The notes under the pieces: model-generated
Told to the model about the DNA's origin: nothing
Databases searched by the model: none
The model's input: the letters and a program-made list of their open reading frames with translations, nothing else
Shown here: piece by piece, positions 1 through 47,323 of the stretch
How the letters are laid out: every line of letters starts with the position of its first letter
Position numbering within the stretch: the first letter of the stretch is position 1
Translations under genes and position numbers: made by a program
DNA from: a virus
Virus record (IMG/VR): IMGVR_UViG_3300035698_009722
Location: 1 to 47,323 of that record
Strand: one strand, 5' to 3'
Length of the DNA stretch: 47,323 nucleotides

Positions 1-558
1 ATATAGATTACCAGAACCAGCATTACAATCACTTAAATCAATGTCTCCTCCAGTATATTCTAGATAATCTGTACCAATGTCTCCATAATAATATTTTGCA
101 CAATCATCATTTGCATCATTAATGCAACGAGTTGTTGATGTTAGATATTGAAAATCATACGCATCTGTTTCCCAACCAGTCCAGTCGGCTTTTGTTTCAA
201 ATCCATCAATCCATTTTGTTACTCCTGCAAGATCTCCTCCTGTAGTTGACCAATTACATTGACTACAATTATTACATGGTACTTCTGTAGAATATTGAGA
301 ACAATCTAATGTTCCTTGACATTCAATGTTTTGTAAGATATCTACATATACACCTCCAATTGTAACATTTTCTATTGTCACACCTGAAGTTATATTGACA
401 CTGTTTTCCAAATATTCAAATGTAATTGTTATATTTTCTGAATCCGACACACTTTTTGGGTTTACTGTTGTTGGGTCTGTTATATTTATCTCTGTTTCTG
501 CATTTACAAATGTAAATAATAAAATTAACATTGATGCCAAAATCAGTACTTTTTTCAT
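1..558 (-). CDS. Secreted sequon-rich protein, N-terminal part (runs off the window)
   Basis: An ATG at 558 opens a leftward frame that stays open to the edge, so only 186 residues are seen. Residues 1-20 are a Sec-type signal peptide (MKKVLILASMLILLF, ending VNA). The mature part holds several N-glycosylation sequons (NIT, NVT, NCS, NWS) and a cysteine-rich stretch with CNNCSQC near residue 100. It starts one base after the stop of the giant repeat protein and is surely co-transcribed with it. Like that neighbour it looks exported and glycosylated. No family is recognised. A second fibre or surface protein is a guess from position. Confidence 0.8.
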   Translation of the reverse strand, partial: MKKVLILASMLILLFTFVNAETEINITDPTTVNPKSVSDSENITITFEYLENSVNITSGVTIENVTIGGVYVDILQNIECQGTLDCSQYSTEVPCNNCSQCNWSTTGGDLAGVTKWIDGFETKADWTGWETDAYDFQYLTSTTRCINDANDDCAKYYYGDIGTDYLEYTGGDIDLSDCNAGSGNLY

Positions 559-559
559 A

Positions 560-3500
560 TTAACAAATCTCCAATACAGATGTTGCTCCTCTTATTATTT
601 TACAGGTTGCATTAACAGTTTCATTGACTGCCGTGTTATGAATGATTGTCACGTTTCCAGTAAAAACATAATTACCTGTTCCAGTGTCTCCGGTATCTAA
701 GAGATAATCATCGGTAATTTCTGTTGGTCCAATACAATCAGTACATCCAGTTACATTTGTGTCTGTGTCAGCAATGGTAGTATCAATATCAGCAGTACAT
801 AGAACTCCACCAGTAGAATTAACTCCTACCATCTTATCTGTGCCTGGACAGTCTGTAGTTACTAATTCATCCAATCTAGTTGATTCATTTGTATCCGTAT
901 ATTCGGAATGGGTATGTCCACCTCCACAGATTTTATTGGCACCACAATCTCCAGATGCATCAAATGCTAGGTCTTCTCCATCGACATAAGCTCCCGCGAA
1001 GTCGCTTACATCTATATTAATAGTAACATCCGCATCTATACCCGGAAGAACATCATCTGCTCCATCTTGTAATCCATCACCAGCAACAATATCTCCCAAT
1101 AATGTTGAAGCCATATAATCGTGAGTATGCCCTCCACCACAAAGGTTGTTAGCGGCACACTCTCCGGATGCGTCTATAGCCAAATCTTCTCCATCAACAT
1201 ATGCTCCCGCAAAATCTGAAACATCTATATTTATTGTAACGTCTGCATCTGTTCCTACTAAAACGTCGTCTGCTCCTCCTTGTAATCCATCACCGGCAAC
1301 TAAATCTTTAAGTAATGTTACATTCAAATAAGAATTGAAATACCCTAAATCATTGTCAAATTCACTAAGTGACGAATATGTGGTATCAGTATCCGTATCT
1401 CTCTCATCAGTGATAGCTATAATAGTAGTATTTAGATTTCCTTCATCTACTCCAAACACTTCACTAGATTCAGTCAAGTAGTAATCACTCTCAGAATACG
1501 TAGTATCGGTATCAGTATCTACATCTGACCCACATTCTATTCCTCCCGTAGTATTGACTCCTATCATTTTGTCATCACCACCACAATTGGTAGCAATTAA
1601 CTTATCCATCTTAACACTTTCATTTGTGTCAGTATCTGGAACAGTTGTGTCTAAATCAGCAGTGCATAAAACTCCGCCAGTAGCGTTTATTCCTACAACC
1701 TTATCTGTGCCAGGACAATCAGTTCCAACAAGTTCATCAACTCGTGTAGATTCATTGGTATCGGTATCATCCAGCAACGCAGATGCTTCATATCCGTCTA
1801 ATGTTCCTGTATTGGTTACTTCGCAAGTATCGCTGTCACAGGTAGTATCAGTATCAGTCCAATTTGATATTTCAGCGGTGGTTATACTTCCTGGAATTGA
1901 ACCTAAATCGAAACTTGCATTTATATATGTAGTATCCGTGTCAACTTCTGATATATCAATTGTACCACCATCTACTAAACTTATTACATTTGTTGGTGCA
2001 TCATAACTTAAATCTTGTGTATCAGTATTTGTATCTGTATCCCTTTCATCGGTAATAGCAATAATCGTTGCATTTAAATTACTTTCATCTACACCGAACA
2101 CCTCACTTACTTCAGTTAGATAATAATCCGATTCACTATAGGTTGTATCTGTATTAGTATCCACATCAGAACCACACTCAACACCACCAGTAACATTAAC
2201 TCCTATCATTTTATTAGTTCCAGCACAGTTGGTTCCAATCAATTTATCAACTTTTACACTTTCGTTAGTGTCGGTATCTGCTATTGTGTTATCTATATCT
2301 GTAAATACTGCTGAAATATTAGCTTGATTATCTTGTTCAAAGGTTATTGTTTTTGTTGTTGTTCCAGTTACACTTACACTTGTTAGATTGTCATTTGTAT
2401 CTGTATATGAAGTTATTGCATTTTCAACGCAACCAGTAATTTCTGAACATTCATCTTGTCCTTCGAGTTCTGTATCAACTTCTGCTGAGGTATAATAATC
2501 TGGTTTATCTTCGGACCAATTCCCTACAAAAACTATTACATCTGCTCCAGATAATTGAGTGTTTGTATCGGTATCCCTCTCATCTGTAATCGCTATTATT
2601 GTTGTGTTTAAATTACCCTCATCGACTCCAAACACTTCGCTTGATTCTGTTAAATAGTAATCTGATTCGGAATATGTAGTATCTGTATTAGTATCCACGT
2701 CTACAGCACATTCTACTCCGCCTGTAACGTTAACTCCAATCATCTTATCAGTTCCACCGCAGTTTGTAGCTATTAGTTTGTCAACTTTAACTGATTCATT
2801 GGTATCTGTGTCTGGAATGGTTGTATCTATATCAGCAGAACATAATACCCCTCCAGTTGAATTAATTCCTATTACTTTCTGAGTACCAGGACAATCTGTT
2901 CCAACTAGTATACCAAATCTTGTAGATTCGTTTGTATCTGTGTCTGTATCTACTTTATTATTAAATGTAGTCCAATCTGTTGAAGTTAAATAACCATCTC
3001 TCCCCGATGTTGCTGATTGTGTAGCTATTGTATGCTGTGCTAAAGTTAAATGATAATATTCTCCAGCTGTTCCTCCATCTAATCCACCAAGATTATTATG
3101 TACAGTTATTGGTGCGGCAGTAGTTGCAAATGCTGTCCAAGCTGTTCCATCACACCATAATAATTCTACACCAGAACTATCATAATACCAAGCCCCAGCA
3201 TAATTTGCTGTACAAGTTTCTGGTCCTCCATTGCTCCCTTCTAGTTTCATCATATCACTTTGCAAAAACATAAGAGTTTCTGAACCTCCAATAGTTACTA
3301 AACTTTCAATTGGTTCTGTTTGTACATTTTTCAAAGTTCTTTCAATTGATATATACGCTACTTTTGTTGTATTTGCGAAAGGTGTTCCATCATATTGTTT
3401 ATTACAAACTCCTCTATCAGATGGATTTATGAAAGTTATTGTTCCACTTATTTGCATTCCGTCTGTTGTATCTGTTACACTTGGAAGTATTTTCCAGGTT

Positions 3501-6500
3501 TCTGTATTATCACAATAAAAATAATCCAACCTTAAATCTTTATTTGAATGTGTATCTAATGCGAAAGAGATTGTTGTAAAGTTTACTGGTGCTCCAACAT
3601 AAACAAAATCATTGTTTAAATCGAATAATGTTGCCCCAGCTCCATTTGTATTAAAATTAACTGTTTCATCTATGCCTTCTGTATATGCATTAGTTAAGGA
3701 ATCTGTACTACCTTGATGAATTATGTGGTCTATATCTCCAGTAATATGTATTAAATCTATATCATTATTAGTTCCTTCTCCAATAACGTTGACATTTATG
3801 AAAGAAACCTCTGAATCACTTATTCCACCCACTCTTATTTCTTGAAATATTTGGTCATAATTAATACCACTTGCTCCTGTACTTGAATCTGAAAATAAAC
3901 TTAATCCAAAGGAATCAAAATTTTTCATATCTTGTTCTATTTCTAACGCTGAATGTTGTTCTGTTCCAGCAATATCTGCAATATGAACCCCATGTTTATT
4001 TGTACCATTAGCAATATCTATTCTAAAACTAGTGTCTTTATTCTCTCCAATTGATAAATGAACATCTCCATTATCTAATACTGAAAATGTTGGTTTAGGA
4101 TAAACATAATAAGTCATATCGGATGCATCTACTATTGAATCTCCACCCGCACTACCAAAACCTACTCTAATACAAGTTGAATTAAGAAAGTCTGTTATTT
4201 CTCCTGTTGCATCAGTAAAACTTGGCGTTGATGAAATAACTGTTAAAAACATCCCATCATTCTCTACAAAAAATGGGTCGGTTGAATCACAAATGAATTG
4301 ATTTGATGCAGTTAATGTAGCAGTTCCACCTAGCGAAGTTATATTTAATGAGCTACTATATTCATGTGCCATCAATGCAGGTCCATAGGCTGGCGCAAAA
4401 AACATACCCATATTTTGAACAAATAATCTATTTCCTATAACAACATCACCTGCACTATTTATTAAATTAGTGTGTCCTCTGTCATCAACTCCAGTATGAA
4501 CAAATCCACTTAAAGTAAGATTGCCTTCATTTGCATAATCTGAATATACAACATTTCCAACAGAACATGAACCAGTCGCATTACAATTTGTGTCTGTATC
4601 TGTATCAATATCTGCTGTACACAAAACTCCACCAGTAGCATTAATTCCTACTACCTTATCTGTTCCCGGGCAGTCTGTTCCAACAAGAACACCAATTCTA
4701 GTAGACTCATTGGTATCTGTATCTGTTACTGTCTCTGTTCCTGTTACAATACTTGTAATATGACCAAATGTATCTAATATTACATCTTGGATATATGTTC
4801 TACCACTATTATCCGAACTTGCTTGTGATGATGTGTCTGAGTGACTAAATTCTGTTGAAATTAAGGTTAATCCTGTTCCATTTGTATAAGTTGTGTCTAT
4901 ATCTGTATCTATATCTGAACCACATTCTACGCCACCGGTTGCATTGACTCCTATCATTTTATCAGTCCCGCCACAATTAGTTCCAATAAGTTTAGTTATC
5001 TTAGTACTTTCATTAGTATCGGTATCTGCGATTGTTGTATCAATATCGGCTGAACATAAAACTCCACCAGTTACATTAACTCCAATAACTTTCTGTGTTC
5101 CAGGACAATCTGTGTTAGCCAGCTCATCAAATCTAGTTGACTCGTTAGTATCTGTATCATCTAACAATGCAGATGCCTCATATCCATCAAGAGTCCCTGT
5201 GTTAGTAACTTCACATGTCTCGCCGTCACAATCAGTATCTGGAATGGTTGTATCAACGTCTGATGTGCATAATACTCCACCTGTTGAATTTATTCCAACA
5301 ACTTTATCAGTTCCTGGACAATCCGTACCAACTAATACTCCAAATCTAACACTCTCATTGGTATCAGTATCATCTAGTAATGCTGAAGCCTCATAACCAT
5401 CGAGAGTTCCAGTGTTTGTAACATCACAAGTATCGCTATCGCAAGTTGTATCAGTATCTCTTGCATCAGTAATCACAATTATTGTAGCATTTAAATTAGT
5501 TACATTTGAATGGTCTATTGTTGTTCTCCATGTGTCTGTATCATCTAAATAATAAGCACCATCTTCTCCATCAAGCTTATCAGCATCCCATAAACTATCA
5601 TCAGAACAGGCAGACCAATCTGAACAAACATATGTAGTATCCGTATCTGTCCAATTCGACACTTCGGAAGTTGTTATGCTTCCTGGAATGGATTCTAAAT
5701 TCCAACTCTCATTAGTATAAGTTGTGTCAGTATCAGTATCTCTAGCATCTGTTATAATTATGATTGTATCATTTAATTCGGTTTCATTGACAAGTAAAGA
5801 TACATCTCCTGTTCCACTTCCACCTGTAATATACTTTCCTGCTGTATTCACCGCTGTAATGTCTCCACTACCAACTCCAGCATCACTTAAACAATTTCCT
5901 CCAATTACACATACATCAGTTGCATTAATATAACCAGTAGTTATCATAGTACCGGAATTATCAATGTCAAATATCATTCCTTCAACTTGAGCTTCGCTTA
6001 ATTGTGTATTGGTATCGGCATCTCTTTCGTCGGTTATAGCAATTATTGTGGTATTAAGATTTCCTTCATCTACTCCAAAAACCTCACTTGATTCAGTTAA
6101 ATAATAGTCATTTTCACTATATGTTGTATCCTCATCGGTATCAACATCTGAACCGCACTCTATACCGCCGGTAGCATTAACACCTACCATCTTATCATCG
6201 CCACCGCAATTAGTTGCAATCAATTTATCAATCTTAATAGACTCATTGGTATCAGTATCGGCGATTGTATTGTCTATATCTTCTGTACATAATACACCAC
6301 CAGTCGAATTAATCCCAACTACTTTGTCAGTTCCTGGACAGTCTGTTCCTGTTAATTTATCAAATCTTACACTTTCATTAGTATCTGTATCATCCAATAG
6401 AGCGGATGCTTCGTAACCGTCAAGTGTTCCAGTATTAGTAACCTCACAAGTTTCTCCATCACAAGTGGTATCAGCTATTGTTGTGTCAACATCAACAGAA

Positions 6501-7495
6501 CATTCAACTCCGCCAGTAGCATTAACACCTACCATCTTATCAGTGCCACCACAATTAGTTCCTATAAGTTTATCCACTTTAACACTTTCATTAGTATCAG
6601 TGTCTGGAATTATAGTATCTATATCGGAAGCACACAATACTCCACCAGTTACGTTGATTCCTATTACCTTATCTGTTCCGGGACAATCTGTTCCTACCAA
6701 TATATTGACTCTGGTTGATTCGTTGGTGTCAGTATCATCTAAATAATAACTTCCAAGTTGACCATCTAATTTATTTGCATCCCACAATGAATTATCTGTA
6801 CACGCTGACCAGTCTGAGCAAACATAAGTCGTATCACTATCTGAATAATTTGACACTTCAACAGTTGTGATTGTTCCTGGAATAGAACCCAAGTTCCAAC
6901 TAGAATTAGTATATGTAGTGTCTGTGTCCCTTTCATCTGTTATTGCTATAATAGTGCTATTAAGATTACTTTTATTTATACCAAATACTTGACTTATTAA
7001 TGTCAAATAATAATCACTCTCTGAATAGGTTGTATCACTATCACGAGCATCCGCTGAATCATTAATATATTGAGAAATGTTACTCCAATCATCTGCTTGT
7101 ATATACCCAAACACTTTAATGTTGGCAGCATACGACGAATATGGATACATATATGAACCACCATCTACCCACATAGAAATACCTGAACCTCCTCCACCAC
7201 CTAGTTCATCGTTTCCACAAGAAACTGCTCCATTAGCATCTACTCCAATAACCTTATCTGTCCCTGTACAATCCGTAGCTACCAAAACATTGAATCTTGT
7301 TGATTCATTGGTATCAGTATCTGTATCTGGAGTCAATAATACTCCATCATCATAAAAGGCACTAGCATTGATGTTCTTAGCATTATAGATGTCTTTCTGA
7401 GTCATATTCATATTAAAGAATGTCTTTATCTCTATAGCAGAAACTTGACTTAGAATACAAAGCATTAATATGACAAATAGTAGTATTTTTTTCAT
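560..7495 (-). CDS. Giant secreted repeat protein, fibre-like
   Basis: I start this 2,311-residue protein at 7495, four codons inside the longest frame, because residues 1-20 then form a clean signal peptide (MKKILLFVIL core, ending SQVSA) and the gene clears the upstream stop at 7498. It carries 15 copies of a unit of about 40 residues that opens DTDTNES, passes TDC or TNC and GTDK, and ends GGVLC or GGVEC. Two unit types interleave (CPGTDKVVGIN and CGGTDKMVGVN). Nearly every unit has two sequons (NES and NxTGG) and two cysteines. Shorter repeats (SDYYLTESSEVFGVDE, IIAITDERDTDT) lie between units. Residues about 1000-1510 are not repetitive and end with GGLDGGTAGEYYHLT and STDWTTFNNK, a style familiar from phage tail fibres. 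The place in the virion operon suggests a fibre or adhesin. A signal peptide on a tail fibre is odd, so a secreted cell-surface role is an alternative. Confidence 0.85.
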   Translation of the reverse strand: MKKILLFVILMLCILSQVSAIEIKTFFNMNMTQKDIYNAKNINASAFYDDGVLLTPDTDTDTNESTRFNVLVATDCTGTDKVIGVDANGAVSCGNDELGGGGGSGISMWVDGGSYMYPYSSYAANIKVFGYIQADDWSNISQYINDSADARDSDTTYSESDYYLTLISQVFGINKSNLNSTIIAITDERDTDTTYTNSSWNLGSIPGTITTVEVSNYSDSDTTYVCSDWSACTDNSLWDANKLDGQLGSYYLDDTDTNESTRVNILVGTDCPGTDKVIGINVTGGVLCASDIDTIIPDTDTNESVKVDKLIGTNCGGTDKMVGVNATGGVECSVDVDTTIADTTCDGETCEVTNTGTLDGYEASALLDDTDTNESVRFDKLTGTDCPGTDKVVGINSTGGVLCTEDIDNTIADTDTNESIKIDKLIATNCGGDDKMVGVNATGGIECGSDVDTDEDTTYSENDYYLTESSEVFGVDEGNLNTTIIAITDERDADTNTQLSEAQVEGMIFDIDNSGTMITTGYINATDVCVIGGNCLSDAGVGSGDITAVNTAGKYITGGSGTGDVSLLVNETELNDTIIIITDARDTDTDTTYTNESWNLESIPGSITTSEVSNWTDTDTTYVCSDWSACSDDSLWDADKLDGEDGAYYLDDTDTWRTTIDHSNVTNLNATIIVITDARDTDTTCDSDTCDVTNTGTLDGYEASALLDDTDTNESVRFGVLVGTDCPGTDKVVGINSTGGVLCTSDVDTTIPDTDCDGETCEVTNTGTLDGYEASALLDDTDTNESTRFDELANTDCPGTQKVIGVNVTGGVLCSADIDTTIADTDTNESTKITKLIGTNCGGTDKMIGVNATGGVECGSDIDTDIDTTYTNGTGLTLISTEFSHSDTSSQASSDNSGRTYIQDVILDTFGHITSIVTGTETVTDTDTNESTRIGVLVGTDCPGTDKVVGINATGGVLCTADIDTDTDTNCNATGSCSVGNVVYSDYANEGNLTLSGFVHTGVDDRGHTNLINSAGDVVIGNRLFVQNMGMFFAPAYGPALMAHEYSSSLNITSLGGTATLTASNQFICDSTDPFFVENDGMFLTVISSTPSFTDATGEITDFLNSTCIRVGFGSAGGDSIVDASDMTYYVYPKPTFSVLDNGDVHLSIGENKDTSFRIDIANGTNKHGVHIADIAGTEQHSALEIEQDMKNFDSFGLSLFSDSSTGASGINYDQIFQEIRVGGISDSEVSFINVNVIGEGTNNDIDLIHITGDIDHIIHQGSTDSLTNAYTEGIDETVNFNTNGAGATLFDLNNDFVYVGAPVNFTTISFALDTHSNKDLRLDYFYCDNTETWKILPSVTDTTDGMQISGTITFINPSDRGVCNKQYDGTPFANTTKVAYISIERTLKNVQTEPIESLVTIGGSETLMFLQSDMMKLEGSNGGPETCTANYAGAWYYDSSGVELLWCDGTAWTAFATTAAPITVHNNLGGLDGGTAGEYYHLTLAQHTIATQSATSGRDGYLTSTDWTTFNNKVDTDTDTNESTRFGILVGTDCPGTQKVIGINSTGGVLCSADIDTTIPDTDTNESVKVDKLIATNCGGTDKMIGVNVTGGVECAVDVDTNTDTTYSESDYYLTESSEVFGVDEGNLNTTIIAITDERDTDTNTQLSGADVIVFVGNWSEDKPDYYTSAEVDTELEGQDECSEITGCVENAITSYTDTNDNLTSVSVTGTTTKTITFEQDNQANISAVFTDIDNTIADTDTNESVKVDKLIGTNCAGTNKMIGVNVTGGVECGSDVDTNTDTTYSESDYYLTEVSEVFGVDESNLNATIIAITDERDTDTNTDTQDLSYDAPTNVISLVDGGTIDISEVDTDTTYINASFDLGSIPGSITTAEISNWTDTDTTCDSDTCEVTNTGTLDGYEASALLDDTDTNESTRVDELVGTDCPGTDKVVGINATGGVLCTADLDTTVPDTDTNESVKMDKLIATNCGGDDKMIGVNTTGGIECGSDVDTDTDTTYSESDYYLTESSEVFGVDEGNLNTTIIAITDERDTDTDTTYSSLSEFDNDLGYFNSYLNVTLLKDLVAGDGLQGGADDVLVGTDADVTINIDVSDFAGAYVDGEDLAIDASGECAANNLCGGGHTHDYMASTLLGDIVAGDGLQDGADDVLPGIDADVTINIDVSDFAGAYVDGEDLAFDASGDCGANKICGGGHTHSEYTDTNESTRLDELVTTDCPGTDKMVGVNSTGGVLCTADIDTTIADTDTNVTGCTDCIGPTEITDDYLLDTGDTGTGNYVFTGNVTIIHNTAVNETVNATCKIIRGATSVLEIC

Positions 7496-7497
7496 GT

Positions 7498-7836
7498 TTA
7501 GCCCCATTCCTGTATTATTTGATTATTTACATATATCTTGACTTTATGATTGACAATATCAACTTCAACTCTAGTTCCACTTGAATCTCCTACTGTCGTA
7601 GTAGCATTAATTGTAACTTCTTGATTAGTAGTATCAACATTTAAAATAGAAGTAGTATCCGCCTGTGTAACATTAAGGATAGAAGTACCATCCGCAGTCG
7701 GAGTGATTACTAACGCACCTGTCATAGTATCACCGGTGATATCTACATAGCCATCTAACGATAGGCCAGTAATGTCTCCAGCGGCATGACCGTGCATTAA
7801 CGGTTTCTTTATTAATCTATCAAACGTTACATTCAT
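7498..7836 (-). CDS. Small tail-fibre-like structural protein
   Basis: The protein has 112 residues. Near the N-terminus it has HGHAAGDITGL and then DITGDTMTGALVI, the GDTMTG motif that recurs in phage tail-fibre shaft segments. The rest is Thr/Val/Asp-rich beta-type sequence (ILNVTQADTTSILNV, VNHKVKIYVNN). There is no signal peptide, unlike the giant protein that follows two bases later. It likely forms part of the same fibre or baseplate. Assignment rests on motif style and position only. Confidence 0.7.
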   Translation of the reverse strand: MNVTFDRLIKKPLMHGHAAGDITGLSLDGYVDITGDTMTGALVITPTADGTSILNVTQADTTSILNVDTTNQEVTINATTTVGDSSGTRVEVDIVNHKVKIYVNNQIIQEWG

Positions 7837-7837
7837 C

Positions 7838-8071
7838 CTAACTATAGGTGGATACGTGTCTATTATTCCATATATTATCTAGGTTTGAATTTCCATCTAT
7901 ATATGTAATCTCGACTACACTGGATACGTCTGTAACTCTTCTAATGCGCCATACAGGTAACGACGCTGAAGCACCTGGAAGTGCCTCTCCTATATACGTC
8001 GATGACGTACTGGCGGAATCAACTATATCGATATATTGTATGTCATCTACAACAACATTATCCTTGACCAT
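7838..8071 (-). CDS. Small tail/fibre-associated protein
   Basis: I choose the ATG at 8071 (77 residues, starting MVKDNVVVDD). The longer frame, from 8173, reads through the coding part of its upstream neighbour and has an unlikely basic N-terminus. The sequence has YIGEALPGASASLPVWRIRR followed by TYIDGNSNLDNIWNNR. This resembles short proteins often found beside phage tail fibres, with a PG..A/S..WqI..I block and a DGN..FDN.W..R block. It overlaps the upstream gene by 14 bases, as expected for coupled translation. Confidence 0.7.
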   Translation of the reverse strand: MVKDNVVVDDIQYIDIVDSASTSSTYIGEALPGASASLPVWRIRRVTDVSSVVEITYIDGNSNLDNIWNNRHVSTYS

Positions 8072-8408
8072 CCAATTCCACGCCCTCTTTTTGTATATCC
8101 TCTTGTTCCTCAAGAGGCCTATTGAATTCCACTTCGGTAATATCGGTATCCTTGTATGGCCTCTCTGCTCCAAAGTATTTTTCTCTCAATGGATATGGAA
8201 TCTTTAAACTCCTAGCAAATAATCTATCCTGGAAGAATAATTCTCTATTCTCTATCGAATTCTGAGCTACAATAGATTTAAGTATAAATGACTCTGCCAG
8301 AAAATATAACTCTAAAGTATCATCACCCATATAATAGTATACTCTTCTATCGTCCTCAATGGACAACTTTTTGAAATCCTCAAAAAACAGAGGAATTATC
8401 TTTACCAT
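8058..8408 (-). CDS. Uncharacterised virion-module protein
   Basis: The protein has 116 residues, starts MVKIIPLFFEDFKKL, is mixed alpha/beta in appearance and has an acidic tail. There is no signal peptide or membrane segment and I recognise no family. A modest ribosome site (AAGGT) precedes the ATG. It sits between an unknown 140-residue protein and the fibre-type small proteins, so a head-tail connector or baseplate job is possible but unproven. Confidence 0.65.
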   Translation of the reverse strand: MVKIIPLFFEDFKKLSIEDDRRVYYYMGDDTLELYFLAESFILKSIVAQNSIENRELFFQDRLFARSLKIPYPLREKYFGAERPYKDTDITEVEFNRPLEEQEDIQKEGVELDGQG

Positions 8409-8425
8409 TATATTGTACCTTATAA

Positions 8426-8848
8426 TTATTCTTTATCCAAACTATTTAAATATAATTTGACTTTAGCAATTAAACTCTTACGTGATTCGTCTCCACCGAA
8501 AATTATATCTCTGCGTGAAAGGAATAACTTAAGCTTTGGTTTCTTTGCAATCCAATATTTAAATTTTATTGCTTCCTCATCAACCTTTTTAACTTCTGGT
8601 TCAGGTTCAACAATCTCTTCCACTTCTTCGGCAACTACCTCTGGCTGAATAGCAACTCTAACGTCTCCACTCTTAATTACCTCAGATTCCTTTTTCACTT
8701 CAGGACCTACTGGTATTTTGGGACCATCAATTCTCTCAAATTGTTTTGCATCAAAATTGTACCCTCGTGGAACTTCCACTACATCTCCAGTATTCGCCTG
8801 GAACAAATCATTAATAAGCGTACTCTCACCTAAATATCTTAATTTCAT
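8426..8848 (-). CDS. Uncharacterised protein with acidic linker and basic C-terminus
   Basis: The protein has 140 residues in three parts. Residues 1-45 form a small beta-like domain (MKLRYLGESTLIND, GDVVEVPRGYNF) of the kind seen in short phage head proteins. A Glu/Val/Pro-rich linker follows (EEVEEIVEPEPEVKK). The end is a Lys-rich region with FLSRRDIIFGGDESR. The start overlaps the glycosyltransferase stop as ATGA with GAGGT upstream, so translation is coupled. Function is unknown. Confidence 0.7.
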   Translation of the reverse strand: MKLRYLGESTLINDLFQANTGDVVEVPRGYNFDAKQFERIDGPKIPVGPEVKKESEVIKSGDVRVAIQPEVVAEEVEEIVEPEPEVKKVDEEAIKFKYWIAKKPKLKLFLSRRDIIFGGDESRKSLIAKVKLYLNSLDKE

Positions 8849-9849
8849 TTTTGTACTACCTCCTCTTTTGGTTCATCTAAAAAATCTACATCTGTTTCTT
8901 CTTTTAATGCCTTTAGATATCTCTTTTTGGCATTTTCTTGATTATAATACTCTACTTCTTTTTGTGCCGTACTTGATACTTTGTCATAAAACTCATCATC
9001 TGTCAATAACTTATTGATAAGTTCTCTTCCCTTCTTGATATCATATGGGTCTATTGTTGTGTGTGGGTAACACCGTCTAACACTCTCAACCCTATCACTT
9101 CCAACAACTGGAATCCCTAACGCCGCTGTATCTAACGTACATCTTCCGTGACTATGTAATGTAAATGGTTCCACTAACACTCTACAACGCAACATGTCTC
9201 TACAAAACTCTGGAAAGTTCTTTCCCGGTAGGATTTCATTGTACATCGACTCTGCGACATATGGCTTCTTGTCAACGTCTCTTGTATATCCAAGTAATCT
9301 GGTCTTTAATCCGTGATTTCTAGCCATGAACCAGGGAATATATACTGGATTGTCGTATCTGTGCCAAAGTATTCCAATAACCTCTTGTTTTGGTTCCTTT
9401 GGTAGTATCTTTAATCTCTTAACATGGCATGGATGTGGTATCTCATAACACTTCCTACCTGTTATCTCTTCTACCGCCGTACACATATAATATTCTGTTC
9501 CGAATAGCATATGAGCATGTCTCATCGCTTCTCCTACCTCTTCTGGATAGTCAAATGAACCAAACCAAAGTTCTGTGGTATAGTCATTATTAACGACAAG
9601 TTTTGTCTTAGCGTTATTATCGTCTATTATCTTTCGTAATCTTGGAATCAAATTCAAGTCTTGCCTAGAGGCATTCACTTGAATTATATCATGTTTGCAG
9701 ATATCTTCCGGTTTAGCGTCTTGGAATCTGTGAATTTTTCCTTTGAAAACATTCATCCATTGATACAGGCCGGTGCGGGTGAGGTCCTCTTGTAAAAGCT
9801 GTATATGGATATGGTTGGTGTACATCGCATAACTTATATCTTTAGTCAT
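8845..9849 (-). CDS. Glycosyltransferase (GT-B fold) inside the virion module
   Basis: The protein has 334 residues. The C-terminal half resembles the nucleotide-sugar-binding domain of GT-B enzymes: GILWHRYDNP, a strand-helix series, LRCRVLVEPFTLHSHGRCTLDTAALGIPVV (shown here as HSHGRCTLDTAALGIPVVGS), in which the usual E-x7-E region is altered, then a helical tail. It lies between structural genes rather than in the sugar cluster 11 kb away. It overlaps the next gene by ATGA. The GGTGATATAAA leader supports the ATG at 9849. Likely role: transfer of a sugar to a virion or surface protein. The acceptor is not visible in the sequence. Confidence 0.8.
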   Translation of the reverse strand: MTKDISYAMYTNHIHIQLLQEDLTRTGLYQWMNVFKGKIHRFQDAKPEDICKHDIIQVNASRQDLNLIPRLRKIIDDNNAKTKLVVNNDYTTELWFGSFDYPEEVGEAMRHAHMLFGTEYYMCTAVEEITGRKCYEIPHPCHVKRLKILPKEPKQEVIGILWHRYDNPVYIPWFMARNHGLKTRLLGYTRDVDKKPYVAESMYNEILPGKNFPEFCRDMLRCRVLVEPFTLHSHGRCTLDTAALGIPVVGSDRVESVRRCYPHTTIDPYDIKKGRELINKLLTDDEFYDKVSSTAQKEVEYYNQENAKKRYLKALKEETDVDFLDEPKEEVVQK

Positions 9850-9850
9850 T

Positions 9851-10537
9851 TTATATCACCACCATACTGTTATTAAACTGTTCCGCAAAATTCAATTCGT
9901 TACCTTTTGTTAAATTGTGACACGGGACACATAATGTAATACCATTATCCACAACATAAACTTTTGTCATATCAATAGATTTTGGAATTATATGATGTGC
10001 ATTTAGAGTACAATTTGTTTTTCCACATACTTGACATTTATAATCATCCCTGTTAAATACCAAATTCCTCCAATATACATACAGTGGATTAGCAACAATC
10101 AATTGTTGTAACGAAGTAGTACCTCCTCTCCAACAAGGATTATTTTTTCCTTTTCTAATAGTTACCATATGTTCTAAATAACGTTTCGTGTTTTGTGACT
10201 CAACTTGGTTCCTAATATAAATACTATATTTCTTTAACCAACTTCGTATCGTAACATCTGTACATTTACACATACTCGCTATTTGTTTACTTGAATATTC
10301 TTCGGTAATATACTTCCTATACAACCAATCCCTATCCCTATAACTCTTTGGAAATTTAAGTTGTTCAATCTCTTTTCCGCACCGTCTTTGTATGTTATGT
10401 TTTTCTAACCATATATACACGGTAGTAGGATTAACATTAAATTCTCTAGCAATATTAACTCCATCACGTCCTTTATTCACATATTCATTATAAAGATAAG
10501 TTCTATCCCTATAACTCCTTTTATTTATTTCTTTCAA
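9851..10537 (-). CDS. HNH homing-type endonuclease with two helix-turn-helix repeats
   Basis: The protein has 228 residues. The start is probably TTG, seven bases after GGGTGAGA. Two similar N-terminal blocks (SYRDRTYLYNEYV and SYRDRDWLYRKYI) are each followed by a helix-turn-helix (NPTTVYIWLEKHNI; TDVTIRSWLKKYSI). The C-terminal HNH domain has CQVCGKTNCTLNAHHIIPK and GITLCVPCHN, with both zinc CxxC pairs. It is free-standing, sits after a terminator and runs into the glycosyltransferase ribosome site, as expected for a selfish insertion between genes. Relatives in this window are the tail of the 18078 gene and the 29854 gene. Confidence 0.9.
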   Translation of the reverse strand: MKEINKRSYRDRTYLYNEYVNKGRDGVNIAREFNVNPTTVYIWLEKHNIQRRCGKEIEQLKFPKSYRDRDWLYRKYITEEYSSKQIASMCKCTDVTIRSWLKKYSIYIRNQVESQNTKRYLEHMVTIRKGKNNPCWRGGTTSLQQLIVANPLYVYWRNLVFNRDDYKCQVCGKTNCTLNAHHIIPKSIDMTKVYVVDNGITLCVPCHNLTKGNELNFAEQFNNSMVVI

Positions 10538-10561
10538 TTTGTCTCACCCATTTGTAATCAT

Positions 10562-10593
10562 AAAAAAATGAAAATGAGGGAAAAAATCCCTCA
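10562..10593 (-). terminator. Hairpin plus T-run terminator after the 226-aa structural gene
   Basis: On the minus strand a 7-bp stem (TGAGGGA with TCCCTCA) closes a 5-base loop and is followed by ATTTTCA and seven Ts. It ends the capsid part of the operon just before the HNH gene, which may thus depend on read-through or its own promoter. Confidence 0.6.
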
Positions 10594-10606
10594 ACACACT
10601 ATCTAC

Positions 10607-11287
10607 TCACTCCCACCTACTATTATATCTTATAATAAATGTTGAGCCTTCTGGAGCGTGGCTATCTAAGTTAATGGTGTTATATGTTGCATTAACTAAT
10701 GTTGCCGATGCTAATGAATTTACACATTTTGTGGTTTCTCCCAAAGATGAAGCTTGATTGAGATATGTTATTGATAATATATCTGCTACTGCATCTATTG
10801 GTCTTGGTAAACCAAATTTGTTTGTAAATCCTACGTCAACAGTTCCAGCAACTGAACCACTTGTATACGTTCCTCCGGTATTATCTAAATAGACAATACT
10901 TGAAATATTCAAGAACGCATTATTTGATGTTATTGCTGATGCTACTCCACTAGATATTGGCATTGTCATAAGTTCTGTTAGCGAGTTTCCTTGCGAATCA
11001 TAACCTGCGACATATACTGTTCCTTTTCTAGTTGGTGCTGTTTCCTTCCTGTTGACCATCATTACAGCTCTTGCATAATCTAGGCCTGTAACTGACGCTG
11101 AATTTAATGCTAACTGTGGGACCCAATCCGTTGAACTATGTCCAACTGCAATTTTGTTTGCCATAGTGCTTCCAGCACCTGTTGATGTTGATAGTGGATG
11201 TGCGATATGATACTCTACAAGTATCTTATCTTCATGGGTAAGTTTCTTTACTGTAAACTTTCCATCTCTAAATCCGTATACTGACAT
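10607..11287 (-). CDS. Structural protein next to the capsid gene
   Basis: The protein has 226 residues with a clear GGTGAT ribosome site. The composition (many Ser, Thr, Ala, Val) and segments such as ISSIVYLDNTGGTYTSGSV and TFIIRYNSRWE point to a beta-rich virion protein. It follows the major capsid gene after two hairpins, where many viruses keep a decoration, head-closure or tail-tube protein. No family is recognised. There is no signal peptide. Confidence 0.75.
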   Translation of the reverse strand: MSVYGFRDGKFTVKKLTHEDKILVEYHIAHPLSTSTGAGSTMANKIAVGHSSTDWVPQLALNSASVTGLDYARAVMMVNRKETAPTRKGTVYVAGYDSQGNSLTELMTMPISSGVASAITSNNAFLNISSIVYLDNTGGTYTSGSVAGTVDVGFTNKFGLPRPIDAVADILSITYLNQASSLGETTKCVNSLASATLVNATYNTINLDSHAPEGSTFIIRYNSRWE

Positions 11288-11331
11288 TTTTTATCACCTT
11301 TTATCTTTAATAACGGGACCAAAAATAATCC

Positions 11332-11394
11332 CGGAGAGACAAGCTCTCCGTCACTAAAGCTGGTAGTTATATTCTTCAAGACGCTTATGCGTCT
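11332..11394 (-). terminator. Two hairpins at the 3' end of the capsid gene
   Basis: One hairpin (AGACGC/GCGTCT, 11379-11394) includes the capsid stop codon. The second (CGGAGAG/CTCTCCG, 11332-11350) is followed on the minus strand by GGATTATTTTTGG. They may be a partial terminator or an mRNA 3'-end stabiliser that keeps capsid mRNA more abundant than downstream mRNA. Confidence 0.5.
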
Positions 11395-12419
11395 GAGAAG
11401 AACCCATGTACAATAGCTAGTCCATTTATCCTGGTCATTTTATACCAAGCATCTAAAAGAACTTTGTACATTCTTTCGTCATCTTCTGTAACGATTTTTA
11501 CTGTTGCTTTCTCTTTCCAGACAATTCCGGCAGCCGCACTTGGGTCTATCATAAAACAGATGTGACCTGTTGCTCCCCATGAAGTGTTATGGTTTGTACC
11601 ACTTCCACCTGATGTATCAGTTGCGTGTTGGGCACTTGTTCTGACTAGTGTTGAAACTTCGATTATGCAACCGACATACTCTTCGATTACTCCTCTCCTA
11701 ACTACACTAGGTCCGCCAAACTCAGCCGCATTTGTAAACTGACTAGATTTTAACAGAAATTTATACTGGGTTGGGTGTACGAAAACGATTGCATCTCCAG
11801 GCTTCTTACCGAAGTCATCTTCTTGCATTCCAATTTTCATATCAATAAGTTTATCAACTGTGATAACATCACCTGTTGCTAAACTTGCAACACCTGTAGC
11901 ATCTCCGCCATAAACATAAGCCGCTGGAGTAGTCTCCAATGCTAGTATCTTAAAAGCGTCTGTTTCCAGGGTTTTTAAATACTGTCTAACTAATTGTTTA
12001 TGAGCCATTTCTACAATACTGACTCTTGTTGCTTGTGCTGTTTCGAAGGAAATCTTTACTCCACCTAACTTAACATCAGATGATGTTAAACTTACAGCTA
12101 CTCTACTTGCTGTGTCGAATTCTGTAAAGCTTCTTGCTATACCTTCTTCATCTCCTGTTCTTCCACTCATTAAATCTACATCGCCAATTTTAGGAATAAT
12201 CAATGACACGTCATTGGTACTCATTAAATCTGGGAATTCAATGAAATATTTGGATAGAACTCTATCTGGTTGAGCGTCGAATATAATTCTTTGGGACCAT
12301 GTTGAACCCATTACGCTTCCTAATCCACTTGTCCTGCTTGTATAATCTCCAGCCTGTCCACTACCGATTCTGGTAACGGATGCTGATGCGGCAAGTTTTT
12401 CGGGACTTTTTAATACCAT
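11385..12419 (-). CDS. Major capsid protein, HK97 fold
   Basis: The protein has 344 residues, ordinary for this family. It follows protease and scaffold, the usual order. Features fitting the fold are an N-terminal arm rich in Ser/Gly, a long helix region (VEMAHKQLVRQYLKTLETDA, the spine helix), GDAIVFVHPTQYKFLL leading into the A-domain, VGCIIEVSTLV, and a closing beta segment KATVKIVTEDDERMYKVLLD. An AAAGGTGA ribosome site supports the ATG at 12419. The call rests on sequence style and synteny, not on an alignment. Confidence 0.88.
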   Translation of the reverse strand: MVLKSPEKLAASASVTRIGSGQAGDYTSRTSGLGSVMGSTWSQRIIFDAQPDRVLSKYFIEFPDLMSTNDVSLIIPKIGDVDLMSGRTGDEEGIARSFTEFDTASRVAVSLTSSDVKLGGVKISFETAQATRVSIVEMAHKQLVRQYLKTLETDAFKILALETTPAAYVYGGDATGVASLATGDVITVDKLIDMKIGMQEDDFGKKPGDAIVFVHPTQYKFLLKSSQFTNAAEFGGPSVVRRGVIEEYVGCIIEVSTLVRTSAQHATDTSGGSGTNHNTSWGATGHICFMIDPSAAAGIVWKEKATVKIVTEDDERMYKVLLDAWYKMTRINGLAIVHGFFSDA

Positions 12420-12444
12420 ATTTATTCACCTTTCGTTGTTTTTA

Positions 12445-13611
12445 CTATGTACGCAAATTCTTTAGACCGACTGTTAAATCTTTGAAAAAATCTTCTGAAT
12501 TAAGTTTCTCAACTTCCTTAACTTCTTGGTCTTGCGTTTCTTCGGGTACGACCTCTCCTGCTGTAGCAGGGTCACTAGGCTCTGTAACCTTTTCTAATTT
12601 CTCTTGTTCCTTTCCATATGCTATTGCGGCATCTACAATTCTTTCGTATTCTGATACTGATGTACTATCAAGCTTCGTAAGTTGCTCTACATCTTTATCT
12701 TGACCTAACACTTTGAACTTCTCGCTTAACTTGTGAAGCCTCTCATTGGTCATTTTCTTTGTCTGTTCGTCATGGAATTTCTTAAGTTTCTCGAACTCCT
12801 TTTTCATAGAACCGAGTCCACTGTTCTCTTTGGATAACTTTTCAGCGTCTCCTTTTAATTGCTTATTTTCAGCATAAAGTTTTGATAATTCTTCTCTAAC
12901 CTCTTTAATTACTTCAGCCTTTTCAGCCTCTTTCTCCACTTCTTCAGCTTTTTCCTCTTTCACTTCTTCTTTAACATCTTCTTCGAGAACGGATTTTTCA
13001 ATATCATCCAACTCTTCATCTGTTAATGATTCAGCAACTTTATCAATCTCTTCCTCGCTGACTTCTACTACCTCTTCGGCAGGAGCTTCTGGCTCTGCGA
13101 CTTCTTCGGATTTTACCTCTTCTTTAGGTTCTTCCGCTGGAGTCTCTCCTGGTTTCTCTTCCTTAACTTCGGCTTCTTCGGAAACTGGTTCCTCTTTTAC
13201 CTCTTCAGCAGGAGCTTCTTCTTTTGCTGGTTCTTCAGGAACATCAGTTTTTACTTCCGCCTCAGGTGCGGCTTCCTCTGATAATTTTTCCTTCGACTTT
13301 AGAATCTTTACTGTAGCTAAAAGTTTTCGTCTCTCCAAATTTTCTTCGTCAGTCAAGGAATCTTTCTTTGATAGTTCCATAAGCTTTTCCTTAGCTCTGG
13401 ATAAATCTTTTATTGTCATATTTTCTACCTCTTTTCCTTGTTTTTCTTTACTTTTCTTTGTGATTCCAGCTACACATATAGCAACTACATCACTCTTAGT
13501 ATAGTTCTTTCCCGTTCTAGGATTTTTCTTCTTTAAATATGTTTCACTTAAACGTGCCCTACACTTATCTATTTTTCCTGTATGTTTTTTATCTACACCA
13601 CTATATGGCAT
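12445..13611 (-). CDS. Scaffold-like acidic coiled-coil protein
   Basis: The protein has 388 residues. Residues 1-65 are basic (KKNPRTGKNYTKSDVVAIC). The middle, about 110-250, is very rich in Glu, Pro, Ala and Val (EEPAKEEAPAEEVKEEPVSE). The C-terminal third is a long coiled coil (ELSKLYAENKQLKGDAEKL, GSMKKEFEKLKKFHDEQTKK). Its place between protease and capsid and its acidic helical make-up fit a capsid scaffold that the protease would remove. GGTGAT lies six bases from the ATG. An internal start at MTIKDLSRAKEKL is possible. Confidence 0.78.
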   Translation of the reverse strand: MPYSGVDKKHTGKIDKCRARLSETYLKKKNPRTGKNYTKSDVVAICVAGITKKSKEKQGKEVENMTIKDLSRAKEKLMELSKKDSLTDEENLERRKLLATVKILKSKEKLSEEAAPEAEVKTDVPEEPAKEEAPAEEVKEEPVSEEAEVKEEKPGETPAEEPKEEVKSEEVAEPEAPAEEVVEVSEEEIDKVAESLTDEELDDIEKSVLEEDVKEEVKEEKAEEVEKEAEKAEVIKEVREELSKLYAENKQLKGDAEKLSKENSGLGSMKKEFEKLKKFHDEQTKKMTNERLHKLSEKFKVLGQDKDVEQLTKLDSTSVSEYERIVDAAIAYGKEQEKLEKVTEPSDPATAGEVVPEETQDQEVKEVEKLNSEDFFKDLTVGLKNLRT

Positions 13612-13613
13612 TA

Positions 13614-14162
13614 TTAATCACCTTTGTCCAATTTTAATGAATTATTAGGTTCGCTTCCCTCTGTTACAAGCGACAATTCCACAAACTCCAAGTCCCTTCC
13701 TACTATACCGACTCCAGAGAGATAATCCCTACTGGACAAGACATTAACACTGACCTGAGTTATAAGACCATCAAGTACGTTTCTAGCGGCTGTACTGTCA
13801 TTGACATGTCCCCACCAACGTATTCCTTTAATTAACGAATCGTATTCTATTCTATCAACCATACCAACAATAGCACCTGCTTCCTTGTCTCTATGGTCAT
13901 ACACAATTTTAAACTGTTGATTCTTTGAATCGCCAGAAGCTAATTCCAGTTCCTTCGCTGGATAATATTTCTTCAATGGTTTACCTTCTGTTAAAAACAC
14001 TCCCTTCACTTTTAAAGGAAGAGTCATTTTTCCTTTTCCTAATTGTTCAGCGAATCCAATATCTGTAACAAATCTCTCTGTTACGGGTACATCAGTTAAA
14101 AGTTTCTGTACGTATAGATTCGTTAAATTTTCCTGTAATCGCAAATATGTATCAGTATTCAT
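13614..14162 (-). CDS. Prohead maturation protease
   Basis: The protein has 182 residues, typical for the S78/HK97 prohead protease group. Motifs are VYDHRDKEAGAIVGMVDRI with the candidate catalytic His in DH, then a segment with QVSVN holding the candidate Ser, and the closing strand LEFVELSLVTEGSEPNN, which matches the family's (F/L)xExSLVxxPANP-like end. Portal lies upstream and scaffold downstream. It should cut the scaffold and perhaps the capsid arm during head assembly. Confidence 0.87.
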   Translation of the reverse strand: MNTDTYLRLQENLTNLYVQKLLTDVPVTERFVTDIGFAEQLGKGKMTLPLKVKGVFLTEGKPLKKYYPAKELELASGDSKNQQFKIVYDHRDKEAGAIVGMVDRIEYDSLIKGIRWWGHVNDSTAARNVLDGLITQVSVNVLSSRDYLSGVGIVGRDLEFVELSLVTEGSEPNNSLKLDKGD

Positions 14163-14515
14163 AATTTTTCACTATCCAATCTGTCAAAGTGTGAATGACT
14201 TGACAGTTTCTCACTTAACTTACTATGTAAATGTATAATATCAGGACGTGTAAGTCCGTCTCCACAATTATTACTATAAAATAAATGTAGTAATGTGTGC
14301 GATAGGAGTAGTTGATTTTCTGATAACTTCTCGAAATCTACTCCGGGTTGTAATTTTATTCCGGAAGCCACAGGGGTGGCAACTTCCGGAAAGTGATTGG
14401 GTGAGACCTGGGGGTTACTCTCTGGCACCTCTGACTCCCCTAGGCTATCGCCAGTGAGCTTTTCATATTCTTTATCTAATTTGCCTAACAAATCTTGAAA
14501 TTTTATATCATTCAT
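14159..14515 (-). CDS. Small protein between portal and protease
   Basis: I choose ATG 14515 (118 residues, MNDIKFQDLLGKL), two bases below the portal stop. The longer frame would start inside the portal gene. It has a helical N-terminus (LDKEYEKLTGDSL), a Pro/Val linker, and a helical His/Ser-rich end (LLLSHTLLHLFYSNN, SKLSEKLSSHSHFDRL). It overlaps the protease start by four bases. No family is recognised. Its position suggests a head protein. Confidence 0.65.
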   Translation of the reverse strand: MNDIKFQDLLGKLDKEYEKLTGDSLGESEVPESNPQVSPNHFPEVATPVASGIKLQPGVDFEKLSENQLLLSHTLLHLFYSNNCGDGLTRPDIIHLHSKLSEKLSSHSHFDRLDSEKL

Positions 14516-14516
14516 T

Positions 14517-15962
14517 TTATTTTGGTGATGGAACATAACCTGGATCCGCTTTTATCTCCTTTTTATTTCCTGCCTGGGAACCGCCCTTATCTGCGTGCCA
14601 AGTTCTCATTTCATCTGTCTTTATATCGGACTCTTGTGTTCCAGTTCCAGTCTTTGGTTTCTGTGCACCAGGAACAGATTCAAATCCAATTAAACCTCGA
14701 GCCTCATCTCTATCTATCAGTCCTAGACCATATAGAGTACCAGCGAGTTCTCCTACAGTACTTAAATCTTGTGTTATTTCGTTAAACTTTAGTCTAGGTG
14801 GCTTAAATCCTGAAGCCTCTCCATAAACTTTAAAAATGTGATTAAACAATGCTTCCACATGAAGTTGATTCTTCTCTATCAATGTATATAAATGTCTAGT
14901 CTGAACAACTGATACAGCTCTATTAGAACCTTCACCTACTCCTATTAAAAGTGGTTTTGGTACACCTAATCCAGCAACAGTTGAATTTAAAAAATAATCT
15001 GCGTAATCAGGAAAGTTTGTCAATCCAGGACTCATCAATTCTAGTTCCAAATGTTCTGGAATAAGTATCTGATTCTTCCCTCCAATTCTTCCCAAAACTC
15101 TTCCCCATCTCTGTAATTCATTTGGACTTTTAGTAGCAACCTTTCCAACCCATAATGGATTCGCAGTTCTAACTGCTGCCTCCGCGGCTGAATGTTCCAT
15201 ATTCATCAATCTCCAAACAGTTGTGTAAATTGGTTGCAAAATGCTTATTCCACTAAACTCATCTCCAACCTTATTAAAAACTAGATGCCCAACTCTATCA
15301 AGTGGAATATCAATAAAACTTTCTTTTCCATTATTAACAGTTAATTGTTCATATCCAATTGGTTTTTTTGTCTCTTGGTCTATAATTATCTTTCCAGACT
15401 TTCTATCTTTCTTGAATCCAAAAGTTACAGGATGAATTGGGTCTAACCGTAAAATTTCTTTTCCGCCTTTATTCCAACAAAGCTCAACATATCCATCACC
15501 CATGACATCTGTGTTTACAGATAATAACCAAAATAAATGAATTCCTCCACTATTATCTATTAAATCTAAACACTTCTTTCTTCCTCCATCGTCTCCATCT
15601 ATAATATCGTATCCCCTACTTACCATCTCATCGGCCCTAATGTTTACTCCCCGGAATACAAACTGATTAGTTAAATATAAATTTAGAAGCTGTTCTGGAG
15701 TATATCTTTTAACAAGAGATTGAGTGCTACCACGCTCTTTTTCAGTCGTAGCAGAAACACTTGGAAGTGTCCATTGATTAACTTTTTCATTTAAATCGAC
15801 TATTAGTTTTTCCTGTGTTTTTATATGTATTTCCTTATCTTTTAATTTTGAATTCAAACCATCTTTTTCCTTAGAAAAGAGCTTCTCCTGTTCCTTTATC
15901 TCGTCTTTTGTAGCTATATTAAGATTACCTAATATTGATTTTAAGAAAGTGTTATTTGCCAT
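14517..15962 (-). CDS. Portal protein
   Basis: The protein has 481 residues. A short coiled coil lies near 15-65 (EQEKLFSKEKDGLNSKLKDK). The portal core follows: RYTPEQLLNLYLTN, VFRGVNIRADEMVSRG, MGDGYVELCWN, LRLDPIHPVTFG, DRVGHLVFN, and late GLGVPKPLLIGVGEGSNRA with a helical end, all in the order seen in HK97/SPP1-type portals. I start at 15962 and not at the in-frame ATG at 16040: a TATA box (CTTAAATA, 16042-16049) lies just before 16040, so that codon would not be in the mRNA. GGGGGAC upstream of 15962 agrees. Confidence 0.9.
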   Translation of the reverse strand: MANNTFLKSILGNLNIATKDEIKEQEKLFSKEKDGLNSKLKDKEIHIKTQEKLIVDLNEKVNQWTLPSVSATTEKERGSTQSLVKRYTPEQLLNLYLTNQFVFRGVNIRADEMVSRGYDIIDGDDGGRKKCLDLIDNSGGIHLFWLLSVNTDVMGDGYVELCWNKGGKEILRLDPIHPVTFGFKKDRKSGKIIIDQETKKPIGYEQLTVNNGKESFIDIPLDRVGHLVFNKVGDEFSGISILQPIYTTVWRLMNMEHSAAEAAVRTANPLWVGKVATKSPNELQRWGRVLGRIGGKNQILIPEHLELELMSPGLTNFPDYADYFLNSTVAGLGVPKPLLIGVGEGSNRAVSVVQTRHLYTLIEKNQLHVEALFNHIFKVYGEASGFKPPRLKFNEITQDLSTVGELAGTLYGLGLIDRDEARGLIGFESVPGAQKPKTGTGTQESDIKTDEMRTWHADKGGSQAGNKKEIKADPGYVPSPK

Positions 15963-16041
15963 GTTTAATTGTCCCCCATATTTTTTTACACCCGTAAATG
16001 TCCAATCAGACCTATCTGGTATATCATATGTGGACTTCATC

Positions 16042-16055
16042 TATTTAAGTCTTTC
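16042..16055 (-). promoter_or_regulatory. Archaeal promoter for the leftward virion operon
   Basis: The minus strand reads AGAAAGACTTAAATAG: a purine-rich BRE and a TATA box CTTAAATA. The expected start of transcription is about 26 bases on, near 16020, giving a leader of about 58 bases to the portal ATG at 15962. Confidence 0.6.
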
Positions 16056-16097
16056 TATTTTTCTTACCAAACATTAATATTGAATATATTACAAAAT

Positions 16098-16112
16098 AGA
16101 AAGGTTTATATA
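16098..16112 (+). promoter_or_regulatory. Archaeal BRE/TATA promoter, leaderless mRNA
   Basis: AGAAAGGTTTATATAC has the BRE purines and TATA box TTTATATA (16105-16112). The ATG at 16136 is 27 bases from the box centre, so the transcript should start at or next to the ATG. Together with the minus promoter this forms a 95-bp divergent control region. Confidence 0.75.
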
Positions 16113-16135
16113 CCCAAAGTGACACATATAATTAT

Positions 16136-16882
16136 ATGGGTAATAAATTGGAAAAGAATTGTAAAATATGTAAAGAGGTTTTCATCCCAAAAGTTGATAG
16201 AAGAGTTACATGCTCCACACAATGTGCCAGACTATTAAATAAATATAGACAACATATAGACGAATTTACATTCACAGTTAAATACACTCCAGTTGGAAGA
16301 GGTAGAAACAGATTAAAAAAGGTTATACCGCATGATAAACGGGGGCTAGGTAGAGATGGTGCTACACCTCCCTTGCAAGGAGGAGACGATGGGTTCAAGT
16401 CCCATAGCTTCCATTCTTCTCCGGAAGGACTGGAAGGACTGGAAGGACTGGAAGGACTGGAAGGACTGGAAGGACTGGAAGGGACTAAAGGAGTGGGAAT
16501 AGGTTCCAGTGAGGTAATGACAATTTATAATACTATTGGAGTTACTGTGGACTATACCTGCAAGGACCGGAAGTGTCTTACCCACCTTAACCATCTCCTG
16601 TTCGGAAGGCTAAATCATCAAATATATCGTGGAAGAAAATATACTTATTACAAGAAGGGATTACTACATGATACTAAATATGTCAGATTAGAAGATAGCC
16701 AATACTTTATATGTATGGAAAAGACGGACCTTGTTGATAAATTGTTTCCAATAGCAAATGAATTACTTAAAGATATTAAAATATCTTCAACATCCTTCAA
16801 ATCTGAGGATTTAAAGACTGGAAAGGAGTATTGGTTGGAAGTGGCGGAAAAGAAAGGATATAAGGTGAGAAATGTAAAATGA
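16136..16882 (+). CDS. Zinc-binding protein ORF interrupted by a tRNA gene and a tandem repeat
   Basis: The open frame has 248 residues. Residues 1-40 look like a treble-clef zinc finger (CKICKEVFIP, TCSTQCARLLNKYR). Residues 69-93 are the in-frame reading of a tRNA-Ala gene on the same strand. Residues about 96-115 are (EGL)n from a 9-bp repeat. The last 120 residues (MTIYNTIGVTVDYTC onward) look like a normal globular protein with GRLNHQIYRGRKYTYYKKG. Either the tRNA and repeat inserted without breaking the frame, or two small genes (16136 to about 16340, and one from ATG 16517) are joined by chance. The 3' end overlaps the next start by ATGA, which supports translation of the last part. 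Function is unknown. Confidence 0.6.
   Translation: MGNKLEKNCKICKEVFIPKVDRRVTCSTQCARLLNKYRQHIDEFTFTVKYTPVGRGRNRLKKVIPHDKRGLGRDGATPPLQGGDDGFKSHSFHSSPEGLEGLEGLEGLEGLEGLEGTKGVGIGSSEVMTIYNTIGVTVDYTCKDRKCLTHLNHLLFGRLNHQIYRGRKYTYYKKGLLHDTKYVRLEDSQYFICMEKTDLVDKLFPIANELLKDIKISSTSFKSEDLKTGKEYWLEVAEKKGYKVRNVK
16341..16413 (+). tRNA. tRNA-Ala, anticodon UGC
   Basis: The 73 bases fold as a cloverleaf: acceptor GGGGGCT with AGCTTCC, D stem GTAG/CTAC with GG in its loop, anticodon stem CCTCC/GGAGG around CTTGCAA, five-base variable loop, T stem ATGGG/CCCAT around TTCAAGT, discriminator A. The acceptor has G3-U70, the main identity signal for alanyl-tRNA synthetase. One flaw: base 8 is A where nearly all tRNAs have U. 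No CCA is encoded. It is embedded in an open reading frame of the same strand. It is real in fold, but its activity is not certain. Confidence 0.8.
16423..16486 (+). repeat. 9-bp tandem repeat, six perfect copies and one changed
   Basis: GGAAGGACT is repeated six times without error (16423-16476) and then once as GGAAGGGACT. It begins ten bases after the tRNA. The unit length keeps the frame and encodes repeated Gly-Leu-Glu. Confidence 0.95.
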
Positions 16883-17454
16883 AAACACAGGATCCAAAAC
16901 ATCATAATGTATCTAAGATTGTTCAAATGGGAGAGGAAAAGTATGTCTTTAAGATGATTAGAGATGGCTATTCAATGTCTGAGATACATAGAAAACTAAG
17001 TCAGAAATATGGCAAGGGAGAACTTTCCTATGCCGCCGTTAGTAGATTTCTTAAGAATGTTAAAAAGAAACAAGGACTATTGTATCAAAAGGATAAGGGA
17101 GCCCTTAAAGACTATCATAACATGGTTATGAACTATAACAAGGAACTAAAGACTATACTGGAAGAAGTAAAGGATATGAAAAAGATTGCAAAGGATGAAT
17201 TAGACTTTGCCAGTTATTCAGCACTTGTTGGTAGACTTTGGCAAGGAATAGAGTTAATAGCTAAGTTATCCGGAGACTTAAAAGACGGTCAACAGGTTAA
17301 TGTAACTCTGTTATGCGATAAAGTATCTGTAGACGAGCAAAATGTCACTCAAGACCTACGTAGAACTATGACACGAAGAGAGATTAATGTTGAAGCCATT
17401 ATTTTAGAGGAAGATGAAAAGAAAGCTGATTTCCTGGAGAAAACATACGGATAA
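16879..17454 (+). CDS. Helix-turn-helix/coiled-coil protein, possible small terminase
   Basis: The protein has 191 residues. Residues about 22-55 form a helix-turn-helix (FKMIRDGYSMSEIHRKLSQ, then LSYAAVSRFLKNVKKK). A helical, coiled-coil-like stretch follows (MNYNKELKTILEEVKDMKK). The end is acidic and may be flexible. N-terminal DNA binding with a central oligomerising coil is the usual design of small terminase subunits, but the large subunit gene is 20 kb away, so a transcription regulator is equally possible. It overlaps the preceding ORF by ATGA. Confidence 0.7.
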   Translation: MKTQDPKHHNVSKIVQMGEEKYVFKMIRDGYSMSEIHRKLSQKYGKGELSYAAVSRFLKNVKKKQGLLYQKDKGALKDYHNMVMNYNKELKTILEEVKDMKKIAKDELDFASYSALVGRLWQGIELIAKLSGDLKDGQQVNVTLLCDKVSVDEQNVTQDLRRTMTRREINVEAIILEEDEKKADFLEKTYG

Positions 17455-17474
17455 TGTTACTCCATAGTAAAAAA

Positions 17475-17490
17475 CGAAAGGTTTAAATAT
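17475..17490 (+). promoter_or_regulatory. Archaeal BRE/TATA promoter
   Basis: CGAAAGGTTTAAATAT carries a BRE and the TATA box TTTAAATA (17482-17489). The predicted start near 17511 lies just before the ATG at 17515. It may drive the long rightward operon. Confidence 0.7.
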
Positions 17491-17514
17491 TTATTCATAT
17501 TAACAATATATAAG

Positions 17515-17661
17515 ATGAAAGCGACACAAATAATAATGCCGAAAAAAAGAAAACCCGGAGAATCAGATTGGGAAAGATTCTATGGAAAGACTAGAGACGA
17601 ATATGTTGAAGGTAAATCCGCGAAAGAAGGAGAAGTAAAGAAGCGGCCATGGGATGATTAG
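17515..17661 (+). CDS. Small basic protein
   Basis: The protein has 48 residues (MKATQIIMPKKRKPGESDWE start, KKRPWDD end) with many charged residues. It is the first gene after a strong TATA box and would have almost no leader, so it should be well expressed. No family is recognised. A second ATG at codon 8 (MPKKRKPGESDW) is an alternative start. Confidence 0.6.
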   Translation: MKATQIIMPKKRKPGESDWERFYGKTRDEYVEGKSAKEGEVKKRPWDD

Positions 17662-17671
17662 AGGGATATAA

Positions 17672-17908
17672 ATGAGACAAGTAGAATTTAAATGTCCAGA
17701 ATGTAAAGGACAATTAGACAAAGACAACAATGAGACTTATTGCATAAAATGTGGTTTGGTAGTTGATGAGGGAATAGACTTTACACATGAAGTTCACCCA
17801 CTCGATAAAGAGTTTGAACGTCATAGAAGAGTAGGTCCACCACTAACAGATACATTATACGATAAGGGATTGTTTACATTAATTAGTAAAAAAATACGAG
17901 GTAGGTAA
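17672..17908 (+). CDS. Mini-TFB: zinc ribbon plus B-reader of transcription factor B, no cyclin folds
   Basis: The protein has 78 residues. Residues 8-34 are a TFIIB-type zinc ribbon (CPEC with C8 and C11, YCIKCGLVVDEG with C24 and C27). After a linker, residues 53-71 read RVGPPLTDTLYDKGLFTLI, close to the conserved B-reader of archaeal TFB (R.GaP....HDKGLsT.I). Archaeal TFB is about 300 residues and continues with two cyclin-like repeats that bind TBP and BRE; here the protein stops six residues later. The ribbon and reader are the parts that dock on RNA polymerase. Inference: it could block or change host initiation. The stop is clean, with no sign of a broken downstream frame. Confidence 0.87.
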   Translation: MRQVEFKCPECKGQLDKDNNETYCIKCGLVVDEGIDFTHEVHPLDKEFERHRRVGPPLTDTLYDKGLFTLISKKIRGR

Positions 17909-17911
17909 AAA

Positions 17912-18058
17912 ATGGTAGAATATCAAAGAAAGAAATGTGAATCATGCGGAGCAGAATTTGAAGCAATACAATTTAGTCCATCTTCACCATGCGGTAGATG
18001 TGGACACCCAAACTATTACAATTGGGGCAAAGAGAGACAAGAAGCTAATAATGGATAA
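17912..18058 (+). CDS. Small zinc-ribbon protein
   Basis: The protein has 48 residues with CESCGAEF and CGRCGHPNYYNW, two CxxC knuckles. The rest is polar. It starts three bases after the mini-TFB stop, so the two are likely made together. DNA, RNA or protein binding cannot be told from the sequence. Confidence 0.7.
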   Translation: MVEYQRKKCESCGAEFEAIQFSPSSPCGRCGHPNYYNWGKERQEANNG

Positions 18059-18077
18059 AAAGTGAGAGGGTGAGACC

Positions 18078-19490
18078 ATGAATATATTAATAGTAGGATT
18101 TGGAGCAGTAGGTAAAGCAATGCATAGTGTTGTTGCTGAATATTCTCCGGATTCCAATGTTGGATTTCTAGATTTAAACGACGAAGATACTAATGAAGGT
18201 CATGAAAAAGATTTAGATGTTATGCATATATGTATTCCATTCTCAAATGATTTTGTAGACCAATGTGAAGATTACATTAATGATTGGAAACCAGAACTTG
18301 TCATCATAAACTCAACAGTAGAACTTGGAACATGTGAGCTATTAAGAGATGTAACAGGAGCTAGAATATCTCATGTGCCTATACGAGGAATACATTGTCA
18401 ACTAAAAAATGGAATAATGTGGTTCCCAGTGATGATTGGAGCAACTTCCAAGTCAGCATTGATAAAAACAGAACAATATTACAGGAATGAATTAGAATTT
18501 GCAGATACTAATATTCACATATGTAAATCTTCCAGAGAAACAGAACTTGGAAAACTATTGTCAACAACAACATATGGAGTACATTTAGAATGGACTAGAC
18601 AGATGAAAGCTATATGCGATTCATATGGAGTGGATTTCAATGAAGCTGTAACAAAGTTTACCGAAACATATAATGAAGGGTATGAAAGTCTAGACTTGGA
18701 AAAATTTATCAGACCAGTGTTAACTCCTGTCAGTAATGATGGTTGTGGCGGCCACTGTGTTATCGAGAATGGAATTATATTATTCAATAATAAATATAAT
18801 TCGATAGTTAAACAAATATTTGCAATGGGAAAAAGTACTACAATCATTCCAAAATATAACGATAGGTCATGGTTATTCTGTGAATATATTGGAAAGGATA
18901 AAACTACAGAACAGATTGGGAGAGAGTGTAATGTGAGTTCTGTAACAATACAAAACTGGTTAAAACGATTTAATATTAAAAGGAGGCATGCTCCATGGAC
19001 GGAAGACGAAAATAAATTACTGGAAGAACTTTCTCTTGAGATGACATTTAAAGATATTTCTGATAATAATTTGTTTCCATTTAGAACATATGATAGTATA
19101 AGATATCATGCTATAGTATTAGGAATTAAGTCGTGTTACGACCCTTCCGAAAGAACATTATCAACTAGAAAGAAAATCAGTTGTACATTACAAGGAATAG
19201 CTCTGGAAGATTTTGATAAGTTTACACCAAATCATAGGAGGGGATATAAACAAAAAATGTATAACTGGAGGAGCACTGTGTTCCAACGAGATAATTATAC
19301 CTGTCAAAATACAAATTGTGAATTTTGTAATAATAATAAAGGTGTCACTTTAAATGCACATCACATTAAACGGTGGTCAAAATATCCAGATGATAGATTT
19401 AATATTGATAATGGAATAACATATTGTTACGACCATCACAAATCAATACATTTTGATATTGGGAGGAATGTAAATGCAACAAACACTTAG
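18078..19490 (+). CDS. Nucleotide-sugar dehydrogenase-like domain fused to an HNH endonuclease
   Basis: The protein has 470 residues. Residues 1-130 form a Rossmann domain (NILIVGFGAVGKAM, GxGxxG type). Residues about 150-245 match the central part of UDP-sugar dehydrogenases: ETELGKLLSTTTYGV, and NDGCGGHCVIENG, where C227 sits like the catalytic Cys of the family GGHC motif. The usual C-terminal nucleotide-binding domain is missing. From about 255 the protein is a homing nuclease: YNDRSWLFCEYI, helix-turn-helix (SVTIQNWLKRFNI), then HNH (TLNAHHIKRW, GITYCYDHH). GGGTGAGACC precedes the ATG. It looks like an HNH insertion that replaced the dehydrogenase tail. Confidence 0.85.
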   Translation: MNILIVGFGAVGKAMHSVVAEYSPDSNVGFLDLNDEDTNEGHEKDLDVMHICIPFSNDFVDQCEDYINDWKPELVIINSTVELGTCELLRDVTGARISHVPIRGIHCQLKNGIMWFPVMIGATSKSALIKTEQYYRNELEFADTNIHICKSSRETELGKLLSTTTYGVHLEWTRQMKAICDSYGVDFNEAVTKFTETYNEGYESLDLEKFIRPVLTPVSNDGCGGHCVIENGIILFNNKYNSIVKQIFAMGKSTTIIPKYNDRSWLFCEYIGKDKTTEQIGRECNVSSVTIQNWLKRFNIKRRHAPWTEDENKLLEELSLEMTFKDISDNNLFPFRTYDSIRYHAIVLGIKSCYDPSERTLSTRKKISCTLQGIALEDFDKFTPNHRRGYKQKMYNWRSTVFQRDNYTCQNTNCEFCNNNKGVTLNAHHIKRWSKYPDDRFNIDNGITYCYDHHKSIHFDIGRNVNATNT

Positions 19491-20310
19491 TTTTGCAACA
19501 CCAAAACCCGAAACACGAAAATTAAAGAAATTATCTCCATCATCTATAAATTCATATAGACGATGTAAAAGAACATTTTACAATACTTACATATTGGGAA
19601 TAAAATGTCCTGTGACAATACAGATGGTAAAAGGGAATATTGCTCACAATGTATTAGAGAGATTCTATGCTAAATACTTTCCATATCCGAGAAAGCATAT
19701 ATTCAATCTACTCAGACAGGAATGGAAAAAGTCAAAAGATTTAATAGCGTTAGAACTTAGTAAAGAAGATGATAAACGACATTTTACTGATTGCAACCAA
19801 ATGCTTATGAATCTATTGAATAGAGACTTAGATACTATGCAGGGACTTATGCTCTCTGGAAAAGTAGAGAACGAGAGACATGCGTTTTATCTTATACGAC
19901 CAAAATTCAGAGAGAAATATTTAGAAATTCCAGAACTTATGGTGTGCGGATATCTAGATAGAGTACAAGATGACCCATACGAAAATGTTACCACAATTGG
20001 AGATTACAAGACTGGAAACAAATATGGAATCAAGATGCCTATCGATGTCAGAAGGCAGGGAGCTATATACTCACTAATGTATAATCACTTGAATCCAGAG
20101 AATCCAGCAACTTTCTTCGCTGTGATATATCTAAGATATGGAGCATATTACTATATAGAGATTACAGACAGACTTATAGAGTATGCCAGAAGTGAAATAA
20201 AAGACGTGTGGGAAAAGACAAGAAGCAATAACATAGAGGACTATCCTCAATGCACATATGACAAGTGTTTTTGTAAGACAGTAGAGGCAACATGCTCAGA
20301 AAAGATATAG
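19474..20310 (+). CDS. Cas4/RecB-like PD-(D/E)XK nuclease
   Basis: The protein has 278 residues. It has N-terminal SPSSINSYRRCKRTFYNTYI with C31, GNIAHNVLERF (His motif), GYLDRV (D162), GDYKTG (D177, K179) and RRQGAIYSLMYN (Q195), the full catalytic set of RecB/Cas4 nucleases. Cysteines near the end (C260, C265, C267, C274) with C31 could hold an iron-sulphur cluster, as in Cas4. No Cas1, Cas2 or CRISPR array is present, so a role in DNA replication or recombination is more likely. GGGAGG lies seven bases before the ATG. Confidence 0.87.
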   Translation: MQQTLSFATPKPETRKLKKLSPSSINSYRRCKRTFYNTYILGIKCPVTIQMVKGNIAHNVLERFYAKYFPYPRKHIFNLLRQEWKKSKDLIALELSKEDDKRHFTDCNQMLMNLLNRDLDTMQGLMLSGKVENERHAFYLIRPKFREKYLEIPELMVCGYLDRVQDDPYENVTTIGDYKTGNKYGIKMPIDVRRQGAIYSLMYNHLNPENPATFFAVIYLRYGAYYYIEITDRLIEYARSEIKDVWEKTRSNNIEDYPQCTYDKCFCKTVEATCSEKI

Positions 20311-20663
20311 CTGAACTTGTAGCCAAGTCTTCATATATAAAATCAGTCAAACTTAAAAATGGTTGTTGGGAATTTGTCTATTCCGATTATAATGCTGGAA
20401 AACTAAAGAAATTTAAGCTTCCAATCAGAACTACACAACCAATGCTTGTAAGGAAACTTTCAAGTATAAAGAAACAGATAGGATACAAAGATAGAGGGTT
20501 ATCATCATCAGAAAGAGCTTATTTTGTCATAACAAGCCAATTCAATGATGATGGCACATTTACAAATAGCTACAAAAAAGAAGGTAGCCTTATAGTTTTA
20601 GATGGAACTAAACGTTTCGAATTCGATAAAGAAACAGGAGACAGGGTGAAAACAGATGAGTGA
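20292..20663 (+). CDS. Uncharacterised protein after the Cas4-like nuclease
   Basis: The protein has 123 residues, Lys-rich, with beta-type alternation (SVKLKNGCWEFVYSDYN, GSLIVLDGTKRFEFD) and a helical middle (MLVRKLSSIKKQIGY). It overlaps the nuclease gene by 19 bases. A nucleic-acid-binding partner of the nuclease would fit, but no motif proves it. Confidence 0.65.
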   Translation: MLRKDIAELVAKSSYIKSVKLKNGCWEFVYSDYNAGKLKKFKLPIRTTQPMLVRKLSSIKKQIGYKDRGLSSSERAYFVITSQFNDDGTFTNSYKKEGSLIVLDGTKRFEFDKETGDRVKTDE

Positions 20664-20913
20664 TAAAAAGATGGTTTACGTTACATATTTTCAGTTCTTT
20701 GATGCCAAACCAGCAGATGTACAGATTTTGGCACAACAGCTAAAAAAATTCTCGGATAAACTGAAAAAGGAGCATAATTTACATATAGAGTTCATTGTTG
20801 GAAATCAATACATTGAACCAAAGTCAATAGATTGGCTTGTAAAGGAATTAGATAAGATTGCGAAGACAACACAATATACGGATGCTGACCCAAAATTGAA
20901 TCCAAATGAGTGA
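20656..20913 (+). CDS. Uncharacterised small protein
   Basis: The protein has 85 residues and an alpha/beta pattern (MVYVTYFQFFDA, a Lys-rich helix LAQQLKKFSDKLKKEHN, IEFIVGNQYIE). It overlaps its upstream neighbour by eight bases. It has no membrane segment and no family I recognise. It closes the nuclease group before the glycan operon. Confidence 0.65.
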   Translation: MSDKKMVYVTYFQFFDAKPADVQILAQQLKKFSDKLKKEHNLHIEFIVGNQYIEPKSIDWLVKELDKIAKTTQYTDADPKLNPNE

Positions 20914-20918
20914 TTAGA

Positions 20919-21974
20919 ATGAATATAGGATTTGTAACATATTGGGGTTGGGGAAGAGGCCAAGCCTATGTCTCCAAGAATCTAGTAAAAGTATTGCTAC
21001 CATACCACAATGTTAACATTCTAAAGCGTGGAACAAATGCTATAGAGTCAGAATTCCCTAAAATAAATGGAATAATAACAGAGAATAAAGGATATGACAT
21101 TAGTGAAAAGTTTCTAAAAGAATGGATATCAGATAGGAAATTAGATGTGATAATGTTTATGGAAGAACAATGGCCATCCATGCAAACATCTTGTAATCTA
21201 GTAAAAGTAGCAAAAAGTACTGGAGTAAAGATATATGGATGTCCCATGTGGGAAGTATTCAATCCAGAAGACCTAGAGACATACAAGTTATATGACAAGA
21301 TAGTTCTATTCATAAAGTGTGCATATAATAAGATGATGGGATATGGACTCAACAATATCATTTATCTGCCATGGGGAGTAGACTTAAAAGAGTTCAAGTA
21401 TAAGGAGAAACTAAGCGGAGACGTTGTAACATTCTATATTCCTGGAGGATGGGGAGGAATGTACGATAGAAAGAACATAGACTCTGTAGTGAAAGCATTT
21501 AACCTGTTAAACAATGAAAATGCGAGACTTGTAATATCTATCCAGAAACAAGGACACTCTAGAAATGATGGAAATATCAAGATAATAAGTGGAGACTTGT
21601 CAAGAGAAACTTTGATTAGTCTATATCAGGATTGTGATGTTGTAGTTATGCCCAGTAAATGGGAAGGACTTGGACTCACATTTGCAGAAGCGTTCTCTTG
21701 TGGAAAGCCAGTCATAACGGTTGATGCTCCACCAATGAATGAGTTCGTCAAGGCTAACATAAATGGATTTCTAGCAGAGATTAAGAAGATTGAACATTAT
21801 CCTGGAGTACACGTACAAGGACATGTAGTTGACGAGAAGAGTCTAAAGAACCAGATGTCTAAGTGTTTCAATCCAATGATACTTAACATATTAAAGGGAA
21901 ATGCACGTAGAACAGCGATGGAATTGTATGATTGGAATAAGAATAAACTTAAATTTATTGAGTTGTTTAAATGA
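20919..21974 (+). CDS. Glycosyltransferase family 4-like
   Basis: The protein has 351 residues. The N-terminus (MNIGFVTYWGWGRGQAYVSK) is the acceptor-side Rossmann domain; the C-terminal domain has VTFYIPGGWGG, DRKNIDSVVKAF and CDVVVMPSKWEGLGLTFAEA, with the E-x7-E pair typical of retaining GT4 enzymes. I start at ATG 20919, not at the in-frame GTG nine bases earlier, because GAGTGAT gives it a ribosome site. It is the first gene of the glycan operon. Confidence 0.88.
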   Translation: MNIGFVTYWGWGRGQAYVSKNLVKVLLPYHNVNILKRGTNAIESEFPKINGIITENKGYDISEKFLKEWISDRKLDVIMFMEEQWPSMQTSCNLVKVAKSTGVKIYGCPMWEVFNPEDLETYKLYDKIVLFIKCAYNKMMGYGLNNIIYLPWGVDLKEFKYKEKLSGDVVTFYIPGGWGGMYDRKNIDSVVKAFNLLNNENARLVISIQKQGHSRNDGNIKIISGDLSRETLISLYQDCDVVVMPSKWEGLGLTFAEAFSCGKPVITVDAPPMNEFVKANINGFLAEIKKIEHYPGVHVQGHVVDEKSLKNQMSKCFNPMILNILKGNARRTAMELYDWNKNKLKFIELFK

Positions 21975-22195
21975 AAACGGAAATCAAAGATGGTACCATA
22001 TTTCTAACTGGCGATGCTACCAAAAAGGAGATTAAGGAGCTTGAAAAATTGTTAAAGAACTACAAGATAACAAAATCTCCAAACCTGAGGATAAAAGATG
22101 ACAAAGAAAAGGGAAACCATAAACGAACTGTACGACCGTCTGGGACTAAAAAAGTGGTGGCAGGACGAGCTACCGGAAAACAGCATAATAAATGA
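21971..22195 (+). CDS. Small uncharacterised protein
   Basis: The protein has 74 residues. The first 40 look like a small folded domain (MKTEIKDGTIFLTGDATKKE, then a Lys/Leu helix). The rest is basic and of low order (RTVRPSGTKKVVAGRATGK). The start overlaps the glycosyltransferase stop by ATGA. A second frame of 36 residues overlaps its end, so one of the two C-terminal readings may be spurious. Confidence 0.5.
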   Translation: MKTEIKDGTIFLTGDATKKEIKELEKLLKNYKITKSPNLRIKDDKEKGNHKRTVRPSGTKKVVAGRATGKQHNK

Positions 22196-22208
22196 TTTGC
22201 CGATATAA
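22098..22208 (+). CDS. Small overlapping ORF
   Basis: The frame has 36 residues (MTKKRETINELYDRLGLKKW start, ENSIINDLPI end) in another frame over the 3' end of the 21971 gene. It looks protein-like and amphipathic, and its TAA is one base before the next ATG at 22210, matching the tight packing of this operon. A frameshift joining it to the preceding gene is an alternative. Confidence 0.4.
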   Translation: MTKKRETINELYDRLGLKKWWQDELPENSIINDLPI

Positions 22209-22209
22209 A

Positions 22210-22884
22210 ATGAAATGCAACTTTACACATAGTCATTATGCAGAAATATTACAGATGTATTTAGATGCTGGATATAAGTTTTACACATTCAATGAACATC
22301 CACAAAATCTAATGAGTTTTGATACAAAGGTGGTATTCCTACGGCACGACATAGATAACTCATTAGAACGGGCTTTAAAGCTGGCTAGCATTGAATCTAG
22401 CATCGGTATCAAGAGTACATATTTTATACGTCTACATGCTACAATGTATAATCCTTTTAGCTATCCTTCCATAAAGATTGTTAAGGAGTTATTGGAACAT
22501 GGACATGAAATTGGGATACATTATGAACCCGGATTGATTGATAATGAAAGTTTGGTTGGTCTGGTTGATAGAATGATAACAGAATTAACAATGATGGAAG
22601 TGAACTATGATACAGGAATACGCTCCATATCAACACATGAACCCAGAATGGAAAAGCATAAAGTGACAAAAGATTTGTTAAAATTGATATCCTTGAAACA
22701 TAACGCTTATTCCGATAAGTTCACGAAAGATATGAAATATATAAGCGACTCTTCTATAGTTCCAATAAGCAAAGGACGTTGGAGAGAAGGTTGTATGTGC
22801 CAGCATATTGGTAAGTATGACAAGATGCAAATATTAATGCATCCAATATTGTGGTACAAAGATACTAGCCTGGAGAACTACTAA
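22210..22884 (+). CDS. Polysaccharide deacetylase-like (NodB-type) protein
   Basis: The protein has 224 residues; I use the ATG at 22210 because it follows the small ORF stop. Motifs are VVFLRHDIDNSLERALKLA (the HD of motif 1), STYFIRL, and ELLEHGHEIGIHYE (motif 2), with a late ILMHPILWY. This layout fits NodB-like deacetylases that remove N-acetyl groups from sugars, in the variant common in O-antigen-type clusters. Metal ligands in the last motifs are less clear, so activity is not certain. Confidence 0.78.
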   Translation: MKCNFTHSHYAEILQMYLDAGYKFYTFNEHPQNLMSFDTKVVFLRHDIDNSLERALKLASIESSIGIKSTYFIRLHATMYNPFSYPSIKIVKELLEHGHEIGIHYEPGLIDNESLVGLVDRMITELTMMEVNYDTGIRSISTHEPRMEKHKVTKDLLKLISLKHNAYSDKFTKDMKYISDSSIVPISKGRWREGCMCQHIGKYDKMQILMHPILWYKDTSLENY

Positions 22885-22885
22885 C

Positions 22886-23992
22886 ATGAATATACTTTAT
22901 ATAGGACTTGAAGCTGGTAATTGGGTAGTCAATATAGCAAATGCTTTATGCGAACACGGACATACAGTTACTTGTTTTGTACAAGACTACGAAAAATATG
23001 ACGATTCCAGCAGTCCAGAATTACACAAAAACTTGACAGTACATGAAATTCCATACGAAGAAATACTAAACCCTGGAAGATTCAAGGATAAGCATATAGA
23101 CAAGATACCTAAAGATATTGATATTGTATTTACTACAGATATCTATACTACTAAAATCAGTGCATATCTTGGAACACAACTAAAAGTTCCATGGACAGTG
23201 ATGGTGATTGATGTACCAACAGATATATTACATGCTGATAGAACCAGAAGATTATTATTCCAACAATTCTTTGAAATTTTAAAACATTGTCCTGCGGTGT
23301 TTTTTATACTTAAGGTATCCAGAGATGAGTTCTATAACTTTACTGGACATATGTTTCCAGACGACCATGTAGTTCCATATGCAATACCACTCCCAGAAAA
23401 GTATTATCTATCTGGAGTGGATATCAAAGGAGATTATGTAATAAGTGTATGTAGATTGACTTCAATAAAGAATTGTAAGATTATCCCACAAGCACTTGGA
23501 ACTTTAGATACCATAAAGAAATATGTCTGTGTTGGAACAGATAAAGGAGCATTAAAAGAGATAGAATATCATTGTAAAAAGAATGATATCGAACTTATAC
23601 GATATGAGAACATATCACAGGAGAAGAAGTTTGAACTCATTAGAGACTCTTCAATGCTGATATACCCACAGATTACTCCTTACATTGGAGGATTGAGTCC
23701 ATTTGAGGCAATGCATGTAGGAAAGTTTGCTGTTATCCCAAAGACAAAATCTATGATGGAGCAATGTGAAGAACACGCTATGTATTTTACAAATAATGAT
23801 GCGGCTACATTGGCAAATACTATTGCATTTTGTCATTCAATGAAAATAGGAGTTACAGAAGAATTTAAAGCAAATGCGGCGAGGTTTGTTTCAGCCAAGA
23901 TAAACCTACTCCGAATGGGAAAAAGCCTCTCTACGTTGCTGGAAACCGTTCACAGACGTTCAAAACGTAAAGGGATATTCAAGATGGATTAA
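22886..23992 (+). CDS. Glycosyltransferase (GT-B)
   Basis: The protein has 368 residues. It has N-terminal MNILYIGLEAGNWVVNIANA, a linker at DHVVPYAIPLPEKY, a C-terminal domain with YVISVCRLTSIKNCKIIPQA, and LIYPQITPYIGGLSPFEAMH, the place of the donor-binding Glu in GT4 enzymes. The tail is basic (RRSKRKG). It starts two bases after the deacetylase-like stop. The sugar donor and acceptor cannot be read from the sequence. Confidence 0.85.
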   Translation: MNILYIGLEAGNWVVNIANALCEHGHTVTCFVQDYEKYDDSSSPELHKNLTVHEIPYEEILNPGRFKDKHIDKIPKDIDIVFTTDIYTTKISAYLGTQLKVPWTVMVIDVPTDILHADRTRRLLFQQFFEILKHCPAVFFILKVSRDEFYNFTGHMFPDDHVVPYAIPLPEKYYLSGVDIKGDYVISVCRLTSIKNCKIIPQALGTLDTIKKYVCVGTDKGALKEIEYHCKKNDIELIRYENISQEKKFELIRDSSMLIYPQITPYIGGLSPFEAMHVGKFAVIPKTKSMMEQCEEHAMYFTNNDAATLANTIAFCHSMKIGVTEEFKANAARFVSAKINLLRMGKSLSTLLETVHRRSKRKGIFKMD

Positions 23993-23993
23993 G

Positions 23994-24872
23994 ATGAACA
24001 TATTAGTTGATTGTGTACAAACTGGAAGCATTGTGTTGAAACACGTTGATGTAGATTTAGTAGTAACACTTAGACCGTGGACTGCTTGGAGACATAAACT
24101 ATCTGGATATGTTAATCATGCCAAATATTGCAGAAAAAAGAAAATTCGAGTTTACTATCCACAGAAATTTGACTTATCTGGAAAGAGAGACTTGAAGATG
24201 TTCCAGAAATGGAAACCAGACTTACTTATGGTATTCGGTTGGCAGAGAATCATACCGGATGAGATTATTAAGACGGCAAAGGTTGCAGTAGGGAATCATG
24301 GAAGCTGGAAGTATCTTCCATTTGGACGAGGACATTCTCCAATCAATTGGGCACTTATAAAAGACAAAAAGAAGTTTTATTCACATCTATTCTATTTGGA
24401 ACCAGGAGTAGATTCTGGAGACATAATAGATGTTAAGAAGTTCCCAATTAATACTCAAGATACATGCGACAGTTTATATAAAAAGAATGGTATGATGCTT
24501 TCTTCTATGTTACAAACAAATTGGGATAATATTAAAAATAGAAAGCCCGGAATCAAACAACTTGGAGTTCCAACATATCTTCCTAAAAGGATACCAGAAG
24601 ATGGACTATTAACTATTGACATGTCAACAAAGCAGATGTATAATAAAGTTAGAGCCCTGGCTAAACCGTATCCAGGAGCATTTATAGAAAATAAAAGTAA
24701 ACATATAATTAGAATTTGGAAGGCTTCTCCGTTTGGATTAAATTTTAATAAACGGAAAGCTGGAGAAATATATCAGTTTCAGGATGGTCAAATATTGCTA
24801 TTTACAAAAGATAGTTCATTGTTGATTACAGAGTGGAGCTTAGAACATAAAGGAGGAAGAAACAATGGATAA
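23994..24872 (+). CDS. Sugar N-formyltransferase-like protein
   Basis: The protein has 292 residues. The formyltransferase core is seen in LLMVFGWQRIIPDEII, GNHGSWKYLPFGRGHSPINW and FYLEPGVDSGDIID, which correspond to the N-x-H...LP..RG..P and D-GD blocks of methionyl-tRNA and sugar formyltransferases. The spacing between H and LP is two residues longer than usual and the family Asn is shifted. A C-terminal domain like that of formyltransferases follows. In a sugar cluster with two DegT-type enzymes the likely target is an amino sugar. Confidence 0.8.
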   Translation: MNILVDCVQTGSIVLKHVDVDLVVTLRPWTAWRHKLSGYVNHAKYCRKKKIRVYYPQKFDLSGKRDLKMFQKWKPDLLMVFGWQRIIPDEIIKTAKVAVGNHGSWKYLPFGRGHSPINWALIKDKKKFYSHLFYLEPGVDSGDIIDVKKFPINTQDTCDSLYKKNGMMLSSMLQTNWDNIKNRKPGIKQLGVPTYLPKRIPEDGLLTIDMSTKQMYNKVRALAKPYPGAFIENKSKHIIRIWKASPFGLNFNKRKAGEIYQFQDGQILLFTKDSSLLITEWSLEHKGGRNNG

Positions 24873-24990
24873 TGAATTGCATACAGCAGTATGCTCAGAT
24901 TGTAGCCAATCATGCGAAGTACCATTTAAACCCGCACCGGGTAGAGATGTGTTCTGCCGTGATTGTTACAAAAAAAAGCGAGGGTATTAA
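24865..24990 (+). CDS. Small CxxC zinc-binding protein
   Basis: The protein has 41 residues with CSDCSQSCEVPFKPAPGRD and FCRDCYKKKRGY. This pattern (C..C...CEVPF.P......CRDCY.K.R) is a widespread small zinc-binding protein of archaea and candidate phyla. A strong AAAGGAGG lies upstream and the gene overlaps the formyltransferase by eight bases. It may bind RNA. Its role among sugar genes is unknown. Confidence 0.8.
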   Translation: MDNELHTAVCSDCSQSCEVPFKPAPGRDVFCRDCYKKKRGY

Positions 24991-25003
24991 CCCTCCATTT
25001 TTT
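24980..25003 (+). terminator. Terminator-like hairpin inside the glycan operon
   Basis: GAGGG-TATTAA-CCCTC is followed by CATTTTTT. It overlaps the zinc-protein stop and ends four bases before the epimerase ATG. It could lower expression of the genes that follow, or hold their ribosome site, since no other Shine-Dalgarno lies between. Confidence 0.45.
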
Positions 25004-25006
25004 AAA

Positions 25007-25939
25007 ATGAGAGTATTTATAACTGGAAGTGAAGGGTTTATAGGAACCCATTTAAAGGAGCGATTAACGAGAGAAGGACACATTGTCGTCGGACTAGACA
25101 ACTTATCGCATCTTTGTAGATTTAGTAAGGGAGATTATATAAATGGAGATATCAGAAATATCTGGAGCTACTATCATATACTTAAGAAATGTGATTGTAT
25201 AGTTCATTTGGCGGCACAGATTAATGTAGAGAAATCACTAGTAGACCCAGTAGATACAGTTGACATAAATGTAATGGGAACATTAGCTGTATTGGAGACA
25301 GCTAGAAAACTTGACATACCAATCATATTCGCATCATCCACAGAGATATATGGAGATAAGCAAGACCCAAAGATGTGTGAAAAACATATCATGGATCCTA
25401 AAAGTCCATACGCCGCCGCCAAGATGGGAGCGGATGGTCTATGTAAAGCATATCATCATTCGTACGGACTTAAAGTAATAATAATAAGAAACTTTAATAC
25501 ATTTGGAAAGTATCAGAGTGATGATAAGTGGGGAGCTGTGATAGCCAAGTTTGCAGATAGACTTATAAATAATAAATCGCCGATAGTATTTGGAGATGGA
25601 ACACAGAAAAGGGATTTCATGGGATATAAAGATGCTATAGATTTTTATATGCTTATGATTGAGAACGGAAAGGAGTATTGGGGACAAGAATTCAATGTTG
25701 GAATGGGAACGAATATAAGCATTGGAGAACTTGCTAGGGAAATGATACACATATTCGGCATGGAAGGAAAGATTGAACCTATACATGCCGACCCTAGACC
25801 TGGTGAGGTGCACGAATTCTTATGTGATAATACTAAAGCTCTAAACACTGGATGGAAGCCAAATATGGATTTTAATAGTCTTATGAGAGAATATATACAA
25901 TGGAAATTAGCAAATGACAATCCAAAGGTGACAATATGA
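25007..25939 (+). CDS. NAD-dependent NDP-sugar epimerase/dehydratase
   Basis: The protein has 310 residues and starts at MRVFITGSEGFIGTHL (GxxGxxG). It has DNLSHLCRF at the second strand, SSTEIYGD, SPYAAAKMGAD (catalytic YxxxK) and IIRNFNTFGKYQ, all standard for extended short-chain dehydrogenases such as UDP-glucose 4-epimerase and NDP-sugar 4,6-dehydratases. The FNTFG block leans to the dehydratase side. The 45 codons upstream in frame belong to the overlapping zinc protein, so the start is 25007. It overlaps the next gene by ATGA. Confidence 0.87.
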   Translation: MRVFITGSEGFIGTHLKERLTREGHIVVGLDNLSHLCRFSKGDYINGDIRNIWSYYHILKKCDCIVHLAAQINVEKSLVDPVDTVDINVMGTLAVLETARKLDIPIIFASSTEIYGDKQDPKMCEKHIMDPKSPYAAAKMGADGLCKAYHHSYGLKVIIIRNFNTFGKYQSDDKWGAVIAKFADRLINNKSPIVFGDGTQKRDFMGYKDAIDFYMLMIENGKEYWGQEFNVGMGTNISIGELAREMIHIFGMEGKIEPIHADPRPGEVHEFLCDNTKALNTGWKPNMDFNSLMREYIQWKLANDNPKVTI

Positions 25940-26103
25940 AATATGAAGATATTCCGGAAAACATTAGAGACCGAATGAATATTGATGAATTTATATTTGG
26001 AAACGGTTTCTGTTTAAAACATTCAGATGGTACCTTTGAAAGAATAGACCCGATGAAAGTTAAACTTAACACACGAACCAAAACCTTTGAGGTAATAAAA
26101 TGA
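25936..26103 (+). CDS. Small uncharacterised protein
   Basis: The protein has 55 residues (MKYEDIPENIRDRMNIDEF start, KTFEVIK end). ATGA overlaps at both ends show that it is translated in the operon. The sequence is mixed and soluble with no cysteine pair. No family is recognised. Confidence 0.7.
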   Translation: MKYEDIPENIRDRMNIDEFIFGNGFCLKHSDGTFERIDPMKVKLNTRTKTFEVIK

Positions 26104-27191
26104 AATATAAAGTTGGAGACTTCAAAACGAGTCCACAGCAGAGAGATGTGATAATGGAGATACTCGATAACAATTGGGTTACAGAGAATGTCTATGTAGA
26201 TTTATTCGAAAGGAGTGTTGAAAAGTTTCTTGGAGTAAATCACGCTATTGCAGTATGCAATGGAACAGTATCATTACAACTCATAGCACATTTTACCAGG
26301 ATGACAAATAAAGATAAAAAACTTACAGTATGCTGTCCAGCTACTACATTTCCAGCCACACTTAACGCTTTTCTTATTTTAGGATACGAACCAATATTAT
26401 GCGAGATTGACAGAAATAACTTATGTATGGACATTGACAAATTAACAGAGGAAGAGAAAAGGAAGATAGATGTGATAGTACCAGTGTCACTATTAGGATA
26501 CACTCCTGATATGGACAAGATTATGGAACAATCATCTAAATATCAATGGATTGTTGTTGAGGACTTTGCTGAATCATTTGGAAGCACATATAAAGGTAAG
26601 AAACTAGGGTCTATAGGACATATGGGTTCTTCATCGTTCTTTGTAAGTCATGTGTTTCAGGGAGGAGAACTTGGAGTTGTGACTACAAACAGACCAATCG
26701 TAGCAGATATTCTACGAAAGATGAAAAATCATGGTAGAGATGGAAGTACATTATTATTTAAACATAAATATGTTGGCTCGAATTATAAGACTACAGAATT
26801 TAGTGCTGGGTTAGCTTGGGCACAATTACAGGACGCAGATAGAATAATAAAGGAGAGACAAGCTATAGCAAAAATATATCACGATGGGATAACTAATTCG
26901 GACCTCACTCCGATGCCCGTCAGTGATGATTACAGCTACTTGGGATATCCAATTTTGGCTAAAGATGAGGAGACTAGAATAAAGATTTGTAAACATTTGA
27001 ATAAACATGGCATAGAGACACGTGGAATGTTCCCGTGTCTGGCAAACCAAGAAGCGTATAAAGGAATGTTTGACTCTAAAAAGTTCCCTATATCAGTAGA
27101 GATGGAAAACAGAGGATTCTACATTGGAGTTCATAGTCTAATCGACAATTTAGGAGCTAATTATATTGTGGAGAAATTGAATAAAAAATGA
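26100..27191 (+). CDS. DegT-fold PLP enzyme with His in place of Lys (sugar 3-dehydratase type)
   Basis: The protein has 363 residues of DegT/DnrJ/EryC1 type: CNGTVSLQL, VCCPATTFPATLNAFLILGY, VVEDFAESFGSTYKG, then SSFFVSHVFQGGELG. In aminotransferases of this fold a Lys holds PLP at this place; here H184 stands there. A His here is the mark of the dehydratase branch (RfbH/E1 of CDP-ascarylose synthesis and ColD of colitose synthesis), which removes the 3-hydroxyl. The C-terminal region (NYKTTEFSAGLAWAQLQ) is complete. Likely product: a 3-deoxy sugar. RfbH-type enzymes need a reductase partner that I do not see; ColD-type do not. Confidence 0.82.
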   Translation: MKYKVGDFKTSPQQRDVIMEILDNNWVTENVYVDLFERSVEKFLGVNHAIAVCNGTVSLQLIAHFTRMTNKDKKLTVCCPATTFPATLNAFLILGYEPILCEIDRNNLCMDIDKLTEEEKRKIDVIVPVSLLGYTPDMDKIMEQSSKYQWIVVEDFAESFGSTYKGKKLGSIGHMGSSSFFVSHVFQGGELGVVTTNRPIVADILRKMKNHGRDGSTLLFKHKYVGSNYKTTEFSAGLAWAQLQDADRIIKERQAIAKIYHDGITNSDLTPMPVSDDYSYLGYPILAKDEETRIKICKHLNKHGIETRGMFPCLANQEAYKGMFDSKKFPISVEMENRGFYIGVHSLIDNLGANYIVEKLNKK

Positions 27192-27982
27192 ACATAATAG
27201 CTGAAACTGAAAAGAACTTTGCAAAATTTGTTGGGACACGTTATGCTATCATGGTAAATTCTGGAACGGCCGCACTTCACGCTGTTTATCTCGCTTACGG
27301 TGTGAGACCTGGGACCAAAGTGGTCGTTCCAGCATTTACTTACTACTCTACTGTCAATATGATATTAGCTTGTGGAGCAGAACCAGTATTTGCGGATATA
27401 GACCCAAAGACATATCTAATTTCCATTGATGATGTTTTTAAGAAACTTACCAAAGAAACGGTAGCTATAGTTTTAGTTAATTTATTCGGTAAAGAAATCA
27501 AAAAAAGAGAAATAGATATTTTAATAGACGCATTTCCGGGAGTGAAAATGATTATAGACTCTGCACAGTGTTGTAAGCCTGAAATGAACTACGGAGACGT
27601 ACAATGCTTTAGCTTCTACAAGTCAAAGAACTTTAGTTGTTTTGAGGGTGGAGCAATCGCTACAGATAATATGAGACTGGCAAACAAATGTAGAATCATT
27701 TCCAACCAGGGAGAAGATGGAAAGTACAATACTGCTACACTAGGATTCAATTATAGAATGAGTGATATAACCGCTACAATGTTAAATCATCAGATTATGT
27801 ATCATAGGCCTGGTGGTATTGCTGAATTGGGAAGATGGGGAATAGAGAATGGCCATTATCCAAGAGTTGTATATGACCAACCATTATATAAACGTCTTGG
27901 ACTTTATAGTAAATGGAAAGGGAGTTGTCCAAACGCTGAGAAATTGGCTAAGAAAGTTAGGGAGAAATATTGGAAAAAATGA
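27188..27982 (+). CDS. DegT/DnrJ/EryC1 aminotransferase, shortened
   Basis: The protein has 264 residues; the family norm is about 370. The PLP domain is whole: VNSGTAALHAVYLAYGV, VVVPAFTYYSTVNMIL, IIDSAQCC, SFYKSKNFSCFEGG with the Lys at 147, and GFNYRMSDITATML. After that about 80 residues of the small domain are absent and the sequence jumps to GIENGHYPRVVYDQPLYK, a normal C-terminal block. It may pair with the enzyme just upstream, with which it overlaps by ATGA. Likely reaction: amino transfer to a keto sugar. Confidence 0.8.
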   Translation: MNIIAETEKNFAKFVGTRYAIMVNSGTAALHAVYLAYGVRPGTKVVVPAFTYYSTVNMILACGAEPVFADIDPKTYLISIDDVFKKLTKETVAIVLVNLFGKEIKKREIDILIDAFPGVKMIIDSAQCCKPEMNYGDVQCFSFYKSKNFSCFEGGAIATDNMRLANKCRIISNQGEDGKYNTATLGFNYRMSDITATMLNHQIMYHRPGGIAELGRWGIENGHYPRVVYDQPLYKRLGLYSKWKGSCPNAEKLAKKVREKYWKK

Positions 27983-28926
27983 ATGTAAAATATTATGGGT
28001 CGGATCCTGGTGTCAATACTGGAGACTATTTTGTGTATCACGCTATAAAAGGCTTTGGATTCAACTTTAATGATAATGCTAATCTATTACTTATTGGTGG
28101 AGGAACAATGCTTCCAATATCTGAAAAGTTGGTAAAGGGATTCACTCCTGAAAGAACATTCACTGTAGGTAGTGGAGTATTAGATAAACCGTATTCACAG
28201 AAACTTATGCTAAACGAACTAGAATATGACAAAAACCTATCATTCACACGTAAATTCCTATCCAAATGTAAGTTTGTTGGACTCCGTGATAATGGAAGCA
28301 AAGATGTATTGGGATTTGGAAGAGTGATTGGAGACCCAACATATATGATTAATACAAAAGGACTTAAGAGTGATGGACTCGGAAAATATGTAATATTAAA
28401 TGTTGGATTCACTCAAGGAGATGTAATTGGTGGGATAACAGCACAACTTGAATATCTTCTTCCGATACTAAAATTTGCGAAGTATTACTTGGCAAAACAT
28501 CTTGGATATAAAATATGTATTATATCCTTTGCATCTGAAGATAAAGGATTTTGCAGTTTGGCACATAGATATCTCGGAAAGTCTCATATATATGACAGAA
28601 CAGACAAGAAAAACACTGACATATTTAATATTTTCAGCAATGCCGAATTTGCGATAACTTACAGGCAACACGCAATGATTACAGCAATCATATGTAGGAT
28701 ACCAGTGATTCCAATAGCATACCAGGAGAAGGTTATCAATGTTGCGAAGGATTTTAACATAGACAAATATTCTATAACAACTGATATGGTAACAGAGGAA
28801 GAGTTGTTCGAAAAACATGGAATGTTGGAAAGTTGGGATAGTAAACAGATAAACGATAAATTAAATTATTATAGAGCTACAATGAATGATTATCTTAGTG
28901 AACTTAGGAGGGAATTTACAAAATGA
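27979..28926 (+). CDS. Polysaccharide pyruvyltransferase-like protein
   Basis: The protein has 315 residues; I start at ATG 27979, which overlaps the upstream stop. Motifs are GVNTGDYFVYHAI, LLLIGGGTML, VGLRDNGSKDVLG, VIGDPTYMI and FAITYRQHAMITAII with a later IPIAYQEK, the usual series of the CsaB/WcaK family. These enzymes add pyruvate as a ketal to sugars in cell-surface polymers, where it can anchor SLH-domain proteins. Some relatives act as plain glycosyltransferases. Confidence 0.84.
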   Translation: MNVKYYGSDPGVNTGDYFVYHAIKGFGFNFNDNANLLLIGGGTMLPISEKLVKGFTPERTFTVGSGVLDKPYSQKLMLNELEYDKNLSFTRKFLSKCKFVGLRDNGSKDVLGFGRVIGDPTYMINTKGLKSDGLGKYVILNVGFTQGDVIGGITAQLEYLLPILKFAKYYLAKHLGYKICIISFASEDKGFCSLAHRYLGKSHIYDRTDKKNTDIFNIFSNAEFAITYRQHAMITAIICRIPVIPIAYQEKVINVAKDFNIDKYSITTDMVTEEELFEKHGMLESWDSKQINDKLNYYRATMNDYLSELRREFTK

Positions 28927-29870
28927 AAGCTATTATATGGGACCTAGATGAAACACTTTGGGAGGGAACAATATATCACGATGAAACTGTATTCTTGAAA
29001 CCCGAAACAAAGGAAGTATTGAAACAATTGGACAAACTTGGAATAAAACAATATGTATGTTCACATAATAGACATGACGCTGTTATTGCCAAATTAAAGG
29101 AATATGACATCCTTAAATACTTTGAAAAGGTATGTGCGGGTATAAGCCAAGAAAAGGATATTATGATTAAAAACATGTTAGATGGAGAGGACCTTTCTCC
29201 AGAAGAGATTGTATTCATAGATGATACTGGAATGCAGAGAGAACTTGTGATGTTGAATGTTGGATGCCATGTTGATTACGAGACTGATTTATATAAAGTT
29301 ATGAAGTATTTCGATACAGATAGACTTAAAATTATGGAACAGCAAAGGGATAGGACAGATTGGTCTAAGAAGTTTGTTGGTAGTAGGAGAGAATTACTCA
29401 CATGTATAAACAATAAAGTAAGTATACGAGACGCACAAGAACATGAGATACCTAGAATCACTAACTTGGCAAATAGGACAAACGAATTAAATGCGGCGAG
29501 AACACGATACACAGAACGACAAATACAAAATAGATTTGATAATGGGAAATATATGATTCTAGTAGCTCATCTACAAGACAAATTTGGGGATTTTGGATTG
29601 ATTGGTGAAGTGATGGTAAACTTATATCACTCTGCTGGAGAATGGTTCATCAAAGACTTATGCGTATCCTGCAGAACAATGGGACGTGGAGTTGGAGGGT
29701 CATTGTTAGATGAAGTTATCAAACAAGCAAAAGATAATGGAATAGATAAATTACGTGGATATGTGCTTCCAGTTGACGATAACCGGAGGATGTCGGGATT
29801 ATTTACCAAATATGGATTTGTAGTACAAAAAAAGGTAGACGGAGCGGTATATTATGAATTACAACTGTAA
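28923..29870 (+). CDS. FkbH-like protein: HAD domain plus GNAT acyltransferase domain
   Basis: The protein has 315 residues. Residues 1-130 form a HAD phosphatase (IWDLDETLWEGT with D7, D9 and T11; VFIDDTGMQRELV). Residues about 165-315 are GNAT-like (RITNLANRTNELNAARTRYT, MGRGVGGSLLDEVIK). FkbH proteins load glyceryl or similar groups on an acyl carrier protein, or make acyl groups for surface sugars. No carrier protein is seen nearby. It overlaps neighbours at both ends. Confidence 0.85.
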   Translation: MKAIIWDLDETLWEGTIYHDETVFLKPETKEVLKQLDKLGIKQYVCSHNRHDAVIAKLKEYDILKYFEKVCAGISQEKDIMIKNMLDGEDLSPEEIVFIDDTGMQRELVMLNVGCHVDYETDLYKVMKYFDTDRLKIMEQQRDRTDWSKKFVGSRRELLTCINNKVSIRDAQEHEIPRITNLANRTNELNAARTRYTERQIQNRFDNGKYMILVAHLQDKFGDFGLIGEVMVNLYHSAGEWFIKDLCVSCRTMGRGVGGSLLDEVIKQAKDNGIDKLRGYVLPVDDNRRMSGLFTKYGFVVQKKVDGAVYYELQL

Positions 29871-30459
29871 TATATGTAAACTAGAGTTTTTATACCACAG
29901 AAAAAAGAAGTTCTGTTCGGATTGTTCGACAAAACGACGAAAAGATTTAAAGAACTCCAATAGGAGAACTAAATACAAAAACGATGAAACATATAAAAAC
30001 AAGAGACTTACTGATAACTTAAAATGGAGAGAAAACAATCCAGACAAAGTAAAACGGGGACGAAAGAACTATTATAAAAATAATAAACATAAAATATTAG
30101 AAAGGGTTAAACATCGTTATTATAAACTGAAAAATTCTGGAACTAGGATGTTTTTAGAAATACAATATAGATATAGACACACGGAATATGGAAGACAAAA
30201 GACAAATGAGAGAACTAGGAGGAGAAGAATGAAAAAGAAAAAATTAAGAGAGAATTTTACAACACAAGAGTGGAGAGACAAGCTTACATCAACAAAGGGG
30301 ATGTGCAAGGCTTGTAATAAATATGTTGGAGAGGAACACTTAACATTGGACCACATATTACCAATATCTATAGCTCCTACAGATTTTATCTATACAATCA
30401 ATGATATACAACCACTATGCGGACCATGTAATAGTGGTAAAGGAGATAGGGTGATGTAA
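29854..30459 (+). CDS. HNH endonuclease, free-standing
   Basis: The protein has 201 residues. It has an N-terminal zinc finger (CNICKLEFLYHRKKKFCSDC), a long Lys/Arg/Asn-rich DNA-binding middle, and a C-terminal HNH of the type CKACNKYVG, LTLDHILPIS, IQPLCGPCNSGKG. It overlaps the FkbH gene by 17 bases, so it sits inside an otherwise pure sugar operon and is probably a selfish element. Confidence 0.88.
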   Translation: MNYNCNICKLEFLYHRKKKFCSDCSTKRRKDLKNSNRRTKYKNDETYKNKRLTDNLKWRENNPDKVKRGRKNYYKNNKHKILERVKHRYYKLKNSGTRMFLEIQYRYRHTEYGRQKTNERTRRRRMKKKKLRENFTTQEWRDKLTSTKGMCKACNKYVGEEHLTLDHILPISIAPTDFIYTINDIQPLCGPCNSGKGDRVM

Positions 30460-30460
30460 A

Positions 30461-30796
30461 ATGGTACACCTTGACCATATTGGTATAGCCACAGATAATA
30501 TAGAAAAGGCATTGGATAAATACAGAGATTGGGGAGAGATTGTCCATAGAGGATATTCAGAGAAATATAAGTCTGAATGTGTATTCATTCAATGCGAAAA
30601 TTTTCAGTTGGAGATATTTAGGTCATATGACAGCAGGATAGAACGATATGTGAATCAGAGAGGAGGACTTGTTTTACATCATATAGCTATAGAAGGAATT
30701 GGAGAACATGAAGGAGCCAAACCAGGAATGTTTGTAGACTTTAACAATCCAAAGAAAGACAAGAATATACTCGTAGAGACGGTAGAATATAGATGA
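30461..30796 (+). CDS. VOC (glyoxalase/methylmalonyl-CoA epimerase-like) protein
   Basis: The protein has 111 residues. VHLDHIGIATDNIEKALDKY opens the fold, and LVLHHIAIEG and NILVETVEY supply later metal-ligand positions, as in single-domain VOC enzymes such as methylmalonyl-CoA epimerase. In sugar clusters such proteins can isomerise an acyl or sugar intermediate. The substrate is unknown. It overlaps the acyltransferase start by ATGA. Confidence 0.8.
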   Translation: MVHLDHIGIATDNIEKALDKYRDWGEIVHRGYSEKYKSECVFIQCENFQLEIFRSYDSRIERYVNQRGGLVLHHIAIEGIGEHEGAKPGMFVDFNNPKKDKNILVETVEYR

Positions 30797-31218
30797 TATT
30801 AGATGATGTAATCATTGGAGATAACTCCTATATAGGAGATTTTAGTTTAGTTAGAGAAGGAGTAATAATTGGGAAAAATGTCAAGATAGGTTCACATTGT
30901 GTTATTCAACCAAAAGCTAAAATAGGAGACAATACCAATATACAGAGCCATTGTTCTATAACAGAGCATAGTGTAATTGGGAAGAACTGTTTCATTGCTC
31001 CATTCTTCAATGCTCCTGCTGATAATACAATTGGAGCACCAAAGGACAAATATGTTCCTAATCCAGCTATTATAGAAGATAATGTCCGTATTGGGTCTCA
31101 TGTATGCTTAAAACCTGGAATAACAATTGGCAAAGGAACAGTTATAGGAATGGGAGCGGTTGTTACAAAAGATACAGATGGAGGAGTGTGGTACGGATGT
31201 CCGGCGAAGAAGTGTTAA
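30793..31218 (+). CDS. Left-handed beta-helix acyltransferase
   Basis: The protein has 141 residues made of hexapeptide repeats (IIGDNSYIGDFSLVREGVII, IGDNTNIQSHCSI, IIEDNVRIGSHVCLKPGIT) with the catalytic-type His at SHCSITEHSVIG. The end VVTKDTDGGVWYGCPAKK matches sugar N-acetyltransferases of the WbpD/WlbB type. It likely acetylates the amino group made by the aminotransferase. Confidence 0.87.
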   Translation: MILDDVIIGDNSYIGDFSLVREGVIIGKNVKIGSHCVIQPKAKIGDNTNIQSHCSITEHSVIGKNCFIAPFFNAPADNTIGAPKDKYVPNPAIIEDNVRIGSHVCLKPGITIGKGTVIGMGAVVTKDTDGGVWYGCPAKKC

Positions 31219-31334
31219 AGAAAACACAATTATTTGACCAAGAATTAAATGAAATAAGAATCAAATTGATACAATTCCAACACGAACTTGAAACTAGAAT
31301 ACTTCCAATGTTAGAGGAGAAGATGAAAAAATGA
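31197..31334 (+). CDS. Small helical protein
   Basis: The protein has 45 residues (MSGEEVLKKTQLFDQELNEI start, MLEEKMKK end), one long amphipathic helix with coiled-coil heptads. It overlaps the acyltransferase by 22 bases and the methyltransferase by four. No family is recognised. Confidence 0.65.
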   Translation: MSGEEVLKKTQLFDQELNEIRIKLIQFQHELETRILPMLEEKMKK

Positions 31335-31993
31335 AAGATAAATATCAGAACGTGGGATTCAATAAGAAAATTAATGAGGAACGTGCGGCTAAAGTATTAG
31401 CATTTTCCTGTGGAGATAATGTACTGGAAGTTGGTTGTGGAGAAGGACAACTTACTAAACACCTTGTAGAGAAACATAAAAAGGTAGTAGCTATCGATAT
31501 TGATTCCAATGGATTCAAATTTATAAAAAACCAACATAACTTACTCAAGAACCAAACATCTGTCTATAAGATGAAATTTACTAATATGTTTGATACTGTT
31601 ATATGCACAAATGTATTGGAACATTTGGATAATCCCAAAAAGGCCCTAAAGAATATCCTTAATGCTGGAAAGAAAGATTGTGTATATATATTTACTGTTC
31701 CAAATGCACATTCAGTCAATAGACTTGTGGGAGCAGATATAGGAATTATAAAACATCCTACATGTCTTGATATACAGGATATAGAACTTGGTCATAAGAA
31801 GATGTATAGTCCATCAAGCTTTAGATGGCTCATAGATGAATACTTTAAGATATTTCACTTCGAAACATATATATACAAGCCATTTCCAAATAATGTCATG
31901 GAAAAATTCTCTATAGATTTCCAAAAGTATTGCTTAAACCATCATATTGGAATGTATGGAGCAGAGATTTTTGTGGGGGCGATGAGAAAATGA
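31331..31993 (+). CDS. Class I SAM-dependent methyltransferase
   Basis: The protein has 220 residues. Motif I is VLEVGCGEGQLTKHL, the acidic second strand is VVAIDIDSNG, then FDTVICTNVLEHLDNP and VYIFTVPNAHS. This is the methyltransferase-11-like type that is common in glycan clusters. Target sugar or lipid is unknown. ATGA overlaps bind it to both neighbours. Confidence 0.86.
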   Translation: MKDKYQNVGFNKKINEERAAKVLAFSCGDNVLEVGCGEGQLTKHLVEKHKKVVAIDIDSNGFKFIKNQHNLLKNQTSVYKMKFTNMFDTVICTNVLEHLDNPKKALKNILNAGKKDCVYIFTVPNAHSVNRLVGADIGIIKHPTCLDIQDIELGHKKMYSPSSFRWLIDEYFKIFHFETYIYKPFPNNVMEKFSIDFQKYCLNHHIGMYGAEIFVGAMRK

Positions 31994-32091
31994 AGAAGAA
32001 ACCAGTATATGGATTTGATGAAAGGGATTATCTTGTGGAGATAAATACGGAGAATAATAATGAGAATACTATTAGTTCAACCAGCAAGTAA
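31990..32091 (+). CDS. Possible very small protein
   Basis: The frame has 33 residues (MKKKPVYGFDERDYLVEI start). Its ATG overlaps the methyltransferase stop and fills the 66 bases up to the radical-SAM gene, which it overlaps by 32 bases. The gap has no other content. The support is operon packing only. Confidence 0.4.
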   Translation: MKKKPVYGFDERDYLVEINTENNNENTISSTSK

Positions 32092-33478
32092 TATTATGAA
32101 GAGTCGTAAAGAGGCTAAACCAGCTTTGCAACCACTTGGACTAGGTTACATAGCTGGAACTTTGATTGCAAATGGATACAAAGACGTGGAGATATTAGAT
32201 GTCCTCACAGAAGGATACTATAACGAGACTCCATTCAAGAAGGATTATATTCGGTACGGGCTATCACCAAAGGAGATAAAGAAGAGAATAAAAGAGTTCA
32301 ACCCTGATATCGTTGGAGTTACATGTATGTGTGACTTGAGGAAGTATCATGCGTTGGAGATTTGTGAATTGACTAAAGAGGTTAATCCAAATATAACAAC
32401 TGTAATTGGTGGGAATCCTGTAACTGTGAAACCTATGTGGTATGTAAATAATTCATATGTGGATAGAGTTGTATGTGGAGAGGGGGAATCGGAATTCCTT
32501 AGATTGGTAAAAGAAGTTGAAAGAGGAGAAAGACGTACAAGGATATTTAGACAGAATACACTGCTTCTACACCCAAACCTAGATAAATATCCATTCCCAG
32601 CCCATCATCTATTCGCACTAGACAAACATTTAGAGATATGGCAAAAAGAGGGATATCATTACTATCCAGCCAAGAAGTTTACAAGCATGGTAATGGCTAG
32701 AGGATGTCCAAATAATTGTGAACATTGTCCACATGATGTACTATTTCCAGGCTATAGAACCAGAAGTGCTAAGAACATCTTTGAGGAAGTCAAATATGTG
32801 CATGATGAGTTAGGAGTAGAGGAAGTTCAATTCCACGAATATAACGGAATAGTTGTGTGGAAGATTGTGGAAGAGTTCTGCAACCTTATGATAGAATCAG
32901 GATATAACAAGAAAGTCCAATGGGGATGGCCAATTGGAATATGGGTAAAAGTATTGAATCGTGAGAAACTGACGTTAATGAGAGAAGCAGGAATGTTCTA
33001 TGTTGATTTGGCGATTGAGAGTATCGACCCAAGATTACATGAAAAGTTGATGAAAGGGAAAGATGTAGATATAAAACATACTACAGGTGTCATAAGATGG
33101 TGCAATGAACTTGGATACTACATAAATTGTTTCTTTATGATTGGACTGGAAGGACAGACAAAGGATGATATTGAACTAACAATACAATATGCTCGTACAT
33201 TAAATGTGGATTCTGTAACATTCTTTATAGCACAACCATTACCTGGAACTCCATTCTGGGACCATTGTGTGGATAAGAAGCTTTTCATTGACAATTTTGA
33301 TACTTTCCATTTAAGATATGGAAAAGCTAATATCAAGATAGAGGGAATAACTCCAGAAGAACTGGAAGCATATAGACATAAAGCAAGACAGTCATTTAAT
33401 GATTATGGGAAAGAACGTGGTAGGACTCAATATAAGGGTCCACGGGGAAGTAATTTCCTGATGAAGAGAGGATGCTAA
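32060..33478 (+). CDS. B12-binding-type radical SAM protein
   Basis: The protein has 472 residues. The N-terminal domain (MRILLVQPAS, LGLGYIAGTLIANGY, VVCGEGESEFLRLV) is the B12-binding-like Rossmann fold. The radical SAM core begins with ARGCPNNCEHCP (C216, C220, C223), with AIESIDPRLHEKLMKGK and FFMIGLEGQTKDD later. Such enzymes methylate or rearrange unactivated carbons. In this cluster a C-methylated or rearranged sugar is a reasonable inference. Confidence 0.88.
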   Translation: MRILLVQPASNIMKSRKEAKPALQPLGLGYIAGTLIANGYKDVEILDVLTEGYYNETPFKKDYIRYGLSPKEIKKRIKEFNPDIVGVTCMCDLRKYHALEICELTKEVNPNITTVIGGNPVTVKPMWYVNNSYVDRVVCGEGESEFLRLVKEVERGERRTRIFRQNTLLLHPNLDKYPFPAHHLFALDKHLEIWQKEGYHYYPAKKFTSMVMARGCPNNCEHCPHDVLFPGYRTRSAKNIFEEVKYVHDELGVEEVQFHEYNGIVVWKIVEEFCNLMIESGYNKKVQWGWPIGIWVKVLNREKLTLMREAGMFYVDLAIESIDPRLHEKLMKGKDVDIKHTTGVIRWCNELGYYINCFFMIGLEGQTKDDIELTIQYARTLNVDSVTFFIAQPLPGTPFWDHCVDKKLFIDNFDTFHLRYGKANIKIEGITPEELEAYRHKARQSFNDYGKERGRTQYKGPRGSNFLMKRGC

Positions 33479-34530
33479 TGAAGATTATGATGTTTAAAGG
33501 ACACAATCCACATTTTAAGGATGATACTGATACATATGCGGAAGGACTTACAAAACTAGGACATGAAGTAACAAAAATTATTGTGCAAGAGAAAGATGAT
33601 AATCTAAAGTGTATAAATATGCCTAAAAAGGAAGAGATATTGAAGATGGACGTACTATGGTCTCCATATGAACGAGAAAACATTGCGGCATTAGGCATCA
33701 GAAATCACATACAAAAGAAGATTCCTATTGTTGGACATTATGAATGGGCTCCACCGTGGCGTACTGGAGTTGAGGAACCAAGAATGTGGAGCTATATTAT
33801 GAAACCTGATGATATCAGAGATTTCAGGAAGATGTATCAAGCATTAATACCTTACTGGTTAAGTTGTGATGTAATTACTGGAATCGATGAATATAGCATT
33901 GGCACTATACAAGCATTGACAAGTACCAAGATTAAGAACTGGAAGATAAAGCCATACATAATAGATGATGAATTACTATTAAGTCAAAAAGATGATACTA
34001 TAAAAGAGAAACGACAGATTTTAAGCACAGCTAGATTTGTAGCACATAAAAAGATACATCATGTCATATTTGCTTTATCATTACTTAAAGACCCTCCACC
34101 ATATAAAGTTATTGGAGGAGGAAAAGATTTAAAACAGATTAAGGATGTTGCGAAGAAACATAATGTTAATATGGAATTTGTTGGAAGAGGACAGGAAGAT
34201 AGCAAAGCAAAATATATCCAGGAGTCAATGTTTTCTGTGAACATATGGGCTGGATTGCCTATAGCGGAATCGGCAATATTCAAGAAACCGGCAATCACAT
34301 ATGAGCATCCATGTTCAAGAGCCGCCGCTGGAGATATGGCGACATATGTAGAGTGGAACAACATTAAAAAATTATCATACACAATACAAAAATTTATAGA
34401 TGACGCTGACCATAGAAAAGCTATGGGACAGAGGTCTTACGATACTTTAATAAATAACAAAGCTGGAATCTATACAACTATGGAAGCGGCAAAGAGAATG
34501 GAAAAGATATTACTGGAGGCAATAAAATGA
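33478..34530 (+). CDS. Glycosyltransferase (GT-B)
   Basis: The protein has 350 residues. I start at 33478 (TAATG coupling with GAGAGG upstream). The C-terminal domain shows ILSTARFVAHKKIHHVIFAL, YKVIGGGKDLKQI and SMFSVNIWAGLPIAESAIFK, the last being the donor-site helix of GT4-like enzymes with a single clear Glu. Acceptor and linkage are unknown. Confidence 0.82.
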   Translation: MKIMMFKGHNPHFKDDTDTYAEGLTKLGHEVTKIIVQEKDDNLKCINMPKKEEILKMDVLWSPYERENIAALGIRNHIQKKIPIVGHYEWAPPWRTGVEEPRMWSYIMKPDDIRDFRKMYQALIPYWLSCDVITGIDEYSIGTIQALTSTKIKNWKIKPYIIDDELLLSQKDDTIKEKRQILSTARFVAHKKIHHVIFALSLLKDPPPYKVIGGGKDLKQIKDVAKKHNVNMEFVGRGQEDSKAKYIQESMFSVNIWAGLPIAESAIFKKPAITYEHPCSRAAAGDMATYVEWNNIKKLSYTIQKFIDDADHRKAMGQRSYDTLINNKAGIYTTMEAAKRMEKILLEAIK

Positions 34531-35213
34531 CTGATAAACCACTTAGGAAGCATTTAGTAGATGCGGCCAAAGAATACTTAAAAATAGATGAACAGGAAAT
34601 TCGAAGAAGAATTACATTATGCGAAAAGAATATAAATGAGGAATGGGAAAAAAAGACCGGACTGATAAAGTTCTATGCTGATACAGAATGGCAGATATAT
34701 GGACTATTGGCATTCAATGATGATAGAAGAGTTGATGCACTTACATATCCACTAAGACATTATCCAAAATCAAAGATACTTGATTATGGTGGTGGAATTG
34801 GAGAAGTGACTATGACACTGGCTAGGAACCATGATATGTATTATCACGACATACCTGGAAAGACTCAAGACTTTGCCAAATTTCTATCAGAACATAGCAA
34901 GAGACCAATTACATTCTTAACAGAAACAGGCATTCACGAACATAAGTTTGATGTTATAATCATAGCTGATGTACTAGAACATGTAACAAATCCATTAGAG
35001 TTGATGGCTAGAATCGTAAGTAGATTGAATCCTGGAGGGTCAATACTTACCACTGGTCTAGATTTCAGTGTTGGAAAGCATATCCCAATGCATCTGGCAG
35101 TCAATCGTGGATATAAGGAAGCTATGCATAAAATGTTATCAACAGAGTTCTATATGAAATTTTTTGAGGGAACAATAAACGAAGTTATCTATCTATGGAA
35201 GAGGAGAGGATAA
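34527..35213 (+). CDS. Class I SAM-dependent methyltransferase
   Basis: The protein has 228 residues. Motif I is KILDYGGGIGEVTMTLA; later come FDVIIIADVLEHVTNP and RLNPGGSILTTG. The N-terminal 60 residues are helical. It overlaps the preceding glycosyltransferase by ATGA and is the second methyltransferase of the cluster. Confidence 0.86.
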   Translation: MTDKPLRKHLVDAAKEYLKIDEQEIRRRITLCEKNINEEWEKKTGLIKFYADTEWQIYGLLAFNDDRRVDALTYPLRHYPKSKILDYGGGIGEVTMTLARNHDMYYHDIPGKTQDFAKFLSEHSKRPITFLTETGIHEHKFDVIIIADVLEHVTNPLELMARIVSRLNPGGSILTTGLDFSVGKHIPMHLAVNRGYKEAMHKMLSTEFYMKFFEGTINEVIYLWKRRG

Positions 35214-35214
35214 A

Positions 35215-36255
35215 ATGAAGTTAATGGTTGTATTTGGAACAAGACCGGAAGTAATTAAACTAGCATCATTCTTAAAGGAAGTCAAGAGTGTCAATTATGA
35301 TGTTGTATTAGTAAATGTTGGACAGCATATAGACTTGACTGAGCAGGCATTAAATGTATTCGGACTTAAATCTGATTACAACCTAAAGATTATGGAAACA
35401 AAACAGTCTCTATCCAAGATTACAAGACGGGTTATAACGAAATTAGATAGGATTTTAGATGATGTAAATCCCGATACTGTAGTTGTGATGGGAGATACAA
35501 ATACTGCATTTGGAGCCGCCTTATGTGCGTACTATCACAAGAAAAAGATAGTTCATATAGAGGGTGGAGCTAGAAGTTACGATAAATACAATTCTTTTCC
35601 AGAAGAGATTAATAGACGACTCATAGACCATATCGCAGACCTGAATACATGTCAGACGCAACTTGACGTTGATAGACTTGGCAAAGAAGGAATATATAAT
35701 GGAGTATTCGTGGGAAATACAAGTTTGGATGTAATCAATATGTTCATAGACAAAGTAATTACAACTAAAAAGGTGCTTGTCACTATGCATCGAAGAGAGG
35801 GATGGGGAGAACCTATGAAACAAGCGTGTATGGCTATAAAAGGATTAGCGTTAGAATATCCAGACCATGAATTTATAATAGCCAGACATCCAAACCCAAC
35901 AGTGTTTGATATGTTTACAAAAGTTTTGGATGAGTTGGATAATGTGAAACTTGTAGATGCGTTACCATTTGATATATTTATACGACACCTGGCTAGCTGT
36001 AAACTTGTAATGACTGACTCCGGAGGAGTTATTCAGGAAGCAATATTCTTAAGGAAGCCAATAGTGCATATGAGAGATAAAAGTGAATATGAACATCTAT
36101 TTGATGGAACATATCTTGTATCTACTGGGAAGAACATGGGAAGAATATTAAAAGCTGGAAGAAAACTACTAGATAAGAAAAATCCTAAATGTAAAGAGAT
36201 AACAGAATTTGGAGATGGAAACGCAGGAAAGAAGATTGCGGAGATGGTGATTTAA
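35215..36255 (+). CDS. wecB: UDP-N-acetylglucosamine 2-epimerase
   Basis: The protein has 346 residues; the family norm is about 370. It has VVFGTRPEVIKLASFL, VNVGQHIDLTEQAL, VVMGDTNTAFGAALCAYY, VHIEGGARSY, FPEEINRRLIDHIAD, VTMHRREGWGEP and MTDSGGVIQEAIFLRKP, which are all WecB signature blocks. It converts UDP-GlcNAc to UDP-ManNAc. The dehydrogenase-like domain at 18078 could then act on ManNAc in principle. It starts two bases after the methyltransferase. Confidence 0.93.
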   Translation: MKLMVVFGTRPEVIKLASFLKEVKSVNYDVVLVNVGQHIDLTEQALNVFGLKSDYNLKIMETKQSLSKITRRVITKLDRILDDVNPDTVVVMGDTNTAFGAALCAYYHKKKIVHIEGGARSYDKYNSFPEEINRRLIDHIADLNTCQTQLDVDRLGKEGIYNGVFVGNTSLDVINMFIDKVITTKKVLVTMHRREGWGEPMKQACMAIKGLALEYPDHEFIIARHPNPTVFDMFTKVLDELDNVKLVDALPFDIFIRHLASCKLVMTDSGGVIQEAIFLRKPIVHMRDKSEYEHLFDGTYLVSTGKNMGRILKAGRKLLDKKNPKCKEITEFGDGNAGKKIAEMVI

Positions 36256-36256
36256 A

Positions 36257-37306
36257 ATGATTGACTTAAAGACAAAGAAGGTATTCCTTGTAGGGAATAT
36301 GATGGATAAGCAGAGTGCGAGTTATATACTCCAAAGTCTTCTACCTACAGAGTGTAGAGTTGCTCCATTCGACAATAGAATAATAACAAAACATATAGGT
36401 TCAGAGAAGATGAACGAGAAACTCGTAGTAGATGTTGGAAGACTTAAACCTGATATGTTACTTGTATTAAAAGGATTGGATATAAGCAGACAGGCATTAC
36501 TGAAATTAAAAGGGATAACTACTACAGTATGTTGGATATTTGATGTTACTATTGATGGAGTTCCAGTAGAGGAGCATATTGAGTATCTAGATAAGATTAA
36601 ACTATATGACTACTTTTTTACAATATCACGTGGAAGCGTCAAGAAGTTACGAGATAAAGGAGTCAATGCGTACTGGCTACCAGAGGCATGCTTTCCACAA
36701 GAACATGGACGACACGAACTTAATTTCTACCAAGAGGGTAAGTACGGAGCGGACATATCCTTTTTAGGAACAGTGGGATTTAAGAATATGCACACTAACA
36801 GAATTCCAATGTTGCAACGTGTTATAAAAGAGTTTCCACATAAAGATATCAAGATATATGGTGGAATATTAAATGAGAAAGATATCCCAAAAGAGATAAT
36901 GAAAAGACACACAAAATTCAATATGATAAATATGTTCCATAGTTTTGTATGTCAATCATCTAAGATAGTAATAGGTATGTGTGGATGGCCCGAAGTGGAA
37001 CTAAGTCAATCTGCTAGAGTGTATAGGACATTGAATTGTGGAGCGTTCTATCTAACTAACTATATAACTAACTACGAGAAGATGTTTAATATAGATGAAA
37101 GTGGAACTCCTCATTTCGTAGTTTATAGAGATTTAGACGACCTTGTGGCTAAGATTAAGAAGTATCTTCCATTAGAGGGACGTAGAAAGGATATAGGTAA
37201 AAAGGGAATGGAAATTGTTATGAAAGAACACACATTCAAACAAAGATTGCAAGATATGGCAGAATTAGTATTTGGAGGTAAAGAAAGATGGACATTAGTA
37301 AATTAG
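36257..37306 (+). CDS. CgeB-like glycosyltransferase
   Basis: The protein has 349 residues. It has VCWIFDVTIDGVPVEEHIEY, YDYFFTISRGSVKKL, YWLPEACFPQEHGR, ADISFLGTVGFKN, and SQSARVYRTLNCGAFYLTNY near the end, the pattern of the CgeB/DUF3880 group of GT-B enzymes. It is the last sugar gene and overlaps the small gene before the terminase. Confidence 0.84.
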   Translation: MIDLKTKKVFLVGNMMDKQSASYILQSLLPTECRVAPFDNRIITKHIGSEKMNEKLVVDVGRLKPDMLLVLKGLDISRQALLKLKGITTTVCWIFDVTIDGVPVEEHIEYLDKIKLYDYFFTISRGSVKKLRDKGVNAYWLPEACFPQEHGRHELNFYQEGKYGADISFLGTVGFKNMHTNRIPMLQRVIKEFPHKDIKIYGGILNEKDIPKEIMKRHTKFNMINMFHSFVCQSSKIVIGMCGWPEVELSQSARVYRTLNCGAFYLTNYITNYEKMFNIDESGTPHFVVYRDLDDLVAKIKKYLPLEGRRKDIGKKGMEIVMKEHTFKQRLQDMAELVFGGKERWTLVN

Positions 37307-37497
37307 AAAATATATTTCTCAAACATAAAGTAACAGATAAGACAGAATTATGGGAAATTGAGAATATATTGATTAAAAGATTGGAAGACCTAAAAAGATT
37401 CAACAAAGAAATAGAGGAAACAGTAGAACTTGGAAGATTTCTAGTCGATAGACGAAGAAAAGGACCAATAGTAGTTTCCGCACCAATTAAGTTATGA
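37288..37497 (+). CDS. Small helical protein before the large terminase
   Basis: The protein has 69 residues with a coiled-coil centre (ENILIKRLEDLKRFNKEIEE). It overlaps the CgeB-like gene by 19 bases and the terminase by four. The position recalls a small terminase or a terminase helper, but it has no visible DNA-binding motif and is short for that role. Confidence 0.6.
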   Translation: MDISKLENIFLKHKVTDKTELWEIENILIKRLEDLKRFNKEIEETVELGRFLVDRRRKGPIVVSAPIKL

Positions 37498-39158
37498 GAA
37501 CATATAAAAACATAGTACATGACTATCTGAACTGGTTTTCAGACCAAACAAAAGACGGAAATTACATTCCAGAGAACTATTTTCGTCCATATAATGATGA
37601 CAAAACCAGATACGCAATAGAATTCGGTAGAGTATTTAAAAATCTACTTGCGAAATGCTATCATCCAACGCTTGGAAGTTGGTATTTCACCACTTTTATA
37701 CTTGGAGATATGCAATATGCGGGAACATTTGGTCATAAAGTATGTTATAACAAGCTATGGTTTGAATGGGACGGCTTATTACCAGCTACAGACCATTTAT
37801 GTATAGCTTGTCAGAGAGGAGGTGGCAAGACTCTCAAGTTTTCTATCATAGAACCACTAAAACGTGGTTATTTATTCAATAATCATAAGACTATCATAGC
37901 TGGATCCTCGGAAGACCAGGTAAGTGAAGAGATAATCACCCCAATAAAGACAACTATAGTCAATAATCAAGCATTATTATCTAAATGTCCAGATATTCGA
38001 AAGGCTAAATGGACCAATACATTCATAACTTATAACAATGGATACATAATTGGGAAAGGAGTAGGTGGTTCAATCCTTGGTAAACACGTGGATTACATCG
38101 TAAATGACGACATATTACAAGAGGAAGGCACCAAAAAGATGTCAGATGAGGCTATAAAATCATATGTTCTCGACACATTAGACCCAATGATTACGGTTAG
38201 ACGAGGGCAAATGGTGGTTGTAGGCACCCCCAAGGCGGAGACAGATATCTTCCATTTTATCGTCGACAAAATCAAGACAGAGCCAGGAACAAGCTGGGTA
38301 TTCAGGCGTTACCCCGCTATTTTAGACTACGACAAGAAGATTTTACAGCTTCCATGTAGGTTTACATGGAATCAATTGATACAGAAGAGGCTGGATTTAG
38401 GTGCTTGGAGGTTTGAAAAGGAGTATCAGGTATCATTTATACCTCAAGCTAACGCATTATTCCCTAATAATCTTCTGAAAATGGCTCAGAATAAGGGAAG
38501 AGAACTCAATTTCAAGACTAGACACGTCCAGAAAGAGGGAGATACGGAGATGTATTACTACTTTATGGGTGTGGATTTAGCTAGGAGTGGAGAAGCATCT
38601 GCTGATAATTCAGTATATACTGTGGTACAATTTAACCCGGAAACTCAGGAAAAGATACCTGTATACGCTGAAATACTGCATGGAGTCAAGATTAATAGGC
38701 AAGTAAGAAGGATTGCCGAGATATCCAGAGGATTTAACAACTGTCCTATATTAGTAGAACAGAATAACATAGGTCAAGACTTTATAGATTTACTTGTAGA
38801 CAACTATAATTGTCATGTTGAGATATTCAAGATGACTTCCACATCTAAAGAGAACCTTATCAGATTACTAATCGCTAATTTTGAGCAGGAAAAGATAATT
38901 TTACCGTACGGAGATGACTTCACTCGCCACACTATGAAGCAGATTATAGAAGAGCTTAGGCGATTCAGAGTTGAGGTTACTCCGGCAGGCAATGAAGTGT
39001 TCAGAGGGCTACCACATGATGATTGTGTCATATCATTGGCACTGGCAGTCAAGTGTACCCTATTTGGTGGAAACACTCCATTTATAGTCGATAGATTTGA
39101 TAAACCCAGTAAATTGTCAAATATAGAGAAGATGATACGTGACGGAGTAATCAAATAG
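37494..39158 (+). CDS. Terminase large subunit
   Basis: The protein has 554 residues, usual length. The ATPase half has an adenine-side CIACQRGGGKT (Walker A near 105-113) and YIVNDDIL (Walker B near 201-208), then VVVGTPKAETD (coupling motif region). The nuclease half has GVDLARSGEASADNS (D361), ILVEQNN (E422) and LPHDDCVISLALAV (D509/D510), the RNase H-type acidic triad. It packages DNA through the portal encoded 21 kb away on the other strand. Confidence 0.93.
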   Translation: MRTYKNIVHDYLNWFSDQTKDGNYIPENYFRPYNDDKTRYAIEFGRVFKNLLAKCYHPTLGSWYFTTFILGDMQYAGTFGHKVCYNKLWFEWDGLLPATDHLCIACQRGGGKTLKFSIIEPLKRGYLFNNHKTIIAGSSEDQVSEEIITPIKTTIVNNQALLSKCPDIRKAKWTNTFITYNNGYIIGKGVGGSILGKHVDYIVNDDILQEEGTKKMSDEAIKSYVLDTLDPMITVRRGQMVVVGTPKAETDIFHFIVDKIKTEPGTSWVFRRYPAILDYDKKILQLPCRFTWNQLIQKRLDLGAWRFEKEYQVSFIPQANALFPNNLLKMAQNKGRELNFKTRHVQKEGDTEMYYYFMGVDLARSGEASADNSVYTVVQFNPETQEKIPVYAEILHGVKINRQVRRIAEISRGFNNCPILVEQNNIGQDFIDLLVDNYNCHVEIFKMTSTSKENLIRLLIANFEQEKIILPYGDDFTRHTMKQIIEELRRFRVEVTPAGNEVFRGLPHDDCVISLALAVKCTLFGGNTPFIVDRFDKPSKLSNIEKMIRDGVIK

Positions 39159-39163
39159 TAACA

Positions 39164-39180
39164 ACCAAAAGATTTATATA
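39164..39180 (+). promoter_or_regulatory. Archaeal BRE/TATA promoter after the terminase
   Basis: ACCAAAAGATTTATATA has a BRE and the TATA box TTTATATA (39173-39180). The predicted start is near 39203, giving a leader of about 50 bases to the ATG at 39253. The AT-rich leader has no clear Shine-Dalgarno. Confidence 0.7.
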
Positions 39181-39252
39181 TTTTTACGTATTAACATACA
39201 TTATAGATAATTATATAAGTGCGAAGTTTCATCCTTAATAGTACGGATAAAA

Positions 39253-39372
39253 ATGACTAGTAAATCAAAAAGAAAAAGGAAGGCTCTCAAGAGTTCTATA
39301 CGTGGAAGACGTAGGGGAGCTAAGGTTGTTACTTCTCCAAAAATTAATACAGAAGGTGAATATTATGAGTGA
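39253..39372 (+). CDS. Small highly basic protein
   Basis: The protein has 39 residues; about half of the first 25 are Lys or Arg (KSKRKRKALK, RGRRRGAK). It is the first gene after the promoter at 39173. The charge suggests binding of DNA or RNA. It overlaps the next gene by eight bases. Confidence 0.6.
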   Translation: MTSKSKRKRKALKSSIRGRRRGAKVVTSPKINTEGEYYE

Positions 39373-39529
39373 TATATGTAAATATTGTGAATTGGCAGCC
39401 ACAAATACTGTTACTGACAGTTTGGGAAATACTGTGCCAGCGTGTAAAAGACATTACGAAGAATGGCAAGAAGAAGATGGAATATTTGACTCGTTGCAAA
39501 GAGTCGGACTACGAGTAAATATACCGTAG
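39365..39529 (+). CDS. Small zinc-finger-like protein
   Basis: The protein has 54 residues: MSDICKYCELAATNTV, then PACKRHYEEWQEEDG. The CxxC with a later C...H could bind zinc. GAAGGTGA lies just upstream of ATG 39365; the in-frame start 63 bases earlier has no such site and lies inside the basic gene. Confidence 0.7.
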   Translation: MSDICKYCELAATNTVTDSLGNTVPACKRHYEEWQEEDGIFDSLQRVGLRVNIP

Positions 39530-39566
39530 TTATTTCTAGATTAGATATTAAATAGGTGATAATGGA

Positions 39567-41336
39567 ATGGAAAAAAACTTAATAGACGAATATATAGAGC
39601 AACAGACTTGGCTCGTTAAAGAGAACGCAAATCATATATTTTGCGTAGGACATTTAATGAACTATTTGTCCTCAAAACCAATTACGAGTTATTGGTTGGA
39701 TAATGTCTTTAATGACAAGATAAAAGACTACCATGAGACTGGTAAAATACACTTACACGATTTAGCAAGACTGACTCCATACTGTTCGGGTTTCTCTACA
39801 AAGGAAATAATAAAGAATGGACTTAAAGGTCCAAAAGGTAGAATCAATTCAACAGCACCAAAACATCTTAGTTCTGCTATCAATCAACTTACAAACTTTG
39901 TCGGAGTCATGTCGCAAGAGTTCGCAGGCGCCATCGCATTAAACGATTTCTCATTATATCTCGCTCCTTTTGTTCACTATGACAAATTGACATATAGACA
40001 GGTAAAACAGGAAATACAGCAATTCGTATTTCATATGAATCAACCTAATAGATGGGCAGGAGAATGTCCATTCTCAAATGTAACTATTAATCTTACTATA
40101 CCGGATGATGTAAAAGACCAACCCGCTATAGTTGGTGGAGAAAAGAAACTTAAAACATATAAAGACTTTGAAAAGGAAATGAATATGCTGAACGAGGCAT
40201 TGCTAGAAGTATTGATTGAAGGAGATGCCAACGGAGTACCATTGACGTTTCCAGTATTGACTGTCGCAGTGACTCCAGACTTCCCTTGGGAATCAGATAT
40301 AGCTACCAAGATATTTCAAGTCACCTCAAAGTATGGAACTCCATTCTTCGAGAACTTTAACGAAGGAACTGGAAGAGACCCAAAAGATAGCAGGAGTATG
40401 TGCTGTAGATTACGTGTAGACAGTGGAGCTATCAAGAAACATACAGGAGGAATATTTGGTCACGGAGATTCTATGGGTTCTGTTGCAGTAGCAACTGTTA
40501 ATCTGAATAGGATTGGTTACGAAGCCCAAACACCAGATGACTATTTCGAAAGATTGGAAGATACTATGGAAGTATGCAGAGACGCATTAGAGTTACGTCG
40601 GAAGAAAGTGGATGAACTCTATGAAGCTGGTCTATATCCATATACAAAGTTCTATCTAAAGAATTATAGGACATATTTCTCCACAATTGGAATAATTGGT
40701 GGGAACGAATCTATGCTCAATTTTCTAGATGAGGACATGACAAATGAGGATGCATTGGAGTTCATGGGAGCAGTGTTAGACTTTATGAATGAGAAATGTT
40801 CGCAGTTCCAGAAAGAGACTGGAAACCTTTATAACTTGGAAGCAGTACCAGGAGAGGGTGCAATGTATAGATTAGCACGACTTGACAAAGAACTATGCCC
40901 AAATATCAGACTTTCGGGAAAAGAAGAACCATATCTGAGTAATTCAGTACTGCCACCAGTTGAAGAGACTGACTTTGCTAAAGTGATAAGGACGCAAGAA
41001 CCACTACAGACTAAGTTTAGTGGTGGAACAACTATTAACATCTATCTAGGAGAAAGACTTGACAATTACTTACAGGCTAAGCATCTTGTAAAGAAGATAG
41101 TGGAGAAGACGCAGATTCCATACTTCTCGATAACTCCAACATACTCTATATGCCATGATTGTGGTTATATTGCCGGAGAAGTATATAATTGTCCAAAATG
41201 CAACAAAGTGACTGAGACATTCACTAGAGTCGTGGGATATTTGAAGCCTAAGCATAGATTCAATCCTGGAAAGCTTGAGGAGTTTAAAGGTAGAAAGTAT
41301 TACAATATAAAAGAGGCTAATGGATTCGATAAATGA
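39567..41336 (+). CDS. nrdD: Anaerobic ribonucleoside-triphosphate reductase
   Basis: The protein has 589 residues. It lacks the N-terminal ATP-cone, so it lacks that form of allosteric control. Family blocks include GKIHLHDLARLTPYCSG, LSSAINQLTNFVGVMSQEFA, ECPFSNVTINL and SMCCRLRVDSG. The C-terminus has the zinc site (C529, C532, C542, C545: ICHDCGYI, NCPKCNK) and the glycyl-radical loop with RVVGYLKPKHRFN (Gly about 557). It makes dNTPs without oxygen. GGTGAT lies six bases before the ATG, which excludes the ATG at 39562. Confidence 0.93.
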   Translation: MEKNLIDEYIEQQTWLVKENANHIFCVGHLMNYLSSKPITSYWLDNVFNDKIKDYHETGKIHLHDLARLTPYCSGFSTKEIIKNGLKGPKGRINSTAPKHLSSAINQLTNFVGVMSQEFAGAIALNDFSLYLAPFVHYDKLTYRQVKQEIQQFVFHMNQPNRWAGECPFSNVTINLTIPDDVKDQPAIVGGEKKLKTYKDFEKEMNMLNEALLEVLIEGDANGVPLTFPVLTVAVTPDFPWESDIATKIFQVTSKYGTPFFENFNEGTGRDPKDSRSMCCRLRVDSGAIKKHTGGIFGHGDSMGSVAVATVNLNRIGYEAQTPDDYFERLEDTMEVCRDALELRRKKVDELYEAGLYPYTKFYLKNYRTYFSTIGIIGGNESMLNFLDEDMTNEDALEFMGAVLDFMNEKCSQFQKETGNLYNLEAVPGEGAMYRLARLDKELCPNIRLSGKEEPYLSNSVLPPVEETDFAKVIRTQEPLQTKFSGGTTINIYLGERLDNYLQAKHLVKKIVEKTQIPYFSITPTYSICHDCGYIAGEVYNCPKCNKVTETFTRVVGYLKPKHRFNPGKLEEFKGRKYYNIKEANGFDK

Positions 41337-41797
41337 AACTTAGAGTAGCTGGAACAACAGGTTCCAGCATGGTGAATGGAGAAGGGATAAGATTTGTCAT
41401 ATTCACTCAAGGTTGTGAGCATTACTGCACAGAATGTCATAATACTCATACTTGGGACCCAAAAGGTGGGCATGAGATAGAGATAGATGAATTGGTAAAG
41501 GATGCTCTTGTAAATAGAGAGCTTTTAGACGGAGTTACTATTTCGGGCGGTGAACCATTGCTCCAGTATAAATCCACGCTGGAATTAGCTAAGAAACTCT
41601 CAGAACACGGTCTTAGCATCTGGTTATGGACTGGATATCTTATGGAAGAAGTAAGAGGGAAGTACCCTGATATATTAGACTATGTTGATGTCATAATAGA
41701 TGGGAGATATATGCATACTCTACCTAAACTAGAATGGAGAGGAAGCAGTAATCAGAATATCTGGAAGAAAAAGAATAAAAAGTGGGTGAAGGAATGA
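41333..41797 (+). CDS. nrdG: Anaerobic NrdD-activating radical SAM enzyme
   Basis: The protein has 154 residues. FTQGCEHYCTECHNTHTW gives the iron-sulphur CxxxCxxC (C28, C32, C35); VTISGGEPLLQ is the GGE block for SAM. It forms the glycyl radical of NrdD, whose gene it overlaps by ATGA. Length and order fit the family. Confidence 0.93.
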   Translation: MKLRVAGTTGSSMVNGEGIRFVIFTQGCEHYCTECHNTHTWDPKGGHEIEIDELVKDALVNRELLDGVTISGGEPLLQYKSTLELAKKLSEHGLSIWLWTGYLMEEVRGKYPDILDYVDVIIDGRYMHTLPKLEWRGSSNQNIWKKKNKKWVKE

Positions 41798-42060
41798 CAA
41801 TATTAGCGTATACATTACCAAATTGTGATACATGTGAAGAAATAAAAGAATACTTATCTTGTAATGATATAGAGTACGAAGAGCAGGATACCTCATCACA
41901 AGAGGGGCTTTATCATTTCAGAAACATATACAAGACATATAGAGACAAGATACGTAAAGATGAGGACGGGATTGTACTTCCCTGCGTGATATTTACCGAT
42001 ATAGGTAAAGTTGGACATACATTAGAGGAAGTCAAAAATATAACAATGGAGGAAATATAA
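41794..42060 (+). CDS. Glutaredoxin/NrdH-like redoxin
   Basis: The protein has 88 residues; start at ATG 41794, which overlaps the nrdG stop. MTILAYTLPNCDTCEEI gives a CxxC (C11, C14); LPCVIFTD has the cis-Pro region of the thioredoxin fold. It may reduce NrdD directly, since some class III reductases use a thioredoxin-like donor. Confidence 0.85.
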   Translation: MTILAYTLPNCDTCEEIKEYLSCNDIEYEEQDTSSQEGLYHFRNIYKTYRDKIRKDEDGIVLPCVIFTDIGKVGHTLEEVKNITMEEI

Positions 42061-42061
42061 A

Positions 42062-42175
42062 ATGGCTAAAAAAGGAGTACCAAAAAGAGATGGTTCCGGA
42101 AAAGGAACAAGAGCTAATAGAGGAAGAGGCGGATGTAGTACAACAAAACCTAAAGGAAAAGGGAAGAATAAGTAA
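42062..42175 (+). CDS. Small basic Gly-rich protein
   Basis: The protein has 37 residues (MAKKGVPKRDGSGKGTRANR start, KPKGKGKNK end). The PKRDGSGKG-RANRGRGGC string is one I know from small proteins of many tailed phages. It starts two bases after the redoxin. No function is known. Confidence 0.65.
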   Translation: MAKKGVPKRDGSGKGTRANRGRGGCSTTKPKGKGKNK

Positions 42176-42186
42176 AATATAAGTAT

Positions 42187-42453
42187 GTGTCAATAGACGA
42201 TGCGATATTGGATGATGAATTATCATTGGAGGGGTTGTTACATAAATTAGCACCTGGTGCTGTTGACCCTCTAATGTATTTACTAGAGCATGGAATAACT
42301 TATATACATCACACAGACAAAAAAGGGATAGAATGGAGAACCTGGTATCGATTTGATATGGATACTAGTAAATTTAAGAAAGACTGTAGATACCAAACAG
42401 GAGTAAAATGGTATAAAACGGGTGAGACCGATGGAAAGAAATATTTGGATTGA
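42187..42453 (+). CDS. Uncharacterised protein, GTG start
   Basis: The protein has 88 residues. A stop at 42169 leaves GTG 42187 as the first start codon, with a weak ribosome site. It is acidic at the N-terminus (SIDDAILDDELSLEGLLHKL) with aromatic strands later (IEWRTWYRFDMD). It overlaps the next gene. No family is recognised. Confidence 0.55.
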   Translation: MSIDDAILDDELSLEGLLHKLAPGAVDPLMYLLEHGITYIHHTDKKGIEWRTWYRFDMDTSKFKKDCRYQTGVKWYKTGETDGKKYLD

Positions 42454-42916
42454 TTTATTATTTATTCTTAGTTTTGGAGTTATAACGTTTTGTCTAGGAA
42501 TGACAGTAAAGGAGATGACAATAGAGATACCAGAATGTAATCCTGTTCTAGAATGTCCAAGCTGTCTAAGACCGATATGTATGTCGTCAGTTGTCAATGT
42601 AAGCTGTCCTCAACCTGTATGCCCAGTATACGGATGTGAGGTAGACTATAGTTCCCACTTTCAAGCGATAATAACAGGTCTTTGTGAAGAGAGACCATAT
42701 GATTATGAGGATGACAACTGGAACTGCGACGAAATGAGTAAGGAATTAAAAGACAGATTGAATAATGCTGGGTATAAATGTAAAGTTGTTTATGGTAGAA
42801 TGTGGGATGGTGGCAAGAAGAGTGGACACGCCTGGTTGGAATGCACGATAAAGGTGGAATCAAGCTCATGCCAAATAGCACATGCAAATAGATATAAAGA
42901 CTACACGAGGTGGTAA
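42431..42916 (+). CDS. Membrane-anchored transglutaminase-like cysteine peptidase
   Basis: The protein has 161 residues; I start at ATG 42431 behind GGTGA. Residues 4-26 are a membrane anchor (IDLLFILSFGVITFCLGMTV). A cysteine-rich linker follows (CPSCLRPICMSS, CPQPVCPVYGC). The C-terminal domain has NWNCDEMSKELKDRLNNAG, VVYG, and SGHAWLECTIK, the Cys and His blocks of transglutaminase-like proteases, outside the membrane. It may cut or cross-link a host surface protein, perhaps at entry or release. Confidence 0.75.
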   Translation: MERNIWIDLLFILSFGVITFCLGMTVKEMTIEIPECNPVLECPSCLRPICMSSVVNVSCPQPVCPVYGCEVDYSSHFQAIITGLCEERPYDYEDDNWNCDEMSKELKDRLNNAGYKCKVVYGRMWDGGKKSGHAWLECTIKVESSSCQIAHANRYKDYTRW

Positions 42917-42918
42917 GA

Positions 42919-43332
42919 ATGAAAAGATACTTAATAATAATAACGTTGGCATTACTTATGTTTGGTTGTAATCCAAAGACAGACATAATGCCACCAACTA
43001 TACAATCGGAGATGCAAGATGAGTATTATCTCAATAACACATTTATGACTGTCATATTCACAGCCGCAGATAACATGGCGGACACAATATATTACGACGC
43101 ATTCCTGGATGGAGTATTGATACATACTGCTGATATGCAGAATGGAACGTCAACATATTTTAGCACTACTGTTCCAACAAACCCAATAGTCCAAATGCTT
43201 AGAATAGAACTATCGGATCCATCTGGAAATATGCAACCTTATGATATAACTCTGCATATAATAGATACAGAAGCTCCAACAATAAAGATATTCACTTTGA
43301 TAGTTGGAGATGTAGTGAGGGACACAACATGA
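42919..43332 (+). CDS. Lipoprotein with Ig-like beta domain
   Basis: The protein has 137 residues. MKRYLIIITLALLMFGC is a signal peptide with a lipobox ending in Cys. The mature part is beta-rich and has one sequon (NNT near the start) and two similar beta blocks (TVIFTAADNMADTIYYDAF; LRIELSDPSGNMQPYDITL), like an Ig-like fold. It should sit on the outer face of the membrane, like the transglutaminase-like protein upstream. Confidence 0.75.
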   Translation: MKRYLIIITLALLMFGCNPKTDIMPPTIQSEMQDEYYLNNTFMTVIFTAADNMADTIYYDAFLDGVLIHTADMQNGTSTYFSTTVPTNPIVQMLRIELSDPSGNMQPYDITLHIIDTEAPTIKIFTLIVGDVVRDTT

Positions 43333-43832
43333 AGATACTAAACTTTTCAGTAAAAGATATCCTTCCAGCATTGTTGGACGGGACAAAGACACAGACTATA
43401 AGAAAGGCTTGGAAGGATTATGGAGTGTCGAGTACTGGAAGTAGGATTATGACATATACCGAGCCAAAATATGAAGTTGGAGAGAAAGTACAGATTATGT
43501 GGAAGCAGAGGAGCCCATACAAATACTTCTGTAAATTATGTGGAGGTCCTATTATAGCTGATACAGGAAATTCACTTAATCATTGTGATTGTAGTTCTTT
43601 TAATCCACTTGATATAAATTCAAACAGGTTCTCTAAGAAACTAAGGATAATCACCATAGCTGATGTATTCAAAGCTGTGATTGGAGTCAAGAGTGTAAAG
43701 GCTGAAAGGACTATCGACCCAATGACATTTTCCAAGCGTGATGGATTCCAGAACTTCGAGCAGTTGCTTAAGACATTAGATGATATGTATAATACAGCAG
43801 TACCCAAGTCGTTTTGGGTTTATAGGTGGTAA
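43329..43832 (+). CDS. ASCH-domain protein with zinc-knuckle insert
   Basis: The protein has 167 residues. MKILNFSVKDILPALLDGTK followed by TQTIRKAW, and later VGEKVQIMWK, match ASCH (PUA-like) domains. A zinc knuckle (FCKLCGG, HCDCSS) is inserted after about residue 65. ASCH proteins bind RNA or modified nucleotides. It overlaps the lipoprotein gene by four bases. Confidence 0.78.
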   Translation: MKILNFSVKDILPALLDGTKTQTIRKAWKDYGVSSTGSRIMTYTEPKYEVGEKVQIMWKQRSPYKYFCKLCGGPIIADTGNSLNHCDCSSFNPLDINSNRFSKKLRIITIADVFKAVIGVKSVKAERTIDPMTFSKRDGFQNFEQLLKTLDDMYNTAVPKSFWVYRW

Positions 43833-43834
43833 GG

Positions 43835-44017
43835 ATGAGAATAAAGGATTTAAAAAAGAAACTACAGAGTTTCAATGACAATGATTATGTGTATATACAG
43901 TATGATGGTATGATATTAAGTCCAGAAGGTAAAAATGTCATAGTATATTATGATGAGGATTTAGATATGGATGCCGGTTTAGTAGTCATTAAAAATAAAC
44001 TAAAGGTGAGAACATGA
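43835..44017 (+). CDS. Small uncharacterised protein
   Basis: The protein has 60 residues with a basic helical start (MRIKDLKKKLQSFNDNDYVY) and a beta middle (IVYYDEDLDMDAGLVVI). I use ATG 43835, after the stop of the ASCH gene, with GGTAAG upstream. No family is recognised. Confidence 0.65.
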   Translation: MRIKDLKKKLQSFNDNDYVYIQYDGMILSPEGKNVIVYYDEDLDMDAGLVVIKNKLKVRT

Positions 44018-44229
44018 ACGACTTAATATTAGTATTGGCCATATCAATAACTGCTATATTCATATCATTCCTTCTCATATGGCTACTAAATAGAGAGGAA
44101 GTAGTCTATATCCCTGATAACGTCTTCATATGCCCATTATGCAACATCGTTGGCAATGAGTATCTAGTCGGAGAACAGGGATTTGGTAGATGCACAGACT
44201 GTGACTTTGCTTGGAGTACTCCAGTATAA
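44014..44229 (+). CDS. Small membrane protein with zinc ribbon
   Basis: The protein has 71 residues. One membrane segment (LILVLAISITAIFISFLLIW) is followed by a cytoplasmic or external zinc ribbon (FICPLCNIVGNE, FGRCTDCDFAW). It overlaps the previous gene by four bases and is the last gene of the long rightward operon. Confidence 0.75.
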   Translation: MNDLILVLAISITAIFISFLLIWLLNREEVVYIPDNVFICPLCNIVGNEYLVGEQGFGRCTDCDFAWSTPV

Positions 44230-44403
44230 CTTAACTATTTCTAAAATTCTATAGGATTTCGAGCATTGATTTAGCGTCTTCACGTCTGGAGACGGTGGTG
44301 GCGGTAGTATAACATAAGGTGGTCAAAATTGTGCAGACTATCTGCGGAGACCGGCCCTCCTACAAAATAGCACCCACACAAACTATTCTTATTCTCCCAT
44401 GTC

Positions 44404-44467
44404 TGCATAATGTCGACAATTGTTTGCATTGTCTCATCTCTGTATCATGTCGACAAATGTTTATATA
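44404..44467 (+). promoter_or_regulatory. Two TGTCGACA palindromes next to a TATA box
   Basis: TGTCGACA occurs at 44411-44418 and 44448-44455. The second lies four bases before the TATA box TTTATATA (44460-44467), on the BRE, where a repressor would block TFB. The 15-mer around the first (44410-44424) recurs at 46156-46170. Confidence 0.6.
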
Positions 44468-44545
44468 ATAACAACATGACACACTATCTACTACTATATA
44501 CAAGCATAACTCATTAACGTCGGTTCAGCACAGTATACACATTCG

Positions 44546-44696
44546 TATACTAATATATCTTATAATGTTCTAGTATGCTGTCACTTTTTGCTTAAAAGCG
44601 GGTCGTTTTCTAATTGTCAATATACTACTACATGACAGCAGTATACTAAATGCTATACTACTATACACGGTATTAGCGATACATTTATATATACTA
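44546..44696 (+). repeat. Five TATACTA heptamers
   Basis: Direct copies lie at 44546, 44621, 44642, 44654 and 44690, mostly followed by A or CTA. The last one overlaps a TATA box (TTTATATATACTA). Spacing is 75, 21, 12 and 36 bases. They may be binding sites for an initiator or regulator. Confidence 0.55.
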
Positions 44697-44906
44697 ATCA
44701 CTTAATTTTATTTATGTTTGCTGATTGTTTTAATTCAGCTAATACATAAGCGTTTTGAATTGTCACTCATTACGCTTAATTCAAGCACAGACACAAGAGA
44801 GACGACACACGACAAAAGCGTCGAGATATAGACGCAATATTGACAAGAGAGCGACGACGTGCAATAATCGACAAGTAAATCAATTCTTTATTTATCACAA
44901 CATTAT

Positions 44907-44929
44907 TTAACAAGCATTTGACTTGTTAA
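44907..44929 (+). promoter_or_regulatory. Inverted repeat ahead of the 44945 gene
   Basis: TTAACAAG and CTTGTTAA are separated by seven bases. A weak TATA-like TTTATTTA at 44888 would place the transcript start inside this palindrome, so it looks like an operator. Confidence 0.5.
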
Positions 44930-44944
44930 GTAGAGCGTGAAAAA

Positions 44945-45181
44945 ATGAACGACATTAAAACACAAGAACAAAAAGCTGAAAGTATCGTGTCAAAAGTATT
45001 TGAGCATTATTATATATTTAGAGCTGAAGAAATTAGAGACAAGTTTTATATAATAATCGAGAATACACAAGATACAACAATATCACAAATAAATGATATG
45101 TGCGACGAGTTACATAGTAACTTTATAGTGAAAGAGACTTTGATTTCACAACATAGTATATTTATTATGATCGAGTATTAA
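44945..45181 (+). CDS. Small uncharacterised protein of module 1
   Basis: The protein has 78 residues, acidic, alpha/beta in appearance (helix QEQKAESIVSKVFEHYYIF, strand FYIIIENTQ, helix ISQINDMCDELHS, strand SIFIMIEY). The pattern is like a small ferredoxin-like or ACT-type fold, but no motif proves it. A palindrome lies just upstream, which fits an autoregulated DNA-binding protein. Confidence 0.65.
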   Translation: MNDIKTQEQKAESIVSKVFEHYYIFRAEEIRDKFYIIIENTQDTTISQINDMCDELHSNFIVKETLISQHSIFIMIEY

Positions 45182-45200
45182 TTTTTTCTTTCTTTTTGTT
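45180..45200 (+). terminator. U-rich terminator
   Basis: TAATTTTTTCTTTCTTTTTG follows the stop codon. Archaeal RNA polymerase stops at such T-tracts without a hairpin. Confidence 0.55.
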
Positions 45201-45246
45201 GAAATGATAAATAAAGAGCAAATAAAAAACAAGCGAGTGATACAAC

Positions 45247-45669
45247 ATGACAAAAATCGAAGAGCTTTTAAAAAAGCTAAATAGTGTGAAAGCACAGACA
45301 ACAAAAAACGACACAACAAAAGTTGACAACGAAAGCGAAGAAGACGAAAGCGAAGAGCTTGAAACCGTACAAGCTGAAACAAAAAAGCTTATGACAATAA
45401 GCGAGATTATCGCTAAAGATAAATATAATCGAGTCAAGATAACAGTAACCGCCGAAGAGTTAACAACTTTAGTTGATAACGACATAATCAAAGCTAATCT
45501 GGGAAGAAATCAAATTAAAATTCTCTTTGTGAAGTTAATCAAAGAAAAGTTTAATATTGACTTAACCCCTATTAAAGTAGTGACAAAGAAAAACGACGTT
45601 TCGACAATAGACACAAAGAAACTTCAAAATGCTTTGAAACTACTTAAACAGCTGGGCATTGAGTTGTAA
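45247..45669 (+). CDS. IEELLKKL-family protein, copy 1 (AT-rich)
   Basis: The protein has 140 residues. It opens MTKIEELLKKL, has an acidic linker (ESEEDESEELETVQAE), a conserved core (KKLMTISEIIAKD, YNRVKITVTAEELTTLVDND) and a helical end (KKLQNALKLLKQLGIEL). The core and both ends match the 46374 protein at most positions. The codons are AT-rich. Family and function are unknown. The modular arrangement suggests a regulator or DNA-binding protein tied to the nearby sites. Confidence 0.75.
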   Translation: MTKIEELLKKLNSVKAQTTKNDTTKVDNESEEDESEELETVQAETKKLMTISEIIAKDKYNRVKITVTAEELTTLVDNDIIKANLGRNQIKILFVKLIKEKFNIDLTPIKVVTKKNDVSTIDTKKLQNALKLLKQLGIEL

Positions 45670-45670
45670 A

Positions 45671-45697
45671 TCTTTTTTTCTTTTTTTTTTCTTTTCA
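45671..45697 (+). terminator. Long T-rich terminator
   Basis: About 25 nearly pure pyrimidines (T with three C) directly follow the stop codon of the 45247 gene. Confidence 0.6.
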
Positions 45698-45749
45698 TAA
45701 TCCTAAAAATACTTAATATTTTGTAGTGAGTAACGAACATTAAATAGAT

Positions 45750-45761
45750 GCATGGAGGTGC
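45750..45761 (+). promoter_or_regulatory. Shine-Dalgarno inside a small hairpin
   Basis: GCATGGAGGTGC holds the full Shine-Dalgarno GGAGGTG, six bases from the ATG at 45767. GCAT and GTGC can pair around GGAG. An almost identical site lies before the 46374 gene. Confidence 0.6.
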
Positions 45762-45766
45762 AACAA

Positions 45767-45907
45767 ATGGTAAACATTAGCATTATATTAAGTTCTTTAT
45801 CTTTTCTTATTTCTTTATACTTATTGATGAAAGATAAAGATTGGTTTTCTTTGAGCCTTAGACGGTTCAACCGAAAGCCACCAATTAACAATCTTGAGAC
45901 TTATTAG
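45767..45907 (+). CDS. Small single-span membrane protein
   Basis: The protein has 46 residues. One membrane segment (ISIILSSLSFLISLYLLM) is followed by a basic tail (LRRFNRKPPINN). The Shine-Dalgarno is the strongest in this region. A hairpin terminator starts five bases after the stop. A candidate TATA box (TACTTAATATT) lies near 45709. Size and shape fit a toxin, holin-like or membrane-signal peptide, but nothing decides between them. Confidence 0.7.
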   Translation: MVNISIILSSLSFLISLYLLMKDKDWFSLSLRRFNRKPPINNLETY

Positions 45908-45911
45908 TCTC

Positions 45912-45951
45912 GGTCAGAAGGTCGTCCCCCTCTACCTTCTGGCCTTTTTTT
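45912..45951 (+). terminator. Strong hairpin terminator
   Basis: An 11-bp stem (GGTCAGAAGGT with ACCTTCTGGCC, one G-T pair) closes an 11-base loop and is followed by seven Ts. It marks the change from AT-rich to GC-rich DNA. Confidence 0.8.
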
Positions 45952-45962
45952 ATGGACTCTGG

Positions 45963-46250
45963 TGTCGGGATAATAGCGACAACTGTCGGGATTATCTCAA
46001 CCGACGCGTCCGTGGTCGTCGTCGTCCGACGTTAATGTGGTAGGTGGAGATGATGTGGACCGGACGCCTGAGGTGGAGGAGGGAACCGACGACACCGTGA
46101 TGGGCCACCTGCCGCAACCTGGCGCCAACCGACGTGCCCGTGGGCTGTCGCCATTATGTCGACAATTGTTGCCATTATCTCGACCGGTATCATCCCGACA
46201 TATTTCGCCATCTTCTCGACAGTGGATAATCTCGTTGCCGTGTCGGGATA
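45963..46250 (+). repeat. Iteron-like sites with 21-bp spacing
   Basis: TGTCGGGAT occurs at 45963 and 45984. In the other orientation, GCCATTATGTCGACA (46150), GCCATTATCTCGACC (46171), TATCATCCCGACA (46188) and GCCATCTTCTCGACA (46207) follow, with CGAC steps of 21, 15 and 21 bases, and an inverted TGTCGGGATA at 46241. The consensus is near ATWATSYCGACAAT. Two helical turns between sites suggests protein binding on one face of the DNA. Confidence 0.65.
46026..46113 (+). ncRNA. Possible structured RNA or DNA element
   Basis: GGTAGGTGG (46039-46047) can pair with CCACCTGCC (46105-46113), nine pairs with one T-G, around a GC-rich inner part with further GGTG/CACC pairing. The 18-mer GTTAATGTGGTAGGTGGA at 46031 recurs at 46876, also with CCACC downstream. 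No promoter is clearly placed for it. Confidence 0.35.
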
Positions 46251-46281
46251 GTCTCGAATCCAAGCGGGTCTACAACATATA

Positions 46282-46310
46282 TACTCTAGAGTAGAAGTAT
46301 TTATATATAC
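46282..46310 (+). promoter_or_regulatory. TATA box with upstream 12-bp palindrome
   Basis: TACTCTAGAGTA (46282-46293) is a perfect palindrome. The TATA box TTTATATATAC begins seven bases later. The transcript would start near 46330, in a leader with GCTCA-ATGAG-TGAGC (46331-46345). Confidence 0.65.
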
Positions 46311-46357
46311 AATCATCTCCACAATATTAGGCTCAATGAGTGAGCAACAGTACAAAA

Positions 46358-46369
46358 GCACGGAGGTGC
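46358..46369 (+). promoter_or_regulatory. Shine-Dalgarno inside a small hairpin
   Basis: GCACGGAGGTGC: GCAC pairs with GTGC around GGAG, hiding part of the Shine-Dalgarno GGAGGTG (46362-46368), which is five bases from the ATG at 46374. It differs by one base from the site at 45750. Confidence 0.6.
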
Positions 46370-46373
46370 CAAA

Positions 46374-46763
46374 ATGAGTAAAATTGAGGAGCTTTTAAAA
46401 AAGCTACAACCAGCAACACCAGCAACACCACCTAAAGTGGACAACAAGGCAGCAGAACCAGCAGAAACCAAGAAATTGATGACCATTAAGGAAATCATCA
46501 ACAAGGACACATATAACCGTGTCAAAATGACCGTTACTGCTGAGGAGCTTACTATCCTGGTTGATAACGATATTATCAACGCTAACAAGGGTAGAAACCA
46601 GGTTAAAACGCTTTTCGTTACTCTGGTTGAAAAGGAGTTCGGCATCAAGCTACAACCAGAACCCAAGGTTGCATCGGTTAAAAAGGATGATACCTCAACA
46701 GCCGACCTAGCCAAACTTCAAGAGGCACTAGCAGTACTTAAACAACTAGGCCTTACCAAGTAG
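46374..46763 (+). CDS. IEELLKKL-family protein, copy 2 (GC-richer)
   Basis: The protein has 129 residues. MSKIEELLKKL, a Pro/Ala/Thr linker instead of the acidic one, then the shared core KKLMTIKEIINKD, YNRVKMTVTAEELTILVDND, NANKGRNQVKTLFVTLVEKE, and LAKLQEALAVLKQLGL at the end. It is a clear paralogue of the 45247 protein but uses many more C-ending codons. At the 5' ends both genes share GAGCTTTTAAAAAAGCT, which holds a 16-base palindrome. Function is unknown. Confidence 0.78.
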   Translation: MSKIEELLKKLQPATPATPPKVDNKAAEPAETKKLMTIKEIINKDTYNRVKMTVTAEELTILVDNDIINANKGRNQVKTLFVTLVEKEFGIKLQPEPKVASVKKDDTSTADLAKLQEALAVLKQLGLTK

Positions 46764-46773
46764 TTTTCTTTAT

Positions 46774-46803
46774 GAGAAGGGCTCAAGCCTTTCTCTTTTT
46801 TTT
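46774..46803 (+). terminator. Hairpin terminator
   Basis: GAGAAGGGCT pairs with AGCCTTTCTC around CA and is followed by eight Ts. It lies ten bases after the stop codon. Confidence 0.8.
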
Positions 46804-47112
46804 ATCAATTCTGAAACGGCCGGTGGCGAGAGGCACGCCGCCGCCAACCGACGCAAATGAGATACATGAACTGATGTTAATGTGGTAGGTGGATAGATGC
46901 TGGACCATGGGTCATCCGACGTTACCGCGACGCCACCGCCCTGCGGGCTGTGGCTCGCAGTGTGGCCAGCGGCTATAGGCAGCCTCAGCAACATATGGCT
47001 TTATATACTACATCCAACAACTTATATATAAACCCAGCACCTGTTTCAACAACCTCACTTTTAGCGTCGAGGCTCGTACGCGGATATCCGATATCCTCCG
47101 GAGTCTCCGGAG
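46804..47112 (+). other. Non-coding GC-rich region, start of a third module
   Basis: No credible gene is seen. It repeats the 18-mer of module 2 (46876-46893), with CCACC at 46933 as possible pairing partner, then CCGACGTTA (46916) also present in module 2. Two TATA boxes follow (TTTATATA at 47000; TTATATATAAAC at 47022). Just before the terminal array are short repeats: GGATATCC/GATATCC and two TCCGGAGTC. Confidence 0.55.
46998..47033 (+). promoter_or_regulatory. Two TATA boxes before the terminal repeat array
   Basis: GCTTTATATACTA (47000-47007 core) and ACTTATATATAAAC (47022-47032 core). Transcripts starting near 47030-47060 would run into the 19-bp array. Confidence 0.5.
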
Positions 47113-47323
47113 TCTTCCACACTGGAACCACTCTTCCACACTGGAACCAGTCTTCCACACTGGAACCAGTCTTCCACACTGGAACCAGTCTTCCACACTG
47201 GAACCACTCTTCCACACTGGAACCAGTCTTCCACACTGGAACCACTCTTCCACACTGGAACCAGTCTTCCACACTGGAACCACTCTTCCACACTGGAACC
47301 AGTCTTCCACACTGGAACCACTC
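47113..47323 (+). repeat. 19-bp tandem array, eleven units, cut by the window end
   Basis: The unit is TCTTCCACACTGGAACCAS. All eleven copies are identical except for the last base, which reads C,G,G,G,C,G,C,G,C,G,C from left to right. Each unit has a dyad TGGAACCA. When the last base is G and T follows, the dyad grows to ACTGG-AA-CCAGT. The unit length is not a multiple of three, so frames read through it are accidental. The window ends two bases into the twelfth unit. Confidence 0.97.

Follow-up and report, generated by a model that had tools for sequence, protein, structure and literature searches.

A TFB-derived zinc ribbon and B-reader predicted in a putative accessory cassette of an archaeal virus

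In archaeal TFB, the zinc ribbon binds the dock domain of RNA polymerase (RNAP), the linker region with its reader and linker motifs enters the enzyme, and the cyclin folds contact TBP and BRE (PMC7289017). Few direct virus-encoded regulators of the archaeal enzyme are known; a review from 2022 describes two direct RNAP inhibitors in a virus-host setting, only one of which is viral (PMC9501531). A 78-aa open reading frame (ORF) on an IMG/VR virus contig raises the question of whether a virus can carry the N-terminal part of TFB by itself, how it might have obtained this part and what it could do with it. The whole contig of 47,323 bases was analysed and is referred to as the window. A first-pass annotation had described the product of the ORF as a mini-TFB consisting of zinc ribbon and B-reader only. 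That the DNA is viral, as stated there, is supported by the presence of portal, major capsid and terminase genes.

Zinc ribbon, B-reader and the missing core

The ORF was found exactly where it had been placed, and two segments of its product could be assigned to TFB:

17672..17908, plus strand: mini-TFB ORF, 78 aa, ATG to TAA, with a TFIIB-type zinc ribbon (aa 6-34) and a B-reader (aa 43-73)
17687..17773, plus strand: zinc ribbon with the ligands C8, C11, C24 and C27 (PF08271 match)
17798..17890, plus strand: B-reader RVGPPLTDTLYDKGLFTLIS, aa 43-73, from a reader-only profile and an alignment to the TFIIB chains 3k7a/7o4i

The HMM search against TFB N-terminal models that had been suggested was run, and Pfam, NCBIfam and PHROG all match. 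The zinc ribbon is recognised by PF08271 (E 3.8e-8, 33.2 bits vs a cut-off of 29). Moreover, residues 5-74 correspond to positions 13-87 of 312 in the NCBIfam model 'transcription initiation factor IIB', the archaeal TFIIB model (E 6e-9), and residues 7-74 to positions 2-71 of 293 in PHROG 20431 (E 1.4e-9). Judged by these two match ranges, the likeness stops at the expected start of the TFB linker. For the reader, a separate profile was built from the segment following the ribbon in 69 full-length TFBs, with mini-TFB left out. This profile recovered mini-TFB with an E-value of 8.2e-8, and the runner-up among 4174 background ORFs of the window and its relatives reached only 0.56.

Over the aligned stretch, mini-TFB is 29-44% identical to archaeal TFB and eukaryotic TFIIB, and residues 24-99 of yeast TFIIB show the same order of modules. 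All invariant residues of a 41-protein alignment (C8, C11, C24, C27, G28, R53, G55, P57, D64, G66, L67, T69 and I71) are present, although the invariance of the reader is in part due to selection because the comparison TFBs had been picked partly by their reader motif; the E-values from Pfam, PHROG and NCBIfam are independent of this choice. In the alignment to 3k7a/7o4i, R53 is placed on R78 of yeast TFIIB, and E40-V41-H42 take the place of the conserved E62-W63-R64, meaning that the tryptophan and the arginine have been lost. Changes at E62, R64 and R78 of yeast TFIIB affect start-site choice, and the replacement of EWR by EVH may have altered the function of the reader in mini-TFB. Thus, both modules of the initial description stand by independent profile matches, but the reader is complete only in its second half and altered at its start.

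The AlphaFold model is of moderate quality (mean pLDDT 68, pTM 0.36); it contains a short helix at residues 46-49 and a hairpin at 61-70, and residues 11-30 of the ribbon reach pLDDT values of 81-83. A Foldseek search with this model gave no match at E<=0.001, and TFIIB chains appeared among many ribbons, ribosomal ones included. Model and fold search are consistent with a predicted ribbon and neither add to nor subtract from the identification.

The first-pass annotation had also held that the parts binding TBP and DNA are missing, and this was borne out. The TFIIB cyclin domain (PF00382) is absent at E<=1 from every frame of the 47-kb window, and by this profile search mini-TFB lacks both cyclin folds, which in TFB bind TBP, BRE and DNA. 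The B-linker is absent as well: the ORF ends 7 residues after the reader, and no remnant of linker or core lies downstream. A tblastn search of the window with 100 TFB linker-plus-core sequences returned nothing credible. Matches at 259-564 belonged to a secreted-type protein and disappeared under low-complexity filtering. A match at 18870-18965 survived filtering, but it is a generic 32-aa HTH in the HNH-bearing protein encoded next to the cassette; it is not a leftover of mini-TFB because the homologue of this flanking protein in the relative L136 can be aligned over 462 aa.

Judged from these sequence comparisons, mini-TFB is a real, TFB-derived and virus-carried module. It is not a member of TFB proper because linker and core are absent, and it is not of the TFB3 type, having a reader and no cyclin fold. 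The retention of every invariant residue of the TFB N-terminus in a protein whose core is gone argues against drift.

Gene order at the locus and searches for equivalents

The mini-TFB gene is the second of three ORFs in a cassette that starts with a BRE/TATA promoter; it is preceded by a basic ORF and followed by the ORF of a zinc-ribbon protein, both of 48 aa:

17455..18077, plus strand: accessory insert of 623 bp (~0.6 kb), absent from six syntenic relatives
17476..17489, plus strand: BRE/TATA promoter GAAAGGTTTAAATA of the cassette, promoter-like by sequence, ~26 nt upstream of the ATG at 17515 (near-leaderless)
17515..17661, plus strand: first cassette ORF, 48 aa, lysine/arginine-rich (basic), no family match and no NCBIfam hit
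17912..18058, plus strand: third cassette ORF, small zinc-ribbon protein of 48 aa, weak Zn_ribbon_8 and an S27ae-like match (E 7e-4)
16879..17454, plus strand: left flank, 191-aa HTH-containing protein, kept in all six relatives
18078..19490, plus strand: right flank, 470-aa protein, nucleotide-sugar-dehydrogenase-like, carrying an HTH and an HNH, with conserved homologues in relatives

The GAAAGGTTTAAATA element also occurs at 16099-16112, with T for A at its one free position. Allowing for up to two mismatches, six BRE/TATA sites are found in the window vs 1.9 expected, and BRE/TATA-like sites precede the corresponding operon in five relatives. The HNH domain of the right-flank protein is similar to that of the ORF at 9851-10537, and L136 has the same domain arrangement.

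Six related viral contigs (L131-L136; 23-111 kb) were found via the major capsid protein, which is 61-66% identical; portal and terminase used as baits retrieved no related contigs. The gene order around the mini-TFB site is conserved in all six, and in five of them the homologues of the two flanking genes directly adjoin. In L133, a different and unrelated gene of 120 aa lies between them, which is why the site can be regarded as a variable slot in this virus group. This gene (about 4505-4864, minus strand; MKVGIVGSRKRIDKSN...) has a SLOG-like look by eye. A TFB of any length was found neither at the site nor elsewhere in the six records by a search that recovered mini-TFB as a positive control, the model including mini-TFB as a row.

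It had been considered that related genomes might have a full-length TFB at this place, of which mini-TFB would be a truncated remnant. This was examined, and since the six syntenic relatives are devoid of any TFB, mini-TFB is not an in-place remnant. TFBs that were broken in place on four haloarchaeal plasmids served as a control; they keep long downstream core matches (tblastn E 1e-22 to 1e-35). The lack of such a match here, unlike in the plasmid controls, and the gene order of the relatives lead to the reading that 17455-18077 is best seen as an insertion in the mini-TFB virus; losses in the other viruses are less likely. The arrangement is of the moron type, with the insert lying between genes that are adjacent in relatives and having its own promoter-like site. 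We hold the identification of mini-TFB and its arrival in a gained cassette, taken jointly, with high confidence.

Equivalents were sought in viral and cellular genomes. No direct relatives of mini-TFB were found in IMG/VR by peptide patterns. Viral TFBs in IMG/VR were retrieved with a degenerate reader pattern, a type of scan by which diverged copies are missed; among the matches listed, all TFBs whose ORF is not cut by the end of a contig or stretch are full length (about 310-350 aa). Three contigs of 50, 38 and 41 kb encode full-length TFBs whose N-terminus (MIIFDPERGEYVDTETGE) lacks the zinc-ribbon cysteines; these proteins keep reader and core and are a mirror image of mini-TFB. The 80 genome contigs most similar to mini-TFB contain ordinary TFBs as far as the ORFs could be followed. 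In 45 Halobacteriota and 70 Methanobacteriota genomes, for which the matches were fully listed, no ORF of less than 200 aa reaches past the ribbon region of the model. Among the matches listed for 51 Thermoproteota genomes, one short ORF does so and turned out to be LysW-like on inspection. The short ribbon ORFs of archaeal genomes were therefore rejected as equivalents, being ribbon only or, in one case, LysW-like. Thus, no other stand-alone ribbon-plus-reader protein was found in the 115 archaeal genomes or among the matches listed for the 51 Thermoproteota genomes. Haloarchaeal plasmids encode proteins annotated as 'TFIIB-type zinc ribbon-containing protein', and all seven that were inspected are full-length TFBs; two unannotated plasmid matches have long intact frames. 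The unannotated TFBs on the four control plasmids are broken or shortened by a frameshift or stop that lies in the N-terminal region or behind it, and the core is still readable downstream. Viruses with full-length TFBs and cells with truncated ones are already known; as far as these sequence searches reach, a TFB on a virus that consists only of ribbon and reader appears to be new.

Known systems and the possible effect on host transcription

Mini-TFB differs from archaeal TFB and eukaryotic TFIIB in lacking the B-linker, the cyclin folds and the BRE-binding HTH and in having EVH in place of EWR. Two archaeal reference viruses encode TFBs as well, but ORF32 of Acidianus rod-shaped virus 3 (281 aa) and ORF43 of a Halorubrum tailed virus (310 aa) include the core. 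The truncated cellular TFB paralogue TFB3 of Sulfolobus is likewise a cut-down TFB with a ribbon and without a BRE-binding domain; however, TFB3 has one cyclin fold and no reader (PMC2246294, PMC3189178), whereas mini-TFB has a reader, no cyclin fold and a viral genome as its location. A 231-aa Thermoproteota ORF that we read as TFB3 also lacks the reader. The RIP protein (ORF145) of the Acidianus two-tailed virus resembles mini-TFB in being a small viral protein that is thought to exclude TFB from RNAP (PMC9501531, PMC5123050), but its helical fold is unrelated and goes back to a virion protein, and it is not a homologue of TFB.

Mini-TFB probably interferes with, or redirects, the gene-reading machinery of the host. 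In the explanation that we place first, one member of a tailed archaeal virus family would have gained a TFB N-terminal module within a small accessory cassette driven by its own BRE/TATA promoter. The zinc ribbon of mini-TFB would bind the dock domain of the polymerase and the reader would enter the cleft. Without B-linker and cyclin folds, the protein would hold neither TBP, BRE nor promoter DNA. A polymerase occupied by it would not be brought to a promoter, so that mini-TFB would compete with host TFB and lower or rebalance host initiation. Such a competition has precedents: in vitro, TFB1 is displaced from RNAP by TFB3, and that study also refers to an isolated zinc ribbon as an inhibitor (PMC2246294); moreover, RIP works by mimicking and excluding TFB (PMC9501531). 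The novelty that had been expected does not extend to the mechanism, as cellular TFB3 already provides a documented case of a truncated TFB competing with host TFB (PMC2246294). Polymerase binding, competition and an effect on host genes are each predicted from the analysis, and we judge competition as the mode of action to fall slightly short of an even balance. The explanation as a whole, in which a gained cassette delivers a docking module that competes with host TFB, appears to us evenly balanced; points against it are the EVH at the start of the reader, the moderate AlphaFold model and the fact that the gene is known from one copy, by which a measure of selection is precluded. TATA/BRE promoters are also used by the virus, whose own transcription would therefore suffer from a plain TFB competitor as well. 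If competition is right, timing or dose must therefore matter.

Co-activation in trans comes second and is rather unlikely. Mini-TFB would then join the host TBP-TFB-RNAP complex, aid opening or first-bond formation and favour weak or viral promoters. Indeed, according to later reports, TFB3, which also lacks a BRE-binding fold, acts together with canonical TFB as an activator in trans and not as a repressor (PMC7289017, PMC3189178), and the reader, the part linked to the active site, is kept in mini-TFB and absent from the TFB3 example mentioned above. However, the one cyclin fold of TFB3 could touch the ternary complex and mini-TFB has none, which is the reason for putting competition first. 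Furthermore, the ribbon of host TFB normally occupies the dock site already.

An inert TFB gene fragment, acquired along with adjacent DNA and not yet lost, ranks third and is improbable. Haloarchaeal plasmids do carry broken TFB genes and the mini-TFB gene has been seen in a single virus, but the plasmid genes keep a strong core, whereas only the 32-aa HTH in an older, conserved flank was found here. Moreover, the ORF stops cleanly behind the reader, it comes with a promoter-like site, and all invariant residues are retained.

It is still less probable that mini-TFB pairs with a separate DNA-binding protein of the virus and that the two direct RNAP to viral promoters in a sigma-type manner. 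The cassette also encodes the 48-aa basic ORF and the 48-aa zinc-ribbon protein, and the window has about half the length of the longest contigs of the relatives, so that a partner could be encoded in a part of the genome outside the window. However, a candidate partner was not found, the recognised viral promoters are ordinary BRE/TATA promoters that need no special factor, and the relatives manage without mini-TFB. If this explanation were true, an archaeal virus would have a TFB cut down to a detachable docking module, i.e. a sigma-like split initiation factor.

Finally, a zinc-ribbon protein with another task in RNA or DNA binding and an incidental likeness to TFB is very improbable: small zinc-ribbon proteins are common in archaea and the structure search returned generic ribbons, but a reader match that does not depend on the ribbon was obtained (E 8e-8), and the reader is absent from all other small ribbons inspected.

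A natural ribbon-plus-reader module sets the half of TFB that binds the polymerase apart from the half that binds the promoter. Mini-TFB could serve as a ready test of the role of the reader in the absence of linker and core, and of whether the TFB docking site is blocked or borrowed when archaeal viruses take control of transcription.

Host and other genes of the virus

An archaeal host, as had been assumed, is indicated by the BRE/TATA sites, the TFB module and the major capsid protein, which resembles that of an Altiarchaeum virus (E 2e-13). The host can be placed no finer than 'archaeon' because only distant matches were obtained when three archaeal phyla were searched with the capsid protein. 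A complete gene for the anaerobic ribonucleotide reductase NrdD (39567-41336, plus strand) suggests that the host is anaerobic.

Upstream of the cassette, a tRNA-Ala(TGC) gene (16341-16413, plus strand; Rfam 53 bits) lies inside the frame of the ORF at 16136-16882. Relatives match this ORF only from about residue 113-135 onward, and the long ORF may be an accidental fusion. A large sugar/surface-glycan gene block (20910-37306, plus strand) comprises genes for glycosyltransferases, NDP-sugar epimerases, DegT aminotransferases, a formyltransferase, a pyruvyltransferase, methyltransferases and a B12-radical-SAM protein. The family matches of a 2315-aa protein (560-7507, minus strand) are confined to weak PHROGs of unknown function, and L134 encodes a 577-aa stretch that is 51% identical to it.
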